Source: Halorubrum hochsteinianum (lineage in GTDB: Archaea > Halobacteriota > Halobacteria > Halobacteriales > Haloferacaceae). From it: a stretch of DNA of 64,000 nucleotides. The notes under the pieces were generated by a model. The model was not told the DNA's origin and did not search any database. It was given only the letters and a program-made list of their open reading frames with translations. Location of the stretch: NCBI RefSeq assembly GCF_023702125.1, contig NZ_CP098416.1, positions 1 through 64,000 on the forward strand, in the 5' to 3' direction. Position numbers and translations under genes: made by a program. Below are positions 1 through 64,000 of this stretch, one piece after another (position 1 is the stretch's first letter; each line of letters begins with the position of its first letter).

Positions 1-47
1 AAACGACCAAAACGAACGAAACGAACATAACGAGCGAAACGAAGATA
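1..47. promoter_or_regulatory. CGAAACGA-rich repeat upstream of parA, candidate partition site
   Basis: The 47 bases before parA are almost entirely built of overlapping ACGAACGAAACGA / ACGAGCGAAACGAAG units. The same 17-nt string AACGAGCGAAACGAAGA recurs inside the downstream partner gene (1020-1036). Such iterated motifs flanking par genes commonly serve as centromere or autorepression sites; the function here is inferred from position and repetition only. Confidence 0.45.
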
Positions 48-866
48 ATGACCGACACCAATACAGCACGAATCACGGTGGCGAATCAGAAGGGCGGCGC
101 GGGGAAGACAACCGACGTCATTCATACTGGCGGCGCACTCGCCGCCCGAGGCCACGATGTCCTCCTGGTCGATATCGACTACCACGGGGGACTCACCTGC
201 TCGCTTGGCTACAACGATCTGTACTACGATACCGACCGTACAACGCTGTTCGACGTCCTCGACTTCGATCAGATGGAGTCGGTAAACGACATCATCGTCG
301 AGCACAAGGAATTCGACATCCTCCCCGCGAGCGAGAAGCTCGCGAACAACAAGAACATCCAGACGTTGCTTGAGGCGCCGAAAAGTCGCGAGCGGTTGGA
401 GATGACTCTCGACGAACTCGAGAAGGACTACGACTACATCATCGTCGACACGCCGCCATCCCTGAACGTCCTCACTGACAATGCCCTCGTCGCGACCGGC
501 AACGTCGTCATCCCCGTCATTCCCGAGAAGCTCAACGCCAACAGCCTCCAGATTTTCGCCAAGCAGCTGAGTTCCCTCGAACAGGCGTACGGAGACATCA
601 ATCGGATCGCGATTGTCTGTAACCGTGTCGAGCAGAACGCCGAACACCGCGACACCATCGAGGAGATCAAGTCGGCGTACTCCCTTCCAGTGTTCGAGAT
701 CCCGAAGCGGACCGACCTCTCTCAGTCGATTGGCGAGGGGGTGTCCGTCTTTGGCTTCGGTAAGGAGAACCAGCGCGTCGAGGATGCACGCGACCTGTTC
801 AACGAGATCGCCGACCTGTTCGACGAGACGTTTGAGAAGACCGCACCTGAGGAGGTGGAAGCATGA
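48..866 (+). CDS. parA: ParA/Soj-family partition ATPase
   Basis: A 272-residue deviant Walker ATPase of the ParA/MinD class, which pairs with a DNA-bound partner to segregate plasmid copies along the nucleoid. The deviant Walker A motif KGGAGKTT is at residues 15-22, the Walker A' aspartates are in VDID (42-44), and the Walker B-type YIIVDTPP is near residue 130. The usual DPQG after Walker A' reads DYHG here, a mild divergence. The stop overlaps the next start (ATGA at 863-866), so the two genes are translationally coupled like a parAB pair. The start ATG follows a repeat-rich leader directly. Family assignment is firm; the plasmid role is inferred from the neighbours. Confidence 0.93.
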   Translation: MTDTNTARITVANQKGGAGKTTDVIHTGGALAARGHDVLLVDIDYHGGLTCSLGYNDLYYDTDRTTLFDVLDFDQMESVNDIIVEHKEFDILPASEKLANNKNIQTLLEAPKSRERLEMTLDELEKDYDYIIVDTPPSLNVLTDNALVATGNVVIPVIPEKLNANSLQIFAKQLSSLEQAYGDINRIAIVCNRVEQNAEHRDTIEEIKSAYSLPVFEIPKRTDLSQSIGEGVSVFGFGKENQRVEDARDLFNEIADLFDETFEKTAPEEVEA

Positions 867-1270
867 CCGACGGCTGGGGCGATGCTTCCGGCATCGAGGG
901 CAACTACGAAGAGGAGGATGATGAGGCCGATTCCGCCGAAACGAGTGAGGTGAATGAAACGGTGGAAACCAGTTCGTCGACCGAAACGACCGAATCGACT
1001 TCAACGAGTGAAACGAACGAAACGAGCGAAACGAAGACGAACATCAAGGACGAGTGGAACGGACGAACGATCTACATTCCCGACGATGTCCTTGACGAGA
1101 TGGAGGATACCTACCTCGAGTCCCAGCTGAAGCTCCGCAAGGCGGGCCAGGACGAGTTCAAGAAGAACCGCCACTTCTACCCGCTACTCGTCCAGTTCGG
1201 TGTTGAGGCGCTCTCTGAGGCGGATGCCGAGGAAATCCAGGCTCGACTTTCTGAGCTGGGTGGCAAATAA
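863..1270 (+). CDS. Partner of ParA, acidic linker plus small C-terminal domain
   Basis: A 135-residue protein coupled to parA by an ATGA overlap, in the place of a ParB/centromere-binding protein. The N-terminal half is a low-complexity Ser/Thr/Glu stretch (residues about 10-55, with repeated TNETSET-like units). A compact basic/acidic C-terminal part follows (WNGRTIYIPDDVLDEM onward), resembling the small DNA-binding domains of haloarchaeal ParA partners. The low-complexity region is encoded by the same ACGAACGAAACGAGCGAA repeat as the parA leader, so the coding sequence may double as a binding site. No canonical ParB motif (GERRxR) is visible, so the name stays generic. Confidence 0.7.
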   Translation: MTDGWGDASGIEGNYEEEDDEADSAETSEVNETVETSSSTETTESTSTSETNETSETKTNIKDEWNGRTIYIPDDVLDEMEDTYLESQLKLRKAGQDEFKKNRHFYPLLVQFGVEALSEADAEEIQARLSELGGK

Positions 1271-1398
1271 CTCCTAGAATGAAAAATATATCAAGACAAA
1301 TGCTCTTAATGTGTGCGGTGGTCATGAGATCCCGAGATAAATCTCAATTGGGTGACTCGACCGTGTTCCCCCGAGCGTTGACGGCTGATAGTCACTTC

Positions 1399-1815
1399 TC
1401 AATACTTGTAAGCCGTAAATCCAAGCTCAGTTAGGGAGATATCCCACTTATCCGGATTCCAAACCGCGCCACATTCCTTACACTCAAACTTTTCCTCTTT
1501 GATAACAACGTTTGCTGCTTCGGAATGGGCCTTCGTAAGATGCTCGCTCAAACTTTGCAGGACTCCAGACTCTGAGTGCTTTACCTTGTTTAACGCTTTT
1601 CCACCCTCTGCAGCATCAGAGAGGCGTGAGCTGAATTTAGCGATATCCGCTCTCGCAAGTGAATTCGCGATTATGTATAACGCCTTCATATGAGCGGTAT
1701 GGGAAGAAAGGGCGTTCCAACCCACGAATGGGTCTGTTCCACACTTCGGACACCTGCCAAAATGCTCGTTCAACTCCTTCCAAGCCTGTTTCGTCTCCGG
1801 TGCGTGAGGCCCCAT
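1399..1815 (-). CDS. Hypothetical zinc-binding protein with two CxxC pairs
   Basis: About 138 residues from the ATG at 1815; a GTG at 1836 in the same frame is an alternative start. A CPKCG pair sits near the N-terminus and a CKECG pair near the C-terminus, separated by a helical region rich in Ala, His and Lys, so the four cysteines could hold one zinc. An AAATATTTTAA box at about 1842-1852 on the minus strand is at a suitable distance for a leaderless or near-leaderless transcript. The gene stands alone and converges with the par genes. I do not recognise the family and propose no function. Confidence 0.6.
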   Translation of the reverse strand: MGPHAPETKQAWKELNEHFGRCPKCGTDPFVGWNALSSHTAHMKALYIIANSLARADIAKFSSRLSDAAEGGKALNKVKHSESGVLQSLSEHLTKAHSEAANVVIKEEKFECKECGAVWNPDKWDISLTELGFTAYKY

Positions 1816-1836
1816 CACCACCAGGATTGCTGTCAC

Positions 1837-2343
1837 GGCGTTAAAATATTTCGCACGACGTGATCTCCCTCTACATAACCACCAACACCACAGCTTCGGC
1901 GCACCGCACGATTTCCCCCATGATCACACCCCCAGCGCTAGCTAGTTCTAACGGCTCTATCCCTTCAATTACCATTTACTAACTCGCTGCCGGTGGGCCC
2001 ATCTCTTCACAGAGCCCACCACGACAGTAGTTGAGACTGGCGTTCTCAATGCATACGGTCCTCGAATCTCTTTGTGGCTCTGAGTACTCGTCACCCACTA
2101 TTGGCTTCGTTATTATCGTCGCTTTCACATCGAACACATGTCACGGTGAGTGATGAACACCCCTTCAAGCATATTCATCGGTCGAGACCCCTTCGAGAAC
2201 ACGAGCGAGGAAAGTCTCGAGACCGTAGTTGTGGACGCTGGTAATTTCACAATACAAATAGTACTGCTAACAGTGAGATCTCGACACGAGATACAACGGC
2301 CACAGAATTAGATGTGTCTAAACCCCATTTTCGATGGAAACTT
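1837..2343. other. Gene-free stretch of about 500 bases
   Basis: No open frame with haloarchaeal codon use is visible. The stretch holds the divergent promoter of the gene to the left and a small hairpin (2031-2049) that has a second copy at 44895-44923. Otherwise it is unremarkable, moderately AT-rich sequence. Confidence 0.5.
2025..2053. repeat. 29-nt hairpin repeat, copy 1 (TTGAGA...TCTCAA)
   Basis: CAGTAGTTGAGACTGG followed by a hairpin closing arm and CAATGCA. A copy at 44895-44923 matches at 25 of 29 positions; all four differences fall in one block at 2041-2044. Both copies can fold (TTGAG/CTCAA arms). Function unknown. Confidence 0.5.
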
Positions 2344-2355
2344 CTATACTTTTAG
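2344..2355 (+). promoter_or_regulatory. TATA-like box of the metal transporter operon
   Basis: CTATACTTTTAG is centred about 28 nt before the ATG at 2378, the spacing expected for a leaderless haloarchaeal transcript. Confidence 0.5.
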
Positions 2356-2377
2356 TCCCATCACCGACTAGCCGACG

Positions 2378-3445
2378 ATGGACGACACGACGCAGTCGAA
2401 ATCGAAGCACAGTCTCTCGCGCAGAAAAGCCCTCGCTGGCGGTGCGGGGCTCCTCGCCACCGGTCTCGCTGGATGTACGAGCATGGGCGGTGGCAACGGC
2501 GAGGGGGCGAACGGGGACGGTCCCACGCTCACCGTCGCGTCCTTCTTCAGTTTCTACGACTTCGCACGGAATATCGTCGACGGGACGCCACTACAGGTCG
2601 AGAACCTCGTGCCGACGGGACTCCACGGCCACGGCTGGCAGCCGAGTGCCGAAATTACCCAGCGCATCATCGAGTCGGACGCGTTCCTCCACGTCGGTCC
2701 GGGCTTCCAGCCGTGGGCAGACCGCGCGATTCAGACGCTCGAAGACGACAACATCGACGTGCATCTCATCAACGCCCGCGAAGGCGTCGACCTGCTCCCA
2801 CTCGCGGAGACGCTCGACCCCGAAGAGGAGGGTGTCGGCGAAGGGCAGGGGCTCGACCCCCACTTTTGGCTCGACCCACAGCGGGCGAAGATATCGGTCG
2901 ACAACATCGCCGAAGGGATGGCCGAAATCGCCCCGGACCACGAAAGCGCGCTCATGGACAACGCCGAGACGTACAAGGCAGACGTTCTCGAACAGGTCAG
3001 ACAGGATTTCCAGGCCATGTTCGAGGAGTCCGACCGTGACGTGGTGCAACTGGCCGCGCACAACGCCTTCCAGTACTGGGCCGACGCGTACGGTACCGAA
3101 ATGCGCCCACTCGTGACGAACCTCGCCGCCAGCGGCAACGTCGCCCCCGAAGACATCACCGAAGCCCAGCAGGTCATCAAGGAGAACGACATCAGCTACA
3201 TCGCCAACGGCGTCTTCGAAGCCCGTCGCCCGGCGGTCCAACTCATCGAGGAGACTCAGGCAGAGGCGTACTTCCCGGTGACGCCCTACGCGGGCGTCCG
3301 CGAGGACTGGGTCGAGAACAACTGGGGATACAAGGAGGTCGCCTACCAGATCAACAAACCCACTCTCGAAATCTGTCTCGGTAACAAGACCCCCGAGGAA
3401 GCTGGCCCCGACGGCTGGACAGACCAGTGGATGAACTTCGAGTGA
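2378..3445 (+). CDS. Metal ABC transporter substrate-binding lipoprotein (ZnuA-like)
   Basis: A 355-residue cluster A-I solute-binding protein that captures Zn2+ or Mn2+ outside the cell. It has a twin-arginine lipoprotein signal (RR at 15-16, lipobox cysteine C33), so it is exported folded and lipid-anchored. Likely metal-ligand histidines lie in LHGHGW, DPHFWLDPQ and AHNAFQYW, the usual positions for this family, and long helices typical of the fold separate the two lobes. It is first in an operon with an ATPase (7-nt gap) and a permease. A DtxR-type regulator downstream suggests control by metal status. Zn versus Mn cannot be decided from sequence. Confidence 0.9.
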   Translation: MDDTTQSKSKHSLSRRKALAGGAGLLATGLAGCTSMGGGNGEGANGDGPTLTVASFFSFYDFARNIVDGTPLQVENLVPTGLHGHGWQPSAEITQRIIESDAFLHVGPGFQPWADRAIQTLEDDNIDVHLINAREGVDLLPLAETLDPEEEGVGEGQGLDPHFWLDPQRAKISVDNIAEGMAEIAPDHESALMDNAETYKADVLEQVRQDFQAMFEESDRDVVQLAAHNAFQYWADAYGTEMRPLVTNLAASGNVAPEDITEAQQVIKENDISYIANGVFEARRPAVQLIEETQAEAYFPVTPYAGVREDWVENNWGYKEVAYQINKPTLEICLGNKTPEEAGPDGWTDQWMNFE

Positions 3446-3452
3446 TTGTTCG

Positions 3453-4232
3453 ATGAGTACACAGAACACCACGAGTTCGGCAAGTGGTCGGACCAGTCGT
3501 GAGCCGATCATCGACCTCTCCGACGTCGACTTCGGGTACACCGCCGCGACGGTCGTAGAGGACATCTCGCTGCGGATCGACCCCGGCGAGTACGTCGCGG
3601 TCGTCGGTCCCAACGGCTCGGGGAAGTCCACGCTGCTGAAGCTGATGCTCGGACTGTTAGAGCCGGACGAGGGGTCCGCCCGGCTGTTCGGCGAACCCTC
3701 GCACAAGTTCGACGACGGCTCGAGGCTCGGCTACGTCGCACAGCACGCCAGCGCCTCGAAGGAGATGCCGATCACCGTCCGCGAGGTCGTGAAGATGGGC
3801 CGGTTCCCACACGTCGGCTTCGGTCGCCTCTCCAGCGAGGACTGGGCCATCGTCGACGATGCGCTCGATACGGTCGGGATGAGCGCCTTCGCCAACCGCC
3901 GGGTGACCCAGCTGTCGGGCGGGCAGCGCCAACGGGCGTTCATCGCTCGGGCCCTCGCCAGTGAGGCCGATCTGCTCGTGCTCGACGAACCGACGGTCGG
4001 CGTGGACGCCGAATCCGTCGAGGCGTTCTACGAGCTGCTCGAAGCGCTCAACGACGACGGTATCACTGTTTTGCTAATCGAACACGACCTCGGGGCAGTC
4101 ACGGACAATGCCGACCGAGTCGTCTGTCTCAACGGGGAGATCTACTTCGACGGACCGACCGACGAGTTCGTCGAGAGCGACGCACTGTCCCGTGCGTTCG
4201 GTGCCGCCGCCGCATTGGGTGATCGTCGATGA
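3453..4232 (+). CDS. Metal ABC transporter ATP-binding protein (ZnuC-like)
   Basis: A 259-residue ABC ATPase that powers the metal importer from the cytoplasmic side. Walker A GPNGSGKST is at 52-60, the Q-loop follows near residue 90 (YVAQH), the signature LSGGQRQR is near 154 and Walker B LLVLDEP near 175, with the switch histidine in LIEHD. Length and motif spacing are normal. It starts 7 nt after the substrate-binding protein and overlaps the permease by ATGA (4229-4232), so the three are made from one message. The family is clear; the substrate follows from the neighbours. Confidence 0.93.
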   Translation: MSTQNTTSSASGRTSREPIIDLSDVDFGYTAATVVEDISLRIDPGEYVAVVGPNGSGKSTLLKLMLGLLEPDEGSARLFGEPSHKFDDGSRLGYVAQHASASKEMPITVREVVKMGRFPHVGFGRLSSEDWAIVDDALDTVGMSAFANRRVTQLSGGQRQRAFIARALASEADLLVLDEPTVGVDAESVEAFYELLEALNDDGITVLLIEHDLGAVTDNADRVVCLNGEIYFDGPTDEFVESDALSRAFGAAAALGDRR

Positions 4233-5242
4233 GCGGGACGGTGGCTCCGGTCCCGCTCCAAGCGAGCGCGCTCGACACGGCACTGGCCCCGTTCTACTGG
4301 ATCCTCGAGGTCTGGTCGGGCTTGATGACGGAGCTATACAACGCGACGGGTATTGAGATACTCCAGTACGCCTTCATGCACCGGGCGCTATTGGTCGGCC
4401 TCTGTATCGGGGTGATGGCCCCGCTCATCGGGACGTTTCTCGTCCACCGCCAGCTGGCGCTCATCGGGGACGCGCTTGCACACACTGCGTTCGCAGGCGT
4501 CGCCGTCGGACTGTTCCTGAACGCGACCATCGATTTCGGTGTCACGCCGTATCTCACGGCTGTCGTCGTCGCGATGATCTCGGCGCTGTTCATCGAACTC
4601 ATCTCCGAGGTGACCGACGCCTACAACGACGTGTCGATGGCGATCGTCCTCTCGACGGGCTTTGCCCTGGGGACGACGCTCATCAGTATCAACGCTGGTG
4701 GCCTGGCTGTTGGCGTCGACCAGTACCTGTTCGGGAACCTCTCGACGGTCACCTCCCAGAGCGCGGCACTGCTCCTGGTCCTGTTTGCCATCATCGTCGC
4801 AGTGGTCGGAATCACCCGCAATCAGCTGTTGTACGTCACCTTCGACCAGACGGCCGCCGAGGTGTCGGGACTACCGGTGAAATGGTACAACCGCGTCGTG
4901 GTGATGTTGACCGCGATGGTCGTCGTAGGCGCGATGCAGATTATGGGGGTCATACTCGTGGCCGCGATGCTCGTCGTGCCCGTCGCCGGCGCGTCGCAGG
5001 TCTCTCGGAGCTTCAACGAATCGATACTCGTGTCAATCGTTCTCGCCGAAATCGCGGTCCTGGCCGGGATCGGTATCTCGTACTACGCGGGGACGATCGC
5101 GGGCGGGGTCATCGTCCTCACGGCGGTGGCGATCTACGTCGCCGCCGTCGTGCTTGGAAAACTCCAGACGGCCTTCGGTGAGGAGGAGACCCCTGAGATG
5201 GGAAGTATCGACATGGGGGAAGCCAGACCGAGTGACGACTGA
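4229..5242 (+). CDS. Metal ABC transporter permease (ZnuB/ABC-3 family)
   Basis: A 337-residue integral membrane protein of the ABC-3 family with about eight hydrophobic helices. It forms the channel for Zn2+/Mn2+ import with the preceding two proteins. The family-typical stretch PLIGTFLVHRQLALIGDALA is present after the second helix, and the glycine-rich helices MGVILVAAMLVVPVAGA are present later. The C-terminal tail is acidic and cytoplasmic, as is usual in haloarchaea. The start overlaps the ATPase stop. The operon is complete: binding protein, ATPase, permease. Confidence 0.92.
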   Translation: MSGTVAPVPLQASALDTALAPFYWILEVWSGLMTELYNATGIEILQYAFMHRALLVGLCIGVMAPLIGTFLVHRQLALIGDALAHTAFAGVAVGLFLNATIDFGVTPYLTAVVVAMISALFIELISEVTDAYNDVSMAIVLSTGFALGTTLISINAGGLAVGVDQYLFGNLSTVTSQSAALLLVLFAIIVAVVGITRNQLLYVTFDQTAAEVSGLPVKWYNRVVVMLTAMVVVGAMQIMGVILVAAMLVVPVAGASQVSRSFNESILVSIVLAEIAVLAGIGISYYAGTIAGGVIVLTAVAIYVAAVVLGKLQTAFGEEETPEMGSIDMGEARPSDD

Positions 5243-5307
5243 CGACCGCTTCCACGACGAACCCCTGCGGTGACCCGCGAAGTAACCGTTTGATCATCCC
5301 AGACGAA

Positions 5308-6027
5308 ATGAGTTCATCCGATTCTGACACCCCAGACGCGCCGGAGTCGTTGCCAGCGATCACGCCGAAGATGGAAGACTATCTCCGTCGCATCTACCGT
5401 CTCGAACAGGAGGCCGACGGCCGGGTGTCCAACTCGGAAATCGCCCAACAGCTCGGCGTCACCCAAGCTTCAGTGACGAGTATGCTGGGTACGCTCTCGA
5501 ATCGGGGGCTGATCGACTGGGAACAGTATCGCCCGGTTCGGCTCACGACCGAGGGCGAGGAACTCGCCCTCCGAGTGGTCCGCAGACACCGGCTCGCCGA
5601 GACGATGCTCGCGGAGCTGTTCGGGTACGCGATAAGCGAAGTCGACACCGAGGCCGACATCTTGGAACATCACCTCAGCGAGCGGCTCTGTCGAGAGATC
5701 GAACGGAAACTCGATATGCCAGAAACCGACCCACACGGTGATCCAATCCCCGACAGTAACCTTGACCTCCCTCAGTCAGAGAATGTTACCTCGCTAGTTG
5801 AAATTGAGGAATCGGCGAGTGTAGAAGTCACGCGGATCTTGACGCAGGATGACGAGGTACTAGAGTATCTCGTTTCGATCGGGCTGGAACCGACTGAACG
5901 CCTCCACCTCAACGAAATCACACCGATTGGAATGATGGTCGTTACTATCGGGGACGCAAGTGAACAGACAAGTCTTCCAAGAAGACTGGCCTCACAGATA
6001 CTGGTTTCGCCGCTGGATGACCAGTAA
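5308..6027 (+). CDS. DtxR-family metal-dependent transcriptional regulator
   Basis: About 239 residues from ATG 5308 (an upstream in-frame TTG at 5290 is less likely). A winged helix-turn-helix (MEDYLRRIYRLEQE ... TQASVTSMLGTLSNRGLI) is followed by a His/Glu-rich dimerisation and metal-binding domain (VVRRHRLAETML, LEHHLSERLC) and a C-terminal FeoA/SH3-like domain (SIGLEPTERLHLNEI). Proteins of this kind repress metal importers when Fe2+ or Mn2+ is bound. It lies 65 nt after the transporter operon and probably controls it. Codon use in the last third is AT-richer than the first two thirds. An IS-type transposase starts 8 nt after its stop, so the insertion may have altered the 3' end. Confidence 0.88.
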   Translation: MSSSDSDTPDAPESLPAITPKMEDYLRRIYRLEQEADGRVSNSEIAQQLGVTQASVTSMLGTLSNRGLIDWEQYRPVRLTTEGEELALRVVRRHRLAETMLAELFGYAISEVDTEADILEHHLSERLCREIERKLDMPETDPHGDPIPDSNLDLPQSENVTSLVEIEESASVEVTRILTQDDEVLEYLVSIGLEPTERLHLNEITPIGMMVVTIGDASEQTSLPRRLASQILVSPLDDQ

Positions 6028-6035
6028 CTCATACA

Positions 6036-7712
6036 GTGTTCGCGGATCACGAGTCTCGACGCACTGTCTTTCAACGAATCGCCCAACAGCCGTACGTGGA
6101 GTGGCCAGCTTATGACTCGACACCGCTGTACGATCGAACCTCGATCGCCGGGTTAGAATCGGATATTAGAGTCGTCTCAGGAGTCTGGTTTACGCACCCT
6201 GATCATAACTCACTCGAAGGGCTCGTCTGCGAACTTCCGATAGCCTACTTTAGATTTGGGGCACACGACTGCTACGGAAGTTCGACACGCTACGAGATGG
6301 CCACCCTCTTTCGAATGTTCGTGCTGAAAGAACTCTACGGGTGGGAGCACGAAACATCTCTCGTAGAATACCTCGATAGCAACTCCGGATTCTGCGAACG
6401 CCTAGGATTGGGGTCGGTCCCCAATCAATCGACACTGTGGCGCAGCTGGAACGAGCGCTTCACGCGAGATCTCCGCGAAACGGTCCAGAAAGCGGCTCGA
6501 ACGATTCTCATCAAAGCGCAGAACGCGGATGTCGCTGTACCACGGGAGCCAGACCGAACCCTTCCGGATCGAGGCGACGACGCTACTGGATCGGACCCTG
6601 ACGACCAGGCCCTCCTCGACAAAGCAGGGACGATTACAAAGCACGTCGATCGCGTCGTTTTCCCTGCGTTCTCGCTCAATCGTGGTGAGGGCTGTGAGAT
6701 CCCCGAGAACGCATACTGGGGCTTACAGACCTATCTCGGGCTCCGAGAGAACTTGGCAGCTAACGAGGGTGCTCGCAGCTTCATTCACGAGTCTACGCGT
6801 GATCGAACACCGCTCGGACACGGTCATCGCGACCAGATTCGTGACCTCCCTATCGAGCAGATTCGCGAGATGTACCGACAGGCGGTCCGACAGCTCATCG
6901 ACGAGGTCGCAGAGACGGAGGAGTTCTTCCGCGCAGGGATCGTCGCCATCGACATCACCGAAGCTGACCCCTTCACAGGCGACCGCACGGGTCACGAGGA
7001 GGAAATTATTGGGACGAAGGAGAAGACCGACGAGTACGCCTACCAGTGGGCCACAGTCCAGTTGGTCGGGAACGCTGTTCCGATAGTACTAGATGCCCGC
7101 CCAGTACGGAAAGGCGAGTCACGCGGGGAGATCGTCGAGGACTTACTGGATTCGGCTGAAGAGCTCGTCCACGTCGATAACGTGCTGATGGATCGGGAAT
7201 TCGACAGTCAGCACGTCCTGGAGATGCTCAGCCAGCGCGGACTCTCCTATATCGTCCCGAAGCGGATGCAGACCAGCGAGAAAGCCCAGGCCAAGCGGTT
7301 GCTCCAGCGCGACCAAGACCGATACGAGACCGGCCGGAAGCTCCATCTCGGCAAGAACGAATGGCACGAGACGACGCTGATCTACCGCCGGAAGCAGGAC
7401 TCCGAGCACGACGACCACCGGCAATACTCGGTGTTCATGACGAACTGCGGGAGTGGTCATCTCACGGAGTACGGGTATCGGTGGGAAATCGAGAGCGGCT
7501 ACCGATCGATAAAGCGGTTCATGGCCGCCACGACATCGAAAAACTTCGAGCTTCGATTCTTTTACTTCGCGTTCGCCTGTCTGCTGTACTCGATCTGGCG
7601 GGCAGTCGATCTACTCGTCCAGGTCGAGTTGACTGGCGAGTATAAGCACTCTCCGATGATTACAGCGGACAACACGCTGACGCTGCTGAAGAAGGAAACT
7701 GGAATCGGGTAG
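6036..7712 (+). CDS. IS4-superfamily DDE transposase
   Basis: A 558-residue transposase starting at GTG 6036. The IS4 hallmark Y-(2)-R-(3)-E-(6)-K is exact in YGYRWEIESGYRSIK near residue 485, supplying the catalytic Glu. The two catalytic Asp residues are probably in VAIDITEAD (about 305) and VLMDREFDS (about 385). The N-terminus (MATLFRMFVLKELYGW region) is the helical DNA-binding part. The frame is intact, so the element may be active. Exact ends are unclear: an imperfect pair ACCAGTAAC (6019-6027) / GTTCTGGT (7724-7731) is the best candidate, and it would place the DtxR stop codon inside the left end. Confidence 0.88.
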   Translation: MFADHESRRTVFQRIAQQPYVEWPAYDSTPLYDRTSIAGLESDIRVVSGVWFTHPDHNSLEGLVCELPIAYFRFGAHDCYGSSTRYEMATLFRMFVLKELYGWEHETSLVEYLDSNSGFCERLGLGSVPNQSTLWRSWNERFTRDLRETVQKAARTILIKAQNADVAVPREPDRTLPDRGDDATGSDPDDQALLDKAGTITKHVDRVVFPAFSLNRGEGCEIPENAYWGLQTYLGLRENLAANEGARSFIHESTRDRTPLGHGHRDQIRDLPIEQIREMYRQAVRQLIDEVAETEEFFRAGIVAIDITEADPFTGDRTGHEEEIIGTKEKTDEYAYQWATVQLVGNAVPIVLDARPVRKGESRGEIVEDLLDSAEELVHVDNVLMDREFDSQHVLEMLSQRGLSYIVPKRMQTSEKAQAKRLLQRDQDRYETGRKLHLGKNEWHETTLIYRRKQDSEHDDHRQYSVFMTNCGSGHLTEYGYRWEIESGYRSIKRFMAATTSKNFELRFFYFAFACLLYSIWRAVDLLVQVELTGEYKHSPMITADNTLTLLKKETGIG

Positions 7713-8161
7713 TGAGGCACTCTGTTCTGGTTAGCATGCCGTCTGAGTGGCTACGCTGCTGGAAGTCTCGAAAATCTGCCCATATAGTTGAATGTGTGAC
7801 AAGATTAGTCGCTTGGAGAGCCATCTGGGGCAGTTTCCGCTGACCAAATCGGTCAAATTCACGCATTACAGGCCTGCTAAACCCGGTGTAGTCTCAACTT
7901 CCCAACCACGAAATTCTGTATAGCGGTATAGAATATACACTTTCCGCTGGTTCGGTACTTCGGCGGTAAGGGCCTTCAGACCGACAAATTCTGTCGATAG
8001 TTGTGTTTACTAAGTGGTCTTGATTATTCCCGTAATCACGATCACTTTGAAGTACCCCGACGCCGTCGGTGAAGCACGAATGCTGCAACCGCCTCACGAC
8101 GGCGCTTCCCCTGGGGTAGAGGCACTGAGACCGGGCCCGCAGGACGGTGGAGGGCCGGTGG
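7713..8161. other. Gene-free stretch between transposase and integrase
   Basis: No convincing gene. It contains an AT-rich motif with repeated TATAG units (CTGTATAGCGGTATAGAATA at 7917-7936). Its position just upstream of an integrase gene makes it a candidate attachment or excision region, but no matching second copy is visible in the window. Confidence 0.35.
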
Positions 8162-9394
8162 ATGCCTGAACGAGCGCCTTCGACGCCGCTCGACGACAGC
8201 TTCGAGCGCTACCTCCAGGACAAAGGGAAAGGTCGTGGTGGGGACGGTGGGAACTATCGACGAAACGCAGCCCGCGAGCTCGAGCGGTTCGCCGAGTGGG
8301 CCGCCGGCGACCGCGGCGCCGACGACTGGACCGGGATCGTCCCCGACGACGCCGACCGCGGGCCGACCTTCGATGATCTCGACGAACGCGTGTTCCGGGA
8401 GTACGCCCGACATCTCGGTGGAGATCGGGGACTCAAGCAGAACACGGTACAAACCTATTACCGCTATATTTCTGCGTGGTGTGGCTGGTGCGTCAACGAG
8501 GGATATCTCGAGGCGCATTACGCGCAGCGGGCCAGTGCGATGGCGCCGCTGCCGGAGGACGACGGCCGCAAGCCCGGCGACCAGCAGGCCTGGACGTCCG
8601 AACAGCGCCACGCCCTCACCCGCCACGTCGACGAACGGGCCCGCGACGCCGTCGAGGCGTACACGACATTCCCAGAGGATACTGACCCCCTCGACAAGCA
8701 GCGAGGACGTTACGCGGCGCTGAAGGCGGCTCGTGACCGGGCTCTGGTGTTCGTCCTCGCGTACACCGCCGTCCGCGTCGGCGAACTCCTCCGGGACCCG
8801 AATGACCCGCGCCGACGCGGTGTTCGCTGGGAGGACCTCTCCCTCGACGACGGGAGTATGGACGTCTACCGGAAGAAACAGCAGTGGGACGCCGCCAGTC
8901 TTCCCGACCCGGTGATCTCGCCGCTCCGGAGCTACCGCCAGCTGATGGACCCACCCACGGATCGCTGGCCGGTGTTTCCGACGTTCGACCAACGGACGCT
9001 CGCGGAGCTCGTCCGGGAAGAGCTAGCCGAACGAGGAGAACGCCCGGAAGCGATTACTGAGTGGCGTGACGAATACGCTCGCGACCTCTTGCTGGCGCTC
9101 GATGAGGACATTCGGCCGCCGTCGATCACGACGGACGGCGCACGGTCGATTCTCCAACGCCTCTCCGAGACCGCAGAGATCGATATCAACCATCCGAAAC
9201 ACGATTATCTTGCTCCGCACGGTGGCCGACGCGGGATGGGGGAGGTACTTGTCCGTGCGTTTGGCTACACTGTTGCTGCTCGGTACTTAGACAACTCTGA
9301 GGAGATGGTGAGAGAACGGTATTCACATATTGAAGCTGGTGAGCTCGGTGACGTCGCAACTGAAGCACTAGAAGAGGTTGATAGTCACACCTAA
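8162..9394 (+). CDS. Tyrosine recombinase / integrase
   Basis: About 410 residues from ATG 8162; a GTG at 8147 in frame is possible. The N-terminal SAM-like core-binding domain (residues about 15-140) carries an archaeal phage-integrase look. The catalytic domain has the first Arg in TAVRVGELL (about 205), a beta-strand Lys in YRKKQQW, the box II HGGRRG (about 353) and the nucleophilic Tyr in MVRERYSHIE (about 387). The full R-K-HxxR-Y set suggests an active enzyme that integrates or excises the element, or resolves multimers. It follows a gene-free region that could hold its att site. Confidence 0.92.
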   Translation: MPERAPSTPLDDSFERYLQDKGKGRGGDGGNYRRNAARELERFAEWAAGDRGADDWTGIVPDDADRGPTFDDLDERVFREYARHLGGDRGLKQNTVQTYYRYISAWCGWCVNEGYLEAHYAQRASAMAPLPEDDGRKPGDQQAWTSEQRHALTRHVDERARDAVEAYTTFPEDTDPLDKQRGRYAALKAARDRALVFVLAYTAVRVGELLRDPNDPRRRGVRWEDLSLDDGSMDVYRKKQQWDAASLPDPVISPLRSYRQLMDPPTDRWPVFPTFDQRTLAELVREELAERGERPEAITEWRDEYARDLLLALDEDIRPPSITTDGARSILQRLSETAEIDINHPKHDYLAPHGGRRGMGEVLVRAFGYTVAARYLDNSEEMVRERYSHIEAGELGDVATEALEEVDSHT

Positions 9395-9439
9395 TCTGGG
9401 CCGCATTCTCAAAATATTGGGTTCTGGTATAGTAGCCGA

Positions 9440-10033
9440 CTACTCGTCCAACTTACTCAGCTTTCGTATCGTCTCTCTCACTCGGTCGTTTTGCTCCTCG
9501 TATAACGTCCCTTCGCTGAATTTCTCGTACTTTTCCTTCGCTTCCTCCAGTTCCTTCCCCTCTAATTCGTGGAGATACTCGATGTCTGGATCCTTCTTGA
9601 ACTCGATGAGGTACATCGAAATCTGGCAGAAATCAATAATCGTTTCGTGGCGACTGTGCAGAAACTGCTTATGCGGGTTCGGCGTGTCAACTTCAAGCGT
9701 GAACCTGATACAACCCAATTGGATATTCTGGAGTGCATTAAACAAGGGTAAATTCACTTCGTCCGTAGGGGCTTCCGCGAGGTTAGTCTCAATCTGCTCG
9801 GCGAACGCCTGGTACAGCTGTGCGTACTCAGTCAGTTTCGCGTCATCGACGCCCCGGTGGTCGACATCTCGACTGCCGTAGGCCCGAACACAGGTGTTGT
9901 GAACAGCTCTGTACCAATTCTGTTTCTTCTCTTTTGCTTGTCGGTTGAACTCCCATCTAGACACTCCCACGGCGACGATGAGGGCGATGACGCCACCGAG
10001 AATGTTGCTGGAAAGGATACTCGGGTCTATCAT
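9440..10033 (-). CDS. Hypothetical membrane-anchored protein
   Basis: 197 residues with one N-terminal transmembrane helix (about 10-25, NILGGVIALIVAVGV), then a basic stretch and a mostly helical cytoplasmic domain ending in a Glu/Lys-rich coiled-coil-like tail (about 150-195). It is convergent with the integrase gene. I do not recognise the family. It could be a small defence or signalling membrane protein, but nothing in the sequence shows that. Confidence 0.6.
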   Translation of the reverse strand: MIDPSILSSNILGGVIALIVAVGVSRWEFNRQAKEKKQNWYRAVHNTCVRAYGSRDVDHRGVDDAKLTEYAQLYQAFAEQIETNLAEAPTDEVNLPLFNALQNIQLGCIRFTLEVDTPNPHKQFLHSRHETIIDFCQISMYLIEFKKDPDIEYLHELEGKELEEAKEKYEKFSEGTLYEEQNDRVRETIRKLSKLDE

Positions 10034-10090
10034 GCTCGAAATGTAGACACCACGTTGTCTTGGCGGCTCATCTCGTCGAGACAGCTGTAA

Positions 10091-10420
10091 TCAGTAGTCA
10101 TCGAATTCCCGGGTATAGAGAACAGTCCCGCCCTTTTCCACAATTATTGGTCCCTCGCCCGAACCGGGCGTTCCCTTGTTCTGGGTGCAGATGTAGAACA
10201 CAAACCCGCCTTCAAAGATGGTCACAACAATTTCATCAGCTGGGTCGAACACCTCGCCGACCTCTGCTTCATAGATGTCGCCATCGTCTTTGAACCGGAG
10301 ATAGCTGTACCTCGTGTCGGTCTGTACTGAGTGGTCAAGATGTTCCTCGAGGTAGTAGACGATGTCTTGGTACAGCTCTTCGTCGTCTACATCACCGTCG
10401 TGGGGTACGTAGAAATCCAT
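10091..10420 (-). CDS. Hypothetical 109-residue protein
   Basis: A small acidic protein that begins MDFYVPHDGDVDDEELYQ and has alternating strand-like segments toward the C-terminus (EIVVTIFEGGFVFYICT). It shares a single symmetric TATA/palindrome (10443-10459) with the divergent 10476 gene; the start codon is about 28 nt from it, so the transcript is probably leaderless. The two genes are thus likely co-regulated. No family recognised. Confidence 0.55.
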   Translation of the reverse strand: MDFYVPHDGDVDDEELYQDIVYYLEEHLDHSVQTDTRYSYLRFKDDGDIYEAEVGEVFDPADEIVVTIFEGGFVFYICTQNKGTPGSGEGPIIVEKGGTVLYTREFDDY

Positions 10421-10442
10421 TTGTTGATTTCTTCTTGCTGAA

Positions 10443-10459
10443 GTGGTTTATAACCACTC
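10443..10459. promoter_or_regulatory. Palindromic bidirectional TATA promoter
   Basis: AGTGGTT-TAT-AACCACT is a perfect 7-bp inverted repeat whose centre reads TTATA/TATAA on both strands. The start codons at 10420 (minus) and 10476 (plus) are each roughly 27-30 nt away, matching leaderless transcription in both directions. The palindrome may also be an operator. Confidence 0.55.
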
Positions 10460-10475
10460 CGCCACAAACACGGGT

Positions 10476-11189
10476 ATGGACGATAACTCCGCTTTCCGGG
10501 ATATATTGCAGGATTTGGAAGAGACCGAGGGAACGGAAATTGCGAATGAACTCCGGCGGTTGAAACGGTCAATATACACCGTTAATCGGAATTTTGAGGA
10601 AGTGAACGAGCTGGACCAATGGTTTCGAGATCAAGGGTTGAACATCCAGTTGAAGAAGGACAAAGGCGACATGGATGCATTTCTCCAGGAGTATCTACGC
10701 CGCTATCACAACTACGTTGTGTCGGTCTACACCCTCATCAAGCAGACGCAACGGATCAAGCGGGCGGACAAGTACGGTACGAACGAGTTTGATGATATCT
10801 ACGAGAAAGGAAAGCGAAAGCACGATATCGAAACACGGTGGGAGTTCCTCCAGCAGCTTCGGCATTTCATGGTGAAGAGCCGTCTCCCCTCGATTGACAT
10901 TACGCTATTCGAGGAAGAGGAAGGGGTTCGGTTTGGCATAGTTGTGTCGCGAGACGAACTGCTGAATCACGGTGATTTCGACCCAGAGCCGCGAGAGTAT
11001 CTTGAGGAGTTGGGTGAAGAGATTGATATCCAAGCGGAGATGCACTCATACCAAGACGTTCTGAACAGCTTCTATTCTTGGTTCTTTGAGGCGCTTCAGG
11101 ATCATCGGGAGGATGCAATGGGTGAGCGGGAGGAGACGATTCGACGGTTGGAAGAACGGCATGAGGAACTCTTCGGTGATCTGGGTTAG
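10476..11189 (+). CDS. Hypothetical helical protein
   Basis: 237 residues from ATG 10476; the upstream GTG at 10443 lies within the TATA palindrome and cannot be transcribed as a leaderless start. The sequence is almost all amphipathic helix, rich in Glu, Arg and Gln, with a tyrosine-rich block in the first half (EYLRRYHNYVVSVYTLIKQT) and a coiled-coil-like C-terminus (EREETIRRLEERHEELF). It is divergent from the 109-residue gene and shares its promoter. No family recognised. Confidence 0.55.
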   Translation: MDDNSAFRDILQDLEETEGTEIANELRRLKRSIYTVNRNFEEVNELDQWFRDQGLNIQLKKDKGDMDAFLQEYLRRYHNYVVSVYTLIKQTQRIKRADKYGTNEFDDIYEKGKRKHDIETRWEFLQQLRHFMVKSRLPSIDITLFEEEEGVRFGIVVSRDELLNHGDFDPEPREYLEELGEEIDIQAEMHSYQDVLNSFYSWFFEALQDHREDAMGEREETIRRLEERHEELFGDLG

Positions 11190-11267
11190 GGCTGATTAGT
11201 AGGAACGGTCACTTTCTCTTTCTTCTCACAGACTACAATTGAGCCAATGAGTTCTACTCGCCTGTTT

Positions 11268-11564
11268 CTACGACGTAGTGGGTGCGTTCACGTCTTCTAA
11301 ATACTGGATTTCCCATTCTCGTCGCGCCTCGATCTCCCGCAATCCACGTTTCGTGACCGTGTATACGTTTGTCCGTTTGTCCAGTTCACCTTTCTCCAAG
11401 AGGCCTTTGTCAACGAGGTCGTCGAGATTCGGATAGAGCCGTCCGTGGTTGATCTCCTGTTCGTAGTAGTCGTCGAGTTCGGCCTTTACTGCGAGCCCGT
11501 GTGGTTCCTCGAGCCCGGCGGTCACGTACAAGATGTCCCGCTGGAACCCAGTTAGATCGTGCAT
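11268..11564 (-). CDS. PadR-family transcriptional regulator
   Basis: About 98 residues starting MHDLTGFQRD, the common beginning of haloarchaeal PadR proteins; upstream in-frame TTG at 11615 gives a longer but less typical form. The winged helix-turn-helix includes LYVTAGLEEPHGLAVKAELDDYY and HGRLYPNLDDLVDKGLL, followed by the wing (VYTVTKRG) and a short C-terminal helix. Such single-domain PadR proteins dimerise and act as local repressors. It is convergent with the 10476 gene and divergent from the DUF1931-like gene. The target is unknown. Confidence 0.85.
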   Translation of the reverse strand: MHDLTGFQRDILYVTAGLEEPHGLAVKAELDDYYEQEINHGRLYPNLDDLVDKGLLEKGELDKRTNVYTVTKRGLREIEARREWEIQYLEDVNAPTTS

Positions 11565-11667
11565 CCGTCCGTTCACTATTTTTGAGGGGTGGCATATGTT
11601 CTCTCTGGTGCTCAAAGGCCGATATTCGATACGACGAGGCGAGAACCCTGTGTGAGAACTTCAAACC

Positions 11668-11674
11668 TTTATAT
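11668..11674 (+). promoter_or_regulatory. TATA box of the DUF1931-like gene
   Basis: TTTATAT centred about 30 nt before the ATG at 11701. Confidence 0.5.
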
Positions 11675-11700
11675 GGTGGACAAGAGAAGTCCGCGATGGA

Positions 11701-11868
11701 ATGTCTGACCTGATCGTCAAAGCAGCCGTGAAGGACGCACTCTCGGACAACAACGTCTCGGCAGATTTCTACGATGCCCTCAACGAAGAGGTCGCCGAAC
11801 TGATCGACGACGCCGCAGGGCGTGCCGAGGCCAACGACCGGAAGACGGTCCAGCCCCGCGACCTGTAG
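11701..11868 (+). CDS. DUF1931-like histone-fold small protein
   Basis: A 55-residue protein, MSDLIVKAAVKDAL ... NDRKTVQPRDL, matching my memory of the short haloarchaeal DUF1931 proteins. These have a histone-like fold with the helix-strand signature KTVxPRD at the C-terminal end. A TATA box lies at 11668-11674. It ends 75 nt before xseA. It may bind DNA or form a small scaffold, but the family has no settled function. The short length is normal for haloarchaea. Confidence 0.75.
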   Translation: MSDLIVKAAVKDALSDNNVSADFYDALNEEVAELIDDAAGRAEANDRKTVQPRDL

Positions 11869-11943
11869 GCCTGCGTAACGTAGCCAACCCCGCCACTCGA
11901 ACGTAGCTTTTTGAGGTTCCTGTTCAGAAGTTAGGAAACGGAG

Positions 11944-12996
11944 ATGGCGGACGCACCGGATACCGAACGGCAGGCGGTCGAACCCGATGCGAGAGAGGTC
12001 CTTAGCGTGTCCCAGCTGAACGACCGAATCGCGTCGGTCGTCCAGGACACGCCTGCCCTCAACGGCGTCCGCTGTATCGGGGAGGTCACTGACCTCCACA
12101 AGAACAGTACGGCGCTCTACTTCACGCTCACCGACGGCGACGCCGAACTCCCCTGTATGATCTGGGCGAACCGCTACCGGGAGATGGACGCCGACCTCGA
12201 GGACGGGACTGAAGTCATCCTCGAGGGCGATATCGACTACTGGGTCGAAGGTGGGAAAATCGACCTCAAACCGTGGGAGGTGATCGTCGTCGGCGACGGC
12301 GACCAGGCGGCTGCCGTCGAACGACTGCGAAGCGAACTCGAAGAGCGTGGCTGGTTCGACGACGAGCAGAAACAACAGCCGCCGACGTTTCCGGAGCGGG
12401 TTGGCGTCGTCACGTCCCTTCGAGGAGACGCCCGGTACGATATCCAGAACGCGATCCACGGACAGGACCCCACCGTCGACATCCTGGTGAAGGACGCAAC
12501 CGTCCAGGGGTCGGAGGCGCCGACGTCCATCGCGAACGGCATCCACCATCTTGACCGCTCGGAGGACGTCGACGCGATCATCGTCGGTCGGGGCGGTGGG
12601 AGCGATTCGAACCTCCAAGCCTTCAACACCGAGCGGGTCGCGGAGGCGATCTTCACCGCGAATAACCCGGTGATCACTGCGATTGGACACACCGATGACC
12701 GACTCATCGCGGATCAGGTGGCGGACGTCGCGACGATCACGCCAACCGCCGCCGGCGAGTATATCGTAAACTCCCGCCAAGAGTTCCTTGCGAGTGAGAT
12801 CGAGCCGCTGGAGCAACAGCTCGACGCCGCGTACGAGACCTTCCAGCAGGAGCACGAACACGAACAGGAACTCGCCGAAGCAGTCGATGAAGCGACTGCA
12901 CCCGAGGGCCTCCCACCGATTTACTACAAGGTCGCCATCGTAGTGCTGCTGTTGCTGTTGTTGGTCATCACCGGACTTTGGCTGGGGGTGATCTAA
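11944..12996 (+). CDS. xseA: Exodeoxyribonuclease VII large subunit, with C-terminal membrane helix
   Basis: 350 residues. The N-terminal OB-fold domain (VSQLNDRI ... GVRCIGEVTDLHKNSTALYFTL) is followed by the Exo VII catalytic domain (PERVGVVTSLRGDARYD, IIVGRGGGSDSNLQAFN, VITAIGHTDD), the conserved family blocks. Exo VII degrades single-stranded DNA with its small subunit. The bacterial enzyme has a long coiled-coil after the catalytic part; here that region is short and ends in a leucine-rich transmembrane helix (about 325-348). The small subunit gene begins 2 nt after the stop behind a strong GGGGGTGATC ribosome site. Confidence 0.9.
   Translation: MADAPDTERQAVEPDAREVLSVSQLNDRIASVVQDTPALNGVRCIGEVTDLHKNSTALYFTLTDGDAELPCMIWANRYREMDADLEDGTEVILEGDIDYWVEGGKIDLKPWEVIVVGDGDQAAAVERLRSELEERGWFDDEQKQQPPTFPERVGVVTSLRGDARYDIQNAIHGQDPTVDILVKDATVQGSEAPTSIANGIHHLDRSEDVDAIIVGRGGGSDSNLQAFNTERVAEAIFTANNPVITAIGHTDDRLIADQVADVATITPTAAGEYIVNSRQEFLASEIEPLEQQLDAAYETFQQEHEHEQELAEAVDEATAPEGLPPIYYKVAIVVLLLLLLVITGLWLGVI
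12985..12994 (+). promoter_or_regulatory. Shine-Dalgarno sequence deciding the xseB start
   Basis: GGGGGTGATC closely matches the haloarchaeal anti-SD complement GGAGGTGATC and lies 4 nt before the GTG at 12999. It supports the GTG start. Confidence 0.6.
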
Positions 12997-12998
12997 CC

Positions 12999-13181
12999 GT
13001 GGCAAACGACTCCGAAATCCACGATCGACTGAGTCGCGTCGAGGAGATCATTGAACAGCTCGACGCGGACGAATGCGACCTCGATGAAGGTACAGCCCTC
13101 CACGAGGAAGGGAAGGAACTCTTGGCCGAAGTGCGAGAGATCCTCGACGAGGGGAGCGGCGAAGTTGTGGAGCTCGAGTAA
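12999..13181 (+). CDS. xseB: Exodeoxyribonuclease VII small subunit
   Basis: 60 residues from GTG 12999, a helical hairpin protein (IHDRLSRVEEIIEQLDADECDL, then LHEEGKELLAEVREIL). This is the XseB pattern: two helices joined by a short turn, with the family's DEGxxLxEEGxxL arrangement. It binds the large subunit to form exonuclease VII. It is co-transcribed with xseA (2-nt gap). The TTAACCAAC inverted repeat begins 19 nt after its stop. Confidence 0.88.
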   Translation: MANDSEIHDRLSRVEEIIEQLDADECDLDEGTALHEEGKELLAEVREILDEGSGEVVELE

Positions 13182-13199
13182 GCGAGCTGATTCTCACTC

Positions 13200-13240
13200 T
13201 TAACCAACAGTCTTCTTCCTCCTGCGCCTTCGTTGGTTAA
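13200..13240. repeat. TTAACCAAC / GTTGGTTAA inverted repeat, copy 1
   Basis: Arms at 13200-13208 and 13232-13240 with a 23-nt spacer, just after the xseB stop and followed by GTTTTTCC. One of five copies in the window. Confidence 0.75.
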
Positions 13241-13387
13241 GTTTTTCCTACGAGGTCAACAAGTGATTTGGTTATAATTTACTCAACAAATTTACAGCAG
13301 TTGATAGCCAGAAAGCATTTAGGTATCATGCAACTACCGCGCCAATATGTACCGTGACTCAACCGGTGCATACCCATACCCGCATGT

Positions 13388-13666
13388 ATGATTACGAGGT
13401 CAGTCACCATCGAAGACATCGATGACCTGTACCTGATGTGGAACGACCACATCAACGCCTCCGCCCTCTATCGCCGCGCCCTCCGCGAGGAAATGGAAGT
13501 CCGCGGTGTTGACCCCGATGAACTCCGCGACCTCCTCGAACGGGCCCGCGAGCAGGGCTACACGCTCGACGAGATCGCAGAAGACACCAACCGATTCGAC
13601 GACCTCCAGTCGCTCGTCGAAGAGCAACAGAACCAGCCACCAGCTGGAGACGCCACAGATGATTGA
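13388..13666 (+). CDS. Small acidic protein at the head of the conjugation operon
   Basis: 92 residues. The first part (IDDLYLMWNDHINASALYRRALREEMEVRGV) and the second (LLERAREQGYTLDEIAEDTNRFDDL) are helical and may form a small DNA-binding or dimerising domain; the last 20 residues are disordered and acidic. It precedes the pilin-like gene by 6 nt and so belongs to the transfer operon, perhaps as a regulator or relaxosome accessory protein. Neither role is proven by a motif. Confidence 0.6.
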   Translation: MITRSVTIEDIDDLYLMWNDHINASALYRRALREEMEVRGVDPDELRDLLERAREQGYTLDEIAEDTNRFDDLQSLVEEQQNQPPAGDATDD

Positions 13667-13672
13667 CTCGCT

Positions 13673-14092
13673 ATGTCACAGGACCAGACTCCCTCCGACC
13701 CTGAGCCTAGCGTCGAAAACCAATCACCGCTGACCGGGAAGATCCCCCGGCAAGCAGCGCTCACCGTCGTCCTCCTGAGCCTGTTCGCTGTCCAGCCGGT
13801 CGCCGCCCAGAGTAACGCGGTCTGTAGCGCAGACAACCTCCCGAGCATGATTGAGGGGTTCTTCCAGCTGACCACCGCGCTGGGAATCGTCGGCCTCGCA
13901 ATCGTGTGGCAGGCTGACTCCCTCATCGAGATGTTCACCCTCAATCCCGAGCAGAAGAAGGGGCTCAAGCGCCACAAGCGCTCGGCGATGAAGTCCGCGG
14001 TCGTCCTCGTCGTCCTCGGCCCGCTCTACACCGTCGCCGGGTCAATGATGGGCCTCCCGCTGGCGCAGTGCGTCGACCTCGTCCCCTGGTAA
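13673..14092 (+). CDS. VirB2/TrbC-like pilin candidate
   Basis: 139 residues. An N-terminal hydrophilic stretch leads to a signal-like helix (LTVVLLSLFAVQPVAAQS, about 30-47) with an AxA-type cleavage site. Two more hydrophobic helices are separated by a short basic loop (KKGLKRHKRSAMKSA). Signal helix, two membrane helices and a basic cytoplasmic loop form the layout of VirB2-type conjugative pilins. It sits at the start of the T4SS operon, where a pilin gene is expected. There is little primary-sequence conservation in this family, so the call rests on topology and context. Confidence 0.5.
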   Translation: MSQDQTPSDPEPSVENQSPLTGKIPRQAALTVVLLSLFAVQPVAAQSNAVCSADNLPSMIEGFFQLTTALGIVGLAIVWQADSLIEMFTLNPEQKKGLKRHKRSAMKSAVVLVVLGPLYTVAGSMMGLPLAQCVDLVPW

Positions 14093-14119
14093 GCACTCCA
14101 CAGCCCCGTTGCGAGCCCT

Positions 14120-15853
14120 ATGAACCACCGAGAGCTCTCCGTGCTCATGGCCGGCTTGCTCGCGACGAGCCTAGTCACGGGTATCGTCGCCGCTGACCCG
14201 CCACGACCAGGTACGGAGGGGAACGGGCTCACGGAAAACGAATCGGCAACGCTGTGGTCACGTGATGCGGACAACTACATCAGCCAAGAAGAGTACCGCC
14301 AGCGCTACGGCGAGAACCGCTCCGCCGTCCATCAGGTCGCCAACGGGACGGACGTTACGTTCAAACGGCCGCCCGCGACCGCGGCGACATGGACGCGGAA
14401 CGACTTTGAGGACCTCAACGCCGGCGGCCCAGATACGTCCGTACATCCACCGCACGCAGACCTCGAGGACGGCGTCTTCATCGAGGATGCTCACGCGACG
14501 ATCTTCGCGGTCCAGCCCTCTACTCGTGGACACCTCGAGTCCGGTGAAACCCCACTGTACATCGCACCGAATGGGACGATGCGCGGGTTCGTTGATTACC
14601 GCGTTCGCGTCCCCAACGGGAGTTCCTCCGGCAACACGACTATCTCGTGGTCGCTCACGGAGCACGAGATCGAAGAAGTCCGGTTGAAGAAGGACGGCGA
14701 GACCATCGCCGAGCGTGACGGGGCCCATACGCCTGCCCTCGACTACCAGATCGAGGACGACTGGAGTGCGAATCTCACGCTGGAAGCGGAGATTAGCGTC
14801 CGGCTGAAGAAAACCGTCAGAACCGACCTGGGTGACCGGACGGACGTCGACGTCACCTATCGGACGGAAACACGGAACGTCTCCGATTCGATCGCCGTCG
14901 AGATCTACGACCTCTCGGCGTACCCCTACTACGCCGAGTATCCGAACGGCGACGCCGGCGTGGCCATCTTCCAGTCGCGGCCATGGCAGGGGTACACGCT
15001 CACGGATGACGGTGAGGCACGGGTCCGTGGCATCTGGCGGTTCTACACCGCTCGGAACACCAACTGGGACACGCTCGTTCGGTCGAATCGGACTGCTAGT
15101 GCGACCGTTCAGTCTGACGCGATTCCGGTGTACGTCCACGCCTATCCCTCGCGAATCGGGCCGCGTGCCGAGCCGGTTCGAGACGGGCCGGAACTCATCG
15201 AGACCTGGGGGACTGACCGCCCGTCACCAGTCGGCACCATCGGTGGGAACATCAATATCGACATCGTCAACCAGTCGTACACGACGACGTACGGCGTCGC
15301 CGTTCGAGCCGAGACCGTCGATCGAGAGGCGCTGCACGTTGCGGGCATCGTCCGGGGCGTGAATGCGTCAATCGCCGAGCCGGACGCCGGCTCCGAGCGA
15401 CAACTCCGCCGCAGTAATCTCACTGTTGAGGTCATCCAACAGAATCAGTCCCAAGCGACGGTCAGGGTCGAACTGCGGGACAATCAAACTGGTGCGCCGA
15501 TTGCGCTCGACGATAGCCGTCAATATCCAATCGGCGGCACCACCCGAAACGGGTACATCACGGTCGCGGATCAGCGCGTCGAGACCAACGCCTCAGGGGT
15601 GGCGATCGTGACCATCGACGAACCGGGCATCTACACGGCTCGGTACCACCCTGGTTCGTGCCTCGGTCAAGACCCTGCGTACGTGAGCGATACCGCGACG
15701 GCCCGCTGGAACCCGCTAGGGACGATCGACGGCTGGTTTGCGCTGGTGTTCGAGGTCGGCTGGCAGCTCCTGCCGTTCTTTGTGATGTTCTACGCTGGCA
15801 AGCGCCTCCTGCGGATGCTCGGCCCAGAAGACATCTTCGGACAGAAACCATGA
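14120..15853 (+). CDS. Large secreted protein with C-terminal membrane anchor (transfer operon)
   Basis: 577 residues: a signal peptide (VLMAGLLATSLVTGIVAAD), about 500 extracellular residues rich in beta strands with many N-glycosylation sequons (NGT, NVS, NQS), and a single C-terminal transmembrane segment (FALVFEVGWQLLPFFVMFYAG) followed by a short cytoplasmic tail. It is probably a surface component of the conjugation apparatus, such as an adhesin or an envelope-spanning part. Its stop overlaps the next start by ATGA. The family is not recognised. Confidence 0.65.
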   Translation: MNHRELSVLMAGLLATSLVTGIVAADPPRPGTEGNGLTENESATLWSRDADNYISQEEYRQRYGENRSAVHQVANGTDVTFKRPPATAATWTRNDFEDLNAGGPDTSVHPPHADLEDGVFIEDAHATIFAVQPSTRGHLESGETPLYIAPNGTMRGFVDYRVRVPNGSSSGNTTISWSLTEHEIEEVRLKKDGETIAERDGAHTPALDYQIEDDWSANLTLEAEISVRLKKTVRTDLGDRTDVDVTYRTETRNVSDSIAVEIYDLSAYPYYAEYPNGDAGVAIFQSRPWQGYTLTDDGEARVRGIWRFYTARNTNWDTLVRSNRTASATVQSDAIPVYVHAYPSRIGPRAEPVRDGPELIETWGTDRPSPVGTIGGNINIDIVNQSYTTTYGVAVRAETVDREALHVAGIVRGVNASIAEPDAGSERQLRRSNLTVEVIQQNQSQATVRVELRDNQTGAPIALDDSRQYPIGGTTRNGYITVADQRVETNASGVAIVTIDEPGIYTARYHPGSCLGQDPAYVSDTATARWNPLGTIDGWFALVFEVGWQLLPFFVMFYAGKRLLRMLGPEDIFGQKP

Positions 15854-16680
15854 CTCAGAACAATCCCCACCTCAGTAGACGGACCGCCCTCCGAACAGTC
15901 GCTGGCGCCGCTCTCGTGAGTGTGGCCGGATGCCTCAACAACGGCGATTCCCCGGATGGCGGGAACTCAACACCGTCTGATGAAGGGGGAATCATCCAGC
16001 AAGTCACCGTAGAGGGGACAGAACTCGTCGTTGAATACTCCTCAGAGGAGGGAGTCGACCAGATCAACCTCGTCCAGCCGAATGGGGAGCTGTTCGGTCA
16101 ACGAGAAACCGCTGCTGGGTCACAACAGATCTCTTTCGAGATCGGAACTTCCTATGAGCCTGGAGAGTATACTGTCGTGGCTCTCAGCGGCGAAGAAACG
16201 CTAGCTGAGAGTTCCTCACTGATTCAGCCGGAAATTGGACTTCAAGAGGTCGGTCTTTACCGGAATAACCCTGAGAAGCCGTGGGACGAAGTCTACGGAG
16301 ATACCGAGACGGATCGGCTAAAGAACGGGGAAGCATACGTCACCGTCGAAAACACCGGAAGCGGACCAGAAGCGATTGTTGAGTTAATTTTCTCCGGTGA
16401 TGTTCCAAACCCTGTCGAAGATCCCCGAGGTAGCGGGATGTATGAAACCGAGCAGGTGGTGATCTCGCCGGGAGAAACTACCGACCTGTTCAGTAGTTCG
16501 TTTCCGTTTGGTTCCGAATCTGAGGAGGGAATGGGGTGCTCCCCAGACGGGAACAGCGGCCAGTTCACCGTCACAGTCCGAACCCAGGTTGGCGGCGACC
16601 AGGTGTCGGAATCCTTCGATGTACAGTACTCCGGATCCACGGAGATGAGTGACTGCGAGGTTTCAATCACGGAGGCCTAA
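15850..16680 (+). CDS. Tat-exported lipoprotein of the transfer operon
   Basis: 276 residues from ATG 15850, which overlaps the preceding stop; an open frame extends upstream but there it runs antiparallel in meaning through the previous gene. Twin arginines (LSRRTALRT) and a lipobox (SVAGC, Cys near 29) predict folded export and lipid anchoring. The mature part is Ser/Gly-rich, then beta-rich, with Ig-like strands (YEPGEYTVVALSGEE). It lies between the secreted protein and the VirB6-like channel, so it is probably a surface-exposed T4SS accessory. Confidence 0.75.
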   Translation: MTQNNPHLSRRTALRTVAGAALVSVAGCLNNGDSPDGGNSTPSDEGGIIQQVTVEGTELVVEYSSEEGVDQINLVQPNGELFGQRETAAGSQQISFEIGTSYEPGEYTVVALSGEETLAESSSLIQPEIGLQEVGLYRNNPEKPWDEVYGDTETDRLKNGEAYVTVENTGSGPEAIVELIFSGDVPNPVEDPRGSGMYETEQVVISPGETTDLFSSSFPFGSESEEGMGCSPDGNSGQFTVTVRTQVGGDQVSESFDVQYSGSTEMSDCEVSITEA

Positions 16681-16682
16681 CG

Positions 16683-17744
16683 ATGGTGGACCTGATAGAC
16701 GTCGTTCTCGAGGGCTTCAAAGACGTCGTCGATTGGTTCATCGGTCTGTTTATGGACGGGCTTCGGTCGGGGTACCAGACGCTGACCGAAGAGATGTTTG
16801 GCACTCCGACTCCCCAGACTGACGGGACGTTCATTTTCGGAGAACCAAGTAACGCGCCTTGGCCAGCAATCCAAGAAGGGCTCATCGGCGGCGAGATCAT
16901 GTTGATTTCTCTGCTGCTACTTGTGATGAGCGTTCAGGGACGACACACAATCCGCATCTTCAATATCGGGAGTGCGTACGAGGCTCGGAAGACCAAGAAG
17001 ACTGCCTGGGTCGGAGCCTTTCTGATTATTACCTGGTACTGGATTGGAGCGCTCGCGCTCTACCTTGTTGATGGGTTCACGATTGCCCTGATGCCGGAGC
17101 TGTCCTCGCTGGGCTCTGCTATGTTGCAGTTCATAACGGGGTCGATTACCAACCCCGGTCTTGGTCTCCTCTTTGCTCTTATCGGAGGGATTTCGATGTG
17201 GGCACTGGAGGCGCTGTTCTACATCCGGCAGATTCTCCTCTACATCTACCTGTACGGGATGCCCATCGCGTTCGCCGTCGCCTATGGCAACATTCCTGTC
17301 CTCTCTGATGTCGCGATGGGGTTCAGCAAACGGTTCGTCCCGTTGGCCATCCTACCCCTGCCTGCGGCGATAGTCCTCAAAGGATACGACCTACTCTACT
17401 CTGGAGGGGCGTTGACGCCGGGATCAGCGTTCCTCAAGTATCTCGTTGCGGCTTCACTTCCCCTCGTTGCGCTCTATGTGACGTGGAAGACGTTCAAGTA
17501 CGCGACCCCGCTGACGGCGAAGGTTCTCGGTGGTGCGACGAAGGGAGCGGCCCTCATCGGCGGTGTCGCCGCTGGGGCCTATGTCGGCGGCGCCGGCATC
17601 GCAACGACGGCGGCCCGGTGGGGACCGAAGGCCGCAGCGGGACACGCTGTGGCGCAGAAAGCTGCAGCCCGTGGCGCGAACAGCGACGAAGACGGCGGGA
17701 CGCCGTCCTACCGGCGGACCGAGAACGACCCTGGAGGTTACTAA
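16683..17744 (+). CDS. VirB6/TrbL-like polytopic membrane protein
   Basis: 353 residues, 2 nt after the lipoprotein gene. At least six hydrophobic helices (for example GGEIMLISLLLLVMSV, AFLIITWYWIGALALYLV, PGLGLLFALIGGISMW, LPLVALYVTWKTF) and a glycine/alanine-rich C-terminus. This is the layout of VirB6/TrbL, the inner-membrane channel of type IV secretion systems. Position directly before the VirB4-like genes supports this. Sequence identity across the family is low, so the assignment rests on topology and synteny. Confidence 0.65.
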   Translation: MVDLIDVVLEGFKDVVDWFIGLFMDGLRSGYQTLTEEMFGTPTPQTDGTFIFGEPSNAPWPAIQEGLIGGEIMLISLLLLVMSVQGRHTIRIFNIGSAYEARKTKKTAWVGAFLIITWYWIGALALYLVDGFTIALMPELSSLGSAMLQFITGSITNPGLGLLFALIGGISMWALEALFYIRQILLYIYLYGMPIAFAVAYGNIPVLSDVAMGFSKRFVPLAILPLPAAIVLKGYDLLYSGGALTPGSAFLKYLVAASLPLVALYVTWKTFKYATPLTAKVLGGATKGAALIGGVAAGAYVGGAGIATTAARWGPKAAAGHAVAQKAAARGANSDEDGGTPSYRRTENDPGGY

Positions 17745-17750
17745 CAATCC

Positions 17751-18872
17751 ATGTCCATCGACGAAGACGCAGCCGCACGGCGCATCATGGACCAGTTCGG
17801 TGAGGAGAGTCGCATCCCCTACCTCAACATCGAGGAAGGCGACGTCGGCGTCCTGATCGCCTTCCCGATCGTCGGCCTGTTCATCGCCGGCCTCACCGGC
17901 ATCGAATCACTCGCCCTGCCGTTCGTCGCAGGTGGGTTCGGGTTTGGCGTCGCGATCGTCTACGTCTCGCCCGACCACCTCAACGCGTGGACGTGGACGA
18001 AAGACGTCTATCGCTACGTCAAGCGCCCCCTGATCACGTTCAGCGCCCCGGAGGAAGCCGACAGTAGTACCAATGAGACAGAGCGCAACGAGGGTGGGCT
18101 CGCGAACTACACGCCATTCAAGCCCGACGAGCGGACGCAGGACCTCACGAATATCGAGCGGGCGTGGCCGGGCGCTGGCGCGATCCAGCGCGCGGACGGC
18201 ACGATGGAGGCGTTCATCGAGATCGACCCCGGCAACATGGACTTCGCGATGTCCGACAACTGGGCACAGCTCCAGGACGCCGGCGAAGAGTTCGCCAACA
18301 AGGAACTGGATTCGAAACTCAAACTCCACGCCACGACCCGCTCGTTCCCGGTCGAACAGATCACCGAGAACATCGAAGACCGCCTGAACGACGAGGACGT
18401 CAAAGAAAATCCGATCTTCCGGGAACTCCTCGAGGAGTACCGAGAGACCCGGCCGAAGGAGATGCGCGAACGCGGTATCCAGCAGGTGCGGTACTACATC
18501 GGCGTCGAGGTCAGCCCACTAGAGGTCTACGACCGCTTCCGGGACGAGGGCACACCGGCCGAGAAGCTCACCCAGTTCCCCGTCATCGGGTTCCTGTTCA
18601 ACCCGTTCGTGACCCGCCGCGAGGACCTCACCGACGTCGAGCGCCGCGCACAGATGTTCGAGAAGCTGGATAGCCGGGTCAACGATGTGCGGTCGGAGTT
18701 CATCCAGCAGGCATCCGGGTGGTCCGCACGCCGGCTCAGCACGGTCGAACTCTTCGTGTTGAATATGGACTTCTGGAACGGCCGCGAACACGAGTACGAC
18801 GACGCAGAGAGCGTCGTTCGCGAACAACCCATCATCGGCCACTCGTGCCGGGAGGATGACCACGATGCGTAA
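17751..18872 (+). CDS. VirB3/VirB4 N-terminal-like protein
   Basis: 373 residues. Two adjacent membrane helices (VGVLIAFPIVGLFIAGLTG and ALPFVAGGFGFGVAIVYV) resemble a PrgI/VirB3-like module. The soluble domain that follows (FIEIDPGNMDFAMSDNWAQL ... QVRYYIGVEVSP) resembles the N-terminal domain of VirB4/TrbE proteins, which precedes the ATPase core. The next gene overlaps by 17 nt and holds the ATPase. The two together thus look like a VirB3-VirB4 unit split at an unusual point. There is no Walker motif in this half. Confidence 0.65.
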   Translation: MSIDEDAAARRIMDQFGEESRIPYLNIEEGDVGVLIAFPIVGLFIAGLTGIESLALPFVAGGFGFGVAIVYVSPDHLNAWTWTKDVYRYVKRPLITFSAPEEADSSTNETERNEGGLANYTPFKPDERTQDLTNIERAWPGAGAIQRADGTMEAFIEIDPGNMDFAMSDNWAQLQDAGEEFANKELDSKLKLHATTRSFPVEQITENIEDRLNDEDVKENPIFRELLEEYRETRPKEMRERGIQQVRYYIGVEVSPLEVYDRFRDEGTPAEKLTQFPVIGFLFNPFVTRREDLTDVERRAQMFEKLDSRVNDVRSEFIQQASGWSARRLSTVELFVLNMDFWNGREHEYDDAESVVREQPIIGHSCREDDHDA

Positions 18873-21090
18873 CCTCGTCCTCCAGACGGGCAGCGGAGCC
18901 GTCGGCCAGCTCACGGAGTGGTTTACGAACCCAACCTCAGCTGAAGGTGCGGCTCTCTACATCCTGCTCGCGGTACTGGTCGGGTTCGGCGGGAAATTCC
19001 TCTGGGGCTGGTACACCGAAGACGACGAGGAAGAGGTCGAGTTCTCGGACCTCCTCGACGAGGAGACCATCGAACAGGGCGCGGCCGAACGCCAACTTCT
19101 CGACGACATCGCCGAGTCACACAAGACGGTGACGGCGCCGGCGGCGATCGAGTGGGAGACGCGCGCAGCACGGGTCGGCGAGCAGTGGACGACGACGCTG
19201 TACATCGCTGATTACCCGGACTACCCCAACGACGGCTACCTCTCCGAGCTCTTCGAGATGACCGACGTACAGTTCGACCTGACGGCCCACATCACGCCGA
19301 AGAATCAGGAGCGGGCCCGGAACGAACTGCAGGATATCGCTGACGACCTTCAGGTGGATGCTGATCTCGAACAGAGCGTCCGGAGTGCCTACCTACAGGA
19401 ACGCGCCAACGAGGCCGCAGCGACGTACAAGGCCGTCGAGAATGGCGCGAACGTCTTCGACCAGGGGATGTTCATCACGGTCCGGGCCGACGAGAAGGAG
19501 GACCTCCGGGACGCCGTCCAGAAGGTCAAGAGCGCGCTCCGTGACGACCCGGCGAACCTCACGCCAAAGACGGCGATCTGTCGGCAGGATCTCGCCCTCC
19601 AGTCCGCCGCGCCCATCGGCGACAACGAGTTCGGGCGGACGTCGATTGCGCTCGGCGGCGCCGTCGGCGCGTTGCTGTCCTCGCCGCACAACGCGACGAT
19701 TCTCGAGGAAGGCGGGGTAGAGTTCGGGATTCACAAGGACAACCAGAGCCCCGTGGTCATCGACCCGTTCGCGCGGGACAACGGGTACGCGATGTTCACC
19801 GTCGGCGACACCGGCTCGGGGAAGTCGTTCAGTTCGAAGCAGAACTTTATCCGCTCCATCGAGCAGAGCAAGGACCGTATCGGCATCATCCTCGAGCCGT
19901 TGAACAACTGGGCCGGCGTCGCCGAAGCCCTCGACGCCAAACGCATCACTGTCGGCGGGACACTCGGGCTGAACCCCTTGGAGATTCGGGAGACGCCCGA
20001 GCACGTCCAGCGGGCGATGGGCGAGGACGCGAGCCCGTTCAACGAGAAGCTCGACGACGCGATGAGCTTCCTCACCAACTTCTTCGCGCTGCGGGGCATC
20101 TCGCTGGGCGACCGCCGGACGACGCTGGAACTCGGGCTCAAGCGGGCGTACAAGCGCAACGGGATTACCGACGACATCTCGACGCACGACAACCCGAGCC
20201 CGACGATTCAGGATATGATGGACGTCTTCGAGGACATGGTCAACGACCCTGAGGAGTTCGTCGTCCGGTCCGACGAGGAGGCCGGGAAGATCAAGGAGGA
20301 CGCGACGTGGCTCCTCGACCAGCTCCGCCCCTTCGAGGACGACGGTCGGCACGCCAACCTCGGCCAAGAGTCCGACTTCGACATTCGCGACGAGAAGGTC
20401 ATCTACCTCGACCTCGCTCAGCAGGAGGGCAGCGTCGACAGCAGCACGGCGCTGACGATGCAGCTGCTGATCTCGCTGGTGTACGAGCGGGCGAAAGTCT
20501 CGGAGAAGGAGGTCGTGTTCTACATTGACGAGGCGCGGTACATCATGCAGGACGCCGCGAGTTTGGCGTTCCTCGAAACGGTGTTCCGGCACCACCGCCA
20601 TCACGATCTCTCGATCCGGCTGGTCACGCAGACCGTTGACGAGTTCTTCGAGCACGCCGAAAGCGAGGCGATTCTGGATCAGTGTGCGGTCAAGCAGTTC
20701 CACCGCCTCGACGGGATGGACGAGGAGTGGGCCGACGAGTTCGGGTTGAACTACGCGCAGATGCGGTTCGTCCAGGACGCCGTGCCCGGCAACGAGGACG
20801 CCGGCTTCTCCGAGGCGCTGGTAGGCGTCGACGGCGAGTGGCGCGGCATTCAGGTCAAAGCGATGCCCAAGGAGAAGCAGGTCATCGACTTCGACCCGAC
20901 CTCACAGGTCCGATCCTCACTGCCCGGCGCCGGCGACGACGCTGTCGATACCGAGATGGAGGAGTTCCAGGAAGAGCTCGAACACCGAGCAACGACCGGA
21001 ACGAACGAAACGAGCGAACTGAACGAGGAATCAGACGCCGTCGAAGCTGAGCCAGACGGCGGGTCAACGGAGGAGACCAACGATGGCTGA
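18856..21090 (+). CDS. VirB4-type conjugation ATPase
   Basis: 744 residues. One membrane helix near the N-terminus (about 34-52), then a VirB4 middle region, then the RecA-like ATPase: Walker A GDTGSGKSF near 317 and Walker B VVFYIDEARYIM near 555, with the arginine/His-rich motif ETVFRHHRHHD after it. It would drive pilus assembly and substrate transfer on the cytoplasmic face. The C-terminal 50 residues are an acidic tail whose codons contain the ACGAACGAAACGAGCGAA repeat also seen around parA (21001-21018). It overlaps both neighbours (17 nt before, 8 nt after). Confidence 0.88.
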   Translation: MTTMRNLVLQTGSGAVGQLTEWFTNPTSAEGAALYILLAVLVGFGGKFLWGWYTEDDEEEVEFSDLLDEETIEQGAAERQLLDDIAESHKTVTAPAAIEWETRAARVGEQWTTTLYIADYPDYPNDGYLSELFEMTDVQFDLTAHITPKNQERARNELQDIADDLQVDADLEQSVRSAYLQERANEAAATYKAVENGANVFDQGMFITVRADEKEDLRDAVQKVKSALRDDPANLTPKTAICRQDLALQSAAPIGDNEFGRTSIALGGAVGALLSSPHNATILEEGGVEFGIHKDNQSPVVIDPFARDNGYAMFTVGDTGSGKSFSSKQNFIRSIEQSKDRIGIILEPLNNWAGVAEALDAKRITVGGTLGLNPLEIRETPEHVQRAMGEDASPFNEKLDDAMSFLTNFFALRGISLGDRRTTLELGLKRAYKRNGITDDISTHDNPSPTIQDMMDVFEDMVNDPEEFVVRSDEEAGKIKEDATWLLDQLRPFEDDGRHANLGQESDFDIRDEKVIYLDLAQQEGSVDSSTALTMQLLISLVYERAKVSEKEVVFYIDEARYIMQDAASLAFLETVFRHHRHHDLSIRLVTQTVDEFFEHAESEAILDQCAVKQFHRLDGMDEEWADEFGLNYAQMRFVQDAVPGNEDAGFSEALVGVDGEWRGIQVKAMPKEKQVIDFDPTSQVRSSLPGAGDDAVDTEMEEFQEELEHRATTGTNETSELNEESDAVEAEPDGGSTEETNDG

Positions 21091-24000
21091 GTACCTGCGC
21101 GTCACACCGACATCCGAGCGACTTGACCCGGAGAGCATCTCCCGCGTCCTCGAAAGTCTCCACAAGCTGACCACGCCCGGGTCGTCGGGCCTCGGGGCGA
21201 AGCTGAACCCACTCCACAGTGAGACACCACCCCGATTCGAGTTCCTCGCAATCAGTGATGGTCCGGACGACCCGGTAGAGTTCTTCTACGGGGCGGATGC
21301 TCATCTCGATACGCTTGAGAAGCGCCTCCGCTCCATCTATCCGGCCACGTTCGACATCGAGCGCGTCGACGTCGACGTCGCCGCCCGGCTCATTCAACCA
21401 AGCGAGTTCACACCGCAGGAGTTCGTCGACCACTACGAGGCCGGGCGGCTGCAGTACGAATTTGGCCCGGCAGAACAGTACGACATCGTCGACGAGGAAC
21501 CAGCGGACGCCGAGTCATCCGAAGCAGACCCCATTGTCGACGGCGGTACAGCAGCCACGAGCGTCCCCGATCATCACGTGACTGTTGGGGACTCAGCCCT
21601 GGAACTAGCGCCGCCCGATGCACTTCCAGACGACGAGGAAGAGCGACGGGCCATCGAGAAGCCGACGATGACACCGGCGGGAACGATCCTGGCTCGCCCG
21701 GCCCAAGACGCCGTCTCGCCGCTCGGGGTCCGGTGGTGTGGCTCCGCGTCGCGGAAGCAGGACTGGATGACCTCGCTGACGCCGTTCACGGCAGAGGAAA
21801 CGAACGGCGATCTCTCGTCCGTCGACGAGCCCGGCGCGGCGCTGGCGTCGCTGATCGACCACTTGATGGAGGCGACAGCGCCGACCGCGTTCCAAGTCGT
21901 CTTCCAACGGCGTGCTAGCTGGCAGTCCGACTCGGAGGTACGGAAAGAGGACCTCGTCGACGGCCGGGATACGTTCTTCCAGGAAGTCGTCGGGTCGTTG
22001 CTCGAGGTCGAGGAGCAACGGAGCGACCAGGACGACCGGCAGCTCAGCGAGGCCGTCAAGAAGCGCATCGAGTACATCGACGCGAAGAACGCCAAACGGT
22101 CGTTCACGGTCAACATCCGGGCCGTCGGCGTCCCCACCGACGAAACCCGCGACGACCTCGATGGCCGGATGGACTCGCTCCTCCCCGTGTTCGACCCGCT
22201 TGATGGACCGTTCTACGAGGTCGAGGGGCAACGCCTCCGGGACAGCGGCTTCCGTGAGAAAACGAAGGAGAAGAAGGCACGGGCCGCTCTCCAGCGCCTC
22301 CTCAATCGCGAGTTGACGACGGGCCGGGGGAAGACCCGCCCCGAGCTGGTCCTCTGTGGAACGGAGCTCGCGAACTTCGTCCTCGTCCCCTCCTCCGAAC
22401 AGCTGACCGTCGAGGGGACGCGGGGAACCAGAGCCGAACAGCAGAGTCGGAACCCGCTCCCGTGGCCGAATCCGGATCTGATCCAGCAGTTCCAGGACGG
22501 GATGGCCATCGGCTACGCACTCGACGAGAACGGCGAGCCACGACCCGACCCGATCCGGATCCCGCCGGACCTGTTGCCGACGCATTACGGCCGGTTCGCG
22601 TCGACGGGCGGCGGGAAGTCGAAGGCCATCATCAACGACGCCCTTTCGCTTCGCGAGTCGACGGGTGGCCCCGTCGTCCTCGTCGACCCGAAGGGAGACG
22701 GGATGTGTGAGAACTGCCTGCGCTGCCACTACGAACGATTTGGGGGCCTCGACGACGTCTACCACTTCCGCGTCCCGGAGACCATCCCCGCGTTCTCCTT
22801 CTTCGACATCCGCCCTGCGCTCGAAGCGGGTCGGAACCGCGAGGACGCGATTCAGGACAAGGTCGACCACTTCCACGACATTCTCCGGATGATTATGGGC
22901 CGCGAGCAGTACGGCCAGGCGTTTGTCGCGAACGAGATCCTCAGCTACCTGATCAAGGCGCTGTTCGACGAGGAGTACGGGAGCGACGTGTTCGGGCTGG
23001 ACGACCTCTTCGCCGCCGCGCTCCGGATGCAGCGCGACCAGACGATTCCTCCAGTCTCAGCGGACAACCAGAACATCGAGGAATCGCTGACGCGCCACTT
23101 CGCGAAGGACAACCACCAGTTCCAGGTCTCGATGGACGCCGTCGGGAACCGCCTCGACAAGCTCAAAGAGGACGCGCATCTCCGGCGGATCTTCAGCCAC
23201 GTCCCCGAGCAGAATGACGCCGACGAGTACGTCGACAACCGCTTCGACTTCCGCGAATTCCTCGATGAAGACGCCACCATCATCTTCGACCTCGGCGACC
23301 TTCGGCCGGAGGCACAGCGAGCGATCACACTCCTGTTGTTGAGCAACCTCTGGGACGCCGTGCAGGTGCGCCGGCGGGACGGCCAGACCGATTACGAGAA
23401 GCTCACGAACCTCATCATCGAGGAGGCGGCACCGGTCGCGTCGACGAAGCTCGTGTCCGAACAGTTGCTGCCGCAGGGTCGGTCGTTCGGGCTGAGTATG
23501 GGCCTCGTGATGCAGTTCCCTGAGCAGGTGCGGAACCGGAACGAGCGGGCCTACGACGAGGTACTCAACAACATCAAGACGAAGCTCATCGGCAACATCT
23601 CGATTGAACGCGATCTCGCGGAGTCGCTCGCCCACGAGGACCTCAGTCCGACCGAACTTCGCAACCGAATCAACACGCTCCCGAGCGGTGAGTGGATCGC
23701 CCAGCTCCCGAGCCCCTCGTTCGGGGAGACTGGGCCGCCACCGTTCTCGCTCAAGCCGCTCCCGATTGCGCCGGGGCATCCAGAAAGCGACCAGCCGCTC
23801 ACTCAGCCCCAGGAAGACCATTTCGAGTCCGTGTCCCGGCCACGGATGGTCGAACGGACACAGGCCCAGTACGGGCTGACAGAGCCAACTGAGTCGAGCA
23901 CTGCCCCAGAGGAGACTGGCTGGGGGAGTTCGGGGGCCGAAACGACGGGCTCGGCTGCCGACGGCGATGCAGCGACCGACCCGACGCAATCCGCGTTTAT

Positions 24001-24907
24001 CAGCGAATCGACGACCGAGGACGCGTCGACGTCGACCACCCAGCCCGCAACGGACAGCGACCCAGATGCAGACGAGTCCGAGATGAGTCCCCTGTTCGGA
24101 CAGACTACCGAGACGGACGAGGAGTCAGCTGCTGACCAAGCAGCGGGGCCGGAGAACGGGGCAACACCCGTTCAGGAAAGCAGCGTACCCGTCCCCGATG
24201 ACGAACTCCAACAACGCGGGCTCAGTCGAGACGATGTCCAGTTCCTGAATCGGGTCCTCGACGTGATGAACCGAGAGGACAACGAGTACACGCTACTGGA
24301 CAGGATGAGCCAGCTTCGGGACGAATACGACGACCTCCATGTGGAGCGGCTCACGGAGCAGGACCTCCTGGACGCGGACTCCGCGGCGGGGCGCAAGTAC
24401 TACACCGTCCCCCCGGACGGTCGAGACCTCCTCGGGAGAGAATTGAAGGCGGGGCCAGGAGCGGGCGATCTCGGCGAGAAAACGCCACACAAGGTTGGCG
24501 TCCGGCTCCTCGAGCTCTGGCTCCAGCAGCGGGAGGACGTGGTTCGCGTGGAACCGTACTACGAAACCGACGATGGCACCGTACTGGACGTGGCCGGCAT
24601 CGACGAGGACGGCGATCTCGTCTGGGCCGGCGAAGCAGAGCTCGCGAGTAACAATCGGCACGCCCCAGTCGAGGATTACGACAAACTCAGTGCGGTGGAT
24701 GCCGACGCGATCTGGGCCTTCAACAATCGCGAGACGGCGCTCAATGTCCTGGAGAGCCTTGCCGACGCAGATCGAATCGACGAGCGGGTCAGCGGGCGGG
24801 CGGCACGGTCGTTCGCGACCATCAGAGACGCCGTCGACGACTTCGATGCTGCGGGCCTGACCACCGTTCGGGGCTTCAAAAATCTCGATCAGGAACTCAA
24901 CCAATGA
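21083..24907 (+). CDS. T4SS coupling ATPase (VirD4/TraG/HerA-type) with C-terminal nuclease-like domain
   Basis: 1274 residues. Residues about 1-480 are a partner domain with several helices and an acidic insert. The ATPase follows: Walker A STGGGKSK near 508, a CENCLRCH cysteine cluster soon after, and Walker B LIIEEAAP near 776. This is the coupling ATPase that feeds DNA into the secretion channel. A long acidic linker (about 920-1035) leads to a winged-helix-like segment and a final domain (about 1130-1274) with a PD-(D/E)xK-like core, VLDVAGIDEDGDLVWAGEAE. The last Lys of that motif is Glu here. It overlaps the primase gene by ATGA. Confidence 0.85.
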   Translation: MAEYLRVTPTSERLDPESISRVLESLHKLTTPGSSGLGAKLNPLHSETPPRFEFLAISDGPDDPVEFFYGADAHLDTLEKRLRSIYPATFDIERVDVDVAARLIQPSEFTPQEFVDHYEAGRLQYEFGPAEQYDIVDEEPADAESSEADPIVDGGTAATSVPDHHVTVGDSALELAPPDALPDDEEERRAIEKPTMTPAGTILARPAQDAVSPLGVRWCGSASRKQDWMTSLTPFTAEETNGDLSSVDEPGAALASLIDHLMEATAPTAFQVVFQRRASWQSDSEVRKEDLVDGRDTFFQEVVGSLLEVEEQRSDQDDRQLSEAVKKRIEYIDAKNAKRSFTVNIRAVGVPTDETRDDLDGRMDSLLPVFDPLDGPFYEVEGQRLRDSGFREKTKEKKARAALQRLLNRELTTGRGKTRPELVLCGTELANFVLVPSSEQLTVEGTRGTRAEQQSRNPLPWPNPDLIQQFQDGMAIGYALDENGEPRPDPIRIPPDLLPTHYGRFASTGGGKSKAIINDALSLRESTGGPVVLVDPKGDGMCENCLRCHYERFGGLDDVYHFRVPETIPAFSFFDIRPALEAGRNREDAIQDKVDHFHDILRMIMGREQYGQAFVANEILSYLIKALFDEEYGSDVFGLDDLFAAALRMQRDQTIPPVSADNQNIEESLTRHFAKDNHQFQVSMDAVGNRLDKLKEDAHLRRIFSHVPEQNDADEYVDNRFDFREFLDEDATIIFDLGDLRPEAQRAITLLLLSNLWDAVQVRRRDGQTDYEKLTNLIIEEAAPVASTKLVSEQLLPQGRSFGLSMGLVMQFPEQVRNRNERAYDEVLNNIKTKLIGNISIERDLAESLAHEDLSPTELRNRINTLPSGEWIAQLPSPSFGETGPPPFSLKPLPIAPGHPESDQPLTQPQEDHFESVSRPRMVERTQAQYGLTEPTESSTAPEETGWGSSGAETTGSAADGDAATDPTQSAFISESTTEDASTSTTQPATDSDPDADESEMSPLFGQTTETDEESAADQAAGPENGATPVQESSVPVPDDELQQRGLSRDDVQFLNRVLDVMNREDNEYTLLDRMSQLRDEYDDLHVERLTEQDLLDADSAAGRKYYTVPPDGRDLLGRELKAGPGAGDLGEKTPHKVGVRLLELWLQQREDVVRVEPYYETDDGTVLDVAGIDEDGDLVWAGEAELASNNRHAPVEDYDKLSAVDADAIWAFNNRETALNVLESLADADRIDERVSGRAARSFATIRDAVDDFDAAGLTTVRGFKNLDQELNQ

Positions 24908-25788
24908 CCTGGCGACAGGCGACCCGCGAGGAGATTTACGCCTACTATGCCGAGGAGTTCCCCCGCTATCTGGACGACCTGCCGGAATTCATCACGGCGA
25001 CCGGCCCGAAACAGTACGCTATCGCCTTCCGGGAGTCCCACCCGGTTCGCAAAGACGAGGTGCCGGACAAGGACTTCATCCGGCGGGATACGTGGCAAAC
25101 AGATGCGTCGGGCGACCGAACGACGCCCGAATTCGACGACTTCGAGGACGTTGTCGAGTTCATTCGGCATCCAGCCCGCAACGACCCGCTGGGGCGGAGC
25201 GAGTTCGCACTCGCTGATCCGGAGGTACTGGAGCAACCGGACCCACAGCCCGACGCCGTCTACTACGCACTGGATCACTGGGAACGACCCTGGGTCCTCC
25301 TCGTCGACATCGACGCGAAAGAGATCGCCCGAGACAGAGCGGAGGAGCTGGTGTCGGCGGACGTCGAGGATCAGGACGACGATGCGCTTCTCGATGCTGC
25401 GGGTATCCTCGACGCCGCTCCCGAGGGGTATCCGTACGCCTTCGAAGACATCGACCGCGCCATCGAGTACGGGTTCGAGCTGAGGGATATCTTCGAGGAC
25501 GATTTCGACGCCAAGGAGACGATGGTCCTCTACAGCGGGCAGGGAGTCCACGTCTACCTGCTGGATACCGACCCGGCGCACCGATACGACGAGCAGAGTC
25601 GCGAGGTGTTGAACGACCTCCTCCTCGAGACGTACGACATCCCGATCGACCCCGTCGTGACGGCCGACCGCCGGCGGGTCGCCCGCCTGCCCTACTCACT
25701 TCACGCCGACGTTTGTAGCATCGTCCAACCCATCGAGAGCCCGGCGTTCGACGTGCGATCTGCCACACCCGAGGTGATCGACGGATGA
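24904..25788 (+). CDS. Plasmid archaeo-eukaryotic primase, small-subunit-like
   Basis: 294 residues. The AEP catalytic motifs are in order: LLVDIDAKE (two Asp near 132-134), the SGQGVHVYL motif near 211 with its His, and a late R-rich block (DRRRVARLPYSLH) ending the active site. It would synthesise RNA or DNA primers for replication or for second-strand synthesis in the recipient after conjugation. It overlaps the coupling ATPase by ATGA and the next gene by ATGA, so it is translated as part of the transfer operon. The family is clear; the exact role is inferred. Confidence 0.88.
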   Translation: MTWRQATREEIYAYYAEEFPRYLDDLPEFITATGPKQYAIAFRESHPVRKDEVPDKDFIRRDTWQTDASGDRTTPEFDDFEDVVEFIRHPARNDPLGRSEFALADPEVLEQPDPQPDAVYYALDHWERPWVLLVDIDAKEIARDRAEELVSADVEDQDDDALLDAAGILDAAPEGYPYAFEDIDRAIEYGFELRDIFEDDFDAKETMVLYSGQGVHVYLLDTDPAHRYDEQSREVLNDLLLETYDIPIDPVVTADRRRVARLPYSLHADVCSIVQPIESPAFDVRSATPEVIDG

Positions 25789-27308
25789 GTCCGAGTACAC
25801 CAACCGACGACGAGGACATGGCGTATCGGGTCGCAGCGCTCCCGCTGGAGTACGGAGAGACACGCATCAACCAACTGTTTACGCGTGGTTACAATCGATA
25901 CGTCGTCGACGGCGAGGACCAACCCGAAGATCTCCTGAACGACATCGAACGGTTCGGCACAGCGGCGTTCAAAGAACAGGTTCGCGCCGACGCAGTCGAC
26001 GAGCCGTTCGTCGACAAACCGGGAACGCTCGCCGTGCTCGCGACGTTGAGTGCGATCTGTGTGAAGGAACACCCGAAGTTCGAGCACGCGTCGCCCCGGA
26101 ACATCCAGGTGCTCTACGACATCCGAGAGCTGTACGTCAACAATCTCGCCTCCCTCATCCGCGCCCACGGCGATGGGTCACTCCAACAGGACATCGCCGA
26201 CGTGCTGTACAGCAAGGAGCCCGGTGAGGATGGCCCACATCCGGGTCGGGTCTGTACGGGCATCACGGAGATGCCGGAGTTCGGGGATGGCCTCTACCTC
26301 GAAATCCCGATGGCGGCGGCGTCACGCAAATGCCTCGTTCGGGAGGACGAGTCGTCGACAGGGAATGACGATGGCGGAGAGATACTGACGCAAGTGAAGG
26401 ACAACAACCTGTACGTCCCGGTCGGTGATTTCGACAGCAAGTATCGGGACTACGCTGAGCGGGCGTTCAAGAAGCTCCTGCGGGTGCAAGAAGACGGGCT
26501 CTCCGACGACCAGCTATCGTGGCTGACCACGAACGAGTCGGCGATCACGGAGCGGATCGACCGCTTCCTCGAGACCGGCCATCACGAGCGTATCTGGCGG
26601 AACTGGGACCGTGGGGAACGGACGATTCGCGTCCTCCGGCGGGCCCTGAGTGACGCGCCCGACGACGTGGCACAAAAGGGTGAGTTCCACACGGCGAAAG
26701 AGCTCTATCGAGCGGTTACGGCGTACGATGCGGAGGACGAGTGGGAATCGTCCGTGACGGATTGGATCTCGAGTCCGAGCAGTCTCGCGAAGACGCTGGC
26801 CGACCACGAGTCCCACTCGGCCGTCACGATCGACCGCGACGGGCGCGTCAATACGTACAGAATCGGGCGAGCCGGGACCGGCGCCGAGCAGATCGAAGTG
26901 CGAGAGATCGAGGATCTCTTCGAACTCCCCTGTATGGCGAATATGGAGGAGCGGCTACACGAGAAGAAGCCGGTGCGGAAGGACCTCTACAACTTCGCGC
27001 GGATGGTGATGTGGCTGCCGCAGTACCAAGACAGCAGCCTCAACGAGATCGTCGCGGACCTCAAGGACGTCTTCTCCCGGTGGCCGTGGTACGACGAGCA
27101 GGAGACCGAGTACCAAGTCCGCTACGAGTTCTCGAACACGATCGGCGGGGACACGCCGTTGCCGATGAACTGCGATAACGACGATATACAACGGTACTGT
27201 ATCGGCCAGGACCAATGTCCCTACTCGATCTGGGGCAGCCTCCCGTTCCCGGATGAGATGTACGAGCAAGTCGACGAGGGATCAGCTGGTCCCTCAGAGC
27301 AGTTCTAA
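25785..27308 (+). CDS. Primase partner, PriL-like candidate with C-terminal cysteine cluster
   Basis: 507 residues, coupled to the primase by ATGA overlap. Mostly helical; the C-terminal segment PMNCDNDDIQRYCIGQDQC has three cysteines in about 17 residues, and ELPCMANM supplies a fourth, a possible iron-sulfur or zinc site as in PriL. It is the last gene of the 13.4-27.3 kb operon. Primase-associated proteins are usual partners of plasmid AEPs. The PriL analogy is by position and cysteines only; the rest is not recognisably PriL. Confidence 0.6.
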   Translation: MSPSTPTDDEDMAYRVAALPLEYGETRINQLFTRGYNRYVVDGEDQPEDLLNDIERFGTAAFKEQVRADAVDEPFVDKPGTLAVLATLSAICVKEHPKFEHASPRNIQVLYDIRELYVNNLASLIRAHGDGSLQQDIADVLYSKEPGEDGPHPGRVCTGITEMPEFGDGLYLEIPMAAASRKCLVREDESSTGNDDGGEILTQVKDNNLYVPVGDFDSKYRDYAERAFKKLLRVQEDGLSDDQLSWLTTNESAITERIDRFLETGHHERIWRNWDRGERTIRVLRRALSDAPDDVAQKGEFHTAKELYRAVTAYDAEDEWESSVTDWISSPSSLAKTLADHESHSAVTIDRDGRVNTYRIGRAGTGAEQIEVREIEDLFELPCMANMEERLHEKKPVRKDLYNFARMVMWLPQYQDSSLNEIVADLKDVFSRWPWYDEQETEYQVRYEFSNTIGGDTPLPMNCDNDDIQRYCIGQDQCPYSIWGSLPFPDEMYEQVDEGSAGPSEQF

Positions 27309-27646
27309 GGAATAGACTTCCCCTCAGATTTTCGAGGTTCGTGTTGCAGACCAAAGCCAGTCTTTTCAGAATCCCCGTCGAGCAATTTTCAGCGGCTAAC
27401 ACAACCGAAATCGAGGGAATCGGGGTGTTTCATGATTCGAAGTACCGAGCCGGGGAGCCTCGAGAGACACTGAACAGGTGAAGCAGCGGCCCGATGAAAT
27501 TTAAATACGTCCGAAATCACCTTCATTACCCCCTCGTCGAGCAAATTTTGGGACTCCAGTACCACTCCCGAACTCGTCGAGGTATTTTCTACCGCCTCAA
27601 ATCGGCCCGACGGGGTTCTTCTTAGATTTGAGGCCGTCATATCGTC

Positions 27647-27689
27647 TTGCATATCGCGGATTTCGTCCAAAGAAAGAGGCGATATGCAA
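27647..27689. repeat. Perfect 11-bp inverted repeat
   Basis: TTGCATATCGC (27647-27657) and GCGATATGCAA (27679-27689), 21-nt spacer. It could be an operator, a terminator or part of a transfer origin. Confidence 0.6.
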
Positions 27690-27802
27690 TGTGCGAAGGC
27701 CGCGGGCTCTCTCAGGCCAAGGGGCCGTCATCCAGAGTTTGGATTCAGTAATCTATCAGATTTCGCGCACAGGTTGACCGGGTGTGAGTCGGTGGTGTCT
27801 GT

Positions 27803-27827
27803 CGCCCCCGCGAGGGGGTGGCGGGGC
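27803..27827 (+). promoter_or_regulatory. GC leader hairpin with GGGTG-type loop (before 27851)
   Basis: CGCCCC...GGGGCG stem with loop GAGGGGGTGG, after GTCTGT, 23 nt before the start codon. A member of the leader-hairpin family. Confidence 0.5.
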
Positions 27828-27850
27828 GCATCACGTGCCCCCGATAGACG

Positions 27851-28279
27851 ATGGCTTCGGAACAACGCAGCAAGACACGAGCAGCGCATCAGGCAGGAAC
27901 TACCCCCGACGGTCAAGCACCGTGGGAAGACATCGAAGTAACGGTTCCGACCGACCGGGATCACACGTCAGTCGTCGCGCTCGTGGAGTGTGCTCTCGTC
28001 GAGCTCACTCACGAGGCCGTGGGCGCCGTCTTCATCTCCCGGCAGGTTGGGCGCTCGACTCGGACGCAGTACGTCGCCGGCGACGACGTCGGCGAGCAGT
28101 TCCAAAAGCGGTATTTTGACGACCGGCTGGGCTGGCACGAGACCACCATTTCCCGACGAACAGTTCGCGACGAGCTCATCACTCAGCTCACGCGACCGGC
28201 TGAACAGGCAGATGAAGAAGCAGCCAGCGAGCCAGATACCTTCGTCGTGAAGCCAGTTCGAGAGCTCCGAACGCCGTAG
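27851..28279 (+). CDS. Conserved-looking plasmid protein of unknown function
   Basis: 142 residues: a disordered polar N-terminus, then an alpha/beta domain (VALVECALVELTHEAVGAVFISRQVG ... TQYVAGDDVGEQFQKRYF) and a polar tail. It is preceded by a leader hairpin and followed 9 nt after its stop by a TTAACCAAC inverted repeat. The even codon use of the main GC-rich type supports it as a real gene. No family recognised. Confidence 0.6.
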   Translation: MASEQRSKTRAAHQAGTTPDGQAPWEDIEVTVPTDRDHTSVVALVECALVELTHEAVGAVFISRQVGRSTRTQYVAGDDVGEQFQKRYFDDRLGWHETTISRRTVRDELITQLTRPAEQADEEAASEPDTFVVKPVRELRTP

Positions 28280-28288
28280 CGGCTAAAC

Positions 28289-28330
28289 TTAACCAACATT
28301 CCGAACCGATACCGACACAGTGTTGGTTAA
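28289..28330. repeat. TTAACCAAC / GTTGGTTAA inverted repeat, copy 2
   Basis: Arms 28289-28297 and 28322-28330, spacer 24 nt; here the match extends to 10 bp (TTAACCAACA / TGTTGGTTAA). Confidence 0.75.
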
Positions 28331-28497
28331 CTCTGGGGCTGGATCCACTCCCTCGCCCCCACCCACCGCCCTGTACCTCGAGTGAGTGTATCCTGGCGGA
28401 CGGGCGATCCGAGGAGGTGCCGAATCTGTACGCCATGAACTGTTTGTCGGCGCCAGGAGGCGTGCAGCGCGCAACAGCGTGCGCTGCGTGACTCACC

Positions 28498-28788
28498 ATG
28501 CTTGGTCCCGATCCGCACGACGACACGAGTCGCGACTACGAACAGTCCGAGAAAGAACTGCTGGCCCAGGACCGTGACGCCGCCGGCGTCGACACGGCGG
28601 ACGTCGACGACCCGACTGCCCAGAACCTGGTCAAGGACCTCATCGACGCGGCCGTCGTCACTCCGGTTCCCGAGGACCACGTTCTGGTTCACGAGCCGAG
28701 CGGCACCACGTTCGACTCATCGACGCAGCTGGCCGTCTTCCACCGTGGCTGGGCGGCCGGCCGCGACGCCGACGGGGAGGGCGAGTGA
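28498..28788 (+). CDS. Hypothetical acidic protein
   Basis: 96 residues, ATG 28498. A long charged N-terminus (EQSEKELLAQDRDAAGVDTADVDD) and a short hydrophobic strand region (VPEDHVLVHEPSGTTF) ending in a WAAGRD helix. The stop overlaps the next start by one base, so the pair is coupled. A GC-rich inverted region (about 28448-28490) lies in its leader. No family recognised. Confidence 0.6.
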   Translation: MLGPDPHDDTSRDYEQSEKELLAQDRDAAGVDTADVDDPTAQNLVKDLIDAAVVTPVPEDHVLVHEPSGTTFDSSTQLAVFHRGWAAGRDADGEGE

Positions 28789-29114
28789 TGCAGCAGACCC
28801 TCGTCGGCTGTGCGTTCTGTGATGCCCCGTCCGGTACCGAGCCTGGCGAGGCCCACACCTGGGGGCAAGACGAGCGGGTCACTCACCCGATCTGTGTCGA
28901 CTGCGCGATTCAGACGGAGCCGGATCCTGACGAGCGCGATCACGTCGCCTGTGACGGCTGTGGGCTGGTCGTCGACACGCTCGCGGCACTCACCCGGTTC
29001 CGGGTCGAACTGGGGCATCTTGAAGGCCCGATTCAGCTGTGCGCCCGCTGTAATCCGGGCGGGCTTGCGACGTACTGGACACGAGATCTCGAGGAGCATC
29101 TTGTTGAGCAGTAG
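28788..29114 (+). CDS. Small zinc-finger protein
   Basis: 108 residues from ATG 28788 (or 109 from GTG 28785). Four CxxC-type pairs occur: CAFC, CVDC, CDGC and CARC, spaced across the protein (near 9-12, 36-39, 55-58, 87-90), enough for two zinc sites. It is coupled to the preceding gene. Small multi-cysteine proteins of this type are common on haloarchaeal plasmids and are mostly uncharacterised. Confidence 0.7.
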   Translation: MQQTLVGCAFCDAPSGTEPGEAHTWGQDERVTHPICVDCAIQTEPDPDERDHVACDGCGLVVDTLAALTRFRVELGHLEGPIQLCARCNPGGLATYWTRDLEEHLVEQ

Positions 29115-29198
29115 TTGGCTTCTCACCCGATGGCCGCAACCACCATCACGTTGAAATACGTCGATACGCCTAATACACTCACCGACAAAGAAATACAT

Positions 29199-29564
29199 AT
29201 GCCCATCGACATCGAGACCTTCGAATCCTCCCCCGAAGACCGGCTCCAGCACTCCGGAGAGACGAACGCAGACCGCGTGATGCGATTCCTCGCCACCCAT
29301 CCCGAGCAGGCGTTCACGCAGAGCGAGATTCGTGACGCAACTGACGTCAAAGCGGGGAGTATCAGCGTCGTCCTCTCCCGGCTCGAAGATCGCGGGCTCG
29401 TCCGGCACAAGGGCAACTACTGGGCGCTCGGTGAGGTCGATAACGTCGCCGCGTACGCCAGTATGCTCGAGAGCACGCGAGCAGCCAACGACCGCTTCGG
29501 TGAGGAGGACATGGACGAGTGGTTGGAACACGCCGTCGACGACGCGGACGAGGCGACTGAATGA
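29199..29564 (+). CDS. Winged-HTH antitoxin candidate of a MazF-type pair
   Basis: 121 residues from ATG 29199; an AAATACAT stretch sits directly before it. A helix-turn-helix of MarR/winged type is visible (MRFLATHPEQAFTQSEIRDATDVKAGSISVVLSRLE, about 27-60) with the wing VRHKGNYWALGEV. The C-terminal part is acidic and helical and could neutralise the toxin. It is coupled by ATGA to a PemK/MazF-like toxin gene, so it is the likely antitoxin and autorepressor. Using a winged HTH rather than a ribbon-helix-helix or AbrB domain is less common for MazF pairs. Confidence 0.75.
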   Translation: MPIDIETFESSPEDRLQHSGETNADRVMRFLATHPEQAFTQSEIRDATDVKAGSISVVLSRLEDRGLVRHKGNYWALGEVDNVAAYASMLESTRAANDRFGEEDMDEWLEHAVDDADEATE

Positions 29565-29902
29565 GCTATCAGCGCGGGGATGTCGTCTGGGGGCCGGACC
29601 CGTTCAAGTCCGGAGAGAACCCTCGTCCGTGGCTCATCCTCAACAACGACATGCATCCATTCGGTAACGAGGAGTACATGACGGTCACACTCACGACGAC
29701 GCCCCACGACGAGGGGATTCCCCTCGACGACGCCAACTGGGTCGAGGGCGGGATGCCCAGGCAGAGCTACGCCTCGCCGTGGGCCGTCGCGTCGCCAAAG
29801 CACGCCGCGATTGTTCGACGCCAAGGCCGCCTCGAGGAGTCGTTCGTCCAGACCATCGTCGACGCACTCGGAACGTATCTCGAACCACCGGCCGAGGAAT
29901 GA
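29561..29902 (+). CDS. PemK/MazF-like endoribonuclease toxin
   Basis: 113 residues. The MazF/PemK fold signature is present: RGDVVWGPDPFKSGENPRPW then a strand with LILNNDMHPFGNEEYMTVTLTT, the usual core of the SH3-like barrel, then SPKHAAIVRRQGRL. MazF family toxins cleave mRNA (and sometimes rRNA or tRNA) and arrest growth. The start overlaps the antitoxin stop (ATGA) and its own stop overlaps the next gene (ATGA). Family assignment is good; activity is assumed. Confidence 0.82.
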   Translation: MSYQRGDVVWGPDPFKSGENPRPWLILNNDMHPFGNEEYMTVTLTTTPHDEGIPLDDANWVEGGMPRQSYASPWAVASPKHAAIVRRQGRLEESFVQTIVDALGTYLEPPAEE

Positions 29903-30222
29903 CCACTCACGCAACCGTGTACGACATCCAGGAACGAACTGGTAATCCCGCGCACGCATCTGTCGACAGGGTTTGTGAGCGGCTGCTCGACCGTGCGGCT
30001 ACCCCGCGAACGGATCACCCGGATGCACATCTCGATAAAACGATGGCCACGGTTGTCGATCGATACGGGGACGCAGTTGTTCGGGCGGTCATCCACCGGG
30101 TCCTCGTCGACGGCGTCCCGTTTCGGACGGCCGCTGCAGATCACGATGTGGCGGCACTTGATGGCGTTCGGATCGGAACTGTCGCAACGCAGGTCCTCAG
30201 TGAGCTGAACACGGACCCATAA
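29899..30222 (+). CDS. Third gene of the toxin-antitoxin operon, unknown
   Basis: 107 residues from ATG 29899, overlapping the toxin stop. Helical throughout, with charged patches (DRVCERLLDRAATPRTDH, LDKTMATVVDRYGDAVVRAVIHRVL). An alpha-helical partner at the end of a TA operon could be a regulator or second antitoxin, but no motif shows it. The overlap makes co-expression with the toxin very likely. Confidence 0.55.
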   Translation: MTTHATVYDIQERTGNPAHASVDRVCERLLDRAATPRTDHPDAHLDKTMATVVDRYGDAVVRAVIHRVLVDGVPFRTAAADHDVAALDGVRIGTVATQVLSELNTDP

Positions 30223-30775
30223 GGGTCTTTGAAAGCCCTCGGCCGCTCGACGTCCCGCGACCGCCGCTGCGCTCCTCGTGCCTGCGGTGCTTGCGGGGTC
30301 GGGGGACGGCCGAGGCGGCCTCGCCCTTTCTGAGTCCGCCAGGATTGTTGTTGGTCCATCAAGCGACGTAGCCGGTTGAACAGGTGTGTACGTAGCGGCC
30401 CGCCCCGCGCGCCGCTGCCGCCCTCCGCGTCGCTCGCGACTGACCATTCCGGGCGTGCGGGCGCTCTCCGCACCGCCCGCGCCCGTTCCGGGCCAAAGTG
30501 CATGTGCCCTCGGCGCCAGCGGGTAAGCGCGGGGGGTTGCGCGGCGTGGCTGCTCACCCCCGACTGATATCCTTCTAGCTGAGGAAGCACTGTTCACAAG
30601 GTATTATTTTGATCGTAGAAATTACTGAATCCGGGGGGAAGTAGATTTTATTACAAGGTTACGGCATCCGTCACTCGTGTTGACTCGGTCACACAAACTG
30701 AGAGCGGCTTAATTCCTGCTAAAGATGTTCAAACTGTGTTTAATACGGCAGATGGTAGATACGATCAATTTCTCG
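30223..30775. other. Gene-poor GC-rich stretch with a repeated RNA-like element
   Basis: The first 320 bases are GC-rich and contain one copy of a ~100-nt repeated element (30418-30521). The last 150 bases are AT-rich and contain a start-less open frame, probably a decayed gene piece (30619-30846). No intact gene. Confidence 0.45.
30418..30521. ncRNA. ~100-nt GC-rich repeat element, copy 1, candidate non-coding RNA
   Basis: Shares conserved flanks (CCGCCCTCCGCGTCGCTCGC at the left; AAAGTGCATGTGCCCTC and CGCCAGCG at the right) with 36665-36762. The middle differs in sequence but pairs with itself in both copies (here GCGGGCG with CGCCCGC). Conserved ends around a variable paired core suggest a folded RNA. 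Strand and transcription are unknown. Confidence 0.4.
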
Positions 30776-30846
30776 TCACAAAGACGGTGTATCCGGGTGT
30801 GGCTCCTCTAAAACCGGCTCAAACGGGATCTCCCCAGCTGAGTTGA
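30619..30846 (+). pseudogene. Start-less open frame, probable gene remnant
   Basis: 75 codons open from the stop TAG at 30616 to TGA 30846, with a plausible soluble-protein composition (KVTASVTRVDSVTQTESG ...) but no start codon and AT-rich codons unlike the GC-rich neighbours. It overlaps the end of the convergent beta-helix gene. It looks like the tail of a gene lost by rearrangement; it could be chance. Confidence 0.3.
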
Positions 30847-32068
30847 TATTATCGTTACTATCGAAAATCATACCTTCAATTGTATCTGTATTCGTTGTCC
30901 CCCAGTAGTTATTCGTCCCCGTTAGTGCTGCATCTTCGTACCCTTCAGGAAGTTTCAACACAATCTCATCCGTCATATTGAGGAACGAATTATACTCAAC
31001 AATAGTTTCTGAGGAGCCGTAACTAGTCCAATTGTTAATCAAACCACCATATGTCGCACTCCGCCCCCTGTCAAACACGTTATGTCGAATAAGAACCTGG
31101 ACCGTTTTGTCATCGTACCGGTCACCAGTGCCCACAGCAAAACCACCAGAGTTGATGAATTCGTTATACTCAACACGGATTTCAGTCCGCGAGGTCTCAT
31201 ATTCTGCCGTTGAACCACGGTACGGATACCACACGTACGACGCTCCAACGTTTTCTAACCGAGACCGTCGAAGATGGAATCCTCCCCAACCACGCATCCA
31301 AAACGGTCCGCCGTTCCTAATCGTACAGTACTCAGCATCAAGGAATGCGTCCGGGGGTGAATTTTCAGCCTCAAAAAACGTTGACCGCCCATCCCGACCA
31401 TCAAACGTGATCGAGTTATTCGACGACCCCTTCGCGGTAATCTCCCCGTGCATCAAGAACATCGAATCGTCATCGAGTGAATCGCCAGCTAGCACTGTAG
31501 CACCGGGTTCAATCGTTAATGACACGCCCTCCCGGACCTGCACCGTCGATGTGACTACGAATGGACTATCGCTTGCCGACCACCGCGTATCGTTGTCAAT
31601 AACACCACCGACCTCAGTCACTGACAGTACTGAAAAGTCGACTGCTTGGTCACCGACTGCTAATTCGTGCGTTCCGGGGGTGTCTAGACTGAGCTGGAAT
31701 TGAACTTGAGTACCAGATCCACTTTCTAATCGGACAGATTTTACTGTATACGGATCTCCATCGACGAGTAATTCGACATCACGAGAACCAGTGGATCCTC
31801 CGTCGTTGACTAATTCGACAGTTATTGTCGTGGATTCGCCCGGATACGTTTCTGGCGGATTGACATCGATATTCTGTACGTTAATTTCTGCCGGGGCTGG
31901 GGTATCAGTTTCCTCGGTTGTTTCTACCGACTCAGCCTCTGTAGTGCTGCTTGTCCCCGTGGTCGATGTGGAGGATTCAGGAGACCCAGAACTGTCCCCG
32001 GGAACACCGGCACAGCCAGATAGGGCGGTGAAAGCACCAATAGAAATCAAGAGTCCTCGCCGATTCAT
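30776..32068 (-). CDS. Secreted lipoprotein with CARDB-like and beta-helix domains
   Basis: 430 residues from ATG 32068. A lipoprotein signal with twin basic residues (MNRRGLLISIGAFTALSGC, Cys near 19) and a Ser/Thr-rich linker. A CARDB-like Ig domain follows (VNPPETYPGESTTITVELVND), then a right-handed parallel beta-helix with repeated strand-turn units (IRHNVFDRG, VEYNEFINSGG, VEYNSFLNMT), as in pectin-lyase-like surface proteins. Codons are AT-richer than neighbours. A 23-bp tandem duplication covers the start codon (32054-32099), creating a second out-of-frame ATG upstream that reads only nine codons. The role is likely cell-surface binding or hydrolysis. Confidence 0.8.
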   Translation of the reverse strand: MNRRGLLISIGAFTALSGCAGVPGDSSGSPESSTSTTGTSSTTEAESVETTEETDTPAPAEINVQNIDVNPPETYPGESTTITVELVNDGGSTGSRDVELLVDGDPYTVKSVRLESGSGTQVQFQLSLDTPGTHELAVGDQAVDFSVLSVTEVGGVIDNDTRWSASDSPFVVTSTVQVREGVSLTIEPGATVLAGDSLDDDSMFLMHGEITAKGSSNNSITFDGRDGRSTFFEAENSPPDAFLDAEYCTIRNGGPFWMRGWGGFHLRRSRLENVGASYVWYPYRGSTAEYETSRTEIRVEYNEFINSGGFAVGTGDRYDDKTVQVLIRHNVFDRGRSATYGGLINNWTSYGSSETIVEYNSFLNMTDEIVLKLPEGYEDAALTGTNNYWGTTNTDTIEGMIFDSNDNINSAGEIPFEPVLEEPHPDTPSL

Positions 32069-32099
32069 GTCTTGGGTCCTCGCCGATTCATGTCTTGGT
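32054..32099. repeat. 23-bp tandem duplication over a start codon
   Basis: Two adjacent copies of TCCTCGCCGATTCATGTCTT plus GG, differing at the final base, give two ATG codons 23 nt apart on the minus strand. Only the downstream one leads into the lipoprotein frame. Confidence 0.8.
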
Positions 32100-32269
32100 T
32101 TCCAGAGGCCTGAAAAGTAAAGATTTGGTAAAATTTTGTAGAATTGCTGAATATAGGACGGTCTCACTCAGAGCAATTTATTCCCCATACACCAATATTA
32201 CGCCCGAGAAGTGATTAAATATGTGTATACTGCCATTTTTATCAGCAGTCGATTCCTTTTGAGTCCCAT

Positions 32270-33163
32270 ATGGGCAAAAATGTGATCCTCGTTGGAGCCG
32301 GTGCGAGTTTTGGGGCAGGAGAGGTTTACCCTGATAATCCACCTTTAGGTAGAGATCTATTCACACAACTTGAATCTAAATTTCCAAGGTCATGGGGATC
32401 CCTGCCCGATCACATACGGAAAAATTTTCTGAAGGGCTTTGAAGAAGGGATGGTAGCGTTGTCTGAATCCGATTCGAATCTTCACGCACCTCTGTACCAA
32501 GCCATGGCGGCATACTTTGCAGAATTTTCGATTGGAGAAAATAATCACTATGCGGCTCTAATCGAGAGTCTACACAATTCTATTACCAACGGCGAAACGG
32601 TGTTTGTCTCACTCAACTATGATTGTCTTCTCGAAGAAGCCATTGAAGCCGCAGGAATTGATGTCGACCCTGTCCCCGAGAATCTCGGAAATCCTGGTAC
32701 CGTCATCAAACCGCATGGTTCATGTAATTTCCTTCCAGCATCAATCCAGGCATCAGGAATTTCATTTACCGAAGGTGTATCATTCGATGCCGGTGTGAGG
32801 TGTGTCTCAAAAGAGGAGGTTATCGAATACTACCATAGCGACAAGGCCCTCTATCCGGCCATGTCTCTCTACCGCCCGGATAAAAGCACTCAGATCTCCC
32901 CCCCAGTGATTCATCGATTCCAGGAATTGTATCGGAAGGCAGTATCTGAAGCCAATACTATTGGTATAATTGGTGCGGGTATTCATGCTCAAGATGACCA
33001 CATTTGGGATCCGTTGGCATCGTCGGATGTACCACTCTATTACATTGGTGGAAGGCCTGACTTCGATGACTGGCAAGCTGAGCACCGAGACGCCGGTGTA
33101 AATCAATATATTTCACAAAAATTTGGCGACGGCGTGGATGAGCTAATTACGGCATTTGACTGA
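32270..33163 (+). CDS. SIR2-like NAD-binding protein, candidate defence gene
   Basis: 297 residues. The glycine-rich NAD-binding loop VGAGASFGAG is at 8-17, the catalytic region SLNYDCLLEEA near 115 has the Asn-Tyr-Asp seen in SIR2-like defence proteins, and a conserved His is in KPHGSCN near 148. The C-terminal Rossmann-like part ends with GAGIHAQDDHIW. Proteins of this type usually destroy NAD+ on infection (Thoeris ThsA, SIR2-APAZ and others), but here no partner gene is fused. DNA is AT-rich compared with surrounding genes, a sign of transfer. A MITE is inserted 12 nt after its stop. SIR2-like family is clear; defence is inferred. Confidence 0.8.
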   Translation: MGKNVILVGAGASFGAGEVYPDNPPLGRDLFTQLESKFPRSWGSLPDHIRKNFLKGFEEGMVALSESDSNLHAPLYQAMAAYFAEFSIGENNHYAALIESLHNSITNGETVFVSLNYDCLLEEAIEAAGIDVDPVPENLGNPGTVIKPHGSCNFLPASIQASGISFTEGVSFDAGVRCVSKEEVIEYYHSDKALYPAMSLYRPDKSTQISPPVIHRFQELYRKAVSEANTIGIIGAGIHAQDDHIWDPLASSDVPLYYIGGRPDFDDWQAEHRDAGVNQYISQKFGDGVDELITAFD

Positions 33164-33175
33164 ATGCACTCTCTG

Positions 33176-33315
33176 GGCATATTTAGACGCTCCTGAATTG
33201 GTGGGTTAGTGGCTCTGTTGGGGGAACAGAATTTGTCCATGAGTCCCTTTCAGTACGCTTTCGCTGTCCGGAAAAGGGCCTGAAACGCCTATCTCCACCG
33301 CGTCTAAACAAGTCT
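33176..33315. mobile_element. 140-bp MITE, copy 1
   Basis: Terminal inverted repeats with core TTTAGACGC (33182-33190) and GCGTCTAAA (33300-33308). It is flanked by a perfect 9-bp target duplication CACTCTCTG (33167-33175 and 33316-33324), leaving exactly 140 bp. Same length and ends as the copy at 36416-36555. It encodes no protein, so it is a non-autonomous element. Confidence 0.85.
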
Positions 33316-33466
33316 CACTCTCTGTATTCAGCACGCTATTCTTTACAGATTTCGAGTGGGTTGCGGCCCAGCGTCGCGGTTTCGTTTTTACTTAGCGCTT
33401 CAAAACAAGTGTAACCGCTGCTCTACGACACCCGGTTCAGATTGCGTAGTGTAGTGATGTTTTTGA

Positions 33467-33489
33467 GCGCCTGCAAAGGGTGCAGGCGC
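33467..33489 (+). promoter_or_regulatory. GC leader hairpin with AAAGGGT loop (before the tnpB unit)
   Basis: GCGCCTGC / GCAGGCGC perfect 8-bp stem with loop AAAGGGT, after GTTTTTGA; 89 nt before the small gene at 33579. Confidence 0.5.
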
Positions 33490-33578
33490 GTTCAGTCGTG
33501 CCTGCACAGCACAGGTGATTCGAGATGCAACGCCACCAGCAGCGACAGGTGTATCGACAGCCGGAGGTGCGATGATCG

Positions 33579-33755
33579 ATGGCGGTCGAACTGAATGAAA
33601 TCGAGGAGGCCGAAGTCGAACTGGAACAGTGGTTAGTCGAACAGGCCGAGAACGGTGTTCCGGAAATGGTCCTAATCGGGCTCCTTCGGGACTACGCGGA
33701 CGACATCGAACACCTCGGTTACGTGCCGCGAATGTGGGGTGAGTCAGAGCGATGA
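33579..33755 (+). CDS. Small acidic protein coupled to tnpB
   Basis: 58 residues, MAVELNEIEEAEVELEQW ... GESER. It is one long acidic helix then a short turn. Its TGA overlaps the tnpB ATG (ATGA, 33752-33755), so the two are co-translated. Its leader holds one of the GC hairpins. It may be a TnpB accessory or a host-derived fragment; the sequence does not tell. Confidence 0.55.
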   Translation: MAVELNEIEEAEVELEQWLVEQAENGVPEMVLIGLLRDYADDIEHLGYVPRMWGESER

Positions 33756-34939
33756 GACGAACCAACTCCTTCGAGATCGTGCCCCAGTCGAACCAAGCCG
33801 GCACCATCCTTCGACGGCTCCTCGATGCGTCAGCTAGGCTCTGGAACGAGTTGACCTACGAGCGGCGGCAGCGATTCTTTACCGGAGAGAGCGTCTGGGA
33901 CTGTGACGGATATAAAGACGAGTACGTCGATCTGATCGGGTCCGCGACGACCGCACAAGTCGCCCGCCAGAACGACCAAGCGTGGCGCTCGTTCTTCGAA
34001 CTCCGCGAGACGTCGGACCACGATCCCAACCCACCCGGTTACTGGGGGAATCGCGAGGACGGTCGCGAACTGCGGACCTTCATTCGGAAGGATATGTACT
34101 CTCTCCGGTGGGGCGAGCGTTCTCGTCTAGAGGTTCCGATTGGACGGGACCTGAAAGACGAGTACGGTTTCGGGCGGTACGAGCGCCTTCGGGTTCCGGT
34201 TCGTGGCGATCCACAGTGGACCGGCGAGCAGGGGCAACTCCGGTTGACGTACGATGAGGTCAAAGAAACGTACCAGGCCTACCAGTCAGTAACTGTCCCA
34301 GATGAGGAACGGACGACGCCGACAGGAGAGTCGGTCGCAGCGCTCGATATCGGCGCGAACGTCCTCGTCGCGTGTACGACGACGACCGGCGACCAGTACT
34401 GGTACAGCGGCCAAGAGCCGTTCCGGCAGTTCCGTGAGACGACCCAGCGCATCGCCGACGCCAAAGCGAAGCTGCCGGATGGACAGCAGACCAGTACGCG
34501 GATCCAACAGCTCTATGGGAAGCGATCTCGCCGGCGCGACCACGCCGTGAACGCGCTCGTTCGTGACTTGGTCGAGCGGCTCCACGACGACGGTGTCGAA
34601 ACCATCTACCACGGCGATCTCACCGGCGTCCTCGGCGAGTACTGGTCAGTCGAAGCCAATCTCAAAGCGCGCACGTTCTGGGCGCATCGACAGTGTCTCG
34701 ACCAGCTCGCGAACGTCTGCGAGGAGTACGGAATTGAAGTGGCCTCACTCTCCGAAGCGTGGACCTCCCAGACGTGTCCGGAGTGTGGCGAACGCGAGCA
34801 GACCCGCCGGCATCGCGAGACGCTGCGGTGTCCGTGTGGCTTCGAGGGGCACGCCGACCTCGTCGCGTCGCAGACACTGCTCGAACAGGCAACGAACACC
34901 GCGGTCAGGCCGACGGCACGGCCCGTGCGGTTCCAGTAG
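33752..34939 (+). CDS. tnpB: TnpB-family RNA-guided nuclease with rearranged catalytic site
   Basis: 395 residues of the IS200/IS605 OrfB (TnpB) family. RuvC-I Asp is D199 (ALDIGAN). The expected RuvC-II Glu position reads HGDLTGVL, so Gly288 replaces Glu. A conserved-looking Glu335 lies 47 residues on, in LSEAWTSQTC, just before the zinc ribbon (CPECG ... CPCGF). RuvC-III Asp is D369 (GHADLVAS). An alternative Glu about 45 residues downstream is described for Fanzor and related TnpB proteins, so the enzyme may be active. No TnpA gene is nearby. If it works as other TnpBs, its guide RNA would come from the 3' end of this gene and beyond. Confidence 0.82.
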   Translation: MRRTNSFEIVPQSNQAGTILRRLLDASARLWNELTYERRQRFFTGESVWDCDGYKDEYVDLIGSATTAQVARQNDQAWRSFFELRETSDHDPNPPGYWGNREDGRELRTFIRKDMYSLRWGERSRLEVPIGRDLKDEYGFGRYERLRVPVRGDPQWTGEQGQLRLTYDEVKETYQAYQSVTVPDEERTTPTGESVAALDIGANVLVACTTTTGDQYWYSGQEPFRQFRETTQRIADAKAKLPDGQQTSTRIQQLYGKRSRRRDHAVNALVRDLVERLHDDGVETIYHGDLTGVLGEYWSVEANLKARTFWAHRQCLDQLANVCEEYGIEVASLSEAWTSQTCPECGEREQTRRHRETLRCPCGFEGHADLVASQTLLEQATNTAVRPTARPVRFQ

Positions 34940-35141
34940 GACGATCACCAGTGGTCCCCCGTCGAGGGGGTCGCGGTGGGGCCCAACGAATAGCGCACAG
35001 ACCCGCAAGGTGCCGCCGTGGTGTCGCCGTGACACCAGCGAGCGGACGCTCCCGTGTGTGGAGTGGATGTCGATCCGCTGGTCGCTCGCTTTTCGTACGT
35101 GGTCCCTTAGAACTAATAGACGTACGGATGTCCCTTCAGTA
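34940..35141. other. Region after tnpB, possible guide RNA and right end
   Basis: No gene. It contains a GC hairpin (CCCCC-GTCGA-GGGGG at 34956-34970) and several GC-rich inverted stretches, as expected for a reRNA scaffold at a TnpB element's right end. The boundary with the cargo gene at 35142 is not defined. Confidence 0.35.
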
Positions 35142-36407
35142 ATGGACGCGTCAACCCCTTATTTTCAAGAAACGGTGAATCTAGATATTTATGACAAAGA
35201 TGTCCACGCAGAGGTCTCACTCTCAGAAGCAGGAAATATAGATGTGGAGGTTATCAATAGTCCTCAATTCGGTGTGTCCTCAGAATTCTCAGAAAACATC
35301 GGTGCCATTGGAGGAACAACCTTAGATGGCGACGGAGTTGAATTTTCTAATGTCATAGTTTCTCTTGGTTTACAATCAAGTAGGAATAAAGCCAGTCATC
35401 GATACATTAGTTCTCTGTCACCACCCTCCGAAATAGAGATTGACGGTTCTGGTGGGTATGTGTCCTACGAGGGTGAAGAAGTTAGTGTGCAGTTCGATGT
35501 TCTGGGTTTCAAGCCATTCATTCCACACAATGCAGTAGACGAGATCGAACTTATAAATCGGGATTCGTGGCAGGTGACAGCATCATCAGTAAATGAGATA
35601 GATGAGCGAATTGATTTCATCAAGTCTCACAAAACCCTTCTCCGAACAGCAGAGGTTGTAGTTACATTAGATATTCCAGGATGTATCTCACATCAAGTAG
35701 ATCAAGCTCGCGAAAAGCTGAGTGATGTACTATCCTTAGCAGGATTTGTACAGGGGATGGGGCCAAATTTCGTCCGAGGGGAAGTAATCAGCATCAATGG
35801 AGAGCCCCCTGATACTGTTGATAATGGGATTCGATTTACAAAAATGTGGTCTACACAAGGAGATATTGGTGGTGCATTCAAGTCAGAAAGGTTAGTCTGG
35901 GGAAATGAATTCCCACAATACTTAGACGTAGCTTATGACAATTATGATTCTTATGTCCAAGACGAACTTCAACTTCGACATGTCTTAGGATACTACTGGG
36001 ATGCATTAAATTCGACACGGCCCGTTGAAGGCCGCTACTTGAGTGTATGTAGTGCGATTGAGTTGCTTGCAAAACGGTATTCAGATCTATTTAAGCAACA
36101 ATCTAGAACGCAGGACAGAATCGAATATCTGGTTGATGAGTTAGAGGTCGAAACAGATGACCTTACCGACTTCGCAGGAACGTCTGATCGAGCCGTATCA
36201 TCAACGTATTTTTACAGTTATTCTCGCCAATATGTAGTTCACGGCGATAATAATCTGACTTGGAGTGAACTTCGAGATGATTTTGAGGCTGCCTTAACAC
36301 TCCTTCAACGAATCATCAGAAACCAGCTAGTTGGACCAGTAGAGGAAGAATCTGGTTTTAATGAACTGGTTGATATTAGTCCGAAAGGTGTTGTCGAATT
36401 CGAATAG
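35142..36407 (+). CDS. ApeA-like HEPN-domain protein, candidate defence RNase
   Basis: 421 residues from ATG 35142; open frame continues upstream into the tnpB region but with no sense. The N-terminal ~300 residues are beta-rich (SNVIVSLGLQSSRNKAS, VSYEGEEVSVQFDVLGF). The C-terminal part is helical (YLSVCSAIELLAKRYSDLF ... LRDDFEAALTLLQRI) with the HEPN catalytic pair R-x4-H at R362 and H367 (SRQYVVHGDN). This layout resembles ApeA, a HEPN RNase with anti-phage activity. DNA is strongly AT-rich relative to neighbours. A MITE is inserted 8 nt after the stop. HEPN is likely; defence is inferred. Confidence 0.65.
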   Translation: MDASTPYFQETVNLDIYDKDVHAEVSLSEAGNIDVEVINSPQFGVSSEFSENIGAIGGTTLDGDGVEFSNVIVSLGLQSSRNKASHRYISSLSPPSEIEIDGSGGYVSYEGEEVSVQFDVLGFKPFIPHNAVDEIELINRDSWQVTASSVNEIDERIDFIKSHKTLLRTAEVVVTLDIPGCISHQVDQAREKLSDVLSLAGFVQGMGPNFVRGEVISINGEPPDTVDNGIRFTKMWSTQGDIGGAFKSERLVWGNEFPQYLDVAYDNYDSYVQDELQLRHVLGYYWDALNSTRPVEGRYLSVCSAIELLAKRYSDLFKQQSRTQDRIEYLVDELEVETDDLTDFAGTSDRAVSSTYFYSYSRQYVVHGDNNLTWSELRDDFEAALTLLQRIIRNQLVGPVEEESGFNELVDISPKGVVEFE

Positions 36408-36415
36408 AGTATAAT

Positions 36416-36555
36416 GGCCTTGTTTAGACGCTCCTGAAGACACAGGTCAGTGGCTATGTTGGGTGATGAGATTCAGTCCGTGAGCGCCTCTCGATCAGTT
36501 TCGTTGTTCGGATAACGTCCGTAGCGAGTGATCTGCACCGCGTCTAAACAAGGCT
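36416..36555. mobile_element. 140-bp MITE, copy 2
   Basis: A 15-bp perfect terminal inverted repeat GCCTTGTTTAGACGC (36417-36431) / GCGTCTAAACAAGGC (36540-36554) and a perfect 9-bp target duplication GAGTATAAT (36407-36415 and 36556-36564) bracket 140 bp. The left copy of the duplication overlaps the stop codon of the HEPN gene. Same family as 33176-33315. Confidence 0.88.
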
Positions 36556-36664
36556 GAGTATAATTGTTCAAGTTGCGCTATGCACGAATTCTATAGGTAC
36601 AGCATTCATTTCCGGGGTCGCCTTGTTGATATGAGCCGTTACGGCTCGCACCGCTCGCCGCTTT

Positions 36665-36762
36665 CCGCCCTCCGCGTCGCTCGCGACCGACCATTCCGGG
36701 CTGCCTGCCTGCGGTAGCGGGCGGGCTGCCGGGCTAAAGTGAATGTGCCCTCGACGCCAGCG
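36665..36762. ncRNA. ~100-nt GC-rich repeat element, copy 2, candidate non-coding RNA
   Basis: Conserved flanks match 30418-30521; the variable core here pairs GCCTGCC with GGCGGGC. It lies 300 bases before the OB-fold gene. See copy 1. Confidence 0.4.
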
Positions 36763-37059
36763 CTTCACCCGTTCGGGTCCTGCGGACCTCGGCGAAGCCG
36801 ACCGCGACGGACGTGGTTGCGTCGCGGCGAACGGGGAATGCGCTGGCCGCTCGCTCCGGGCGGGTCGGCGCGCGGTGCTGGATGAGGCCACCTCATGCAG
36901 GCGCGCTCTCGCTCGCGCCCGGTAGGGCGCTCGCGAAGGCGCGAGCGAGAGCGCGCAGATGGTTCTGTCGGTCGTTGTCGTCGGAAAACCGCGATGTAGT
37001 AGCATCGCGGTGTCGGCGCGTGAGCGCCTTCGTCGGAAATCACCTTGTGAGTGATTCCA
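36763..37059 (+). promoter_or_regulatory. Highly structured leader of the OB-fold gene
   Basis: It holds a perfect 19-bp hairpin (36901-36919 / 36938-36956, 18-nt loop), a perfect 9-bp hairpin (ACCGCGATG / CATCGCGGT around 36989-37012) and a GGCGC-GTGA-GCGCC-type hairpin (37015-37027). Such stacking suggests an RNA-level control, an attenuator, or a replication-related site. Confidence 0.5.
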
Positions 37060-37926
37060 ATGTCTAGTAACAACGCTAGCGGAAAGGTCGTTTCGGTCGA
37101 TGAACAGGCATTCGAGAAAGCGGGCGGTCAGGCGGTCGATGAAGACGGCTTCCCAGTCGTCGACGAGACGCCGGAGTTCGAGGCGGCGGTCGAGCAGGAG
37201 ACGCAGGCGAAGGTGGATGCAAACCACCCGGACGGGATCGCGGACACGAGCCAGGATCAGATTCACGGTGTCACCCTCGAACAGGAAGAGCGCATTCGGG
37301 CGCGGGAAGCCGAACTGGAGCGCATCAGTGCCCAGGCCGAGCTGGGAACGCAGGACGGTCGCGAGCAGCGCACGCGAGAGGTCGTCAGCGAGCAGTGTGG
37401 TCGCGACGAGCCGGCGCCGGCGGAGCGCACGGATCCCCGAGAGAAGCTGACGCAAGAGGAACTCGCGGCGGTCAACGAGCAGGCGATGCGGATCAGCGAC
37501 GAAGTGAAGGGCGGCTGGTCGAGAGCGGTCGTCGCGAAGCAGCTGGCTGAGAAGGTGCAGCGCGGGCGGGACGTCACGAAGGCGGTGCTGGAGACCCTCG
37601 AAGAGCTGAAGGCGGCGCCGGGGGCGATCGTGCCCATCGCGGACGTGCCGGACGTCCCAGTCGGTGAGGTGACGGTCGAAGGCACAGTGAGCGAACTCTG
37701 GGATCCTAGTTCCCCAGCAATCGCCCAAGTCGGACTCATCGAAGACGAAAGCGGGCGTACGAAATTCACGATCTGGGAGAAGAGCAAGAAGACGGTGGTT
37801 CGAGAAGGGCAGACAGTCCGGTTCAGAGCGGTCAAGAAAAATTGGTACCAAGGACGGTGCAGTCTCGCCATCACGGGCTGGAGCAGGATCGAGTTCCCAG
37901 AGCGCGGCCGGTGGTGGGAAGAGTAG
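37060..37926 (+). CDS. OB-fold single-stranded nucleic acid-binding protein (RPA-like)
   Basis: 288 residues from ATG 37060. The N-terminal ~140 residues are an acidic, helical, low-complexity region (LEQEERIRAREAELERI). The C-terminal third is an OB fold: VPVGEVTVEGTVSELWD, then QVGLIEDESGRTKFTIW and EGQTVRFRAVKKNWYQGRCSLAI, the strand pattern of RPA-type domains. It probably coats plasmid ssDNA during transfer or replication, in line with the primase and T4SS in the window. No zinc finger is visible. A T-run (37941-37950) after the stop is a likely terminator. Confidence 0.85.
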   Translation: MSSNNASGKVVSVDEQAFEKAGGQAVDEDGFPVVDETPEFEAAVEQETQAKVDANHPDGIADTSQDQIHGVTLEQEERIRAREAELERISAQAELGTQDGREQRTREVVSEQCGRDEPAPAERTDPREKLTQEELAAVNEQAMRISDEVKGGWSRAVVAKQLAEKVQRGRDVTKAVLETLEELKAAPGAIVPIADVPDVPVGEVTVEGTVSELWDPSSPAIAQVGLIEDESGRTKFTIWEKSKKTVVREGQTVRFRAVKKNWYQGRCSLAITGWSRIEFPERGRWWEE

Positions 37927-37940
37927 CCAGTTGAGACAAC

Positions 37941-37950
37941 CTTCTTTTTT
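37941..37950 (+). terminator. T-run terminator after the OB-fold gene
   Basis: CTTCTTTTTT begins 15 nt after the stop codon; archaeal RNA polymerase terminates at such runs. Confidence 0.45.
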
Positions 37951-38080
37951 GCTGTGTGCCGGACCGACCCAGGCCCCACCTCCCCACCCTCCGCTCCGTG
38001 CTCGCTTCGCTGCGCGCGCAGCCACGACCTAGAGAACTCGATGTTAAATTGACATCATAGGATTCGACTTATGTACAACT

Positions 38081-38857
38081 CTAATTGTCCAAGTCTATTG
38101 AGGCGGTCGGTGTTTCCTCACCCGCGAACGTCTCCAGCAAGTACAGCACGCTGAACCCGAGGTTCTCATGGATCCAGTCCTGATTCGAGTAGATGTCCGT
38201 GAAGTCGCCGGTCACGAAGTGGCTGATACCGATTTCCTCCTTCAGGAACACGGCGTCACAGATCAGCGCGATATCCGCATTGTTCTTCATATGGACCGGC
38301 CATTCCTTCAACCGCTTCTCAACGTCGGGATACTCGCGGTCTCGCATCGGTTCCAGATAGACACGGGCCTCGATCTGGTCCTTGTGCTTGATCGACCGCT
38401 CCATCAAGACGTCCTTCAGCTTCCGAGCAGCTTCCCGAGCTGTCCGCCGAGTGAGCTCGCCCTCCTTCTCGAAGTACCACTCAAAGTACTTCTGGAGCCG
38501 AGGCCGCACCTCCTTCTCCTCTGACTCCTTCATGTCGAACCGCTCGACGTACTCGTCCATCACCGTCTCAATATCGAGCTCGTCGTCACTGTAGGTTTGC
38601 AGCATCTTCCCGAACTGCCTCAGTTTCAACCGGAGCTTCGCCCGTTTCTCCCCGTACAGGCCTTCGTTCCGGTCTAACCGGATGTCGGCGGAACGCCGAC
38701 TGTTGTCCTCGGTGCTGGAGCAGTACTCGTAGACGGCGTTCTTCCCGGTGTAGATCGTGTTATCGGTGTCGAACAATCGTTTGGCGTCAGGGTACCACCG
38801 GTCATTGATGAAGGTGAGTCCGAGCAGGCAGTTGGTGTCTACGAAGTACCGGGTCAT
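38081..38857 (-). CDS. PIN-domain protein
   Basis: 258 residues. PIN-type acidic residues occur at the N-terminus (RYFVDTNCLLG, D7) and in NADIALICDA and FVTGDFTDIYS near the C-terminus; they coordinate Mg2+ or Mn2+ in RNases of this fold. The middle carries a long charged helical insertion (about 75-160) that is not usual for a compact PIN toxin. It follows the 38870 gene by 12 nt on the same strand. Together they are divergent from the Argonaute locus. It may be a toxin RNase or an effector; no known antitoxin fold is clear. Confidence 0.75.
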   Translation of the reverse strand: MTRYFVDTNCLLGLTFINDRWYPDAKRLFDTDNTIYTGKNAVYEYCSSTEDNSRRSADIRLDRNEGLYGEKRAKLRLKLRQFGKMLQTYSDDELDIETVMDEYVERFDMKESEEKEVRPRLQKYFEWYFEKEGELTRRTAREAARKLKDVLMERSIKHKDQIEARVYLEPMRDREYPDVEKRLKEWPVHMKNNADIALICDAVFLKEEIGISHFVTGDFTDIYSNQDWIHENLGFSVLYLLETFAGEETPTASIDLDN

Positions 38858-38869
38858 GGAGGGGGTTGG

Positions 38870-39739
38870 TTAGGGGGCGGGTGAGAGACCGAGGAGTGCG
38901 ATCGCAACTCCGTCAGCGGCTTCGGACACTACTTGGTTCTCTTCCAGGTCTGTGTGTAGCCGGGAGCGTTCTCGCTCTATCAGTTCGAGTTCCTTCCGGA
39001 TATCCTCTTGTCGGCCTTCGAGGTCCTGCGTGTCTAGTTCCTCGGCGATCTCTTCGGGGGTCAACCCGGTGTTTTCGCGTTGGGCGAGGTCGATGCAGAA
39101 GATGGTCCAGAACAATTCAGAGACCTTCAGGGCCTTCTGCGGCCGGTACTCTTCGGCATCAAGTTCAGCACTTACAACCGAGTACCAGAGATCCAGGTCC
39201 TGCTCCAGCCACGGGTAGTCGTCGACTGGGAAGGTATCGATGATATCGAAGACCGTGTTGATGACTGCTTCCCTGCTGGAGTCTACTTCGGGGTAATCTG
39301 GTTTGTCGTCAATAGCGTTACTGAGCTGTTTGTCGAGTCGTCGGTAGTGGCGTTGAACATCGTAAGGCGCGTCCTCGTACATGTCATCGGTCAGCCCCTC
39401 CGTATTTTGTTCGTACAGACGGTTGAGTGCTCGAGAGAGTGCGAGTCGAGCCTTTGTCTCTTCCTCCCTGGGGAGGCTGAGCTGAGAAGCTGAAAGGCTA
39501 CAACGGACTTCTCGGCTATCGTCACTCCAGTCTACCGTGACTGGGGATCCACCGGTCTTCGCCATGGTTCCGAACTTGTACCAGAAGTGCTGGATATCCG
39601 TGTCCAATCCGACGTCGTTGAGTTCCTTGTCTGCGAAGTAGAGTAGTTTATAGAAGGTTTTGGGGCGTAACGGGTTCGAGTAGAATCTCTCGTCCAAGAG
39701 AAGGGCCGTTACCTCCCCTACGCTCAGTGTAGAGGTCAT
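38870..39739 (-). CDS. Panacea/SocA-like N-terminal domain protein
   Basis: 289 residues. The start RPKTFYKLLYFADKELNDVG and the following WYKFGTMAK resemble the Panacea (SocA/DUF4065) domain, which often acts as an antitoxin or as a proteolysis adaptor. The rest is helical and acidic with a C-terminal coiled-coil region (LELIERERSRLHTDLEE). It is transcribed ahead of the PIN gene (12-nt gap), making a possible antitoxin-toxin order. Its promoter region (39740-39904) is shared with the divergent Argonaute operon. The Panacea assignment is tentative. Confidence 0.5.
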   Translation of the reverse strand: MTSTLSVGEVTALLLDERFYSNPLRPKTFYKLLYFADKELNDVGLDTDIQHFWYKFGTMAKTGGSPVTVDWSDDSREVRCSLSASQLSLPREEETKARLALSRALNRLYEQNTEGLTDDMYEDAPYDVQRHYRRLDKQLSNAIDDKPDYPEVDSSREAVINTVFDIIDTFPVDDYPWLEQDLDLWYSVVSAELDAEEYRPQKALKVSELFWTIFCIDLAQRENTGLTPEEIAEELDTQDLEGRQEDIRKELELIERERSRLHTDLEENQVVSEAADGVAIALLGLSPAP

Positions 39740-39904
39740 ACTTATTCGAGGCTAACAGCACCACCTCTAATTACTGTATTGAAAACAGTGAATCTGAATC
39801 AGGAACTCCCAAAACCGTGGCCAGGCATCCAATTCTCGGCCTGAACCCGGACCGTTCACTGCGACGAAATGATTTAGGTACTCCATTGTGAGGTTCGGCA
39901 TAAC

Positions 39905-41293
39905 GTGGCCCTCACCAACCTCCTAGGCGAACGCGAGGCCCTCGCTAAAAACTCGGAGATCTACGGTGACAAGGTCCAGGAGTACATGGAGGCGATGGGA
40001 TACTACATCACGGAAACATCGCCCACCCATGGCGGGCTTGTCGACCAGAAATATGAACTCCCAGAGATCAGGGGTGACCGAGAGGTCTGGGTCGAGCTCA
40101 AGTGGACAGACCAGCGCCGTCACGGGAAGAAATTCCTCGAGGAGATGGGGAAGTACTTCCTCCACTACATGGACCGGTCTCCTGAGAAACGGTTCGACGT
40201 GGCCATCTTCGGGCGGAACCTCGAGAACTTCAAAGAGTGGCAGAAGATCTTCGATGTCACCAAGCAGACCGACGAGGCAATCCAGGAGTTCTACGACCGG
40301 GTCTGCGAGAACGACAAACTCTCGGACGAGCATCAAAGGAAGATTAAGAGCTATTCGATGGACGATTTCGAGGAGTTCCTGAGTGACACCCACGTCTACC
40401 AGGCCGACTACGACTCGCTCTTGATGAAGATCGAGGAGTTCGAGAAAGACGACCGGTTCAAACCCGACTTCTTCCAGCGTGAAGCCGAACCCATCACCGA
40501 CAGGTCAGAGCTGACCACCAACCTCGTCGAGATAACAGAGTACCCTGAAACTCTGTACATCGGAGACCAGGTGGAGGGCGCGACACAAGAGGTAGCATTC
40601 AAGCTACGCCCATTCACGGTGCCGACGTGGTTCAAGTCGAACAAGGTGTATAGCCTGTTGCCGCCGGAGGAAATGCCGAGAGCGGTCAAACAGTTCATTG
40701 ACCCGGACACGGTCGAGGAGACCGGGTTCCGGTCGTGGGTAGAAGCCGACCAAGGGAACGCCGATATTGGGAAACGGCTGATTCGGGCCGTTGTCCTCTC
40801 CAAGGGTGAAGACCGTGGCTGCATCGCGATAAACTACCGTAGCGACTACCACCTGTACTTCCCACACGAAGACCCCGAAGCGGAGGTCCGGAAAGAAGAG
40901 GGGCGACAGGTCACAAAACACTACGATGAGGCCGAATCACCCTTCTTCCGCCACCACTCACTCCGTATCGGCATCCTCGAATACCCAGGTCAGTACTTCC
41001 TCACCCTGAAACCAGCTATCCTGTTCACCACCAACGGGAAAGAAAACCGGATCACCGGGGAACAAGCCAAACCGTTACACGACAGGTTCAGCCCCAGCCG
41101 ACACGGGAACAACCGGAAAACACGGAGTCGGATCAACCACTGGTGGAAAATCCTGGACTACGGCGACCCCAAACAGGAAGATCTGGACATCGGGACAGAA
41201 CCCGTGATGCTCGAAGTCAACAAAAGGCCGCCCAAAGACACCGACGAACGGGACGGCACCATGCAGAACAAGTGGTTAGGAGATTTCCAATGA
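39905..41293 (+). CDS. Nuclease-APAZ protein, partner of short Argonaute (DREN-APAZ type)
   Basis: 462 residues from GTG 39905; an A/T box GATTTAGGTA lies about 30 nt upstream. The N-terminal ~110 residues form a PD-(D/E)xK-like domain: D47 in GLVDQKY and the catalytic pair E64-x-K66 in WVELKW. From about residue 190 the protein has the beta-rich APAZ-like region (LYIGDQVEGATQEVAFKL, VPTWFKSNKVYSLLPPEE), which in short Argonaute systems occupies the place of the missing N/PAZ lobe. It would form a heterodimer with the next gene and become a collateral DNase on target recognition. The stop overlaps the Argonaute start (ATGA). Confidence 0.75.
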   Translation: MALTNLLGEREALAKNSEIYGDKVQEYMEAMGYYITETSPTHGGLVDQKYELPEIRGDREVWVELKWTDQRRHGKKFLEEMGKYFLHYMDRSPEKRFDVAIFGRNLENFKEWQKIFDVTKQTDEAIQEFYDRVCENDKLSDEHQRKIKSYSMDDFEEFLSDTHVYQADYDSLLMKIEEFEKDDRFKPDFFQREAEPITDRSELTTNLVEITEYPETLYIGDQVEGATQEVAFKLRPFTVPTWFKSNKVYSLLPPEEMPRAVKQFIDPDTVEETGFRSWVEADQGNADIGKRLIRAVVLSKGEDRGCIAINYRSDYHLYFPHEDPEAEVRKEEGRQVTKHYDEAESPFFRHHSLRIGILEYPGQYFLTLKPAILFTTNGKENRITGEQAKPLHDRFSPSRHGNNRKTRSRINHWWKILDYGDPKQEDLDIGTEPVMLEVNKRPPKDTDERDGTMQNKWLGDFQ

Positions 41294-42708
41294 ACGAGTT
41301 CACCGCCGAAGTCCTCGACGAACCCGGCTTGATGTTCGCTGACGGCGAGGACTCCATCGACCCCCGAGTCGGATTGATGAAATACGGACCAAGAACTCCA
41401 TCCGGCAAATCCGAACACCAGGTAATCAACGTCGGATACATCGGGTCTGGCCGGTCTCTCGGCGGCCTCGAGAAACTGTTCAAGGACATGGAGCTGGCGA
41501 TCACCGCCGACGAGGACAAGTCGAAGCGGTGGAAACCACCGTTCCCCGGCCTCGGCGAACGGTCACCGCTGAACTTCACGTTCAACACGCAGAAGCGGTG
41601 GCGGCAGACGATTACTCGAGGCGAGATCCGGGACCTGAAACAAATCCGCAGCCGGAAAGACCGGTTGGAAGAAGCGGTCGAGATCATCAAGATCAACCTT
41701 GAAGTCCTGTACGCCAAGGAAACGCCGCCTGACGTCGTGTTCATCGCGATTCCAGAAGCGATGTGGGACGCATGCACTCCATCCCACCAGGACCATGCCC
41801 GGATGCAGTCAGAGACCAGCGACTTCCACAACCGGATCAAGCTGCTAGGGATGGAAGTCGGGTTGCCGACGCAGCTGATGCAGCCGAAGACCCTCCGCGG
41901 TGAGGGCGTCCAGGACAAGTCCGAGATCGCATGGAACATCGCGGTTGGAACACTGTACAAGGCGCAACGCGGCCATCCCTGGAAACTAACCGAGCTGGAG
42001 GACGGAACGTGCTTCGCCGGGATATCCTTCTACAAAGAGCGAGGCGGAGACCAATCCCGGACACGGACAGCTATGGCCCAAGTCTTCCTGGAGACAGGGG
42101 AGAACTTCATCCTTCGAGGCGACCCCGTCGAAGGAGAGAAGCACGGCCCAGGGAACAACCACCTCGCAGAAGACGACGCCAAGCAACTGGTAAAGAAGAT
42201 TCTCAGGCACTACCGTAGCCACAAAAAGACTGAGCCGCGACGACTGGTGCTTCACAAGCGGTCGGAGTTCTGGGAAGAGGAGCGAGAGGGCTTCATCAAA
42301 GGTGCCGGGAACATCGAGTTGATGGACTTCGTCACGGTCCGAGAACGGCACCCAGTCCGGGCCTTGAGTTCCGGGATTTATCCGGCGCTTCGAGGCACGA
42401 TGGTCTCCGCACCGAACAACGAGGAGCACTACCTGTACACGAAGGGGTACATCCCGGCTTTGTCGACGTATCCGGCCTCGAACATCCCGGAGCCGATCGT
42501 GGTCAAGCCGGATCCAGAGGTCAGTGACTCATCGCCACAGAAGCTGTGCCGAGAAATGCTGGCGTTCACGAAACTGGACTGGAACACTTCGGATTTCTGC
42601 ACGAAGCTTCCGGTTACAATCGGAATCTCAGATGCCGTTGGGAACATTCTGGCTGAAGCTGAAGCTCAAAACACCAGTCTGGACATCCATTACTACCATT
42701 ATATGTAG
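41290..42708 (+). CDS. Short prokaryotic Argonaute (MID-PIWI)
   Basis: 472 residues from ATG 41290, coupled to the nuclease-APAZ gene. It has only MID and PIWI lobes, as in short pAgos. MID-like basic region (KRWRQTITRGEIRDLKQIRS) is followed by PIWI strands: LPTQLMQPKTLRGEGVQDKSE, CFAGISFYKE and RRLVLHKRSEFWEEE. Where active PIWI domains have the first Asp (GxD) this protein has GIS, and no Asp follows the LVLHK strand, so the slicer site is probably dead. Such Argonautes bind a guide and target and trigger the partner nuclease. The assignment to short pAgo is good; guide type is unknown. Confidence 0.8.
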   Translation: MNEFTAEVLDEPGLMFADGEDSIDPRVGLMKYGPRTPSGKSEHQVINVGYIGSGRSLGGLEKLFKDMELAITADEDKSKRWKPPFPGLGERSPLNFTFNTQKRWRQTITRGEIRDLKQIRSRKDRLEEAVEIIKINLEVLYAKETPPDVVFIAIPEAMWDACTPSHQDHARMQSETSDFHNRIKLLGMEVGLPTQLMQPKTLRGEGVQDKSEIAWNIAVGTLYKAQRGHPWKLTELEDGTCFAGISFYKERGGDQSRTRTAMAQVFLETGENFILRGDPVEGEKHGPGNNHLAEDDAKQLVKKILRHYRSHKKTEPRRLVLHKRSEFWEEEREGFIKGAGNIELMDFVTVRERHPVRALSSGIYPALRGTMVSAPNNEEHYLYTKGYIPALSTYPASNIPEPIVVKPDPEVSDSSPQKLCREMLAFTKLDWNTSDFCTKLPVTIGISDAVGNILAEAEAQNTSLDIHYYHYM

Positions 42709-42766
42709 AACATCAGCTGGATTGTGTTCTAGTTGACTGGAGTACCGATACCATCCGTTTCTATCG

Positions 42767-42787
42767 GCCCCTCAATGGGCGAGGGGC
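42767..42787 (+). promoter_or_regulatory. GC leader hairpin with AATGGGC loop (before TFB)
   Basis: GCCCCTC / GAGGGGC 7-bp stem after GTTTCTATC, 38 nt before the TFB start at 42826. Confidence 0.5.
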
Positions 42788-42825
42788 TCGCTGTACTGGC
42801 GGGTTCCCTGAACACGGTGAGAACG

Positions 42826-43752
42826 ATGGCAACCAGAGACATCTACGAGAGCGGATTCGACGAAGACGTCCGAACGGAATCGAGTGCGAACCAGTGTCCT
42901 GAGTGCGACGGCCGGGTCACCACGAACGCGGTCGAAACGGTCTGCGAGGACTGTGGCCTGGTCATCAACGAACAGCGTATCGATCACGGGCCGGAGTGGC
43001 GGGCGTACGACGACGAGGAGTGCGAACGAACGGGCGCTCCACTCACTGCGGCCCGCCACGATCGCGGCCTGTCGACGGAGATCGGTCGCGGTACCGACGC
43101 GAAGGGGAACGAACTCTCGGGGCAGAAGCGACAGCGACTCGCGCGGATGCGCCGTGAGCAGACCCGTGGTCGCTGGCGGTCGAAAGCGGAACGGAATCTC
43201 GCACACGGACTGGGCGAAGTGCGTCGGTTGGCGAGTGCCCTCGAACTCTCCAATTCGGTCCGCGACCAGGCGTGTCAGCTCTTCCGGAGCGCCCAGAACG
43301 AGGATCTGCTTCGTGGCAGATCCATCGAGGCCATCGCCGCGGCCAGCGTCTACGGGGCATGTCGGTGCAACGGCCTCTCGCGGTTGGTGGACGACGTCAG
43401 CGAGATGGCCCGCGTCGCAGAGTCACGGGTCACGAACGCGTACAAAACGCTGAACGAAGAGCTGGGCCTCCCCGCTGAGCCCGTCTCCCCCAGCATGTTC
43501 GTGCCGCGACTCGCCTCGGACCTCAAGTGTCCGAACGAAATCCGACAGCGGGCCCGAGCCCTCGCGGAACAGGCCGAGGAGCGCGGCGTCACGACGGGCG
43601 TTCATCCGGCCGGGTTCGCCGCGGCCTGCCTCTACAAGGCCGGTCGCGAAGAGGGGCGATGGCTGACGCAATCCGAGGCCGCGGACGTGGCGAACGCCTC
43701 GAAGGCGACTGTTCGGGCGCACCGGGATACGTTGGAGGAACAGGTCGCCTGA
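42826..43752 (+). CDS. tfb: Transcription initiation factor TFB
   Basis: 308 residues from ATG 42826; in-frame upstream starts (TTG 42733, ATG 42775) overlap the leader hairpin. An N-terminal zinc ribbon (CPECD ... CEDCG), the B-reader region (EWRAYDDEE, TGAPLTAARHDRGLSTEIG) and two cyclin-like repeats (LGEVRRLASALELSNSVRDQACQLF and ASVYGACR; then CPNEIRQRARALAEQAEE and FAAACLYKA) are all present. It recruits RNA polymerase with TBP. Haloarchaea carry several TFBs, and plasmid copies can rewire expression. Its length is normal. Confidence 0.95.
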   Translation: MATRDIYESGFDEDVRTESSANQCPECDGRVTTNAVETVCEDCGLVINEQRIDHGPEWRAYDDEECERTGAPLTAARHDRGLSTEIGRGTDAKGNELSGQKRQRLARMRREQTRGRWRSKAERNLAHGLGEVRRLASALELSNSVRDQACQLFRSAQNEDLLRGRSIEAIAAASVYGACRCNGLSRLVDDVSEMARVAESRVTNAYKTLNEELGLPAEPVSPSMFVPRLASDLKCPNEIRQRARALAEQAEERGVTTGVHPAGFAAACLYKAGREEGRWLTQSEAADVANASKATVRAHRDTLEEQVA

Positions 43753-43803
43753 GGCGATCACTGTCTCTCCGTCTGTACTGCACATCGTTCTATCCACGCT
43801 ACG

Positions 43804-43810
43804 ATTTAAA
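43804..43810 (+). promoter_or_regulatory. TATA box before the 43825 gene
   Basis: ATTTAAA about 20 nt before ATG 43825 and 41 nt before ATG 43846. Confidence 0.45.
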
Positions 43811-43824
43811 CACGAAGACGAGCC

Positions 43825-44727
43825 ATGTTCTCTGTAGACTCCGCTATGAACGGTCGTTACTCCGACTTTGAGGAACTGCGGCCGACCGGCGAGGCATCCC
43901 ACATTCCGGACACGAGGCTGGACGACGGGTGTGAAGGTGACCCCCGACGGCAACGTGTCGCGACGAGCGCTGGTGGCTACCCTGATGCGCCGACGACTAC
44001 CGACGGCGAATGCCGGTCCTGTGGGGCGTCAGTCCCAGACGGCCAGACGAAATGCGGGTTCTGTCTCTCTAACCATCTCGGAGGTGACGCCACTAGCACG
44101 AACGAGGCAGCGTTGACGACGTGCCTCGGCATCGTCCACCTGGTCGTCGAGTCGACGACGTTCTACGGCGCCGTGGCGAAGGGCGGCGCCGCGGCGAACC
44201 TCCTCTCCGCCAACGAGACGGAGCCGGCCGTCGACGACTACACACTCCTCTACGACCTCAACGAGGCACCGGCGCGCCAGCTGGCCGAACAATGGCCCTC
44301 ACTTCCCGACGCGGTACAGGTGGCGTCAGCGGAGGGAGAGCGGCTTCTCAGTGCCGCCCGTGACCGGACTGGGTGGCACGGGCAGGAAGCGTCGGAGGAT
44401 CCGGAGCAGGGCCCGACGCGGCTCTACGACCAGCGTGGGGACGGCATCCGCAACGCGTCGCGTCTCGACGCGGTCCTCGACGACGCCGACAACGCGGTAT
44501 GGCTGGTTCCAGCGATAGCGCTGACCGAATCCGCTGGCGAAGCTGGGGCTGATCAGCAGGAGTGGTCGGTACCGACGACTCAGGAACTCGACTGTCAAAC
44601 CTGTGGACGAGCGACCGACCATCGGTTCACGACCCACGAGTCGGTCCCGGATGAAGCGTGGACGGGGCAACCGATCTGGGAGTGTCGGGTGTGTGGCTCA
44701 GCTCGCTACGGCCCCAGTCTCGAGTAG
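43825..44727 (+). CDS. Zinc-binding plasmid protein of unknown function
   Basis: 300 residues (or 293 from ATG 43846). A first zinc site is CRSCG ... CGFC (near 63-80) and a second is CQTCG ... CRVCG close to the C-terminus. Between them is an alpha/beta domain (LGIVHLVVESTTFYGAVAKGG, DYTLLYDLNEAPARQLAEQW). It follows the TFB gene and has its own TATA box. A TTAACCAAC inverted repeat begins 20 nt after its stop. No family recognised. Confidence 0.65.
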   Translation: MFSVDSAMNGRYSDFEELRPTGEASHIPDTRLDDGCEGDPRRQRVATSAGGYPDAPTTTDGECRSCGASVPDGQTKCGFCLSNHLGGDATSTNEAALTTCLGIVHLVVESTTFYGAVAKGGAAANLLSANETEPAVDDYTLLYDLNEAPARQLAEQWPSLPDAVQVASAEGERLLSAARDRTGWHGQEASEDPEQGPTRLYDQRGDGIRNASRLDAVLDDADNAVWLVPAIALTESAGEAGADQQEWSVPTTQELDCQTCGRATDHRFTTHESVPDEAWTGQPIWECRVCGSARYGPSLE

Positions 44728-44746
44728 CGCCAGAGTTGGGCGTCGA

Positions 44747-44789
44747 TTAACCAACATCTCCACAGGTGGCTCCGGGTTTCGTTGGTTAA
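44747..44789. repeat. TTAACCAAC / GTTGGTTAA inverted repeat, copy 3
   Basis: Arms 44747-44755 and 44781-44789, spacer 25 nt. Confidence 0.75.
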
Positions 44790-45084
44790 CAGTAATAGGT
44801 AGTACGATTTCCTTGTTCAGACTCGCAGCCGCTAATTAGTGTAAAATCGGTAACTACGGATAGAATACTAATCGCTACGTGAGGGGATGGAGAGCAGTAG
44901 TTGAGACTGGGTCACTCAATGCAGATGATCCCGATTTTCCGCGCCCACTATTCAAGTTTAGTTGTACTACATCAATTCAATTGAGTAAGTTTTATGTGAC
45001 AGTCCTCACCACCAGATATTGCGGTCGAAATCGAGAGGTCCCACATCTGGGGTTAAGACCCTGGAGGATTAAGTAGTGACAACT
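44790..45084. promoter_or_regulatory. Upstream region of the nrd operon
   Basis: No gene. It carries copy 2 of the TTGAG hairpin repeat (44895-44923), a perfect palindrome TCAATT-C-AATTGA (44972-44984), a TTTTAT box near 44990 and an inverted repeat CCAGAT (45012-45017) / ATCTGG (45045-45050). The last two are in the right place for NrdR operators or a leader hairpin controlling the reductase genes. Confidence 0.45.
44895..44923. repeat. 29-nt hairpin repeat, copy 2
   Basis: CAGTAGTTGAGACTGGGTCA then CTCAATGCA. It matches 2025-2053 at 25 of 29 positions; arms TTGAG (44901-44905) and CTCAA (44915-44919). Confidence 0.5.
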
Positions 45085-45573
45085 ATGAACTGCCCGGACT
45101 GCGGGAACGAGCGAACACGCGTCATCGATACAGGGACCAGTGCCGACGGAACCTCCGTCCGACGGCGCCGCGAATGTCAACGCTGTTCGTTCCGCTTTAC
45201 GACCTACGAACGTCCGGAGTGGGAGTCACTCCAGGTGAAAAAACGCGACGGAACCATCGAATCGTTCGACCGACAGAAACTCCGCGCAGGAATCGAGCGA
45301 GCCGTTGAGAAGCGCGAGGTGGCCGAGACAACAGTGACTGCTCTCGTCGACGATATCGAGAGCGAACTGCAAGGTCGAGAGGCACGTATCGTCTCTTCGA
45401 GTCTCATCGGCGAACTCGTCTCTGAGAACCTCCGTACGCTCGATAAGGTAGCCTACATTCGATTTGTCTCCGTTTACAAAGCATTCTCTGAGCCGCAGGA
45501 ATTCCTGAGAGAACTTGACGCAGTCTTGGATGCAGAACTCGATGACTTCGAAGCCTCGAACAGCTCACTATGA
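45085..45573 (+). CDS. nrdR: NrdR transcriptional repressor of ribonucleotide reductase
   Basis: 162 residues from ATG 45085 (GTG 45076 in frame is less likely). The NrdR zinc ribbon is at the start (MNCPDCGNERTRVIDTG ... RRRECQRCSFRFTTYE), followed by the ATP-cone domain (LQVKKRDGTIESFDRQKL ... LRTLDKVAYIRFVSVYKAF). NrdR senses ATP/dATP and represses reductase genes, and here it heads the operon it would control. The stop overlaps a 46-codon gene by ATGA. Two inverted repeats upstream are candidate operators. Confidence 0.93.
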   Translation: MNCPDCGNERTRVIDTGTSADGTSVRRRRECQRCSFRFTTYERPEWESLQVKKRDGTIESFDRQKLRAGIERAVEKREVAETTVTALVDDIESELQGREARIVSSSLIGELVSENLRTLDKVAYIRFVSVYKAFSEPQEFLRELDAVLDAELDDFEASNSSL

Positions 45574-45710
45574 CACAAACATACGCAGCTCAAACAAATG
45601 TTCGGTCAATCCTTGACCGGGCGAGCATGACCCACGTCCAGACGTACAGAGAACGACGGAAACAGAAACCAACCAACAGAGAACGATTCCTCCGGGGTAC
45701 GTGCCAATGA
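45570..45710 (+). CDS. 46-residue basic protein hidden in the nrd operon
   Basis: MTQTYAAQTNVRSILD, then MTHVQTYRERRKQK and a short basic tail. Its ATG overlaps the nrdR stop (45570-45573) and its TGA overlaps the next ATG (45707-45710), so it is double-coupled with no spare base. It is rich in Arg, Lys, Gln and Thr, and lacks any cysteine, so it is not a NrdH-type redoxin. It is too short for ordinary gene finders. Function unknown; it may bind nucleic acid or the reductase. The coupling on both sides is the main evidence that it is real. Confidence 0.6.
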   Translation: MTQTYAAQTNVRSILDRASMTHVQTYRERRKQKPTNRERFLRGTCQ

Positions 45711-46717
45711 CTGAAAACAAAACCAAAGGCGGAGATCCGGAGACCGACATTTTCTCCGAACGAACGCAGCTCAAACCGTACGAATACCCCGACGTCCTCG
45801 AGTACAAAGACGCGATACGGAACAGCTACTGGGTTCACACGGAGTTCAACTTCTCAGGAGACGTTCAAGACTTCAAGGTCAACACGACTCCAGCCGAGAA
45901 AACCGTCATCAAACGGACGATGCTGGCTATCGCGCAAATCGAGGTCCAGGTCAAGACCTTCTGGGCAGACATCTACGACGAGATGCCCAAAGCGGAGATC
46001 GGGAACGTCGGTATGACCTTCGCGGAGAGCGAGGTCAGACACATGGACGCGTACAGTCACCTACTCGATATCTTGGGGATCACGGAGGACTTCGAGGAGG
46101 TGACTGACGTCCCCGCAATCGAGAAGCGGATCGACTACCTCGACGAGTACCTCGAGAAGAGCGAGAGCGACGACAAACAGGAGTACGTGATGAGTCTCCT
46201 GCTGTTCTCCACGTTCGTCGAGCACGTCTCGTTGTTCTCGCAGTTCCTCATTATGACGAGCTTCGACAAACACGAAAAGAAATTCAAGGGGATCGCGAAC
46301 GCCGTCGAAGCGACCAGCAAGGAGGAGCAGATTCACGGACTGTTCGGTGTCGAACTCGTGGAGACGATTCGGGAGGAGAATCCGGACCTCTTCGACGAGG
46401 AGTTCGAGGAGGAGATCCAAGCGGCCAGTCAGCAGGCGTTCGAGGCAGAGATGAAGATACTGGACTGGATCTTCGATGAGGGCGAACTGGAGTTCCTTCC
46501 CCGGGCGCACGTCGACGCGTTCCTGCGGGACCGGTTCAATCAGAGCCTCGAAAACGTCGGTGTCGAGCCGATATTTGACCCGGATGATGACCTGCTCGAG
46601 GAGACACGGTGGTTCGACGAGGACATCATGATGACAAAGGATAACGACTTCTTCAGCAAGCGGTCGACCACGTACAACAAACACGCACAGAGCGTCACCG
46701 CGGAGGACATGTTCTAA
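45707..46717 (+). CDS. nrdB: Class I ribonucleotide reductase small subunit (R2)
   Basis: 336 residues from ATG 45707 (GTG 45701 would give two more). A ferritin-like metal protein that makes the radical for the large subunit. Ligands by motif: E79 (AQIEVQV), E109 and H112 (ESEVRHMDAY), E172 (FVEHVSLF), E207 and H210 (EEQIHG). Tyr116 is four residues after H112, the position of the radical tyrosine. The first ligand appears to be Glu79 rather than the usual Asp. It is coupled to the 46-residue gene and followed 2 nt later by the large subunit. Confidence 0.92.
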   Translation: MTENKTKGGDPETDIFSERTQLKPYEYPDVLEYKDAIRNSYWVHTEFNFSGDVQDFKVNTTPAEKTVIKRTMLAIAQIEVQVKTFWADIYDEMPKAEIGNVGMTFAESEVRHMDAYSHLLDILGITEDFEEVTDVPAIEKRIDYLDEYLEKSESDDKQEYVMSLLLFSTFVEHVSLFSQFLIMTSFDKHEKKFKGIANAVEATSKEEQIHGLFGVELVETIREENPDLFDEEFEEEIQAASQQAFEAEMKILDWIFDEGELEFLPRAHVDAFLRDRFNQSLENVGVEPIFDPDDDLLEETRWFDEDIMMTKDNDFFSKRSTTYNKHAQSVTAEDMF

Positions 46718-46719
46718 CG

Positions 46720-48414
46720 ATGGCACAAACAGAACCAGCACTCGACGAGGTCAATCAGCAGCACGAGGAACCGTTTTACTGGCTGAACGAGGACAGCCGG
46801 GCGTTCCTCGACGACGGGTACCTGATCGAGGGCGTCACGGCCGAGGAGCGGGTCAGGGAGATCGCGGAGCGGGCCGAAGAGATTCTGGACGACGACGGCT
46901 TCGCGGACAAGTTCTACGACTACATGAGTCGGGGCTTCTACAGCCTCGCGAGTCCAGTGTGGTCGAACTTCGGTCTGGACCGAGGCCTGCCCATCAGCTG
47001 CTTCGGCAGTTACATGGAGGACAACATGGAGAGCATCCTCTACACGCAGGCCGAAGTGGGCGAGATGACCAAGCTAGGCGGCGGGACCAGCGGATACTTC
47101 GGCGAGATCCGCCCCCGAGGCAGCCCGATCACGAACAACGGCAAGAGCAACGGGAGCTACAGCTTCACCGAGCTATTCGACACGATCATCAACGTCGTCA
47201 GCCAGGGCGAGACGCGGCGCGGTCAGTTCGCGGGGTACATCGACGTTGAACACGACGACCTAGACGAGTGGCTCAACATCAAGACTGAGGGCGACCCAGT
47301 ACAGGACATCTACTACGGCGTCATCATCGGTGACGATTGGTTCCGGGCGATGGTCGACGGTGACGAGGAGAAGCGAGAGACGTGGGCAGAGATCATAGAA
47401 ACGCGGATTAACATCGGTGTCCCGTATATCATCTTCCGGGACAACATGAACGACGGGAAGCCACAGGTCTACAAGGACAGGGGCTACGAGATCAACGGCT
47501 CCAACCTGTGTACCGAGATCGCGCTGCCAGCCACGCCGGACGAGAGTTTCGTCTGTTGTCTCTCGTCGATGAACGCGCTCCACTACGACGAGTGGAAGGA
47601 TACCGACGCAGTAGAGACGCTGACGCGGTTCCTCGACGCCGTCATGGAGGAGTTCATCCAAGAGGCGGAGGGGACGCAGTTCATGGAACGCCCAGTACGG
47701 TTTGCGAAACGGCACAGGGCGATCGGCATCGGCGTCCTCGGCTGGCACAGCTACCTCCAGAGCAAGATGATTCCGTTCGACAGCATGGAGGCGATGGAGA
47801 AAAACGAGGCAATCTTCCGCACGATCAAGGAGCGAAGTTACGAGGAAAGTCGTCGTCTCGCCGACGAGTTCGGGGAGCCGGAGGTGCTCGAGGGCTACGG
47901 TCGTCGGAACGCGACGACGATGAGCGTGGCCCCGACGAAATCCAGCAGTGTCATCCTGGGGCAGGTCAGTCCGAGCATCGAACCGCTGAAATCGAACTAC
48001 TTCGTCCGCGACGGTGCGAAGCTGAAATCGACGCAGAAGAACCGGTTCCTTGAGACGATATTGAAAGAGCGAGGCAGAGACGAGCGCGAGGTCTGGGACA
48101 GCATCGCACAGAACGACGGGAGCGTACAACACCTCGACTGCCTGACCGACGAGGAGAAGGAGGTGTTCAAAACCTTCGCCGAGATCCCACAGATGGCAAT
48201 CATCAACCAGGCAGCGCAGCGGCAGAAACACATCGATCAGGCACAGAGCCTGAACGTCTCGATCGATCCGAGCGAAGTGAGCGTCAAGGAGATCAACCAG
48301 CTCTACATCGAGGCTTGGAAGAAAGGGGTGAAGAGTCTCTACTACCAACACAGCGTGAACGCCGCACAGAAGTTCAGCCGAGACATCCTCGACTGCAAGG
48401 CCTGTGAGAGCTGA
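46720..48414 (+). CDS. nrdA: Class I ribonucleotide reductase large subunit
   Basis: 564 residues, short for NrdA because the N-terminal ATP-cone is absent. Catalytic residues: Cys in GLPISCFGSY, the NLCTEIA motif (Asn, Cys, Glu), the second redox Cys in SFVCCLSSMN, and the redox-active C-terminal pair CKACES. These give the radical site and disulfide reduction set. It reduces ribonucleoside diphosphates with the small subunit. Regulation may fall to NrdR since the allosteric ATP-cone is missing from the enzyme itself and sits in NrdR instead. Confidence 0.93.
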   Translation: MAQTEPALDEVNQQHEEPFYWLNEDSRAFLDDGYLIEGVTAEERVREIAERAEEILDDDGFADKFYDYMSRGFYSLASPVWSNFGLDRGLPISCFGSYMEDNMESILYTQAEVGEMTKLGGGTSGYFGEIRPRGSPITNNGKSNGSYSFTELFDTIINVVSQGETRRGQFAGYIDVEHDDLDEWLNIKTEGDPVQDIYYGVIIGDDWFRAMVDGDEEKRETWAEIIETRINIGVPYIIFRDNMNDGKPQVYKDRGYEINGSNLCTEIALPATPDESFVCCLSSMNALHYDEWKDTDAVETLTRFLDAVMEEFIQEAEGTQFMERPVRFAKRHRAIGIGVLGWHSYLQSKMIPFDSMEAMEKNEAIFRTIKERSYEESRRLADEFGEPEVLEGYGRRNATTMSVAPTKSSSVILGQVSPSIEPLKSNYFVRDGAKLKSTQKNRFLETILKERGRDEREVWDSIAQNDGSVQHLDCLTDEEKEVFKTFAEIPQMAIINQAAQRQKHIDQAQSLNVSIDPSEVSVKEINQLYIEAWKKGVKSLYYQHSVNAAQKFSRDILDCKACES

Positions 48415-48574
48415 TCTCCCATCGGCCGGTATGATAGAGTGCTCCATGTAAACTACGCACACCTATTTTCCAGACGTTCCAGTCCGGTTTTAGAATGAAG
48501 AAAGAGTGCTTTGACTACTGCTAAGAGCGTAATCTCCTGCAAGTCCGACGCCAGTCTCGATGGGGAGTCTTTCC

Positions 48575-48596
48575 GCGCCGGCGAGCGGTGAGGCGC
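48575..48596 (+). promoter_or_regulatory. GC leader hairpin with GAGCGGTGA loop (before 48602)
   Basis: GCGCC / GGCGC stem after GTCTTTCC; the loop carries an SD-like GCGGTGA and the start codon follows 5 nt later. Confidence 0.45.
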
Positions 48597-48601
48597 TTCC
48601 G

Positions 48602-48790
48602 ATGGAGCAAGAGTTCAAACAAGGCTACCGGATGCATCGGATACTCAGCAATCTCAACCGACTCGACGTCGACCGATTGGACGACGCGGATCGAGAGCGA
48701 GTCGAGACCGCGAGAGACCTCCTGGAAGAGGTGAGCCTTCTCACGCGGCCGAGCGACGGAGCCGGGGCGGACGCCCACGCAGATTCCTAA
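48602..48790 (+). CDS. Small helical hypothetical protein
   Basis: 62 residues from ATG 48602 (the frame is open upstream to 48560 but the hairpin sits there). Two helices (EFKQGYRMHRILSNLNRLDVD and DADRERVETARDLLEEVSLL) and a short polar tail. A leader hairpin lies directly before the start. It is 90 nt from the next small gene on the same strand. No family recognised. Confidence 0.55.
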   Translation: MEQEFKQGYRMHRILSNLNRLDVDRLDDADRERVETARDLLEEVSLLTRPSDGAGADAHADS

Positions 48791-48838
48791 CTGGAGTCCC
48801 CGGCCACGACCAGGGAGGCAACTCTCGCGTCGGTTTAT

Positions 48839-48863
48839 CGCCCCCGACAGGAATGCGGGGGCG
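48839..48863 (+). promoter_or_regulatory. GC leader hairpin, perfect 8-bp stem (before 48882)
   Basis: CGCCCCCG / CGGGGGCG with loop ACAGGAATG, after GTTTAT, 18 nt before the start. Confidence 0.5.
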
Positions 48864-48881
48864 ACCCCGTGAACTCCAGAC

Positions 48882-49262
48882 ATGGCGACACTGCAAGCTG
48901 CGACGACGTCGACTGGCGCGATCGTATCGGATCCGCAGGCAGTCCGCGAGCTCTGCGAGAGCTACTGCTTCGGGACGCTCGACTGGGAAGTCACCGAGGA
49001 CGGTGAACTTACCATCTGGGGACACGACGATTTCGAGGTGTACGAGGCGCGGGAGAACGGCCTGCCGGACTACGAAGGCGGGATCGTGACCCACGAATTC
49101 CTGCGAGAACTCGCCGACCACCTCGAAGATGACGAGGAACTCGATATCCAGACAGCGGGGTTTACCAAGTGTCGCTTCCCCGTGCTGGCGAAACGGTACG
49201 TCGTTCGCGACGGTAAGGTCCTTCACGCAGACCTCAGTTCCCCCGACCCGATCGACGAGTAG
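48882..49262 (+). CDS. Hypothetical plasmid protein
   Basis: 126 residues. An alpha/beta protein with a strand-rich middle (LTIWGHDDFEVYEARENGLPD) and a helix (VTHEFLRELADHLEDDEELD), ending with FPVLAKRYVVRDGKVLH. It has the acidic composition of the surrounding cargo, and its own leader hairpin. No family recognised. Confidence 0.6.
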   Translation: MATLQAATTSTGAIVSDPQAVRELCESYCFGTLDWEVTEDGELTIWGHDDFEVYEARENGLPDYEGGIVTHEFLRELADHLEDDEELDIQTAGFTKCRFPVLAKRYVVRDGKVLHADLSSPDPIDE

Positions 49263-49273
49263 CGTTGTTCGTC

Positions 49274-49292
49274 CCCCGGGAGGGGTGCGGGG
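49274..49292 (+). promoter_or_regulatory. GC leader hairpin with GGAGGGGTG loop (before 49331)
   Basis: CCCCG / CGGGG stem after GTTGTTCGTC. A separate strong SD (GAGGTGATT) follows before the start codon. Confidence 0.5.
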
Positions 49293-49330
49293 CAATCCAG
49301 TCGTGGGGCGCCCTGCGAGGTGATTGGTCA

Positions 49331-49993
49331 ATGGGTCACCGCGCACTTGTTGCGTACGAACGGACAGACGGACAGTACACGCTCCACTACAGCCATTGGG
49401 GTGCAGCAAACCTCAAGCTCAAGCGCCGAATTTCGGCTGAATCGCCGTTCGGTGGCGACGACACCGACTCCAAGTGGGCGAAACAGTTGCTGGCGGAACT
49501 AGCTGATGGCCTCGAAGCAGATGCCGTCGACGGCTACCTCGCCGGCGAGAATCGACCATCGACGGTCGTCAAGCCGAAGCCCCGCGCCACCGGGCTCACC
49601 CTCGACGAGATCGTCGCTGACCATCTCGACTACCTCCACCACGAGGCGTTCTTCGTGGTGTCGACGACGTTCGAGGTGACCGCCTATCGGACGCTGTGGT
49701 TCGGGCTCCAGTACGACTCGGAGACAGTCGAACAGGGAGAGACGGTCGGGAACGGCGCGCTCGCGACGGTGCGCTGGTACGACGGCGAGCCGGTCGGCGA
49801 CGGCCACCTGCAGGGCCAGTTCGCAGCCCTCAAAGACGTCGTCGGCGATATGCTCGACAAGGGCGTCTTCACGCCGTCGACGGCGAGACAGTACCTGAAA
49901 CGGAAGCTGGCCGAGCGAGTCGGAGACCGACAGGAGCTGCTCATTCCGACCGGAGAGTCACCCTTCGAGAAGGCGAGCCTGAACCACTCCTAG
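49331..49993 (+). CDS. DUF6735-like conserved haloarchaeal plasmid protein
   Basis: 220 residues from ATG 49331 behind the SD GAGGTGATT. It begins MGHRALVAYERTDGQYTLHY, with SHWGA soon after, which matches my memory of a haloarchaeal family often annotated DUF6735. A beta-rich N-terminus, a helical middle and a strand-rich part (FFVVSTTFEVTAYRTLWFGLQ) follow. The function is not known; it is common on haloarchaeal plasmids and proviruses. The upstream open frame from 49265 overlaps the hairpin and is not used. Confidence 0.65.
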   Translation: MGHRALVAYERTDGQYTLHYSHWGAANLKLKRRISAESPFGGDDTDSKWAKQLLAELADGLEADAVDGYLAGENRPSTVVKPKPRATGLTLDEIVADHLDYLHHEAFFVVSTTFEVTAYRTLWFGLQYDSETVEQGETVGNGALATVRWYDGEPVGDGHLQGQFAALKDVVGDMLDKGVFTPSTARQYLKRKLAERVGDRQELLIPTGESPFEKASLNHS

Positions 49994-50116
49994 AGGGCTG
50001 AACAGTACGATTCGGATTGTACCTTGGTCGAACCCTCTGAAACAGCCATCGCAAGTTATTCGGGTGGAACAGTAAGACCAAAGACACTAATTGAGGTGTT
50101 TTCCAATTCGCTATGA

Positions 50117-50761
50117 ATGCCTGAGTCCCCGCATCCTCCACAGAACGATCACGGGAACCGAACACGTCGGCAGGTCCTTGCTGCCGGAGGAGTGGTTGCT
50201 ACCGCCGCTCTTGCTGGGTGTAGTGGACTGCCTGGAACTGGGTCACGGACGCTTGATACCGTCGTTCACGAAAACTCGGCAGACGAACTGTCGTGGGATT
50301 TCCCGAGCCAATCCGACGCTGAGAGCATCGGGTACGTCGAAATCTGTAGGAAACCACAATTCGACTCGGAGGGATCGATACCGTCACGATGGTTCACCTT
50401 CAACGCAAGTATCGATCCGTCATCGTCCTACAAGCTGGATCAGTTCACGACGACGTTCGCCACTCCAAACACCTATTTCGACCAGCACGGGCAGATCACC
50501 TACCTGGTCAGCCCACCAGTGCGGAGTGACAGCTTCAACACCTACTTTCAGCGACTCCAGAATGGGACGACACACCGCCAGTTCGTGATGGAGATGGATG
50601 AGCTTGATATCGATGGGACGATCGAATTCCCGTTCGCCATTCGAGACGCGCAAGCCCTCCCGTCAACGTTACAGTGTTCGTTCTCGGTTCAGGCAACCGA
50701 ATCAGGAACGTTTGGGGAGACCGTTACCGCATCGAATTCAGGTACCTTCGAGTATGACTAA
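50117..50761 (+). CDS. Tat-exported lipoprotein
   Basis: 214 residues. Twin arginines (NRTRRQVLAAGG) and lipobox (AALAGC, Cys near 35) predict folded export with lipid anchor. The mature part is a small beta-rich domain (RWFTFNASIDPSSSYKLDQ, TYLVSPPVRSDSF) with no catalytic motif visible. It stands alone before the convergent PQQ-like lipoprotein gene. It probably sits on the cell surface; binding target unknown. Confidence 0.75.
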   Translation: MPESPHPPQNDHGNRTRRQVLAAGGVVATAALAGCSGLPGTGSRTLDTVVHENSADELSWDFPSQSDAESIGYVEICRKPQFDSEGSIPSRWFTFNASIDPSSSYKLDQFTTTFATPNTYFDQHGQITYLVSPPVRSDSFNTYFQRLQNGTTHRQFVMEMDELDIDGTIEFPFAIRDAQALPSTLQCSFSVQATESGTFGETVTASNSGTFEYD

Positions 50762-50900
50762 GAAGACGAAGAAGGCAGTTCAGTTTGATGTCTGAGACGG
50801 AGATACGGCAGACCCAATCGATCCGGTGCCTCTGCCGACGAGATCATGTCAGCAATCGGTGTATTTGAGGATGGCACTACTATCGATCGCTGTCAGTGAA

Positions 50901-52079
50901 TCATTCACAGTTCGTTCGCAGCGTGACCGAATCCCCAGACGTGTAAATCAGACCACGACTGACAGGAACACATCCTGTTGCAGATGTTTCAGACAGAGTC
51001 CACAACTCGCTCCCGTCCTCAATGCTCAGACCGACAGTCCGGTCAGTCGTCGGAACGACGACTGACTCCCCAACGACGATTGGAGAACCTGTGACATCGA
51101 GGGCTTGTTCCCACTGGACGTCTCCACTCTCAACGGCCAGCCCATACACGGTTTTCTTGTCCGCGCTGAAAACGCGGCTATGTCCGATCGTTGGTGAGAA
51201 CAGACGACCATCGTACATCGCTTTTGACCACTGCCGGTCTCCACTGGTGGCATCGAACGCCACGAGTTCGTAACGGTCGTAGCTCGCGAGGACCACATCC
51301 TCCGTGCGGACGAGCGGTTCCGGGATATTTGGCCCAGGAATTTCCCACTTTGTTTCACCCGTCTCGCGGTCTAGCGCGTAGATTCCTTGGGCGGCAGAGC
51401 CATCTGCCGTGATGTACACAGAGTCATTGTCGATGGCCGGCGGTGCCGGGATGCTTGCACGTTGGTGATCGTCGCCGAACGATCGCGTCCACCGCGTGTC
51501 GCCGGTGGACGCTTCAAGAGCGGTTACATCGCCTCGGTCGCTCGTGGCGACGAGGAGGTCGTCAGCGACGGTCGGCGGATTGGGTCTGCCAACCGTATCG
51601 TGTGTCCAGGTGGTCGTCCAGCTATCGGTGTCGAGTGCGACGAGCCCGCCGGTCGATGGCTCGGTATAGTCGCCAAGTACGGGCGTGACAGCGATCGAAT
51701 CCGCGAGGGCTGGCGGCCCAGTTGGACGCCGATTGAGTTCGTGGGTCGTATCGGAGGACCCATCATCGAGTTGTACGGTGGTTAGGATACCATTGTGCTC
51801 GCCGGACGTGCGACCGACGACGACAGCCGTATCATTTGTGGCAACGAGTCCGGTGATATCGATATCGTCCGCGAGGGAACTCGTCCAATAATCACCGCCA
51901 GCCGTGAGCGTCGGCTGCTCGGGGACGGCGTTCGTATTGTGCGGAGAGGCACGTGTCTGTGGCCACTGCGCGACGCCAGGATCTGTCGGAGTACACGAAT
52001 TGGTCTGGCAGCCGGCAGTTGCCGCGAGAACTGTCGTGGCTGAGATTGCAAGGTATTCACGGCGCGATATGGAGGGCAT
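50901..52079 (-). CDS. Tat lipoprotein with PQQ-type beta-propeller
   Basis: 392 residues from ATG 52079 (open frame extends further upstream). A twin-arginine signal ([12 protein letters not shown]) and lipobox (TAGC). The rest is a beta-propeller of the PQQ/BamB type with repeated blade units such as [30 protein letters not shown] and [14 protein letters not shown]. Such proteins anchor or scaffold complexes at the cell surface, and some bind PQQ in dehydrogenases, but no enzyme motif is seen. Convergent with the 50117 gene. Confidence 0.82.
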
Positions 52080-52306
52080 CTGACCGAAACGTCGGATACA
52101 GAACCCATAGGGGTTTTGGATATCCATCGGTGAGCAGGTTACTCGAAGCCAACTGCTGTTTTTCAGGGGCCGGAATGGGTGAGCCCCACCATAGGCTCGT
52201 GATTCGATGACCTCAGAGGACGGCCTAGTTCCACTAATTCGAAGCTGTAGCCACTTGACCCACACAGAGTCCAGATATTTATAAATAAAACCGTTAATAC
52301 CTGAAA
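52080..52306. other. Region before the second tnpB
   Basis: No gene. A TTTATAAATA box at 52278-52287 lies about 25 nt before the tnpB ATG, fitting a leaderless transcript. The IS left end is not resolved. Confidence 0.4.
52278..52287 (+). promoter_or_regulatory. TATA box of tnpB
   Basis: TTTATAAATA, centre 25 nt before ATG 52307. Confidence 0.55.
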
Positions 52307-53605
52307 ATGACGATGGAGATCATCCGTACCGTCAAAATCAAACTTGACGTGCCCAACCCACGACGGGACGACCTCCATCAGACTGCCGATCAGTTCCGTT
52401 ACTGCGCCAACCAAACCAGCAAGTGGGCGTGGCGTACCTCAGCAACCGAATACTGCGTCACAAGCAAGGCTAAAGCCGAAGGGGCCCTCTACGATCGCCT
52501 GCGCGAAGAAACCGACCTTACGGCTAACCTCGTCCAGAAAGGGGTTCGCCGTGCTATCGAGGCGGTCAAAAGCGGAGTCGAAGCGTGGAAGAGAGGCGAC
52601 CGAACCAGCCAACCGCACTTCGATGCATGGAGTGTCGTCTACGACAAGCGGAGTGCCACCTTCCATCGTGACCACGTCTCCCTCTCAACCGTGAATGGAC
52701 GGGTCGAATGTGACTACGTGCTGCCCGATGAAACAGCCGGGACACCGATTGGGGACTACTTGCTGAACGAGGACTTCGAGTTCCGAATATCCACGCTTCA
52801 GTACGACCGCTTCGAGGACGAGTTCTACCTCCACGCCCGTATGAAACGCGCCACCGAAGATGGCGAAGACACGCGTTCGAATTCGGACACGCACAACGAG
52901 AACCCAACAGTTCTCGGCGTGGATTTGAACGTTGATGGCTCCTTCGCTGTCACCAGTACGGGCGAGTTCATCGAGTCAGCGGATTACCTCAATCACCGTC
53001 GGCGCGAGTTCGAGAAAACCCGTGGCAACCTCCAAGAGACAGGCACACGGTCAGCTCATCTAACTATCCAGCAGATGAACGACCGCGAACACCGCTGGAT
53101 ACAAGACGTACTCCACAACGTGGCAAATGAGATTCTCTGCGAAGCCCGTCGAGTAGACGCGACTCACGTCGCGTTCGAGAATTTAACAGGGATCCGCGAC
53201 CGGATGGCCCACGCGAAGCGGTTCCACGCATGGGCGTTCCGCCAGCTCTACCAGTATGTAGAGTACAAAGGCGAAGCCGAGGGTGTGACTGTCGAGCAGG
53301 TGAGTCCTGCCTACACAAGCCAGCGGTGTTCGAAGTGTGGCTGTACATTAGAGGAAAATAGACCGTCGAAACACGAGTTTGAGTGCCAAAAGTGCGGGTA
53401 CGAACTCAACGCCGACTATAATGCGAGCAAGAACATAGCTCGCAAACTCGCCAAGCGTCTCCACCCGGGGCAGAAGTTTTCGGGTGGAGGAGCCACCTAT
53501 CAACTGGCTCTAGCGTCGGGGTTTTTGAACCTAAACGGTGAGTTTCACGACACCGGCCCTGCAGCGGCAGAAGGGAAATCCACCGACAAACCCCACTCTC
53601 CATGA
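52307..53605 (+). CDS. tnpB: TnpB-family RNA-guided nuclease, canonical active site
   Basis: 432 residues (ATG 52313 is an alternative). RuvC-I Asp in [10 protein letters not shown], RuvC-II Glu E291 in [11 protein letters not shown], zinc ribbon CSKCG ... CQKCG and RuvC-III Asp in [10 protein letters not shown]: the full D-E-D set. No TnpA is nearby, so it is an IS1341-type, TnpB-only element. The C-terminal tail is Gly/Pro-rich and probably overlaps the guide RNA scaffold. It contrasts with the first tnpB (33752), which lacks the RuvC-II Glu. Confidence 0.9.
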
Positions 53606-53760
53606 GCGAGGTCGTCAGACCGAGCGAAGTAGGGTGAGGTAGTTGATGACTGCGAGTTGGATTTCGAAGCGATACTGGTGACACATACATTCGAAGACGA
53701 CCCTAGAGGTAGCCGCTTCATCCGTAGGCTTTTCAGTTATGTGTCGAACAGGTTTTTCAT
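53606..53760. other. Region after tnpB, likely reRNA and right end
   Basis: No gene. This 150-nt stretch, together with the tail of tnpB, is where a TnpB guide RNA scaffold and the IS right end are expected. The scaffold-like GC-rich hairpins are partly within the coding tail. Confidence 0.35.
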
Positions 53761-54444
53761 ATGGATTGGTCCTCCGTCACCCAATACCGCGGTGAAGCCG
53801 CAATCGTCGTCGGCTTCATCTTGCTTCTGAACCCGCTCATCGTGGGCGCGTTTGACATCGGTGACCCAGACCGATATCGATACGAGGCCAGCGAAGTCTC
53901 GTTCTCCGCGAACGGTACCTACACGTTCTCGACCAACCCCGTTGCTCTCGACTCCGAGGTGGCGTGCTTTGGTGACGAACCGAGTCGTTCCTGTGTGCTT
54001 GAGCGAGCCATCCACACCAACGGAGGTATCACGTACGATGGCCCCACGGAGCTGTTCATCCACAACGAATACAGCTATGTTCACATCTGGGAGGAAGGAT
54101 TCTTCCAGCCCGTAAGCGAGGAGCGGGCCAACGGGACTGTCTGGTACGGACTTGAGGCCGTCTCACAGGAGGAAGCACTCAAATATATCGCAACTCCCTT
54201 AGAACGAACTGACAAAGGCGTCCGAACCGCTATCGAAACAGGCGCCTACGAGACGTCCGACGAACTCTCCGGCGCTCACGAACTCGTCCAGGCCGACGAC
54301 AGCTACTACGTCGTCTATCCAACTGTGGTTCAGGATCATGGGGGGACAGAGCGGAGCCTCACAGTCGTCGTCCTCCAGTGGCTGCTCGGAATTGCTGGTG
54401 CAATACTGATTCTCCGCGGACAACGTCACCGCATCGTACGATAA
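53761..54444 (+). CDS. Hypothetical protein with two membrane helices
   Basis: 227 residues. A membrane helix near the start (AAIVVGFILLLNPLIVGAF, about 13-31), an extracellular domain of ~160 residues with two cysteines (ACFGDEPSRSC) and N-glycosylation sequons, and a second helix near the end (VVLQWLLGIAGAILILRG) with a short basic tail. The layout is common for small haloarchaeal membrane proteins of unknown role. It stands alone. Confidence 0.65.
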   Translation: MDWSSVTQYRGEAAIVVGFILLLNPLIVGAFDIGDPDRYRYEASEVSFSANGTYTFSTNPVALDSEVACFGDEPSRSCVLERAIHTNGGITYDGPTELFIHNEYSYVHIWEEGFFQPVSEERANGTVWYGLEAVSQEEALKYIATPLERTDKGVRTAIETGAYETSDELSGAHELVQADDSYYVVYPTVVQDHGGTERSLTVVVLQWLLGIAGAILILRGQRHRIVR

Positions 54445-54619
54445 ATAATTGGGTAGCCAATACTCATCGACCGTAATCCCGGTAGATCCCCACATTTCTG
54501 AGCTCTACTGAGCGATTCCTACCTCCCCAGTACTGAATGAATCCACCCCACTGGTGCAGAATGTGAAACCTATTGCAAGAGCTACTTTGAATCATCGTCT
54601 TCTCCGGTAGCTGTCTGTG

Positions 54620-54642
54620 CGCGCCAGCGAGAAGGTGGCGCG
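54620..54642 (+). promoter_or_regulatory. GC leader hairpin with GCGAGAAGG loop (before 54681)
   Basis: CGCGCCA / TGGCGCG 7-bp stem after CTGTCTGT, 38 nt before ATG 54681. Confidence 0.5.
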
Positions 54643-54680
54643 CGTCGGTGACCGTACCGACGGGCGTTGGAGTGGTTCAG

Positions 54681-55172
54681 ATGCATATGGTCATCTACGC
54701 CCTCGTAGAGGCATCGACGGAAAACGAAGCATTGACTGCGGGGAAAACGGTGTTCAATCGATTGGTTGGCGCTGAGCCGCATTCCTGCGCAATATTCGAC
54801 TATTTTGTGACCTTCGACGAGGAGGACACGTCCGTTGCGGGGAAGGCGCGATGGGGTGAGCTCCCGACTGCAGCCCCCGTCGACTCTGAAGACGGCGAAG
54901 ACCTGCTCGAGCATGGCTGGGAGGCGACGAAGGAGGAATTCGAGCGTAATCTCGACCGGGTGAAGGAGGCCATCGACGAGCTCTCCGACGAGGAGATCAT
55001 GCGCGACGAGGACCTCGCCCGGCACGCCTTCCACAAGGTCGGTGCGTACGATGGCCCGACGATCTTCCTGTACACCGAACACGGAACCGGCATTCGTCAC
55101 CGTGGACAGCTGGATCGACTCCTCGAGGAGAGTGAAGAGCTCTGGATCGTACCCGCTGACGTCCACTTCTGA
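54681..55172 (+). CDS. Hypothetical plasmid protein
   Basis: 163 residues from ATG 54681 (GTG 54648 in frame is possible but lies just after the hairpin). A strand-helix start (VIYALVEASTENEALTAGKTVF) and an acidic helical middle (EDLLEHGWEATKEEFERNLDRVKEAIDELSDEE) followed by IFLYTEHGTGIRHRG. The next gene begins 3 nt after the stop. No family recognised. Confidence 0.6.
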   Translation: MHMVIYALVEASTENEALTAGKTVFNRLVGAEPHSCAIFDYFVTFDEEDTSVAGKARWGELPTAAPVDSEDGEDLLEHGWEATKEEFERNLDRVKEAIDELSDEEIMRDEDLARHAFHKVGAYDGPTIFLYTEHGTGIRHRGQLDRLLEESEELWIVPADVHF

Positions 55173-55175
55173 ATA

Positions 55176-55541
55176 ATGCCCAGGATCACCAACTGGCGAC
55201 GCGAGAGCCGCTCGCCGACGCTTGCCTATCGGAACACCGAGACCGGTGCGCGAGCCGTCCTGCATCGAGCCCCGGATTCCTACCGGTACAAGTGGCGCGG
55301 AGCAATCCTCGTCGACGGCTACCCGGTCTGGTCGCGGGGATACGAGACGAAGGATGCGACGTCGTTCCGTGACGAACTCCGAGAGCGGCCCGCACCGGAC
55401 CTCAACTGCCCGGAGTGTCCGAACGTCGACGTTCGCGTCGGCGAGAAGGCGGCAGACGGGGCGAAAGTCCAGCGGTGGTATGACTGCCCCGACTGTGGGT
55501 ACGAAGCACCCTCACGCATCGTCTACGGCGCCGAACGGTGA
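55176..55541 (+). CDS. Small zinc-ribbon protein (DUF7568-like)
   Basis: 121 residues. It begins MPRITNWRRESRSPTLAYRN, which matches my memory of a small haloarchaeal family (DUF7568). One zinc ribbon is formed by CPEC and CPDCG near the C-terminus (about 85-112). It follows the preceding gene by 3 nt and probably shares its message. Function unknown. Confidence 0.65.
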   Translation: MPRITNWRRESRSPTLAYRNTETGARAVLHRAPDSYRYKWRGAILVDGYPVWSRGYETKDATSFRDELRERPAPDLNCPECPNVDVRVGEKAADGAKVQRWYDCPDCGYEAPSRIVYGAER

Positions 55542-55570
55542 GTGAGTGAGCATTGGACGCTGTTTTTCGG

Positions 55571-55593
55571 CCGGGCACGAAGTGGTGGCCCGG
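55571..55593 (+). promoter_or_regulatory. GC leader hairpin with GAAGTGGTG loop (before 55615)
   Basis: CCGGGC / GCCCGG stem after GTTTTTCGG, 21 nt before the start. Confidence 0.5.
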
Positions 55594-55614
55594 GACGACC
55601 GGGTTAGTCAACCA

Positions 55615-56010
55615 ATGACCCTCGAAGTACTAGACCGACACAGCGAGGCACTGTTCGAGTTCCTCTGGTGCCCCGTCTGCGGGCAGGAGGTCTTCACTCA
55701 CATCCCCTTCGAGGGGGTGTTCTGCAAGAACTGCAACACCCAGGTCGAACTCCAAGAATCCCGCGAGACACGCGGCTACGAGGAGGCCGTTCTCGCCTGC
55801 TTCGATTCTACCACGACCTGGAACCTTCACGTCGACGAGAAACTGCGCCGCGACCTGCCTGATGGGTCGGCCCGCGTGAAGATCCTCGGCGCACCGGGCG
55901 CCTACGAGGTCGACTGGTGGAGTCCGGAGCCAGGTGAGGATTGGGAGCCCGTCGAGCGCGGCGAGTTCGACGACGTCGAGGAACCATCAGAGGTGTCGCA
56001 CCTGGCGTAG
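55615..56010 (+). CDS. Small zinc-binding protein (DUF7567-like)
   Basis: 131 residues from ATG 55615. A zinc site is formed by CPVCG and CKNCN (near 19-43). The rest is beta-rich with an acidic tail. This pattern fits the small haloarchaeal DUF7567 family, as I recall it. It lies behind its own leader hairpin and converges with the 56033 gene. Function unknown. Confidence 0.65.
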   Translation: MTLEVLDRHSEALFEFLWCPVCGQEVFTHIPFEGVFCKNCNTQVELQESRETRGYEEAVLACFDSTTTWNLHVDEKLRRDLPDGSARVKILGAPGAYEVDWWSPEPGEDWEPVERGEFDDVEEPSEVSHLA

Positions 56011-56032
56011 AGCACGCATTAAGGCGGTGAAT

Positions 56033-56902
56033 TTACGTCCGACACACGTCGCAGTCTCCGCATCCACGAGGGGTTCGCTCGCCGAAGTAGAGACGGCGCC
56101 ATCGAGCAAACTGATCCGCATACGTGTCCTTGCTGTACGGGAATTGGTAGAGATTGACCCCGTCCGGCAGGTCTGTGATTTCGGGCGCGTCTACGCCGGG
56201 GAATCCGTTACGAAACACGAGATCTTCTGTTTTGGACACCAACTCAGGAGCAACTGTGGATGGGTCCGAGGCCTTCAAGAAGTAGAGTGATGGGATGAAC
56301 TCTTTCGGGTCGAAGAATCCGTTGGCGTGCAGAATCCACCCACAGAGCCACAGATACGCCTTCTCACTGGAGAAGAAGACTCCGTAGTGGTTGTCCGATT
56401 GCCGGCGTTTGTACACGAACACGGGGAGACCATAGCTGAAGCCGACCCGCGTTGGTTCTGCGTGGATATAGCAGTCCTCACGGTCGATGTAGTGGACTAG
56501 CGGAGCTTGACACAGCTTGCCTGGGTGCTCACCAGTACCGATCTGCTCCCACAGCTCCGAGACGGAGGCCACGTCAGCGCTCTCGTCCTCGAGAGTCGTA
56601 TCATCGATTGCACGATGGACGGGCGCAGCAGACTGAATCTCCTCAGGGAGATCGTCGCTGGACAGCTTCGCCGTCTCTCGATCGGGGAGTGTCCGATAGA
56701 AGTGTTTATAGAAGCCCTCACGACGCCGCTTATCGGCGAGCGCTTCGCACCGGGCGCAGTCCTCGATGAACATCGCTGGCACCACCCGGTCTGGATTCTC
56801 GGCGGCCTCCTCGTACAGACTACGCTGCCGTTCGGCCCGCCTGGCAATCTCATCTGGATCGGGGAGTGGTGAGCTCCTCTCAGACTCCGATGACATACGC
56901 AT
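56033..56902 (-). CDS. Hypothetical cysteine-containing protein
   Basis: 289 residues from ATG 56902 (alternatives: 56923, 56896). The N-terminus is disordered and charged. Cysteine clusters occur at CARCEALADK near 48 and at CGDCDVC at the very C-terminus, so one zinc or Fe-S site may be made from both ends. The middle is alpha/beta (YGLPVFVYKRR, FFSSEKAYLWLCGWILHANGF). The upstream region shared with the divergent 57104 gene contains TTAACCAGGTTTAA (56981-56994), a palindromic promoter-like box. No family recognised. Confidence 0.6.
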   Translation of the reverse strand: MRMSSESERSSPLPDPDEIARRAERQRSLYEEAAENPDRVVPAMFIEDCARCEALADKRRREGFYKHFYRTLPDRETAKLSSDDLPEEIQSAAPVHRAIDDTTLEDESADVASVSELWEQIGTGEHPGKLCQAPLVHYIDREDCYIHAEPTRVGFSYGLPVFVYKRRQSDNHYGVFFSSEKAYLWLCGWILHANGFFDPKEFIPSLYFLKASDPSTVAPELVSKTEDLVFRNGFPGVDAPEITDLPDGVNLYQFPYSKDTYADQFARWRRLYFGERTPRGCGDCDVCRT

Positions 56903-57060
56903 ACCTTTGGGCTGGAACAGCATCAGTTTCCGAGCAAGGATCCCACCCGACTGCAGTCTTGCGAATTTCGGAATCCATTTTTAACCAGGTTTAAGTTATC
57001 CAGTGACAACCCTTCGTCGAGATTCCAGCGACTCCACTCGATCCAGGAGAGGTTGTTTCT

Positions 57061-57083
57061 GCGCCGGCGATGGGTGCCGGCGC
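57061..57083 (+). promoter_or_regulatory. GC leader hairpin with GATGGGT loop (before 57104)
   Basis: GCGCCGGC / GCCGGCGC perfect 8-bp stem after GTTTCT, then a strong SD (GGCGGTGATC, 57093-57102) and ATG 57104. Confidence 0.55.
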
Positions 57084-57103
57084 ACAGGCGTCGGCGGTGA
57101 TCG

Positions 57104-57676
57104 ATGTCGACACGAAGTCAACTCCGATTCATCCAACGGAGCGAGACCGCAGGCGAACAGTCCGATACCGACCGCATCGCACAAATCTACCGACACTCGG
57201 ACGGCTATCCCGATAGCGTCCTCCATGACCTTAATCAGCTGAAGCAGCTGCTCGACGAGACACGAACAGAGCGCGGGCCTGCGTACGCCGCTGCCCAGTT
57301 CCTGTTCCTCGACACACTTTCGACGATGACCCTCTACGTGGACGAAGGGCGTGATCGGAGCATCCACGCTGACCACCCCTCGGATCTCCTCGAGCCGGAC
57401 AATATGGAGCACCTCGACCAGCCGATGTTCCTGCTCGGACACGGCGTCGAGAACCCAGCCGACGGCATTCACGGCGACGAGGAGTACCTCTACGTCGTCG
57501 AGCTCCCGACCCGGAACCCGTTCGAGGAGCCGTCCGAGTGGACCGTCAAGGTGAGTGGTCATTCCGCGTTCCCCCGGTGGGATGGTCCGACCGAGGAAGC
57601 CTTCGAGCGGGCTAGCTGGCAGTTCCACGGCCCGCTTGAGCACGCGCTCGAAGAGCTGGTCGCTGAGCCGGCGTAA
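57104..57676 (+). CDS. Conserved-looking haloarchaeal plasmid protein
   Basis: 190 residues. Helical N-terminal half (RIAQIYRHSDGYPDSVLHDL) with the HSDGYP motif seen in several haloarchaeal virus and plasmid proteins. An alpha/beta middle (LYVVELPTRNPF) and a helical end follow. It is placed between a divergent gene and the Mrr-like nuclease. An SD overlaps the region after the hairpin, deciding the start. Function unknown. Confidence 0.65.
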   Translation: MSTRSQLRFIQRSETAGEQSDTDRIAQIYRHSDGYPDSVLHDLNQLKQLLDETRTERGPAYAAAQFLFLDTLSTMTLYVDEGRDRSIHADHPSDLLEPDNMEHLDQPMFLLGHGVENPADGIHGDEEYLYVVELPTRNPFEEPSEWTVKVSGHSAFPRWDGPTEEAFERASWQFHGPLEHALEELVAEPA

Positions 57677-57689
57677 ACACCGAGCCCGC

Positions 57690-59054
57690 TCAGATGATGC
57701 CGCCGATGACGAGTAGTCCGACGACAAGCAGCACCGTCGCGACAACGCTCCCCCCGGCCAGCCACTTGTTCTCCATCGCCTTTTCGTGAAGCGGCATGTC
57801 GGCGTACTCCTCGCTGAACGCCTCGAGATTCTCCTCGTCGTAGAAGTACTTCGTCTTCAGCGCGAACCGTTCCGTCACCGCACAGCCTGTACAGATCGGC
57901 TCGCCTTCCAGCCGCTCCGTTTTGATGTGGCTGGAGCAGGCGATTGCCCCGCAGTTCGAACAGTAGGTGTACGTCTCGTCGCCGCCGCTTGTGTCACAAT
58001 GGACGCAGCGGTGGATGCCATCCTCGGCTGTCACTCGTGACGGACCTGCCGCGTAGTACTCGTAGGGGTAGGTGTACTCCTGGAGGTCGGTCGTGTGCCG
58101 AACCTCGGGGAGGTATACGGGCTCGATCGACTGCACGGAGATGTCCGAACGATTCGGCTCGCAGGTCTTGTTGTACGTGACGTTGTTGTCGCCGGTGTAG
58201 GTCACCGTCGTCGTGTGGTGCTGCTGGAGGCGCTCGACGGCCCACTCCTTGTACTCCGTCTGAGTCTGTCCGAACCGGCGCTCCTCGACATCGTCGAACA
58301 CCTCGCCGAACTGCTCGGCGTCGAGGTCGACCGTCGCGTGGAGGTTCTCGGTGACCAGCGTCGCGACGTCTTCGTCGACGACCTGTGGCTGCCCGCGCTC
58401 GGCGTGGGCGACGAATCGCGTCCGGTCGTTGATCCGGTGGATGACGCCCACCGACGTCTCGAAGACGGCGTTCGTGTCCGCGGTGACCGCGACCACCGGG
58501 CGGAACGTTACCGACGAGTGCGGTTCTGGCAGGTCGACGGCCTCGATGTTCTCGACGTCGCGGAACGCCTCGATGACGGGCGCGTCGACGTCGGCAGCCG
58601 GGTCGTGCGGGCGGAGCGTCTCGTCGCAGAGAATCTCGATGCGCCCGTTGTAGAGGTCGAGGCCGATCTCATCGGCGATCTCCCGGAGGTCCTCGCCGTC
58701 GAGCAACTCGATTGGATGGGGGTCGTCGTTCTGCTGAAGGCGGTCGGCGTACTCCCGAGCGGGGTTCGTGAACCGGCCGGTCGTGACGACCATTCCGCGT
58801 TTGGGGCCGTCGAAGTCGAACGTCGCGATCGCCGAGTGGAGCTTCTGGACGACCGGCCGTCCGACCGTCCCCGTGTGCTTGCACTCAACGATGATCGCAC
58901 GCCGCGTGCCGTCGACGACCTCCTCCATGATGACGTCGCGACCCTCGTCAGCCGTGCGGTCGGCCTGGCGGACGTTCTCGTAGCCGAGGTTCCGGAACAC
59001 GTCCTCCATCACGTCCTCGAACTCGAACCCCGAGAGATCGTCCAGTACAGCCAT
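57690..59054 (-). CDS. Mrr-like restriction endonuclease with zinc ribbon and C-terminal membrane helix
   Basis: 454 residues from ATG 59054. The N-terminal PD-(D/E)xK nuclease has D40 (DEGRDVIME) and the pair E57-x-K59 in IIVECKHTG, followed by QKLHSAIATFDFD and KRGMVVTTGRFT, the Mrr-family pattern. A middle region, a zinc ribbon (CVHCDTSGG ... CSNCG, then CTGC) and a final hydrophobic helix (SVVATVLLVVGLLVIGGII) follow. Mrr-type nucleases cut modified or foreign DNA; membrane anchoring is unusual and could place it where DNA enters. Convergent with the 57104 gene. Confidence 0.85.
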   Translation of the reverse strand: MAVLDDLSGFEFEDVMEDVFRNLGYENVRQADRTADEGRDVIMEEVVDGTRRAIIVECKHTGTVGRPVVQKLHSAIATFDFDGPKRGMVVTTGRFTNPAREYADRLQQNDDPHPIELLDGEDLREIADEIGLDLYNGRIEILCDETLRPHDPAADVDAPVIEAFRDVENIEAVDLPEPHSSVTFRPVVAVTADTNAVFETSVGVIHRINDRTRFVAHAERGQPQVVDEDVATLVTENLHATVDLDAEQFGEVFDDVEERRFGQTQTEYKEWAVERLQQHHTTTVTYTGDNNVTYNKTCEPNRSDISVQSIEPVYLPEVRHTTDLQEYTYPYEYYAAGPSRVTAEDGIHRCVHCDTSGGDETYTYCSNCGAIACSSHIKTERLEGEPICTGCAVTERFALKTKYFYDEENLEAFSEEYADMPLHEKAMENKWLAGGSVVATVLLVVGLLVIGGII

Positions 59055-59126
59055 CCTCAATTATGTGGACAGTACGTTGCAACTGCCAAATACGTTGCCG
59101 AACGCTACGCCGTCCTGTTTGTTGAA

Positions 59127-59148
59127 CCCCCTGAGAGGGGTGCGGGGG
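59127..59148 (+). promoter_or_regulatory. GC leader hairpin with GAGAGGGGTG loop (before 59174)
   Basis: CCCCC / GGGGG stem after GTTTGTTGAA, 25 nt before the start. Confidence 0.5.
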
Positions 59149-59173
59149 TCACCGAACCGCCCGCGAGCAACGA

Positions 59174-59860
59174 ATGAACGGGAATGTACCTGTAGCCAGT
59201 TCGGAATCGGTTCCAGTCGCATCGCCAGGTCAGGCTCACCGAGACGCAGTCGAATACGTCGGCTTCCGCGTCGACGGCCAAGCCGTCGTGCTGAACCTCT
59301 CGGAGCATCGGCGACTCTCCCTCGAGCGCAGTCTGGACCTCGTCAACCACAGTCCAAGCGGGTTCGAGTGGGGGTACAGTGGTAGCGGGCCCGCCCAGCT
59401 CGCGTGCGCGCTCCTCCTCGACTACTACGACGATGAGCAGTTCGCCCGTGAGCACTACATCGCGTTCCGGAATCAGGTAGTTTCGCAGCTGGAGTGCGAC
59501 AGTGCCGCGGCGTGCTGGCACCTCCCCGGCGAGGAGATCAACGCCGCGATGGCGACCCTTACCGACGACGTCGTCGCCCTCACCGACGGCGGACGGCCGT
59601 CACCGACGCTCCCCGAGAACTGGCGAGCCGTCTCTCGCCAGGACCGGCGGGTCTTCCAGCGCGCTGATCGCGACCACTACATCGTACTCGGGGATGGAAC
59701 CGACGAGTGGCTGGTCGTACTCTGCAGCCAAGGCGACCGTGCATATCCTGCCCCGCTCGCACATCGGACGGTTGCCGAGGATGCTGACGTGGAACAGGTA
59801 ATCCGGGAACTCGCCGAAGTGAGCAACGACCTCATCGAACCCCCGGAGGGGGAGCACTGA
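59174..59860 (+). CDS. DUF6166-like haloarchaeal protein
   Basis: 228 residues. The stretch HSPSGFEWGYSGSGPAQLA is the hallmark of DUF6166, a domain common in haloarchaeal plasmids and proviruses. It is followed by LLLDYYDDEQFAREHYIAF. The rest is alpha/beta and acidic. Its last base overlaps the next start, which makes a coupled three-gene set (59174, 59860, 59988). Function unknown. Confidence 0.75.
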   Translation: MNGNVPVASSESVPVASPGQAHRDAVEYVGFRVDGQAVVLNLSEHRRLSLERSLDLVNHSPSGFEWGYSGSGPAQLACALLLDYYDDEQFAREHYIAFRNQVVSQLECDSAAACWHLPGEEINAAMATLTDDVVALTDGGRPSPTLPENWRAVSRQDRRVFQRADRDHYIVLGDGTDEWLVVLCSQGDRAYPAPLAHRTVAEDADVEQVIRELAEVSNDLIEPPEGEH

Positions 59861-59991
59861 TGGAGACGCTTCGACTGGCGCGAGCCACCCATCAGCTCCT
59901 CGAACGTGGTGTCGAGGCGCTCGAGAAAATCGGGCGTGAACTGGAGCGATACAACGACCGACAGGAGCGCACCGACGACACCGACTCGTGA
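59860..59991 (+). CDS. Small helical protein between two coupled genes
   Basis: 43 residues: METLRLARATHQLLERGV, then ALEKIGRELERYNDRQE and a polar tail. It is one amphipathic helix pair. The start overlaps the previous stop by one base and the stop overlaps the next start (GTGA at 59988-59991). Easily missed because of its length. The double overlap supports it. Function unknown. Confidence 0.6.
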   Translation: METLRLARATHQLLERGVEALEKIGRELERYNDRQERTDDTDS

Positions 59992-60653
59992 CCGAAACTC
60001 ACTCTCTAGACCAAATACGGAGTACCGGCTTCCAATATACGCCTACCCCCGAGGGGTGCTCGTGTCCCATCCATCGGGAGGGGCAGCCGGTCACGGCGCC
60101 GCTCGGTTTGCGGTTCGCAGAGCGCGTCCATATCGAATCGATCCCGCGCCATGTCGCCGGCGCGATCTACGAAGCACATCACTCCTATATGGACGATGTC
60201 CCCCGGACGAATCTCGTCCATCACGGACTCTGTTACCAGGACCAGCTACTAGGTGCGATTACGTGGCGCTATCCGCTGATTCGCTCGCTGGAATACGACG
60301 GGACGCGATTCGAGGGTGACGAAATCGTCGAGGCAGCACGGATTTGCATCGGGGTCGATTTCCCCAATCTCGCCTCTGCCGCCCTCGCCCGGTCGATGGA
60401 ACGATTCGTGCGTCGTCACGGTCGGCGACGAGGCGTTCGGCTCCTGCTGACGTTCGTGCGAGCCGACTTCGACGGCTCGATGATCAAAGCGCTCAGAGAC
60501 AAGGGCTGGCACTGTGCCGGTAAAACGGACCCCGGCCAAGCGGGAAATCGCCCCGATAAGCAGATCCGAGAGCAGCCAAAGTGGCGGTTTCTCTGCGAAG
60601 TTCCAGCTGAGTCCGACCGGGAACAGGCCTCACTCGGGAGGTGGTCCCCGTGA
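59988..60653 (+). CDS. Mom-like GNAT-fold protein, putative
   Basis: 221 residues from GTG 59988. The sequence follows the order seen in phage Mom-type acyltransferase-fold proteins: AIYEAHHSYMDDVPRTNLVHHG, a strand with LLGAITWRYP, the segment ASAALARSMERFVRR, and a motif LLLTFVRADFDGSMIKALRDKGW. A CSC-PIH start is also seen. Mom modifies adenines in phage DNA to resist restriction, but the match here is by pattern, so this is a hypothesis. It is coupled on both sides (GTGA at the next start, 60650). Confidence 0.45.
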   Translation: MTETHSLDQIRSTGFQYTPTPEGCSCPIHREGQPVTAPLGLRFAERVHIESIPRHVAGAIYEAHHSYMDDVPRTNLVHHGLCYQDQLLGAITWRYPLIRSLEYDGTRFEGDEIVEAARICIGVDFPNLASAALARSMERFVRRHGRRRGVRLLLTFVRADFDGSMIKALRDKGWHCAGKTDPGQAGNRPDKQIREQPKWRFLCEVPAESDREQASLGRWSP

Positions 60654-61192
60654 CCACGAAAGCCAGTCTCGATGAATTCGTAGCGGAGGCTGATTCGGAC
60701 GGCCATACAGATGACGGCCCATCGGTCGTCGACCAGCTTTTGAAACCGGTATCGCCGTCGCTCGGACTACGGCTCGTCCCGGGCAGGGGTGACCCAATAT
60801 ACCTCCAAAACAGGGGGACCGAACGCTACCTGTTCCGAGATGACCACGAGCGATGGTTCATCCTCCAGCCCTCAGCCAAGAAATCGGTCGACGACTTCGT
60901 TCGCTGGGTGTATCTCCCCGAGGACAAGCCAACCGAGATCGCCCGAACAGCAATGGGTCAACGGACGGTTCTCGGCTACAGGTACGTTACGCGGAGCGAG
61001 GCTCCCGAGCCGGTGGCGACGACGGTGACAGCGATGTTCGTCAGCGAGCCTTGGCCCGACGCCACCTACGAGTGTGGATCGTGTAGTAGAGAGTTCGACT
61101 CACCGCATAGTCACGCTCGGCATTGCTGGGAAGCACACCCCTGGATTCCAAATCCTGAGCAGGTCCGGGTACGGAGAGACGAATCTGAGTAG
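60650..61192 (+). CDS. C2H2-like zinc finger protein
   Basis: 180 residues from GTG 60650, coupled to the Mom-like gene. An acidic N-terminus is followed by a strand-rich domain (YLFRDDHERWFILQPSAKK) and a C-terminal zinc finger YECGSCSREFDSPHSHARHCWEA in which CGSC and H-x3-H-type residues could hold zinc. It may bind DNA. A TTAACCAAC inverted repeat begins 38 nt after the stop. Confidence 0.65.
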   Translation: MTTKASLDEFVAEADSDGHTDDGPSVVDQLLKPVSPSLGLRLVPGRGDPIYLQNRGTERYLFRDDHERWFILQPSAKKSVDDFVRWVYLPEDKPTEIARTAMGQRTVLGYRYVTRSEAPEPVATTVTAMFVSEPWPDATYECGSCSREFDSPHSHARHCWEAHPWIPNPEQVRVRRDESE

Positions 61193-61229
61193 TTCCGACA
61201 TCTGATCCGAGCCTTGGACTGGATCTGGA

Positions 61230-61271
61230 TTAACCAACACTCCCCGCCATTTAGAGAGGGGCGTTGGTTAA
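61230..61271. repeat. TTAACCAAC / GTTGGTTAA inverted repeat, copy 4
   Basis: Arms 61230-61238 and 61263-61271, spacer 24 nt; followed 16 nt later by the leader hairpin at 61287. Confidence 0.75.
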
Positions 61272-61286
61272 CGTGGTGTTGTTTTT

Positions 61287-61312
61287 GCGCCCGGGAGAGG
61301 GGCGCAGGGCGC
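61287..61312 (+). promoter_or_regulatory. GC leader hairpin (before 61319)
   Basis: GCGCCC / GGGCGC stem after GTTTTT, loop GGGAGAGGGGCGCA; start codon ATG 61319 follows 6 nt later. Confidence 0.5.
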
Positions 61313-61318
61313 GAGACG

Positions 61319-62524
61319 ATGCAGTCGCACGTCGACGAGGATTCCTTAAGTGAGGTGACTGAGATGAAAGATCCAGAGTCCAGAACCATCTTCGCTGGCG
61401 TCGATGGGCGTACCGACACCGAACTACCCGAGTGGTACCGAGAGCGTCACGGGGATGCAGACCCCGTGACCTTCGGCGAGGCGGTTCGTGATCTTCCGCA
61501 GGCCGTCGAGACGACCGTGGCGTACCAGAATCCCTACACCGACGAGTGGGTTGAGACGGAGCGGTTCAACGCACTCGTCGAGCCGAGTCGCGCTCGGGAG
61601 CAGGCCCGAGATGAGGACGCGGACACGGACCCGTTGTTCCACGTTCCCACTGACAGCTACTCGATCATCAACCCGGTCGACGTCTACGGGCCGCTGGAGG
61701 AGGTTCTCCGCGAGGAGACCATCGACGGGACGCCGCTGGGTGACGTGATGTTCGGCGAGATTCGGCGCTACCGGGGCGGCGGCGAGGTGCATATGGACAT
61801 CATGTTCGACGGCCTCGAGGTGCGCCTCCCCGGCCGGTCGGATCCGATCACGATGGGCGTCACGTCGGGCTACGACTTCTTCGGCGAGCACGCCGTCTAC
61901 GTGGAGGGGTTCGCCCAAGACGGCTACTGCTCGAACACGATGCGTTCGCTCACCGACAAGGAGGTCATCAAACACGTCGGCGACGTCCGGAACTTCCGGA
62001 CCTGGTGGGAGGAACTCCTCGCACAGGTCGAACTCGTCGCCGATGACCTCTTCGAGTTCATCCGGGACGCCCAGGACATCGACCTCGACTTTTCGGAGCT
62101 CCCGTTCACTGTCACGGAGTTCTACACCCTGCTGGGCTTCCCGGACTACCTGGCCGAGCGTGCCGCCGGCGATGCAGAAGCCAATGCGGCGTCACCCTTC
62201 GAGATCGATATGTGGACGCTGCATTCCGGCGCGACGTACGCTCTCACCCACTTCTTCCAGGGGAAAGAGGGGGCATCCCTCGATCAGTACGTTCGGATCG
62301 CCAACGACATTCTGTTCAACCCGGAAGGCACGATCGAGCGCGTCGAGCAGGCGTACGAGCAGCAGCTAGAGGCGGACGGTGACGACGGGTCACAGGCGTC
62401 GCTGGCCGGCGAGCGAGCGCTGGCGAGCATCGAGCGCGTCAGCGACGACCTGCAGGAGAAAGTCGAACAGTTCGAAGAACGCGAGGACGCGCTGCGCGAG
62501 CGGTTCCAAGAGGCGATGGGCTAA
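61319..62524 (+). CDS. Large conserved plasmid protein (DUF932-like, tentative)
   Basis: 401 residues from ATG 61319; ATG 61364 is an alternative, and the open frame runs further upstream to 61214 through the hairpin. The middle (VPTDSYSIINPVDVYGPLEEVL, then VTSGYDFFGEHAVYVEGFA) and the long helical second half resemble the DUF932 family of plasmid and phage proteins. The C-terminus is a coiled coil (DDLQEKVEQFEEREDALRERF). Function unknown; the family is usually linked to mobile elements. Confidence 0.6.
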   Translation: MQSHVDEDSLSEVTEMKDPESRTIFAGVDGRTDTELPEWYRERHGDADPVTFGEAVRDLPQAVETTVAYQNPYTDEWVETERFNALVEPSRAREQARDEDADTDPLFHVPTDSYSIINPVDVYGPLEEVLREETIDGTPLGDVMFGEIRRYRGGGEVHMDIMFDGLEVRLPGRSDPITMGVTSGYDFFGEHAVYVEGFAQDGYCSNTMRSLTDKEVIKHVGDVRNFRTWWEELLAQVELVADDLFEFIRDAQDIDLDFSELPFTVTEFYTLLGFPDYLAERAAGDAEANAASPFEIDMWTLHSGATYALTHFFQGKEGASLDQYVRIANDILFNPEGTIERVEQAYEQQLEADGDDGSQASLAGERALASIERVSDDLQEKVEQFEEREDALRERFQEAMG

Positions 62525-62590
62525 GAGCAGTCGAAGAGAAGATTCGCCAGGCGTGCTTCCGTTCTAGCGGCTGGAATCCACTGCTGACAG

Positions 62591-62597
62591 TATTAAG
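62591..62597 (+). promoter_or_regulatory. TATA box of the 62622 gene
   Basis: TATTAAG, about 28 nt before ATG 62622, fits a leaderless transcript. Confidence 0.5.
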
Positions 62598-62621
62598 TGA
62601 GTAGGGGCGTACCCAGAGACC

Positions 62622-62933
62622 ATGTCTATTGAGCATAATCCGACTCACGACGCGCGAGAGCCACAGCAGGGGGATATAGAGACTTTTGAAGAGTTGGAGT
62701 CTGGTGACTCGGTCAAATTCTTTGAATGGCCCGTCGAGCCGTTGACCGTGATCGGCTGGGAAGAAGACGATAATGTCGGGAAGCGGGTACGAGTTGAAGC
62801 AGAAGGCGGCGAGTCGTTTCTCTACCAGGTAGACGGCCACCTCTGGCATTACGTCCCTGAGGACGAGTTCGCCGGCGAGAATAACCCATACCCTGTTCAG
62901 AACCTCGTTTTGCTCGAATCCTCGGAAGCCTGA
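62622..62933 (+). CDS. Small acidic hypothetical protein
   Basis: 103 residues. A disordered N-terminus precedes a small beta-rich domain (SVKFFEWPVEPLTVIGWEEDD, RVRVEAEGGESFLYQVDGHLWHYVPE) that looks like an SH3-type barrel. It has its own TATA box. No family recognised. Confidence 0.6.
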   Translation: MSIEHNPTHDAREPQQGDIETFEELESGDSVKFFEWPVEPLTVIGWEEDDNVGKRVRVEAEGGESFLYQVDGHLWHYVPEDEFAGENNPYPVQNLVLLESSEA

Positions 62934-63072
62934 TTGGGCTTCGAGACAGCGCGAATCCTGTCGTGAAGGCCTCTATTTTGATGGCCCCATTCGCAGTGGG
63001 TGCACCTTCCCAAGATCTACTGCTTCAATTCTCTGCTGTTGCTCGTGCCCTCGATAGGTGGAGGCATCCGTT

Positions 63073-63294
63073 ATGGGTACTTCTACAGACGACTCAGAGG
63101 CGTCAGACGAATTTCCACCTGAAAAGCGGCTTGAAGCACCGAACACGCGCCTGATCAAGGCAGGGATCGCGACGATTCCGGATATGGAAACCCTCCAGGA
63201 GTGCGTTGCCTACGAGAACGCCCACCAGAATCGAACGCAGATTCTGCGCCGGCTCAAGTGGAAGGCTGAAGAGCTACGTGAGGGCGAAGAGTAA
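63073..63294 (+). CDS. Small helical hypothetical protein
   Basis: 73 residues from ATG 63073. An acidic, disordered start, then NTRLIKAGIATIPDMETLQECV and a helix AHQNRTQILRRLKWKAEEL. The pattern MxTLxxCVxYENxxxxRxxILxxL suggests a small DNA-binding or adaptor helix-bundle, common on haloarchaeal plasmids. It is followed 9 nt after its stop by a TTAACCAAC inverted repeat. Confidence 0.6.
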   Translation: MGTSTDDSEASDEFPPEKRLEAPNTRLIKAGIATIPDMETLQECVAYENAHQNRTQILRRLKWKAEELREGEE

Positions 63295-63303
63295 GTTCTG
63301 GTC

Positions 63304-63345
63304 TTAACCAACATATTCCGCGTGGATTTCCTTATTGTTGGTTAA
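63304..63345. repeat. TTAACCAAC / GTTGGTTAA inverted repeat, copy 5
   Basis: Arms 63304-63312 and 63337-63345, spacer 24 nt; a leader hairpin follows at 63369. Confidence 0.75.
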
Positions 63346-63368
63346 TTGCCTGAGTCTCGGTTTTTCGG

Positions 63369-63389
63369 GCCCCTGAATGGGTGCGGGGC
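63369..63389 (+). promoter_or_regulatory. GC leader hairpin with GAATGGGTG loop (before 63418)
   Basis: GCCCC / GGGGC stem after GTTTTTCGG, 28 nt before the start. Confidence 0.5.
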
Positions 63390-63417
63390 AGCCAGCAGCG
63401 GCCTCGCGAGCCTAATC

Positions 63418-64000
63418 ATGTCCCTCGAGCTGAGATCCAGCGCCAGCACCGCTCGCGAAATCGCCGCCGCCAGACAGGCAGACTACGTGGCGTTTCTGCA
63501 TCGAGCCCCGTTTGTCGTCGACGCTGTCGACCTCGGCTTCCTTCCCGGCTTTCGCGAGGATTGTGGGTATCAGGAGGCGCAGTATCAGAACCTTAGCCTC
63601 CCCGTCGGGATGCTCGACAACGATTTCCGGAATCCCGATCTGGAGCGGTTCGTCGACCGTTTCTTCGAGTACGAACCTCAGGTCGGGGTCATCGGGGACG
63701 TCGACGAAATCGACGACGTCGACGCCCACGTCGCTGCTGCTCGTGAGATCCAAGCGAGCTACCCCGAGGCCGAGCTCATCGTCGTTCCGAAGTCGCGGGC
63801 GGTAATCGACGCGATCCCCGAGACCCTCGTCCTCGGATATTCACGAGGATACGCCGACCGCCTGGCCCACGAGTTCTCCGACCCAGCCGATTGGAGAGGG
63901 CGGCGCGTCCACATCCTCGGCGGGAGTCCGCCCAAGCAGCTCGATGCCATTCGACAGCTTACCCGACCGACACTCACGGACGAGCCACCAGCCGACATCG
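63418..64000 (+). CDS. TGT/DpdA-like TIM-barrel protein, cut by the window end
   Basis: At least 194 residues from ATG 63418, running out of the window without a stop. A start AREIAAARQADYVAFLHRAP leads into alternating strands and helices (VGVIGDVDEIDDVDAHVAAA, then ELIVVPKSRAV, ETLVLGYSRGYADRL and RRVHILGGSPPKQLDAI). This is a TIM-barrel pattern reminiscent of tRNA-guanine transglycosylase paralogues such as DpdA, which insert 7-deazaguanines into DNA, and of the haloarchaeal DUF6610 proteins as I recall them. The nucleophilic Asp cannot be named with confidence. Confidence 0.55.
   Translation, partial: MSLELRSSASTAREIAAARQADYVAFLHRAPFVVDAVDLGFLPGFREDCGYQEAQYQNLSLPVGMLDNDFRNPDLERFVDRFFEYEPQVGVIGDVDEIDDVDAHVAAAREIQASYPEAELIVVPKSRAVIDAIPETLVLGYSRGYADRLAHEFSDPADWRGRRVHILGGSPPKQLDAIRQLTRPTLTDEPPADI

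Follow-up and report, generated by a model that had tools for sequence, protein, structure and literature searches.

The DNA analyzed here (the window) comprises the first 64 kb of a 101,378-bp contig, one of two contigs in a 3.06-Mb genome. All five elements that the earlier note had recognized in it are present, namely a SIR2-like gene (297 amino acids; 32270..33163, plus strand), a TnpB-family gene (33752..34939, plus strand; NF040570, E 5.5e-38), a HEPN-domain gene (421 amino acids; 35142..36407, plus strand), and two 140-bp MITEs, MITE1 (33176..33315) and MITE2 (36416..36555). The three genes lie on the same strand and span 4.1 kb. The low GC content described for the two cargo genes also holds, with 46.8% for the SIR2-like gene (GC3 0.42) and 42.4% for the HEPN gene (GC3 0.34) against a window average of 59.0%. 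The CARDB-domain lipoprotein-like gene adjoining the SIR2-like gene (30776..32167, minus strand; Pfam CARDB, E 3e-6) is low as well, at 49.4%, and the TnpB gene is not, at 62.8%. Rfam and tRNA scans of the 64-kb window gave no match. Defence-like content extends beyond this block to position 42708, where a short Argonaute cassette ends.

Comparison with other haloarchaea reveals that these genes are distributed over a conserved framework. In a set of 391 class-level genomes, a TnpB of 70–83% identity is present in 26 besides this one, and a clear gap separates these relatives from the next group at ~60%. A 58-amino acid ORF (33579..33755, plus strand), the stop of which overlaps the TnpB start, precedes TnpB in every one of the 26, and a conserved box upstream (box A, 30231..30560) is matched in each of the 26 related plasmid regions. 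An OB-fold/RPA-like DNA-binding protein gene (37060..37926, plus strand; Ssb-like_OB, E 6e-4; NF005553 replication factor A, E 1.2e-18) lies downstream of TnpB in 24 of the 26, at 1.9–10 kb from the TnpB start; of the other two, one (L107) meets a contig edge and one (L100) has an IS5-type element there. The earlier note had placed TnpB within the mobile cargo; it is instead a fixed backbone gene that keeps a single position across the 26 other genomes. The stretch between TnpB and the OB gene varies in both length and content. Two further boxes recur in the relatives, box B (36637..37059), directly upstream of the OB gene, and box C (37930..38030), directly after it, and a TFB-family gene (42733..43752, plus strand; Pfam TFIIB, E 1.4e-35) is found downstream of the OB gene in several of them. 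The backbone runs from box A through the 58-amino acid ORF, TnpB, and its 3' tail to box B, the OB/RPA-like gene, box C, and TFB.

The three boxes frame cargo that varies between relatives and occupies three slots. Slot 0, bordered on the left by box A, holds the CARDB lipoprotein gene, the SIR2-like gene, and MITE1; slot 1, bordered on the right by box B, holds the HEPN gene and MITE2; and slot 2, between box C and the TFB gene, holds a PIN-domain-like gene, a gene for a 289-amino acid protein, and the REase-APAZ and short Argonaute genes. Boxes A and B have ~120 bp in common at 80% identity. The contents of the slots swap between plasmids, most likely through recombination within these conserved boxes. 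When 75 non-redundant proteins encoded in the relatives' slots were scanned, defence-type matches to ApeA, PsyrT, DpdF, CARF/Csa3, and PDC-S58 were obtained, and many of those of the CARF/Csa3 type may reflect HTH domains. The same scan returned PQQ propellers, pdxST, DHH, Usp, and HTH proteins and regulators. A true ApeA sits in slot 0 of a sister plasmid, and a halocin C8-like gene occupies a slot of another plasmid. Because defence genes are mixed with metabolic and regulatory ones, we describe these sites as cargo slots rather than purely as defence islands, and position in a slot is by itself no sign of defence.

We consider it likely that the region is the variable cargo stretch of a putatively conjugative haloarchaeal plasmid, with a conserved backbone, three slots, and independent effectors. 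The SIR2-like protein, the HEPN protein, and the Argonaute pair would each be best read as such an effector. The plasmid itself has a sub-threshold VirB4-like match, and the case for conjugation otherwise leans on its annotated relatives, which are typed as MPF_T in PLSDB. The layout resembles that of the P2/P4 hotspots (PMC9122126), in which fixed core genes surround changing cargo that is partly defensive, but here the setting is a haloarchaeal plasmid backbone with three neighbouring slots and mixed non-defence cargo. A defence theme is plausible for this region and is wider than the earlier note saw.

The SIR2-like protein matches PADLOC SIR2 (E 3.6e-5) and Pfam SIR2_2 (E 7.3e-4, below the Pfam cut-off). 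Its GAGAS, SLNYD, and KPHGS motifs are intact and are largely kept in two to three homologues; by motif, Asn116 and His149 are the candidate catalytic residues. These motifs are shared with SIR2-domain defence effectors (SIR2_2/PADLOC SIR2), from which the protein differs in its 297-residue length, its single domain, and its weak HMM scores. The predicted structure was poor (pLDDT 43) and was not used. The protein probably consumes NAD+, hydrolysis being an activity that we presume from knowledge of the family. No recognized partner gene lies directly beside it. Relatives are very few, being present in two other genomes of the 391, and none was found in PLSDB plasmids.

The HEPN protein has no family in Pfam, NCBIfam, or PADLOC searches. 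In its AF2 model (pLDDT 84, pTM 0.84), the N-terminal half is beta-rich (residues 6–240) and the C-terminal domain is helical (residues 269–404). Foldseek with the whole model gave no significant match; a subsequent VIA comparison of residues 269–404 returned as its two best matches YutE (1ylm, Z 7.6) and AF_0298 (2hsb, Z 7.4), scores that are moderate for helical bundles. Both of these proteins are listed as HEPN in PMC3710099. The N-terminal beta domain gave weak Hcp-barrel-like matches with Z of about 4. The R-x4-H motif corresponds to Arg362 and His367, and both residues are invariant in 14 homologues, in an alignment with a mean column identity of 39%.

This architecture recalls ApeA, in which a mostly-beta N-terminal region is fused to HEPN (PMC3710099). 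Like ApeA, the HEPN gene is solitary and its product carries the R-x4-H motif in a C-terminal HEPN domain that follows a mostly-beta region; unlike ApeA, its family has no Pfam ApeA_NTD1 or HEPN_Apea matches. These Pfam domains are absent from the 14 homologues and from the host genome, hhalign gives a probability of 6.7% between the family and ApeA, and a single homologue weakly matches PADLOC Cas13-ApeA (E 0.009). An assignment as ApeA by sequence was ruled out, the ApeA_NTD1 and HEPN_Apea domains not being recognizable. The protein is probably an ApeA-like RNase effector, which would sense an intruder through its beta-rich N-terminal part and cut RNA with Arg362 and His367.

Relatives of the HEPN protein occur in 16 other genomes of the 391 and frequently lie on a chromosome or a large contig. 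At 4 of 12 such loci there are methyltransferase, helicase, or mad8-type genes nearby: a UvrD/GajB-like helicase (L029), methyltransferases (L035 and L036), a PLD/Snf2-type helicase (L036), and a mad8-like protein (L038). The proteins checked at the other eight included no clear defence neighbour, and no homologue was found in viral contigs. The earlier note had asked whether SIR2 and HEPN genes move together in related plasmids, and had counted relatives in unrelated, non-mobile settings and without antiviral effect against its reading. Part of this counter-evidence is seen, as the relatives of both genes have unrelated surroundings that are often chromosomal; with restriction, methyltransferase, or helicase genes beside some HEPN relatives, a defence role is still likely.

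The sister plasmid of Halarchaeum nitratireducens (contig L003) provides a view of how the HEPN gene is exchanged. Nucleotide identity between the window and this contig is 54–77% across TnpB, rises to 92–98% between 35.1 and 36.7 kb, and within the OB gene falls from 94% in the 5' part to ~57% in the 3' part. The TnpB and RPA-like proteins of the sister plasmid are only 65–70% identical despite the 92–98% identity of the HEPN segment, and therefore the HEPN gene moves as a cassette of its own. Such a pattern would be expected if the cassette were exchanged by recombination in its conserved flanks.

Fixation of TnpB in the backbone is accompanied by an altered active site. The RuvC-II glutamate is replaced by Gly288 (QMEDLTN in Cas12f-type structures versus YHGDLTG in the profile alignment), leaving the canonical RuvC D-E-D triad incomplete; Gly288 lines up with the EDL in solved Cas12f/TnpB-type chains, is invariant in 12 aligned TnpB sequences, and is also a glycine in more distant haloarchaeal TnpBs. 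Judged from these alignments, catalysis may have been lost or the active site rearranged. A TAG stop in this particular TnpB drops 18 C-terminal residues present in relatives. The conserved unit extends from ~33458 to 35094 and includes a 3' tail (34940..35094, plus strand) that, as defined by alignments, is a candidate reRNA scaffold; its folding z-score of −0.57 is not informative for a strongly folded RNA. Sequence diverges immediately after the tail and varies between plasmids. The 16-nt guide-like flank has only 3-mismatch matches in the host genome, which is chance level, and no better guide target was found within the loci of relatives. TldR, the nuclease-dead TnpB regulators (PMC13418256), and Cas12m (PMC10442227) are likewise TnpB-like, altered at the RuvC site, and fixed beside non-transposon genes; the present protein differs in that only the RuvC-II glutamate is changed and no guide target was found. 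A speculative and quite unlikely extension is that this TnpB, paired with the 58-amino acid protein, is no transposon protein but an RNA-guided binder domesticated by the plasmid to silence competing plasmids or cargo, drawing its guide from the left edge of the adjoining slot. If so, each new cargo would reprogram it.

Slot 2 contains a short Argonaute cassette that the earlier note overlooked. The REase-APAZ gene (39905..41293, plus strand; PADLOC Aga_REase_Archaea, E 9.4e-171) and the short prokaryotic Argonaute gene (41290..42708, plus strand; PADLOC pAgo_I, E 3e-145) are adjacent and are preceded by the PIN-domain-like gene (38081..38857, minus strand; weak Pfam PIN match, E 0.075) and the gene for the 289-amino acid protein (38870..39739, minus strand), which has no assigned family. 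Genes matching each of these two in length and position stand beside the Argonaute in two other plasmids, so that the PIN-like and 289-amino acid genes accompany the Argonaute pair in three plasmids. In Halomarina BCD28, the four-gene cassette sits in the same slot between the OB and TFB genes with an Argonaute 98.8% identical, and in Halorarius halobius the cassette occurs in another context with an Argonaute 93.7% identical. Adjacent REase-APAZ and short Argonaute genes are also the feature shared with a nuclease-associated short pAgo system (PMC10810196); the pair here differs in belonging to an archaeal branch and in being accompanied by the PIN-like and 289-amino acid genes. The pair would probably trigger DNA degradation.

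The MITEs are independent insertions of an IS5-family miniature element. MITE1 (ends GGCATATTTAGACGC/AGACTTGTTTAGACGC) and MITE2 (ends GGCCTTGTTTAGACGC/AGCCTTGTTTAGACGC) are 73% identical over 140 bp each and are the only copies found in the host genome. Each has its own 9-bp target site duplication, CACTCTCTG for MITE1 (33167-33175 and 33316-33324) and GAGTATAAT for MITE2 (36407-36415 and 36556-36564), and the pre-insertion site of MITE2 is intact in H. nitratireducens L003, a contig that carries HEPN and the sequence behind it but no MITE2. The family is spread across haloarchaea: 63 of 242 genomes contain its 15-base end, and the same pattern reversed, used as a control, appears in zero of the genomes listed. 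Closely paired ends are mostly 139–141 bp apart, and many copies have 9-bp duplications. Two 979-bp parent elements with the same ends as the MITEs encode 287-amino acid IS5 transposases (E 2.5e-63); the IS5 transposases of the host genome are only 40–43% identical. Several flanks of the family read AATA-N9-TATT, a pattern that MITE1 (AATG...TATT) and MITE2 (AATA...TGTT) fit. The two copies are later insertions of an element that prefers such sites, which are found in AT-rich gene ends, and this preference would be sufficient to account for MITEs just behind stop codons.

These distributions bear on whether the block acts or moves as a unit. An RNA-guided TnpB sensor coupled to two toxic effectors, SIR2 and HEPN, would be in keeping with three genes on one strand within 4.1 kb and with the recurrence of the TnpB–HEPN pair in one other plasmid, but that plasmid has no SIR2 gene, in 25 of 26 plasmids the cargo next to the TnpB relative is unrelated, the HEPN gene is exchanged independently of TnpB, and the genomes with HEPN relatives (16) and those with SIR2 relatives (2) never overlap among the 391, except here. 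We rejected this arrangement on distribution and regard it as very improbable. The earlier note had left open a joint SIR2-HEPN system or two separate ones; the former fails, as relatives of the two genes co-occur in no other genome of the 391, and the latter, foreign-composition defence-type genes carried on a plasmid as separate systems, is supported. The MITEs are not supported as structural borders of the block, being independent insertions, one of which is missing from the sister plasmid with TnpB–HEPN. Alternatively, they might be the two ends of a composite element by which TnpB and HEPN move together, given that they are of the same family and length, flank 33.3–36.4 kb, and each carry a 9-bp duplication. 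Those duplications are, however, complete and separate for each MITE, the pair is merely 73% identical, the transposases of the host genome are divergent as noted above, the sister plasmid has TnpB–HEPN in that same place in the backbone and its MITE2 site is empty, and no locus was found in which a single outer duplication flanks MITE1-TnpB-HEPN-MITE2. The separate duplications and the empty site led us to reject a composite element, to which we give almost no credence.

The remaining readings concern what the individual genes do. If TnpB belonged to an ordinary IS200/IS605-type element with HEPN as a chance neighbour, its homologues of ~55–60% identity, widespread in haloarchaeal genomes, and its conserved 3' tail, after which a guide-like flank diverges, would be in keeping with this; the reading is quite unlikely given that the clade keeps one backbone position with the 58-amino acid ORF in 26 of 26 relatives, that no TnpA was seen beside TnpB, and that the conserved sequence upstream does not stop at one sharp boundary. 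Another reading is that the HEPN and SIR2 genes serve plasmid maintenance or competition between plasmids rather than antiviral defence, as solitary toxin-like genes with a plasmid-encoded partner or trigger. Their location in plasmid cargo slots, the prevalence of HEPN domains among toxins (PMC3710099), and the halocin C8-like gene in another plasmid's slot are compatible with such a role, but no antitoxin-like gene adjoins either gene, and relatives of the HEPN gene are often found on chromosomes or large contigs, where several have restriction-type genes next to them. We consider this role unlikely, though it has more than a token chance, and retain the reading of a plasmid backbone with independent effectors in its slots.

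Overall, the locus is a further example of the known mobile-element cargo hotspot with defence genes, to which it adds an unclassified HEPN family that is a concrete effector candidate. The fixed pair of TnpB and the 58-amino acid protein raises the testable question of what role is played in a plasmid by a TnpB that lacks the usual catalytic glutamate. What appeared to be a joint block resolves into a more general rule, that of a plasmid backbone, widespread among haloarchaea, in which three adjacent cargo slots count defence genes among their contents, and the conserved boxes that border these slots could be used to mine haloarchaeal plasmids for new effectors.

The TnpB encoded at 33752-34939 belongs to a clade that lacks the RuvC-II glutamate and has Gly288 in its place, and this clade is a fixed component of the plasmid backbones. 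In the window's copy, a premature TAG removes the last 18 residues. A conserved 58-aa ORF (33579-33755) lies 5' of TnpB in every relative, and its product is possibly a partner protein of TnpB. The window holds a further TnpB (52307-53605) of a different type, in which the Glu is retained (VAFENLTGI).

The boxes that border slots 0 and 1 contain copies of an ~120-bp repeat (30396-30521 and 36642-36762) that are 80% identical, and these could serve as recombination sites. Upstream of the left-hand box (box A), a gene pair encoding wHTH and PemK/MazF-like proteins (29115-29902) is kept in several relatives. Within slot 0, the CARDB gene carries a perfect 23-bp tandem duplication (32053-32098) at its start.

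Cargo in the related plasmids includes a true ApeA gene (2434-3723 of locus L098), which occupies slot 0 of a sister plasmid. The slot-1 protein encoded at 1348-3228 of locus L104 has a homologue in locus L106 (lengths 626–643 aa) and a nuclease-like C terminus (VIECKADP); this protein may represent an additional effector.

The plasmid also carries genes for the small and large subunits of ribonucleotide reductase (45701-48414), and a 456-aa ORF (57690-59060) gives Mrr/type IV restriction-like hits in its N-terminal portion. Slot 2 is occupied by a four-gene cassette (38081-42708) encoding a PIN-like protein, a 289-aa protein, REase-APAZ, and a short Ago, and this cassette is transferred among haloarchaeal plasmids as one unit.

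What the first reader, a model, noticed from the sequence alone, without database searches (positions are those of the whole stretch)
33752..34939. TnpB with the RuvC-II glutamate moved about 47 residues
Direct reading: D199, Gly288 where Glu is expected (HGDLTGVL), Glu335 in LSEAWTSQTC before the zinc ribbon, D369. A comparable relocation of the RuvC-II Glu, about 45 residues downstream, is described for Fanzor and some TnpBs. The canonical TnpB at 52307 keeps Glu (E291), giving an internal control. So either an active rearranged nuclease or a nuclease-dead (TldR-like) regulator is encoded.
Basis: partly seen in the sequence, partly recalled or inferred. Interest (0 to 1): 0.72.

Follow-up and report, generated by a model that had tools for sequence, protein, structure and literature searches.

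The report
TnpB nuclease with relocated catalytic glutamate
This gene encodes a TnpB, an RNA-guided DNA-cutting enzyme carried by a mobile element, whose catalytic glutamate sits at a different place in the chain; the shift is real and shared by a large family of archaeal TnpBs, but this kind of rearranged enzyme was described in 2023, and at least one was shown to cut DNA.

Summary
The window TnpB (33752-34939) has D199, Gly288 in place of the canonical RuvC-II Glu, Glu335 six residues before the zinc ribbon, and D369; the TnpB at 52307 keeps E291. Gly288 and Glu335 are invariant in 114 of 114 rows of close relatives. In 234 sampled, mostly archaeal, TnpB rows the two sites are almost perfectly exclusive: (G,E) 171; (E, not E) 61; (G,P) 1; (E,E) 0; one further row is a spurious ORF. 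Across 54 rearranged proteins down to 18% identity, the only invariant columns are D199, G201, G288, E335, D369 and four zinc cysteines. dN/dS is about 0.13. The AlphaFold model has the full TnpB/Fanzor2 fold, with E335 just after beta-5, where Fanzor keeps its Glu. This is the published 'Ealt' (RII-r) TnpB type with a D-phi-G RuvC-I motif; one RII-r TnpB has been shown to cut DNA. An active rearranged nuclease is therefore much more likely than a TldR-like dead regulator for the lineage. This copy may be decaying: a TAG replaces a Trp codon inside the omega-RNA overlap, and no Y1 transposase was found in the genome. New details: a conserved 58-aa ORF coupled to tnpB, a CxC zinc ribbon, Gly at the vacated site.

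The parts
33459..35094 (+). approximate extent of the TnpB-only element (left end to start of guide); limits good to a few bases
   Evidence: blastn against 18 relatives stops at 33458-33461 and 35089-35100 in most loci with different flanks
33467..33489 (+). left-end subterminal hairpin GCGCCTGC-AAAGGGT-GCAGGCGC
   Evidence: perfect inverted repeat, found only here in the window, conserved in nearly all relatives
33579..33755 (+). conserved 58-aa ORF, no known family, overlaps the tnpB start (ATGA)
   Evidence: no Pfam/NCBIfam/PHROGs/PADLOC match; directly upstream of a TnpB in 19 of 24 hits, and of a tnpB fragment in a 20th; median dN/dS 0.107
33752..34939 (+). TnpB, 395 aa, RuvC triad D199/E335/D369 with Gly288 at the canonical Glu position; zinc ribbon C342 C345 C360 C362 (CxxC...CxC)
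34613..34615 (+). codon of Gly288 (vacated RuvC-II site)
   Evidence: position 288 of the translation
34754..34756 (+). codon of Glu335 (relocated RuvC-II Glu, Ealt)
   Evidence: position 335 of the translation
34937..34939 (+). TAG stop where close relatives read TGG (Trp); removes a conserved 18-aa tail; also breaks one consensus omega-RNA pair
34904..35094 (+). predicted omega-RNA (reRNA) scaffold, overlapping the tnpB 3' end; guide would start near 35090-35095
   Evidence: nearly invariant nucleotides including third codon positions at 34904-34957 and conserved noncoding blocks up to about 35089; five pairs with changes on both sides
52307..53605 (+). control: canonical (Ecan) TnpB, D206/E291/D370

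Best explanation
It is an IS200/IS605-type (TnpB-only) element whose TnpB belongs to the rearranged-active-site (Ealt, RuvC-II-rearranged) TnpBs. The protein binds the omega-RNA transcribed from the 3' end of its own gene and the right end of the element. It recognises a TAM plus guide-matched DNA, and cuts with a RuvC site made of D199, E335 and D369, E335 replacing the Glu normally at position 288. The biological result, by analogy with TnpB, is retention of the element by cutting the empty site. Shown here: the sequence state, its invariance and mutual exclusivity with canonical Glu, purifying selection, the complete TnpB fold (predicted), and a conserved RNA-like right end. Inferred: cleavage, the identity of E335 as metal ligand, RNA binding, the guide, and the biological role. 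The lineage is very probably active; this copy may be slightly damaged and immobile.
For: D199, G288, E335, D369 invariant in 54 Ealt proteins down to 18% identity, where only nine columns are invariant. Mutual exclusivity across 234 rows. dN/dS 0.133 over relatives. AlphaFold model pLDDT 87.9 with E335 immediately after beta-5, the place given for the Fanzor Glu in PMC11423790. Full-length fold match to ISDra2 TnpB 8h1j (Z 21.4, rmsd 3.9, 339 aligned) and mimivirus Fanzor2 9b0l (Z 21.4, rmsd 3.6, 352 aligned). Relatives sit in IS605 elements with an overlapping TnpA. Ealt is defined in PMC10711439 as Glu six residues before the zinc finger, which E335 fits exactly. PMC10278001 reports that one RII-r5 TnpB is active. 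Conserved RNA-like 3' end.
Against: No experiment on this protein or, so far as I found, on a haloarchaeal Ealt TnpB. Carboxylate distances in the model could not be measured. This copy carries a TAG that removes a conserved tail and changes a conserved RNA base. Window-versus-others dN/dS is somewhat higher (0.188). No Y1 transposase was found in the genome. MFE of the RNA is not significantly below shuffles (z -1.25).
Confidence: 0.86

Rival explanations
1. Nuclease-dead, TldR-like RNA-guided DNA-binding regulator: the loss of the canonical Glu abolished cleavage and E335 is not catalytic.
For: The canonical RuvC-II Glu is absent. The genome has no Y1 transposase, so the element is not kept by mobility.
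Against: E335 appears wherever G288 does (171 of 172 rows) and never together with a canonical Glu. D199, D369 and the zinc cysteines are invariant; a dead regulator would be free to lose them. One RII-r TnpB is experimentally active and Fanzors use this Glu.
Confidence: 0.07
2. The particular window copy is a decaying pseudogene of an active family: truncated by TAG, transposase-less, with a possibly weakened omega-RNA. (This concerns the copy, not the lineage, and can be true together with the best explanation.)
For: TAG at 34937 replaces a Trp codon present in all aligned close relatives. The same base breaks one consensus RNA pair, seen only in the window. dN/dS of window against others 0.188 versus 0.133. 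No TnpA in the genome.
Against: The triad, zinc ribbon and frame are intact. The lost tail lies beyond RuvC-III, and the window copy still shows strong constraint. Much of the tail's conservation may reflect the overlapping RNA.
Confidence: 0.3
3. E335 is a misleading neighbour and another residue of the beta-4 motif (D289 of GDL) supplies the third carboxylate.
For: D289 is adjacent to G288 and highly conserved in close relatives (113/114).
Against: D289 is not invariant in the wider Ealt set (GGL, GAL, GNL, GKL, GEL, GYP occur), whereas E335 is. Canonical TnpBs also often have Asp there (EDL) next to their Glu.
Confidence: 0.03

Closest known systems
Ealt TnpBs with D-phi-G RuvC-I (PMC10711439, NAR 2023); RuvC-II-rearranged clades RII-r3/RII-r5 (PMC10278001, CRISPR J 2023)
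   Same: Glu exactly six residues before the first zinc-ribbon Cys, hydrophobic residue after the RuvC-I Asp, TnpB length and fold, 3' omega-RNA (predicted here)
   Different: Second zinc knuckle is CxC rather than CxxC, so the published regular expression would miss it; a coupled 58-aa ORF stands in place of TnpA. Which RII-r clade it falls in could not be tested (supplementary data and the PNAS census not held).
Fanzor2 / pro-Fanzor (DPG + Ealt)
   Same: same relocated Glu; model matches mimivirus Fanzor2 9b0l (Z 21.4)
   Different: RuvC-I is DIG, not DPG; archaeal IS200/IS605-type element, not IS607 or eukaryotic
Canonical TnpB (ISDra2 type, Ecan)
   Same: fold, zinc ribbon, RuvC-I and RuvC-III Asp, element layout
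   Different: RuvC-II Glu moved from beta-4 to the end of beta-5, Gly at the old site
TldR (nuclease-dead TnpB-like regulators)
   Same: lacks the canonical RuvC-II Glu
   Different: complete alternative triad under purifying selection
Haloarchaeal sotRNA / omega-RNA of IS1341-type tnpB (PMC12558985; Rfam RF02656/RF02657 as cited there)
   Same: RNA overlapping the 3' end of tnpB in haloarchaea
   Different: no Rfam match here even at permissive thresholds

Membership tests
TnpB (RNA-guided endonuclease TnpB family) | profile match over its curated cut-off | tested here: met
   NF040570 131.2 bits against cut-off 100; PF01385 82.9, PF07282 55.9
TnpB (RNA-guided endonuclease TnpB family) | WED-REC-RuvC-zinc-ribbon fold over the full length | tested here: met
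   VIA-align of the predicted model: 8h1j Z 21.4, 8exa Z 20.8, 9b0l Z 21.4, AsCas12f Z 27
TnpB (RNA-guided endonuclease TnpB family) | omega-RNA at the 3' end of the gene/right end of the element | tested here: inconclusive
   Strong nucleotide conservation including third positions and five doubly changed pairs, but MFE z only -1.25, no Rfam match, no RNA data
TnpB (RNA-guided endonuclease TnpB family) | RNA-guided dsDNA cleavage with a TAM | not testable with these tools
   needs biochemistry; no empty site was found in the right-flank search, so the TAM is unresolved
Ealt / RuvC-II-rearranged TnpB | Glu six residues upstream of the zinc-ribbon CxxC, no Glu at the canonical site | tested here: met
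   E335-x6-C342; G288; definition in PMC10711439
Ealt / RuvC-II-rearranged TnpB | relocated Glu coordinates catalytic metal | not testable with these tools
   model coordinates not exported; topology only
Fanzor / pro-Fanzor | DPG motif at RuvC-I | tested here: not met
   DIG at D199
TldR (nuclease-dead) | incomplete catalytic triad without substitute | tested here: not met
   D199, E335, D369 all present and invariant in the family
IS200/IS605 element with TnpA | Y1 transposase in the element or genome | tested here: not met
   PF01797: no match in the genome; related elements at about 59% TnpB identity do carry an overlapping TnpA

The most novel reading that the evidence does not exclude
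The 58-aa ORF that is translationally coupled (ATGA) to this TnpB and stands where TnpA stands in sister elements is a dedicated partner of Ealt TnpBs, for example a regulator or inhibitor of the nuclease or an RNA/transposition cofactor, making this a two-protein, transposase-less OMEGA module not described before.
Probability: 0.2. Interest if true: 0.55.

Novelty: new member of a known kind. Interest (0 to 1): 0.3.

Why it matters
It shows that the relocated RuvC-II Glu is not an oddity of Fanzors but common across archaea, present in haloarchaeal, other phylum-level archaeal and crenarchaeal-virus elements, and that the vacated site is a Gly in every true Ealt row examined. This gives a simple sequence test (G at the old site, E six before the zinc ribbon) separating rearranged nucleases from dead ones. 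The one G/P case found (L181) is a candidate truly dead TnpB. A host with Ealt and Ecan TnpBs side by side is a natural comparison of the two active-site designs.

Tried and rejected
Viral-contig scan with the protein gave no relatives. Rfam gathering and permissive searches gave no usable match. No empty insertion site: only one relative shares the right flank at length and it appears to carry the element too, so TAM and guide are unresolved. The putative guide has no other copy in the genome at 0-2 mismatches; there were 13 hits at up to 3 mismatches against 7 for the reversed control. Two independent origins of Ealt in archaea: the tree needs 2 changes but the AU test does not reject one clade (p 0.21), so I do not claim it. 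D289 as substitute carboxylate rejected because it is not conserved in distant Ealt members. SisTnpB1 (D187, E271, D335; PMC10640517) considered as experimental precedent: by spacing it is canonical, so it is not one. The PNAS 2023 census of TnpB could not be read. PDB search with the Planktothrix DPG/Ealt protein gave no hit.

Full report
CHECK OF THE OBSERVATION. The ORF at 33752-34939 (+) is 395 aa. It matches the TnpB family over its curated cut-off (NF040570, 131.2 bits, cut-off 100; PF01385 and PF07282). A phmmer alignment to AsCas12f puts G288 on the canonical Glu and E335 on the residue two before the TSQxC of the zinc ribbon. The second TnpB (52307-53605) keeps D206, E291 and D370, all invariant in its own alignment. 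The genome has four loci with the TNB zinc-ribbon domain: three of the rearranged type and this one canonical.

IS E335 TIED TO G288? Yes. In 114 rows of close relatives (haloarchaea, down to about 54% identity; a few rows are repeat fetches of the same locus) both are 114/114. A wider sample over the archaeal phylum (plus the window) was aligned, 234 rows: (288,335) = (G,E) 171, (E,P/A/Q/S) 61, (G,P) 1, one spurious ORF, and never (E,E). These rows are not independent, and many are close relatives. In an alignment of 54 rearranged proteins, with identities to the window protein down to 18%, the only invariant columns are D199, G201, G288, E335, C342, C345, C360, C362, D369. That is the pattern of a catalytic triad plus a zinc ribbon. 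The same G/E state is seen in IS elements of crenarchaeal viruses (ISDka2 in HAV2, SMV1, ATV2), and a Planktothrix plasmid TnpB has DPG plus G/E, the pro-Fanzor signature. Over the TnpB coding part before the RNA overlap, median dN/dS among 13 close sequences is 0.133.

STRUCTURE. AlphaFold2 on the 54-row alignment gives mean pLDDT 87.9, pTM 0.77. D199 ends beta-1 (194-200), G288 is near the end of beta-4 (282-289), E335 follows beta-5 (329-334) directly, and D369 begins the last helix (368-381); strand names here follow the RNase H fold. PMC11423790 describes the Fanzor Glu on the loop between the fifth strand and the TNB domain, which is the same place. VIA-align matches the full length to AsCas12f (Z 27.2), ISDra2 TnpB (8h1j Z 21.4, rmsd 3.9, 339 residues) and mimivirus Fanzor2 (9b0l Z 21.4, rmsd 3.6, 352 residues). 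The model of the canonical control has its Glu at the end of the corresponding strand (287-291). Distances could not be measured because coordinates are not exported; this step is inferred from topology.

EVOLUTION. On a 76-row tree built without the two columns, Ealt needs two changes, with one set of 34 rows (haloarchaeal and other archaeal) and a second small set of three. An AU test does not reject a single Ealt clade (p 0.21). The root and the number of origins are therefore open.

THE ELEMENT. Similarity to relatives with different flanks ends at about 33459 and 35094. The left end has a perfect hairpin 33467-33489. From 34904 the nucleotide sequence becomes nearly invariant including third codon positions, up to about 34957, and again in blocks of noncoding sequence to about 35089. 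RNAalifold finds 57 pairs, five with changes on both sides kept, but the MFE of the window sequence is unremarkable against shuffles (z -1.25). I read this as the omega-RNA scaffold with the guide beyond 35090-35095; RNA data would be needed to prove it. Related elements at about 59% TnpB identity carry an overlapping IS200-type TnpA. The window element does not, and no Y1 transposase was found in this genome, so the element looks immobile here unless a transposase is supplied from outside.

CONDITION OF THIS COPY. In close relatives the protein goes on for 18 residues (WDDHQWSPVEGAAVGPNE in L005). In the window the Trp codon reads TAG (34937-34939), seen in no aligned relative. The base lies inside the RNA overlap and breaks one consensus pair, only in this sequence. 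The triad is intact. The copy may be functional or at the start of decay.

COMPARISON WITH WHAT IS KNOWN. PMC10711439 defines Ealt as a Glu six residues before the zinc finger and reports Ealt clades with DPG (Fanzor, pro-Fanzor) and with D-phi-G. The window protein fits the second. PMC10278001 names RuvC-II-rearranged clades and states that one RII-r5 ortholog cleaves DNA. Small differences: the second zinc knuckle is CxC, so the regular expression used in PMC10711439 (CxxC) would not have caught it; and the vacated site is Gly in every true Ealt row here, a regularity I did not find stated in that paper's text.

A CONSERVED SMALL ORF. 33579-33755 encodes 58 aa (MAVELNEIEEAEVELEQWLVEQAENGVPEMVLIGLLRDYADDIEHLGYVPRMWGESER) and overlaps the tnpB start by ATGA. 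It has no family match, evolves with median dN/dS 0.107, and in 19 of 24 hits over 148 genomes lies directly before a tnpB of this type; in one more (L272) a tnpB fragment follows. It stands where TnpA stands in sister elements. Its function is unknown to me; a partner or regulator of TnpB is the natural guess (inference).

VERDICT. Observation confirmed; interpretation supported, with the active-type nuclease strongly favoured over a dead regulator for the lineage (0.86 against 0.07), and real uncertainty about this particular copy. As a kind it is known. Interest is moderate to low, mainly for the clean exclusivity rule, the archaeal breadth, and the small coupled ORF.

Noticed in passing
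33579-33755 (+): Conserved 58-aa ORF of no known family, translationally coupled (ATGA) to tnpB; directly upstream of Ealt tnpB in 19 of 24 genome hits and standing where TnpA stands in sister elements; median dN/dS 0.107.
   Followed up: partly
L181 (G285:C3:147500-151000), ORF 340-1959: TnpB of the canonical clade with Gly at the RuvC-II Glu and Pro at the Ealt site (G,P): the only sampled protein with neither Glu, a candidate nuclease-dead TnpB.
   Followed up: partly
34937-34939 (+): TAG in place of a Trp codon conserved in close relatives, inside the predicted omega-RNA overlap.
   Followed up: yes
L295 (Planktothrix agardhii plasmid p1), 974-2248: DPG + Gly + Ealt TnpB with degraded zinc cysteines next to an IS200/IS605-type TnpA; PMC10711439 links DPG/Ealt TnpBs (pro-Fanzors) to IS607 TnpA.
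   Followed up: no
32270-33163 (+): SIR2-like protein (weak PF13289 and PADLOC SIR2 matches) just upstream of the element; possible defence gene.
   Followed up: no
33385-33458 and 35095-35150: Left and right flanks of the element each recur in several relatives but in different combinations, as if insertion sites or neighbours were shuffled.
   Followed up: no
whole genome G000: Four TnpB loci (three Ealt, one canonical) but no Y1 TnpA detected.
   Followed up: yes
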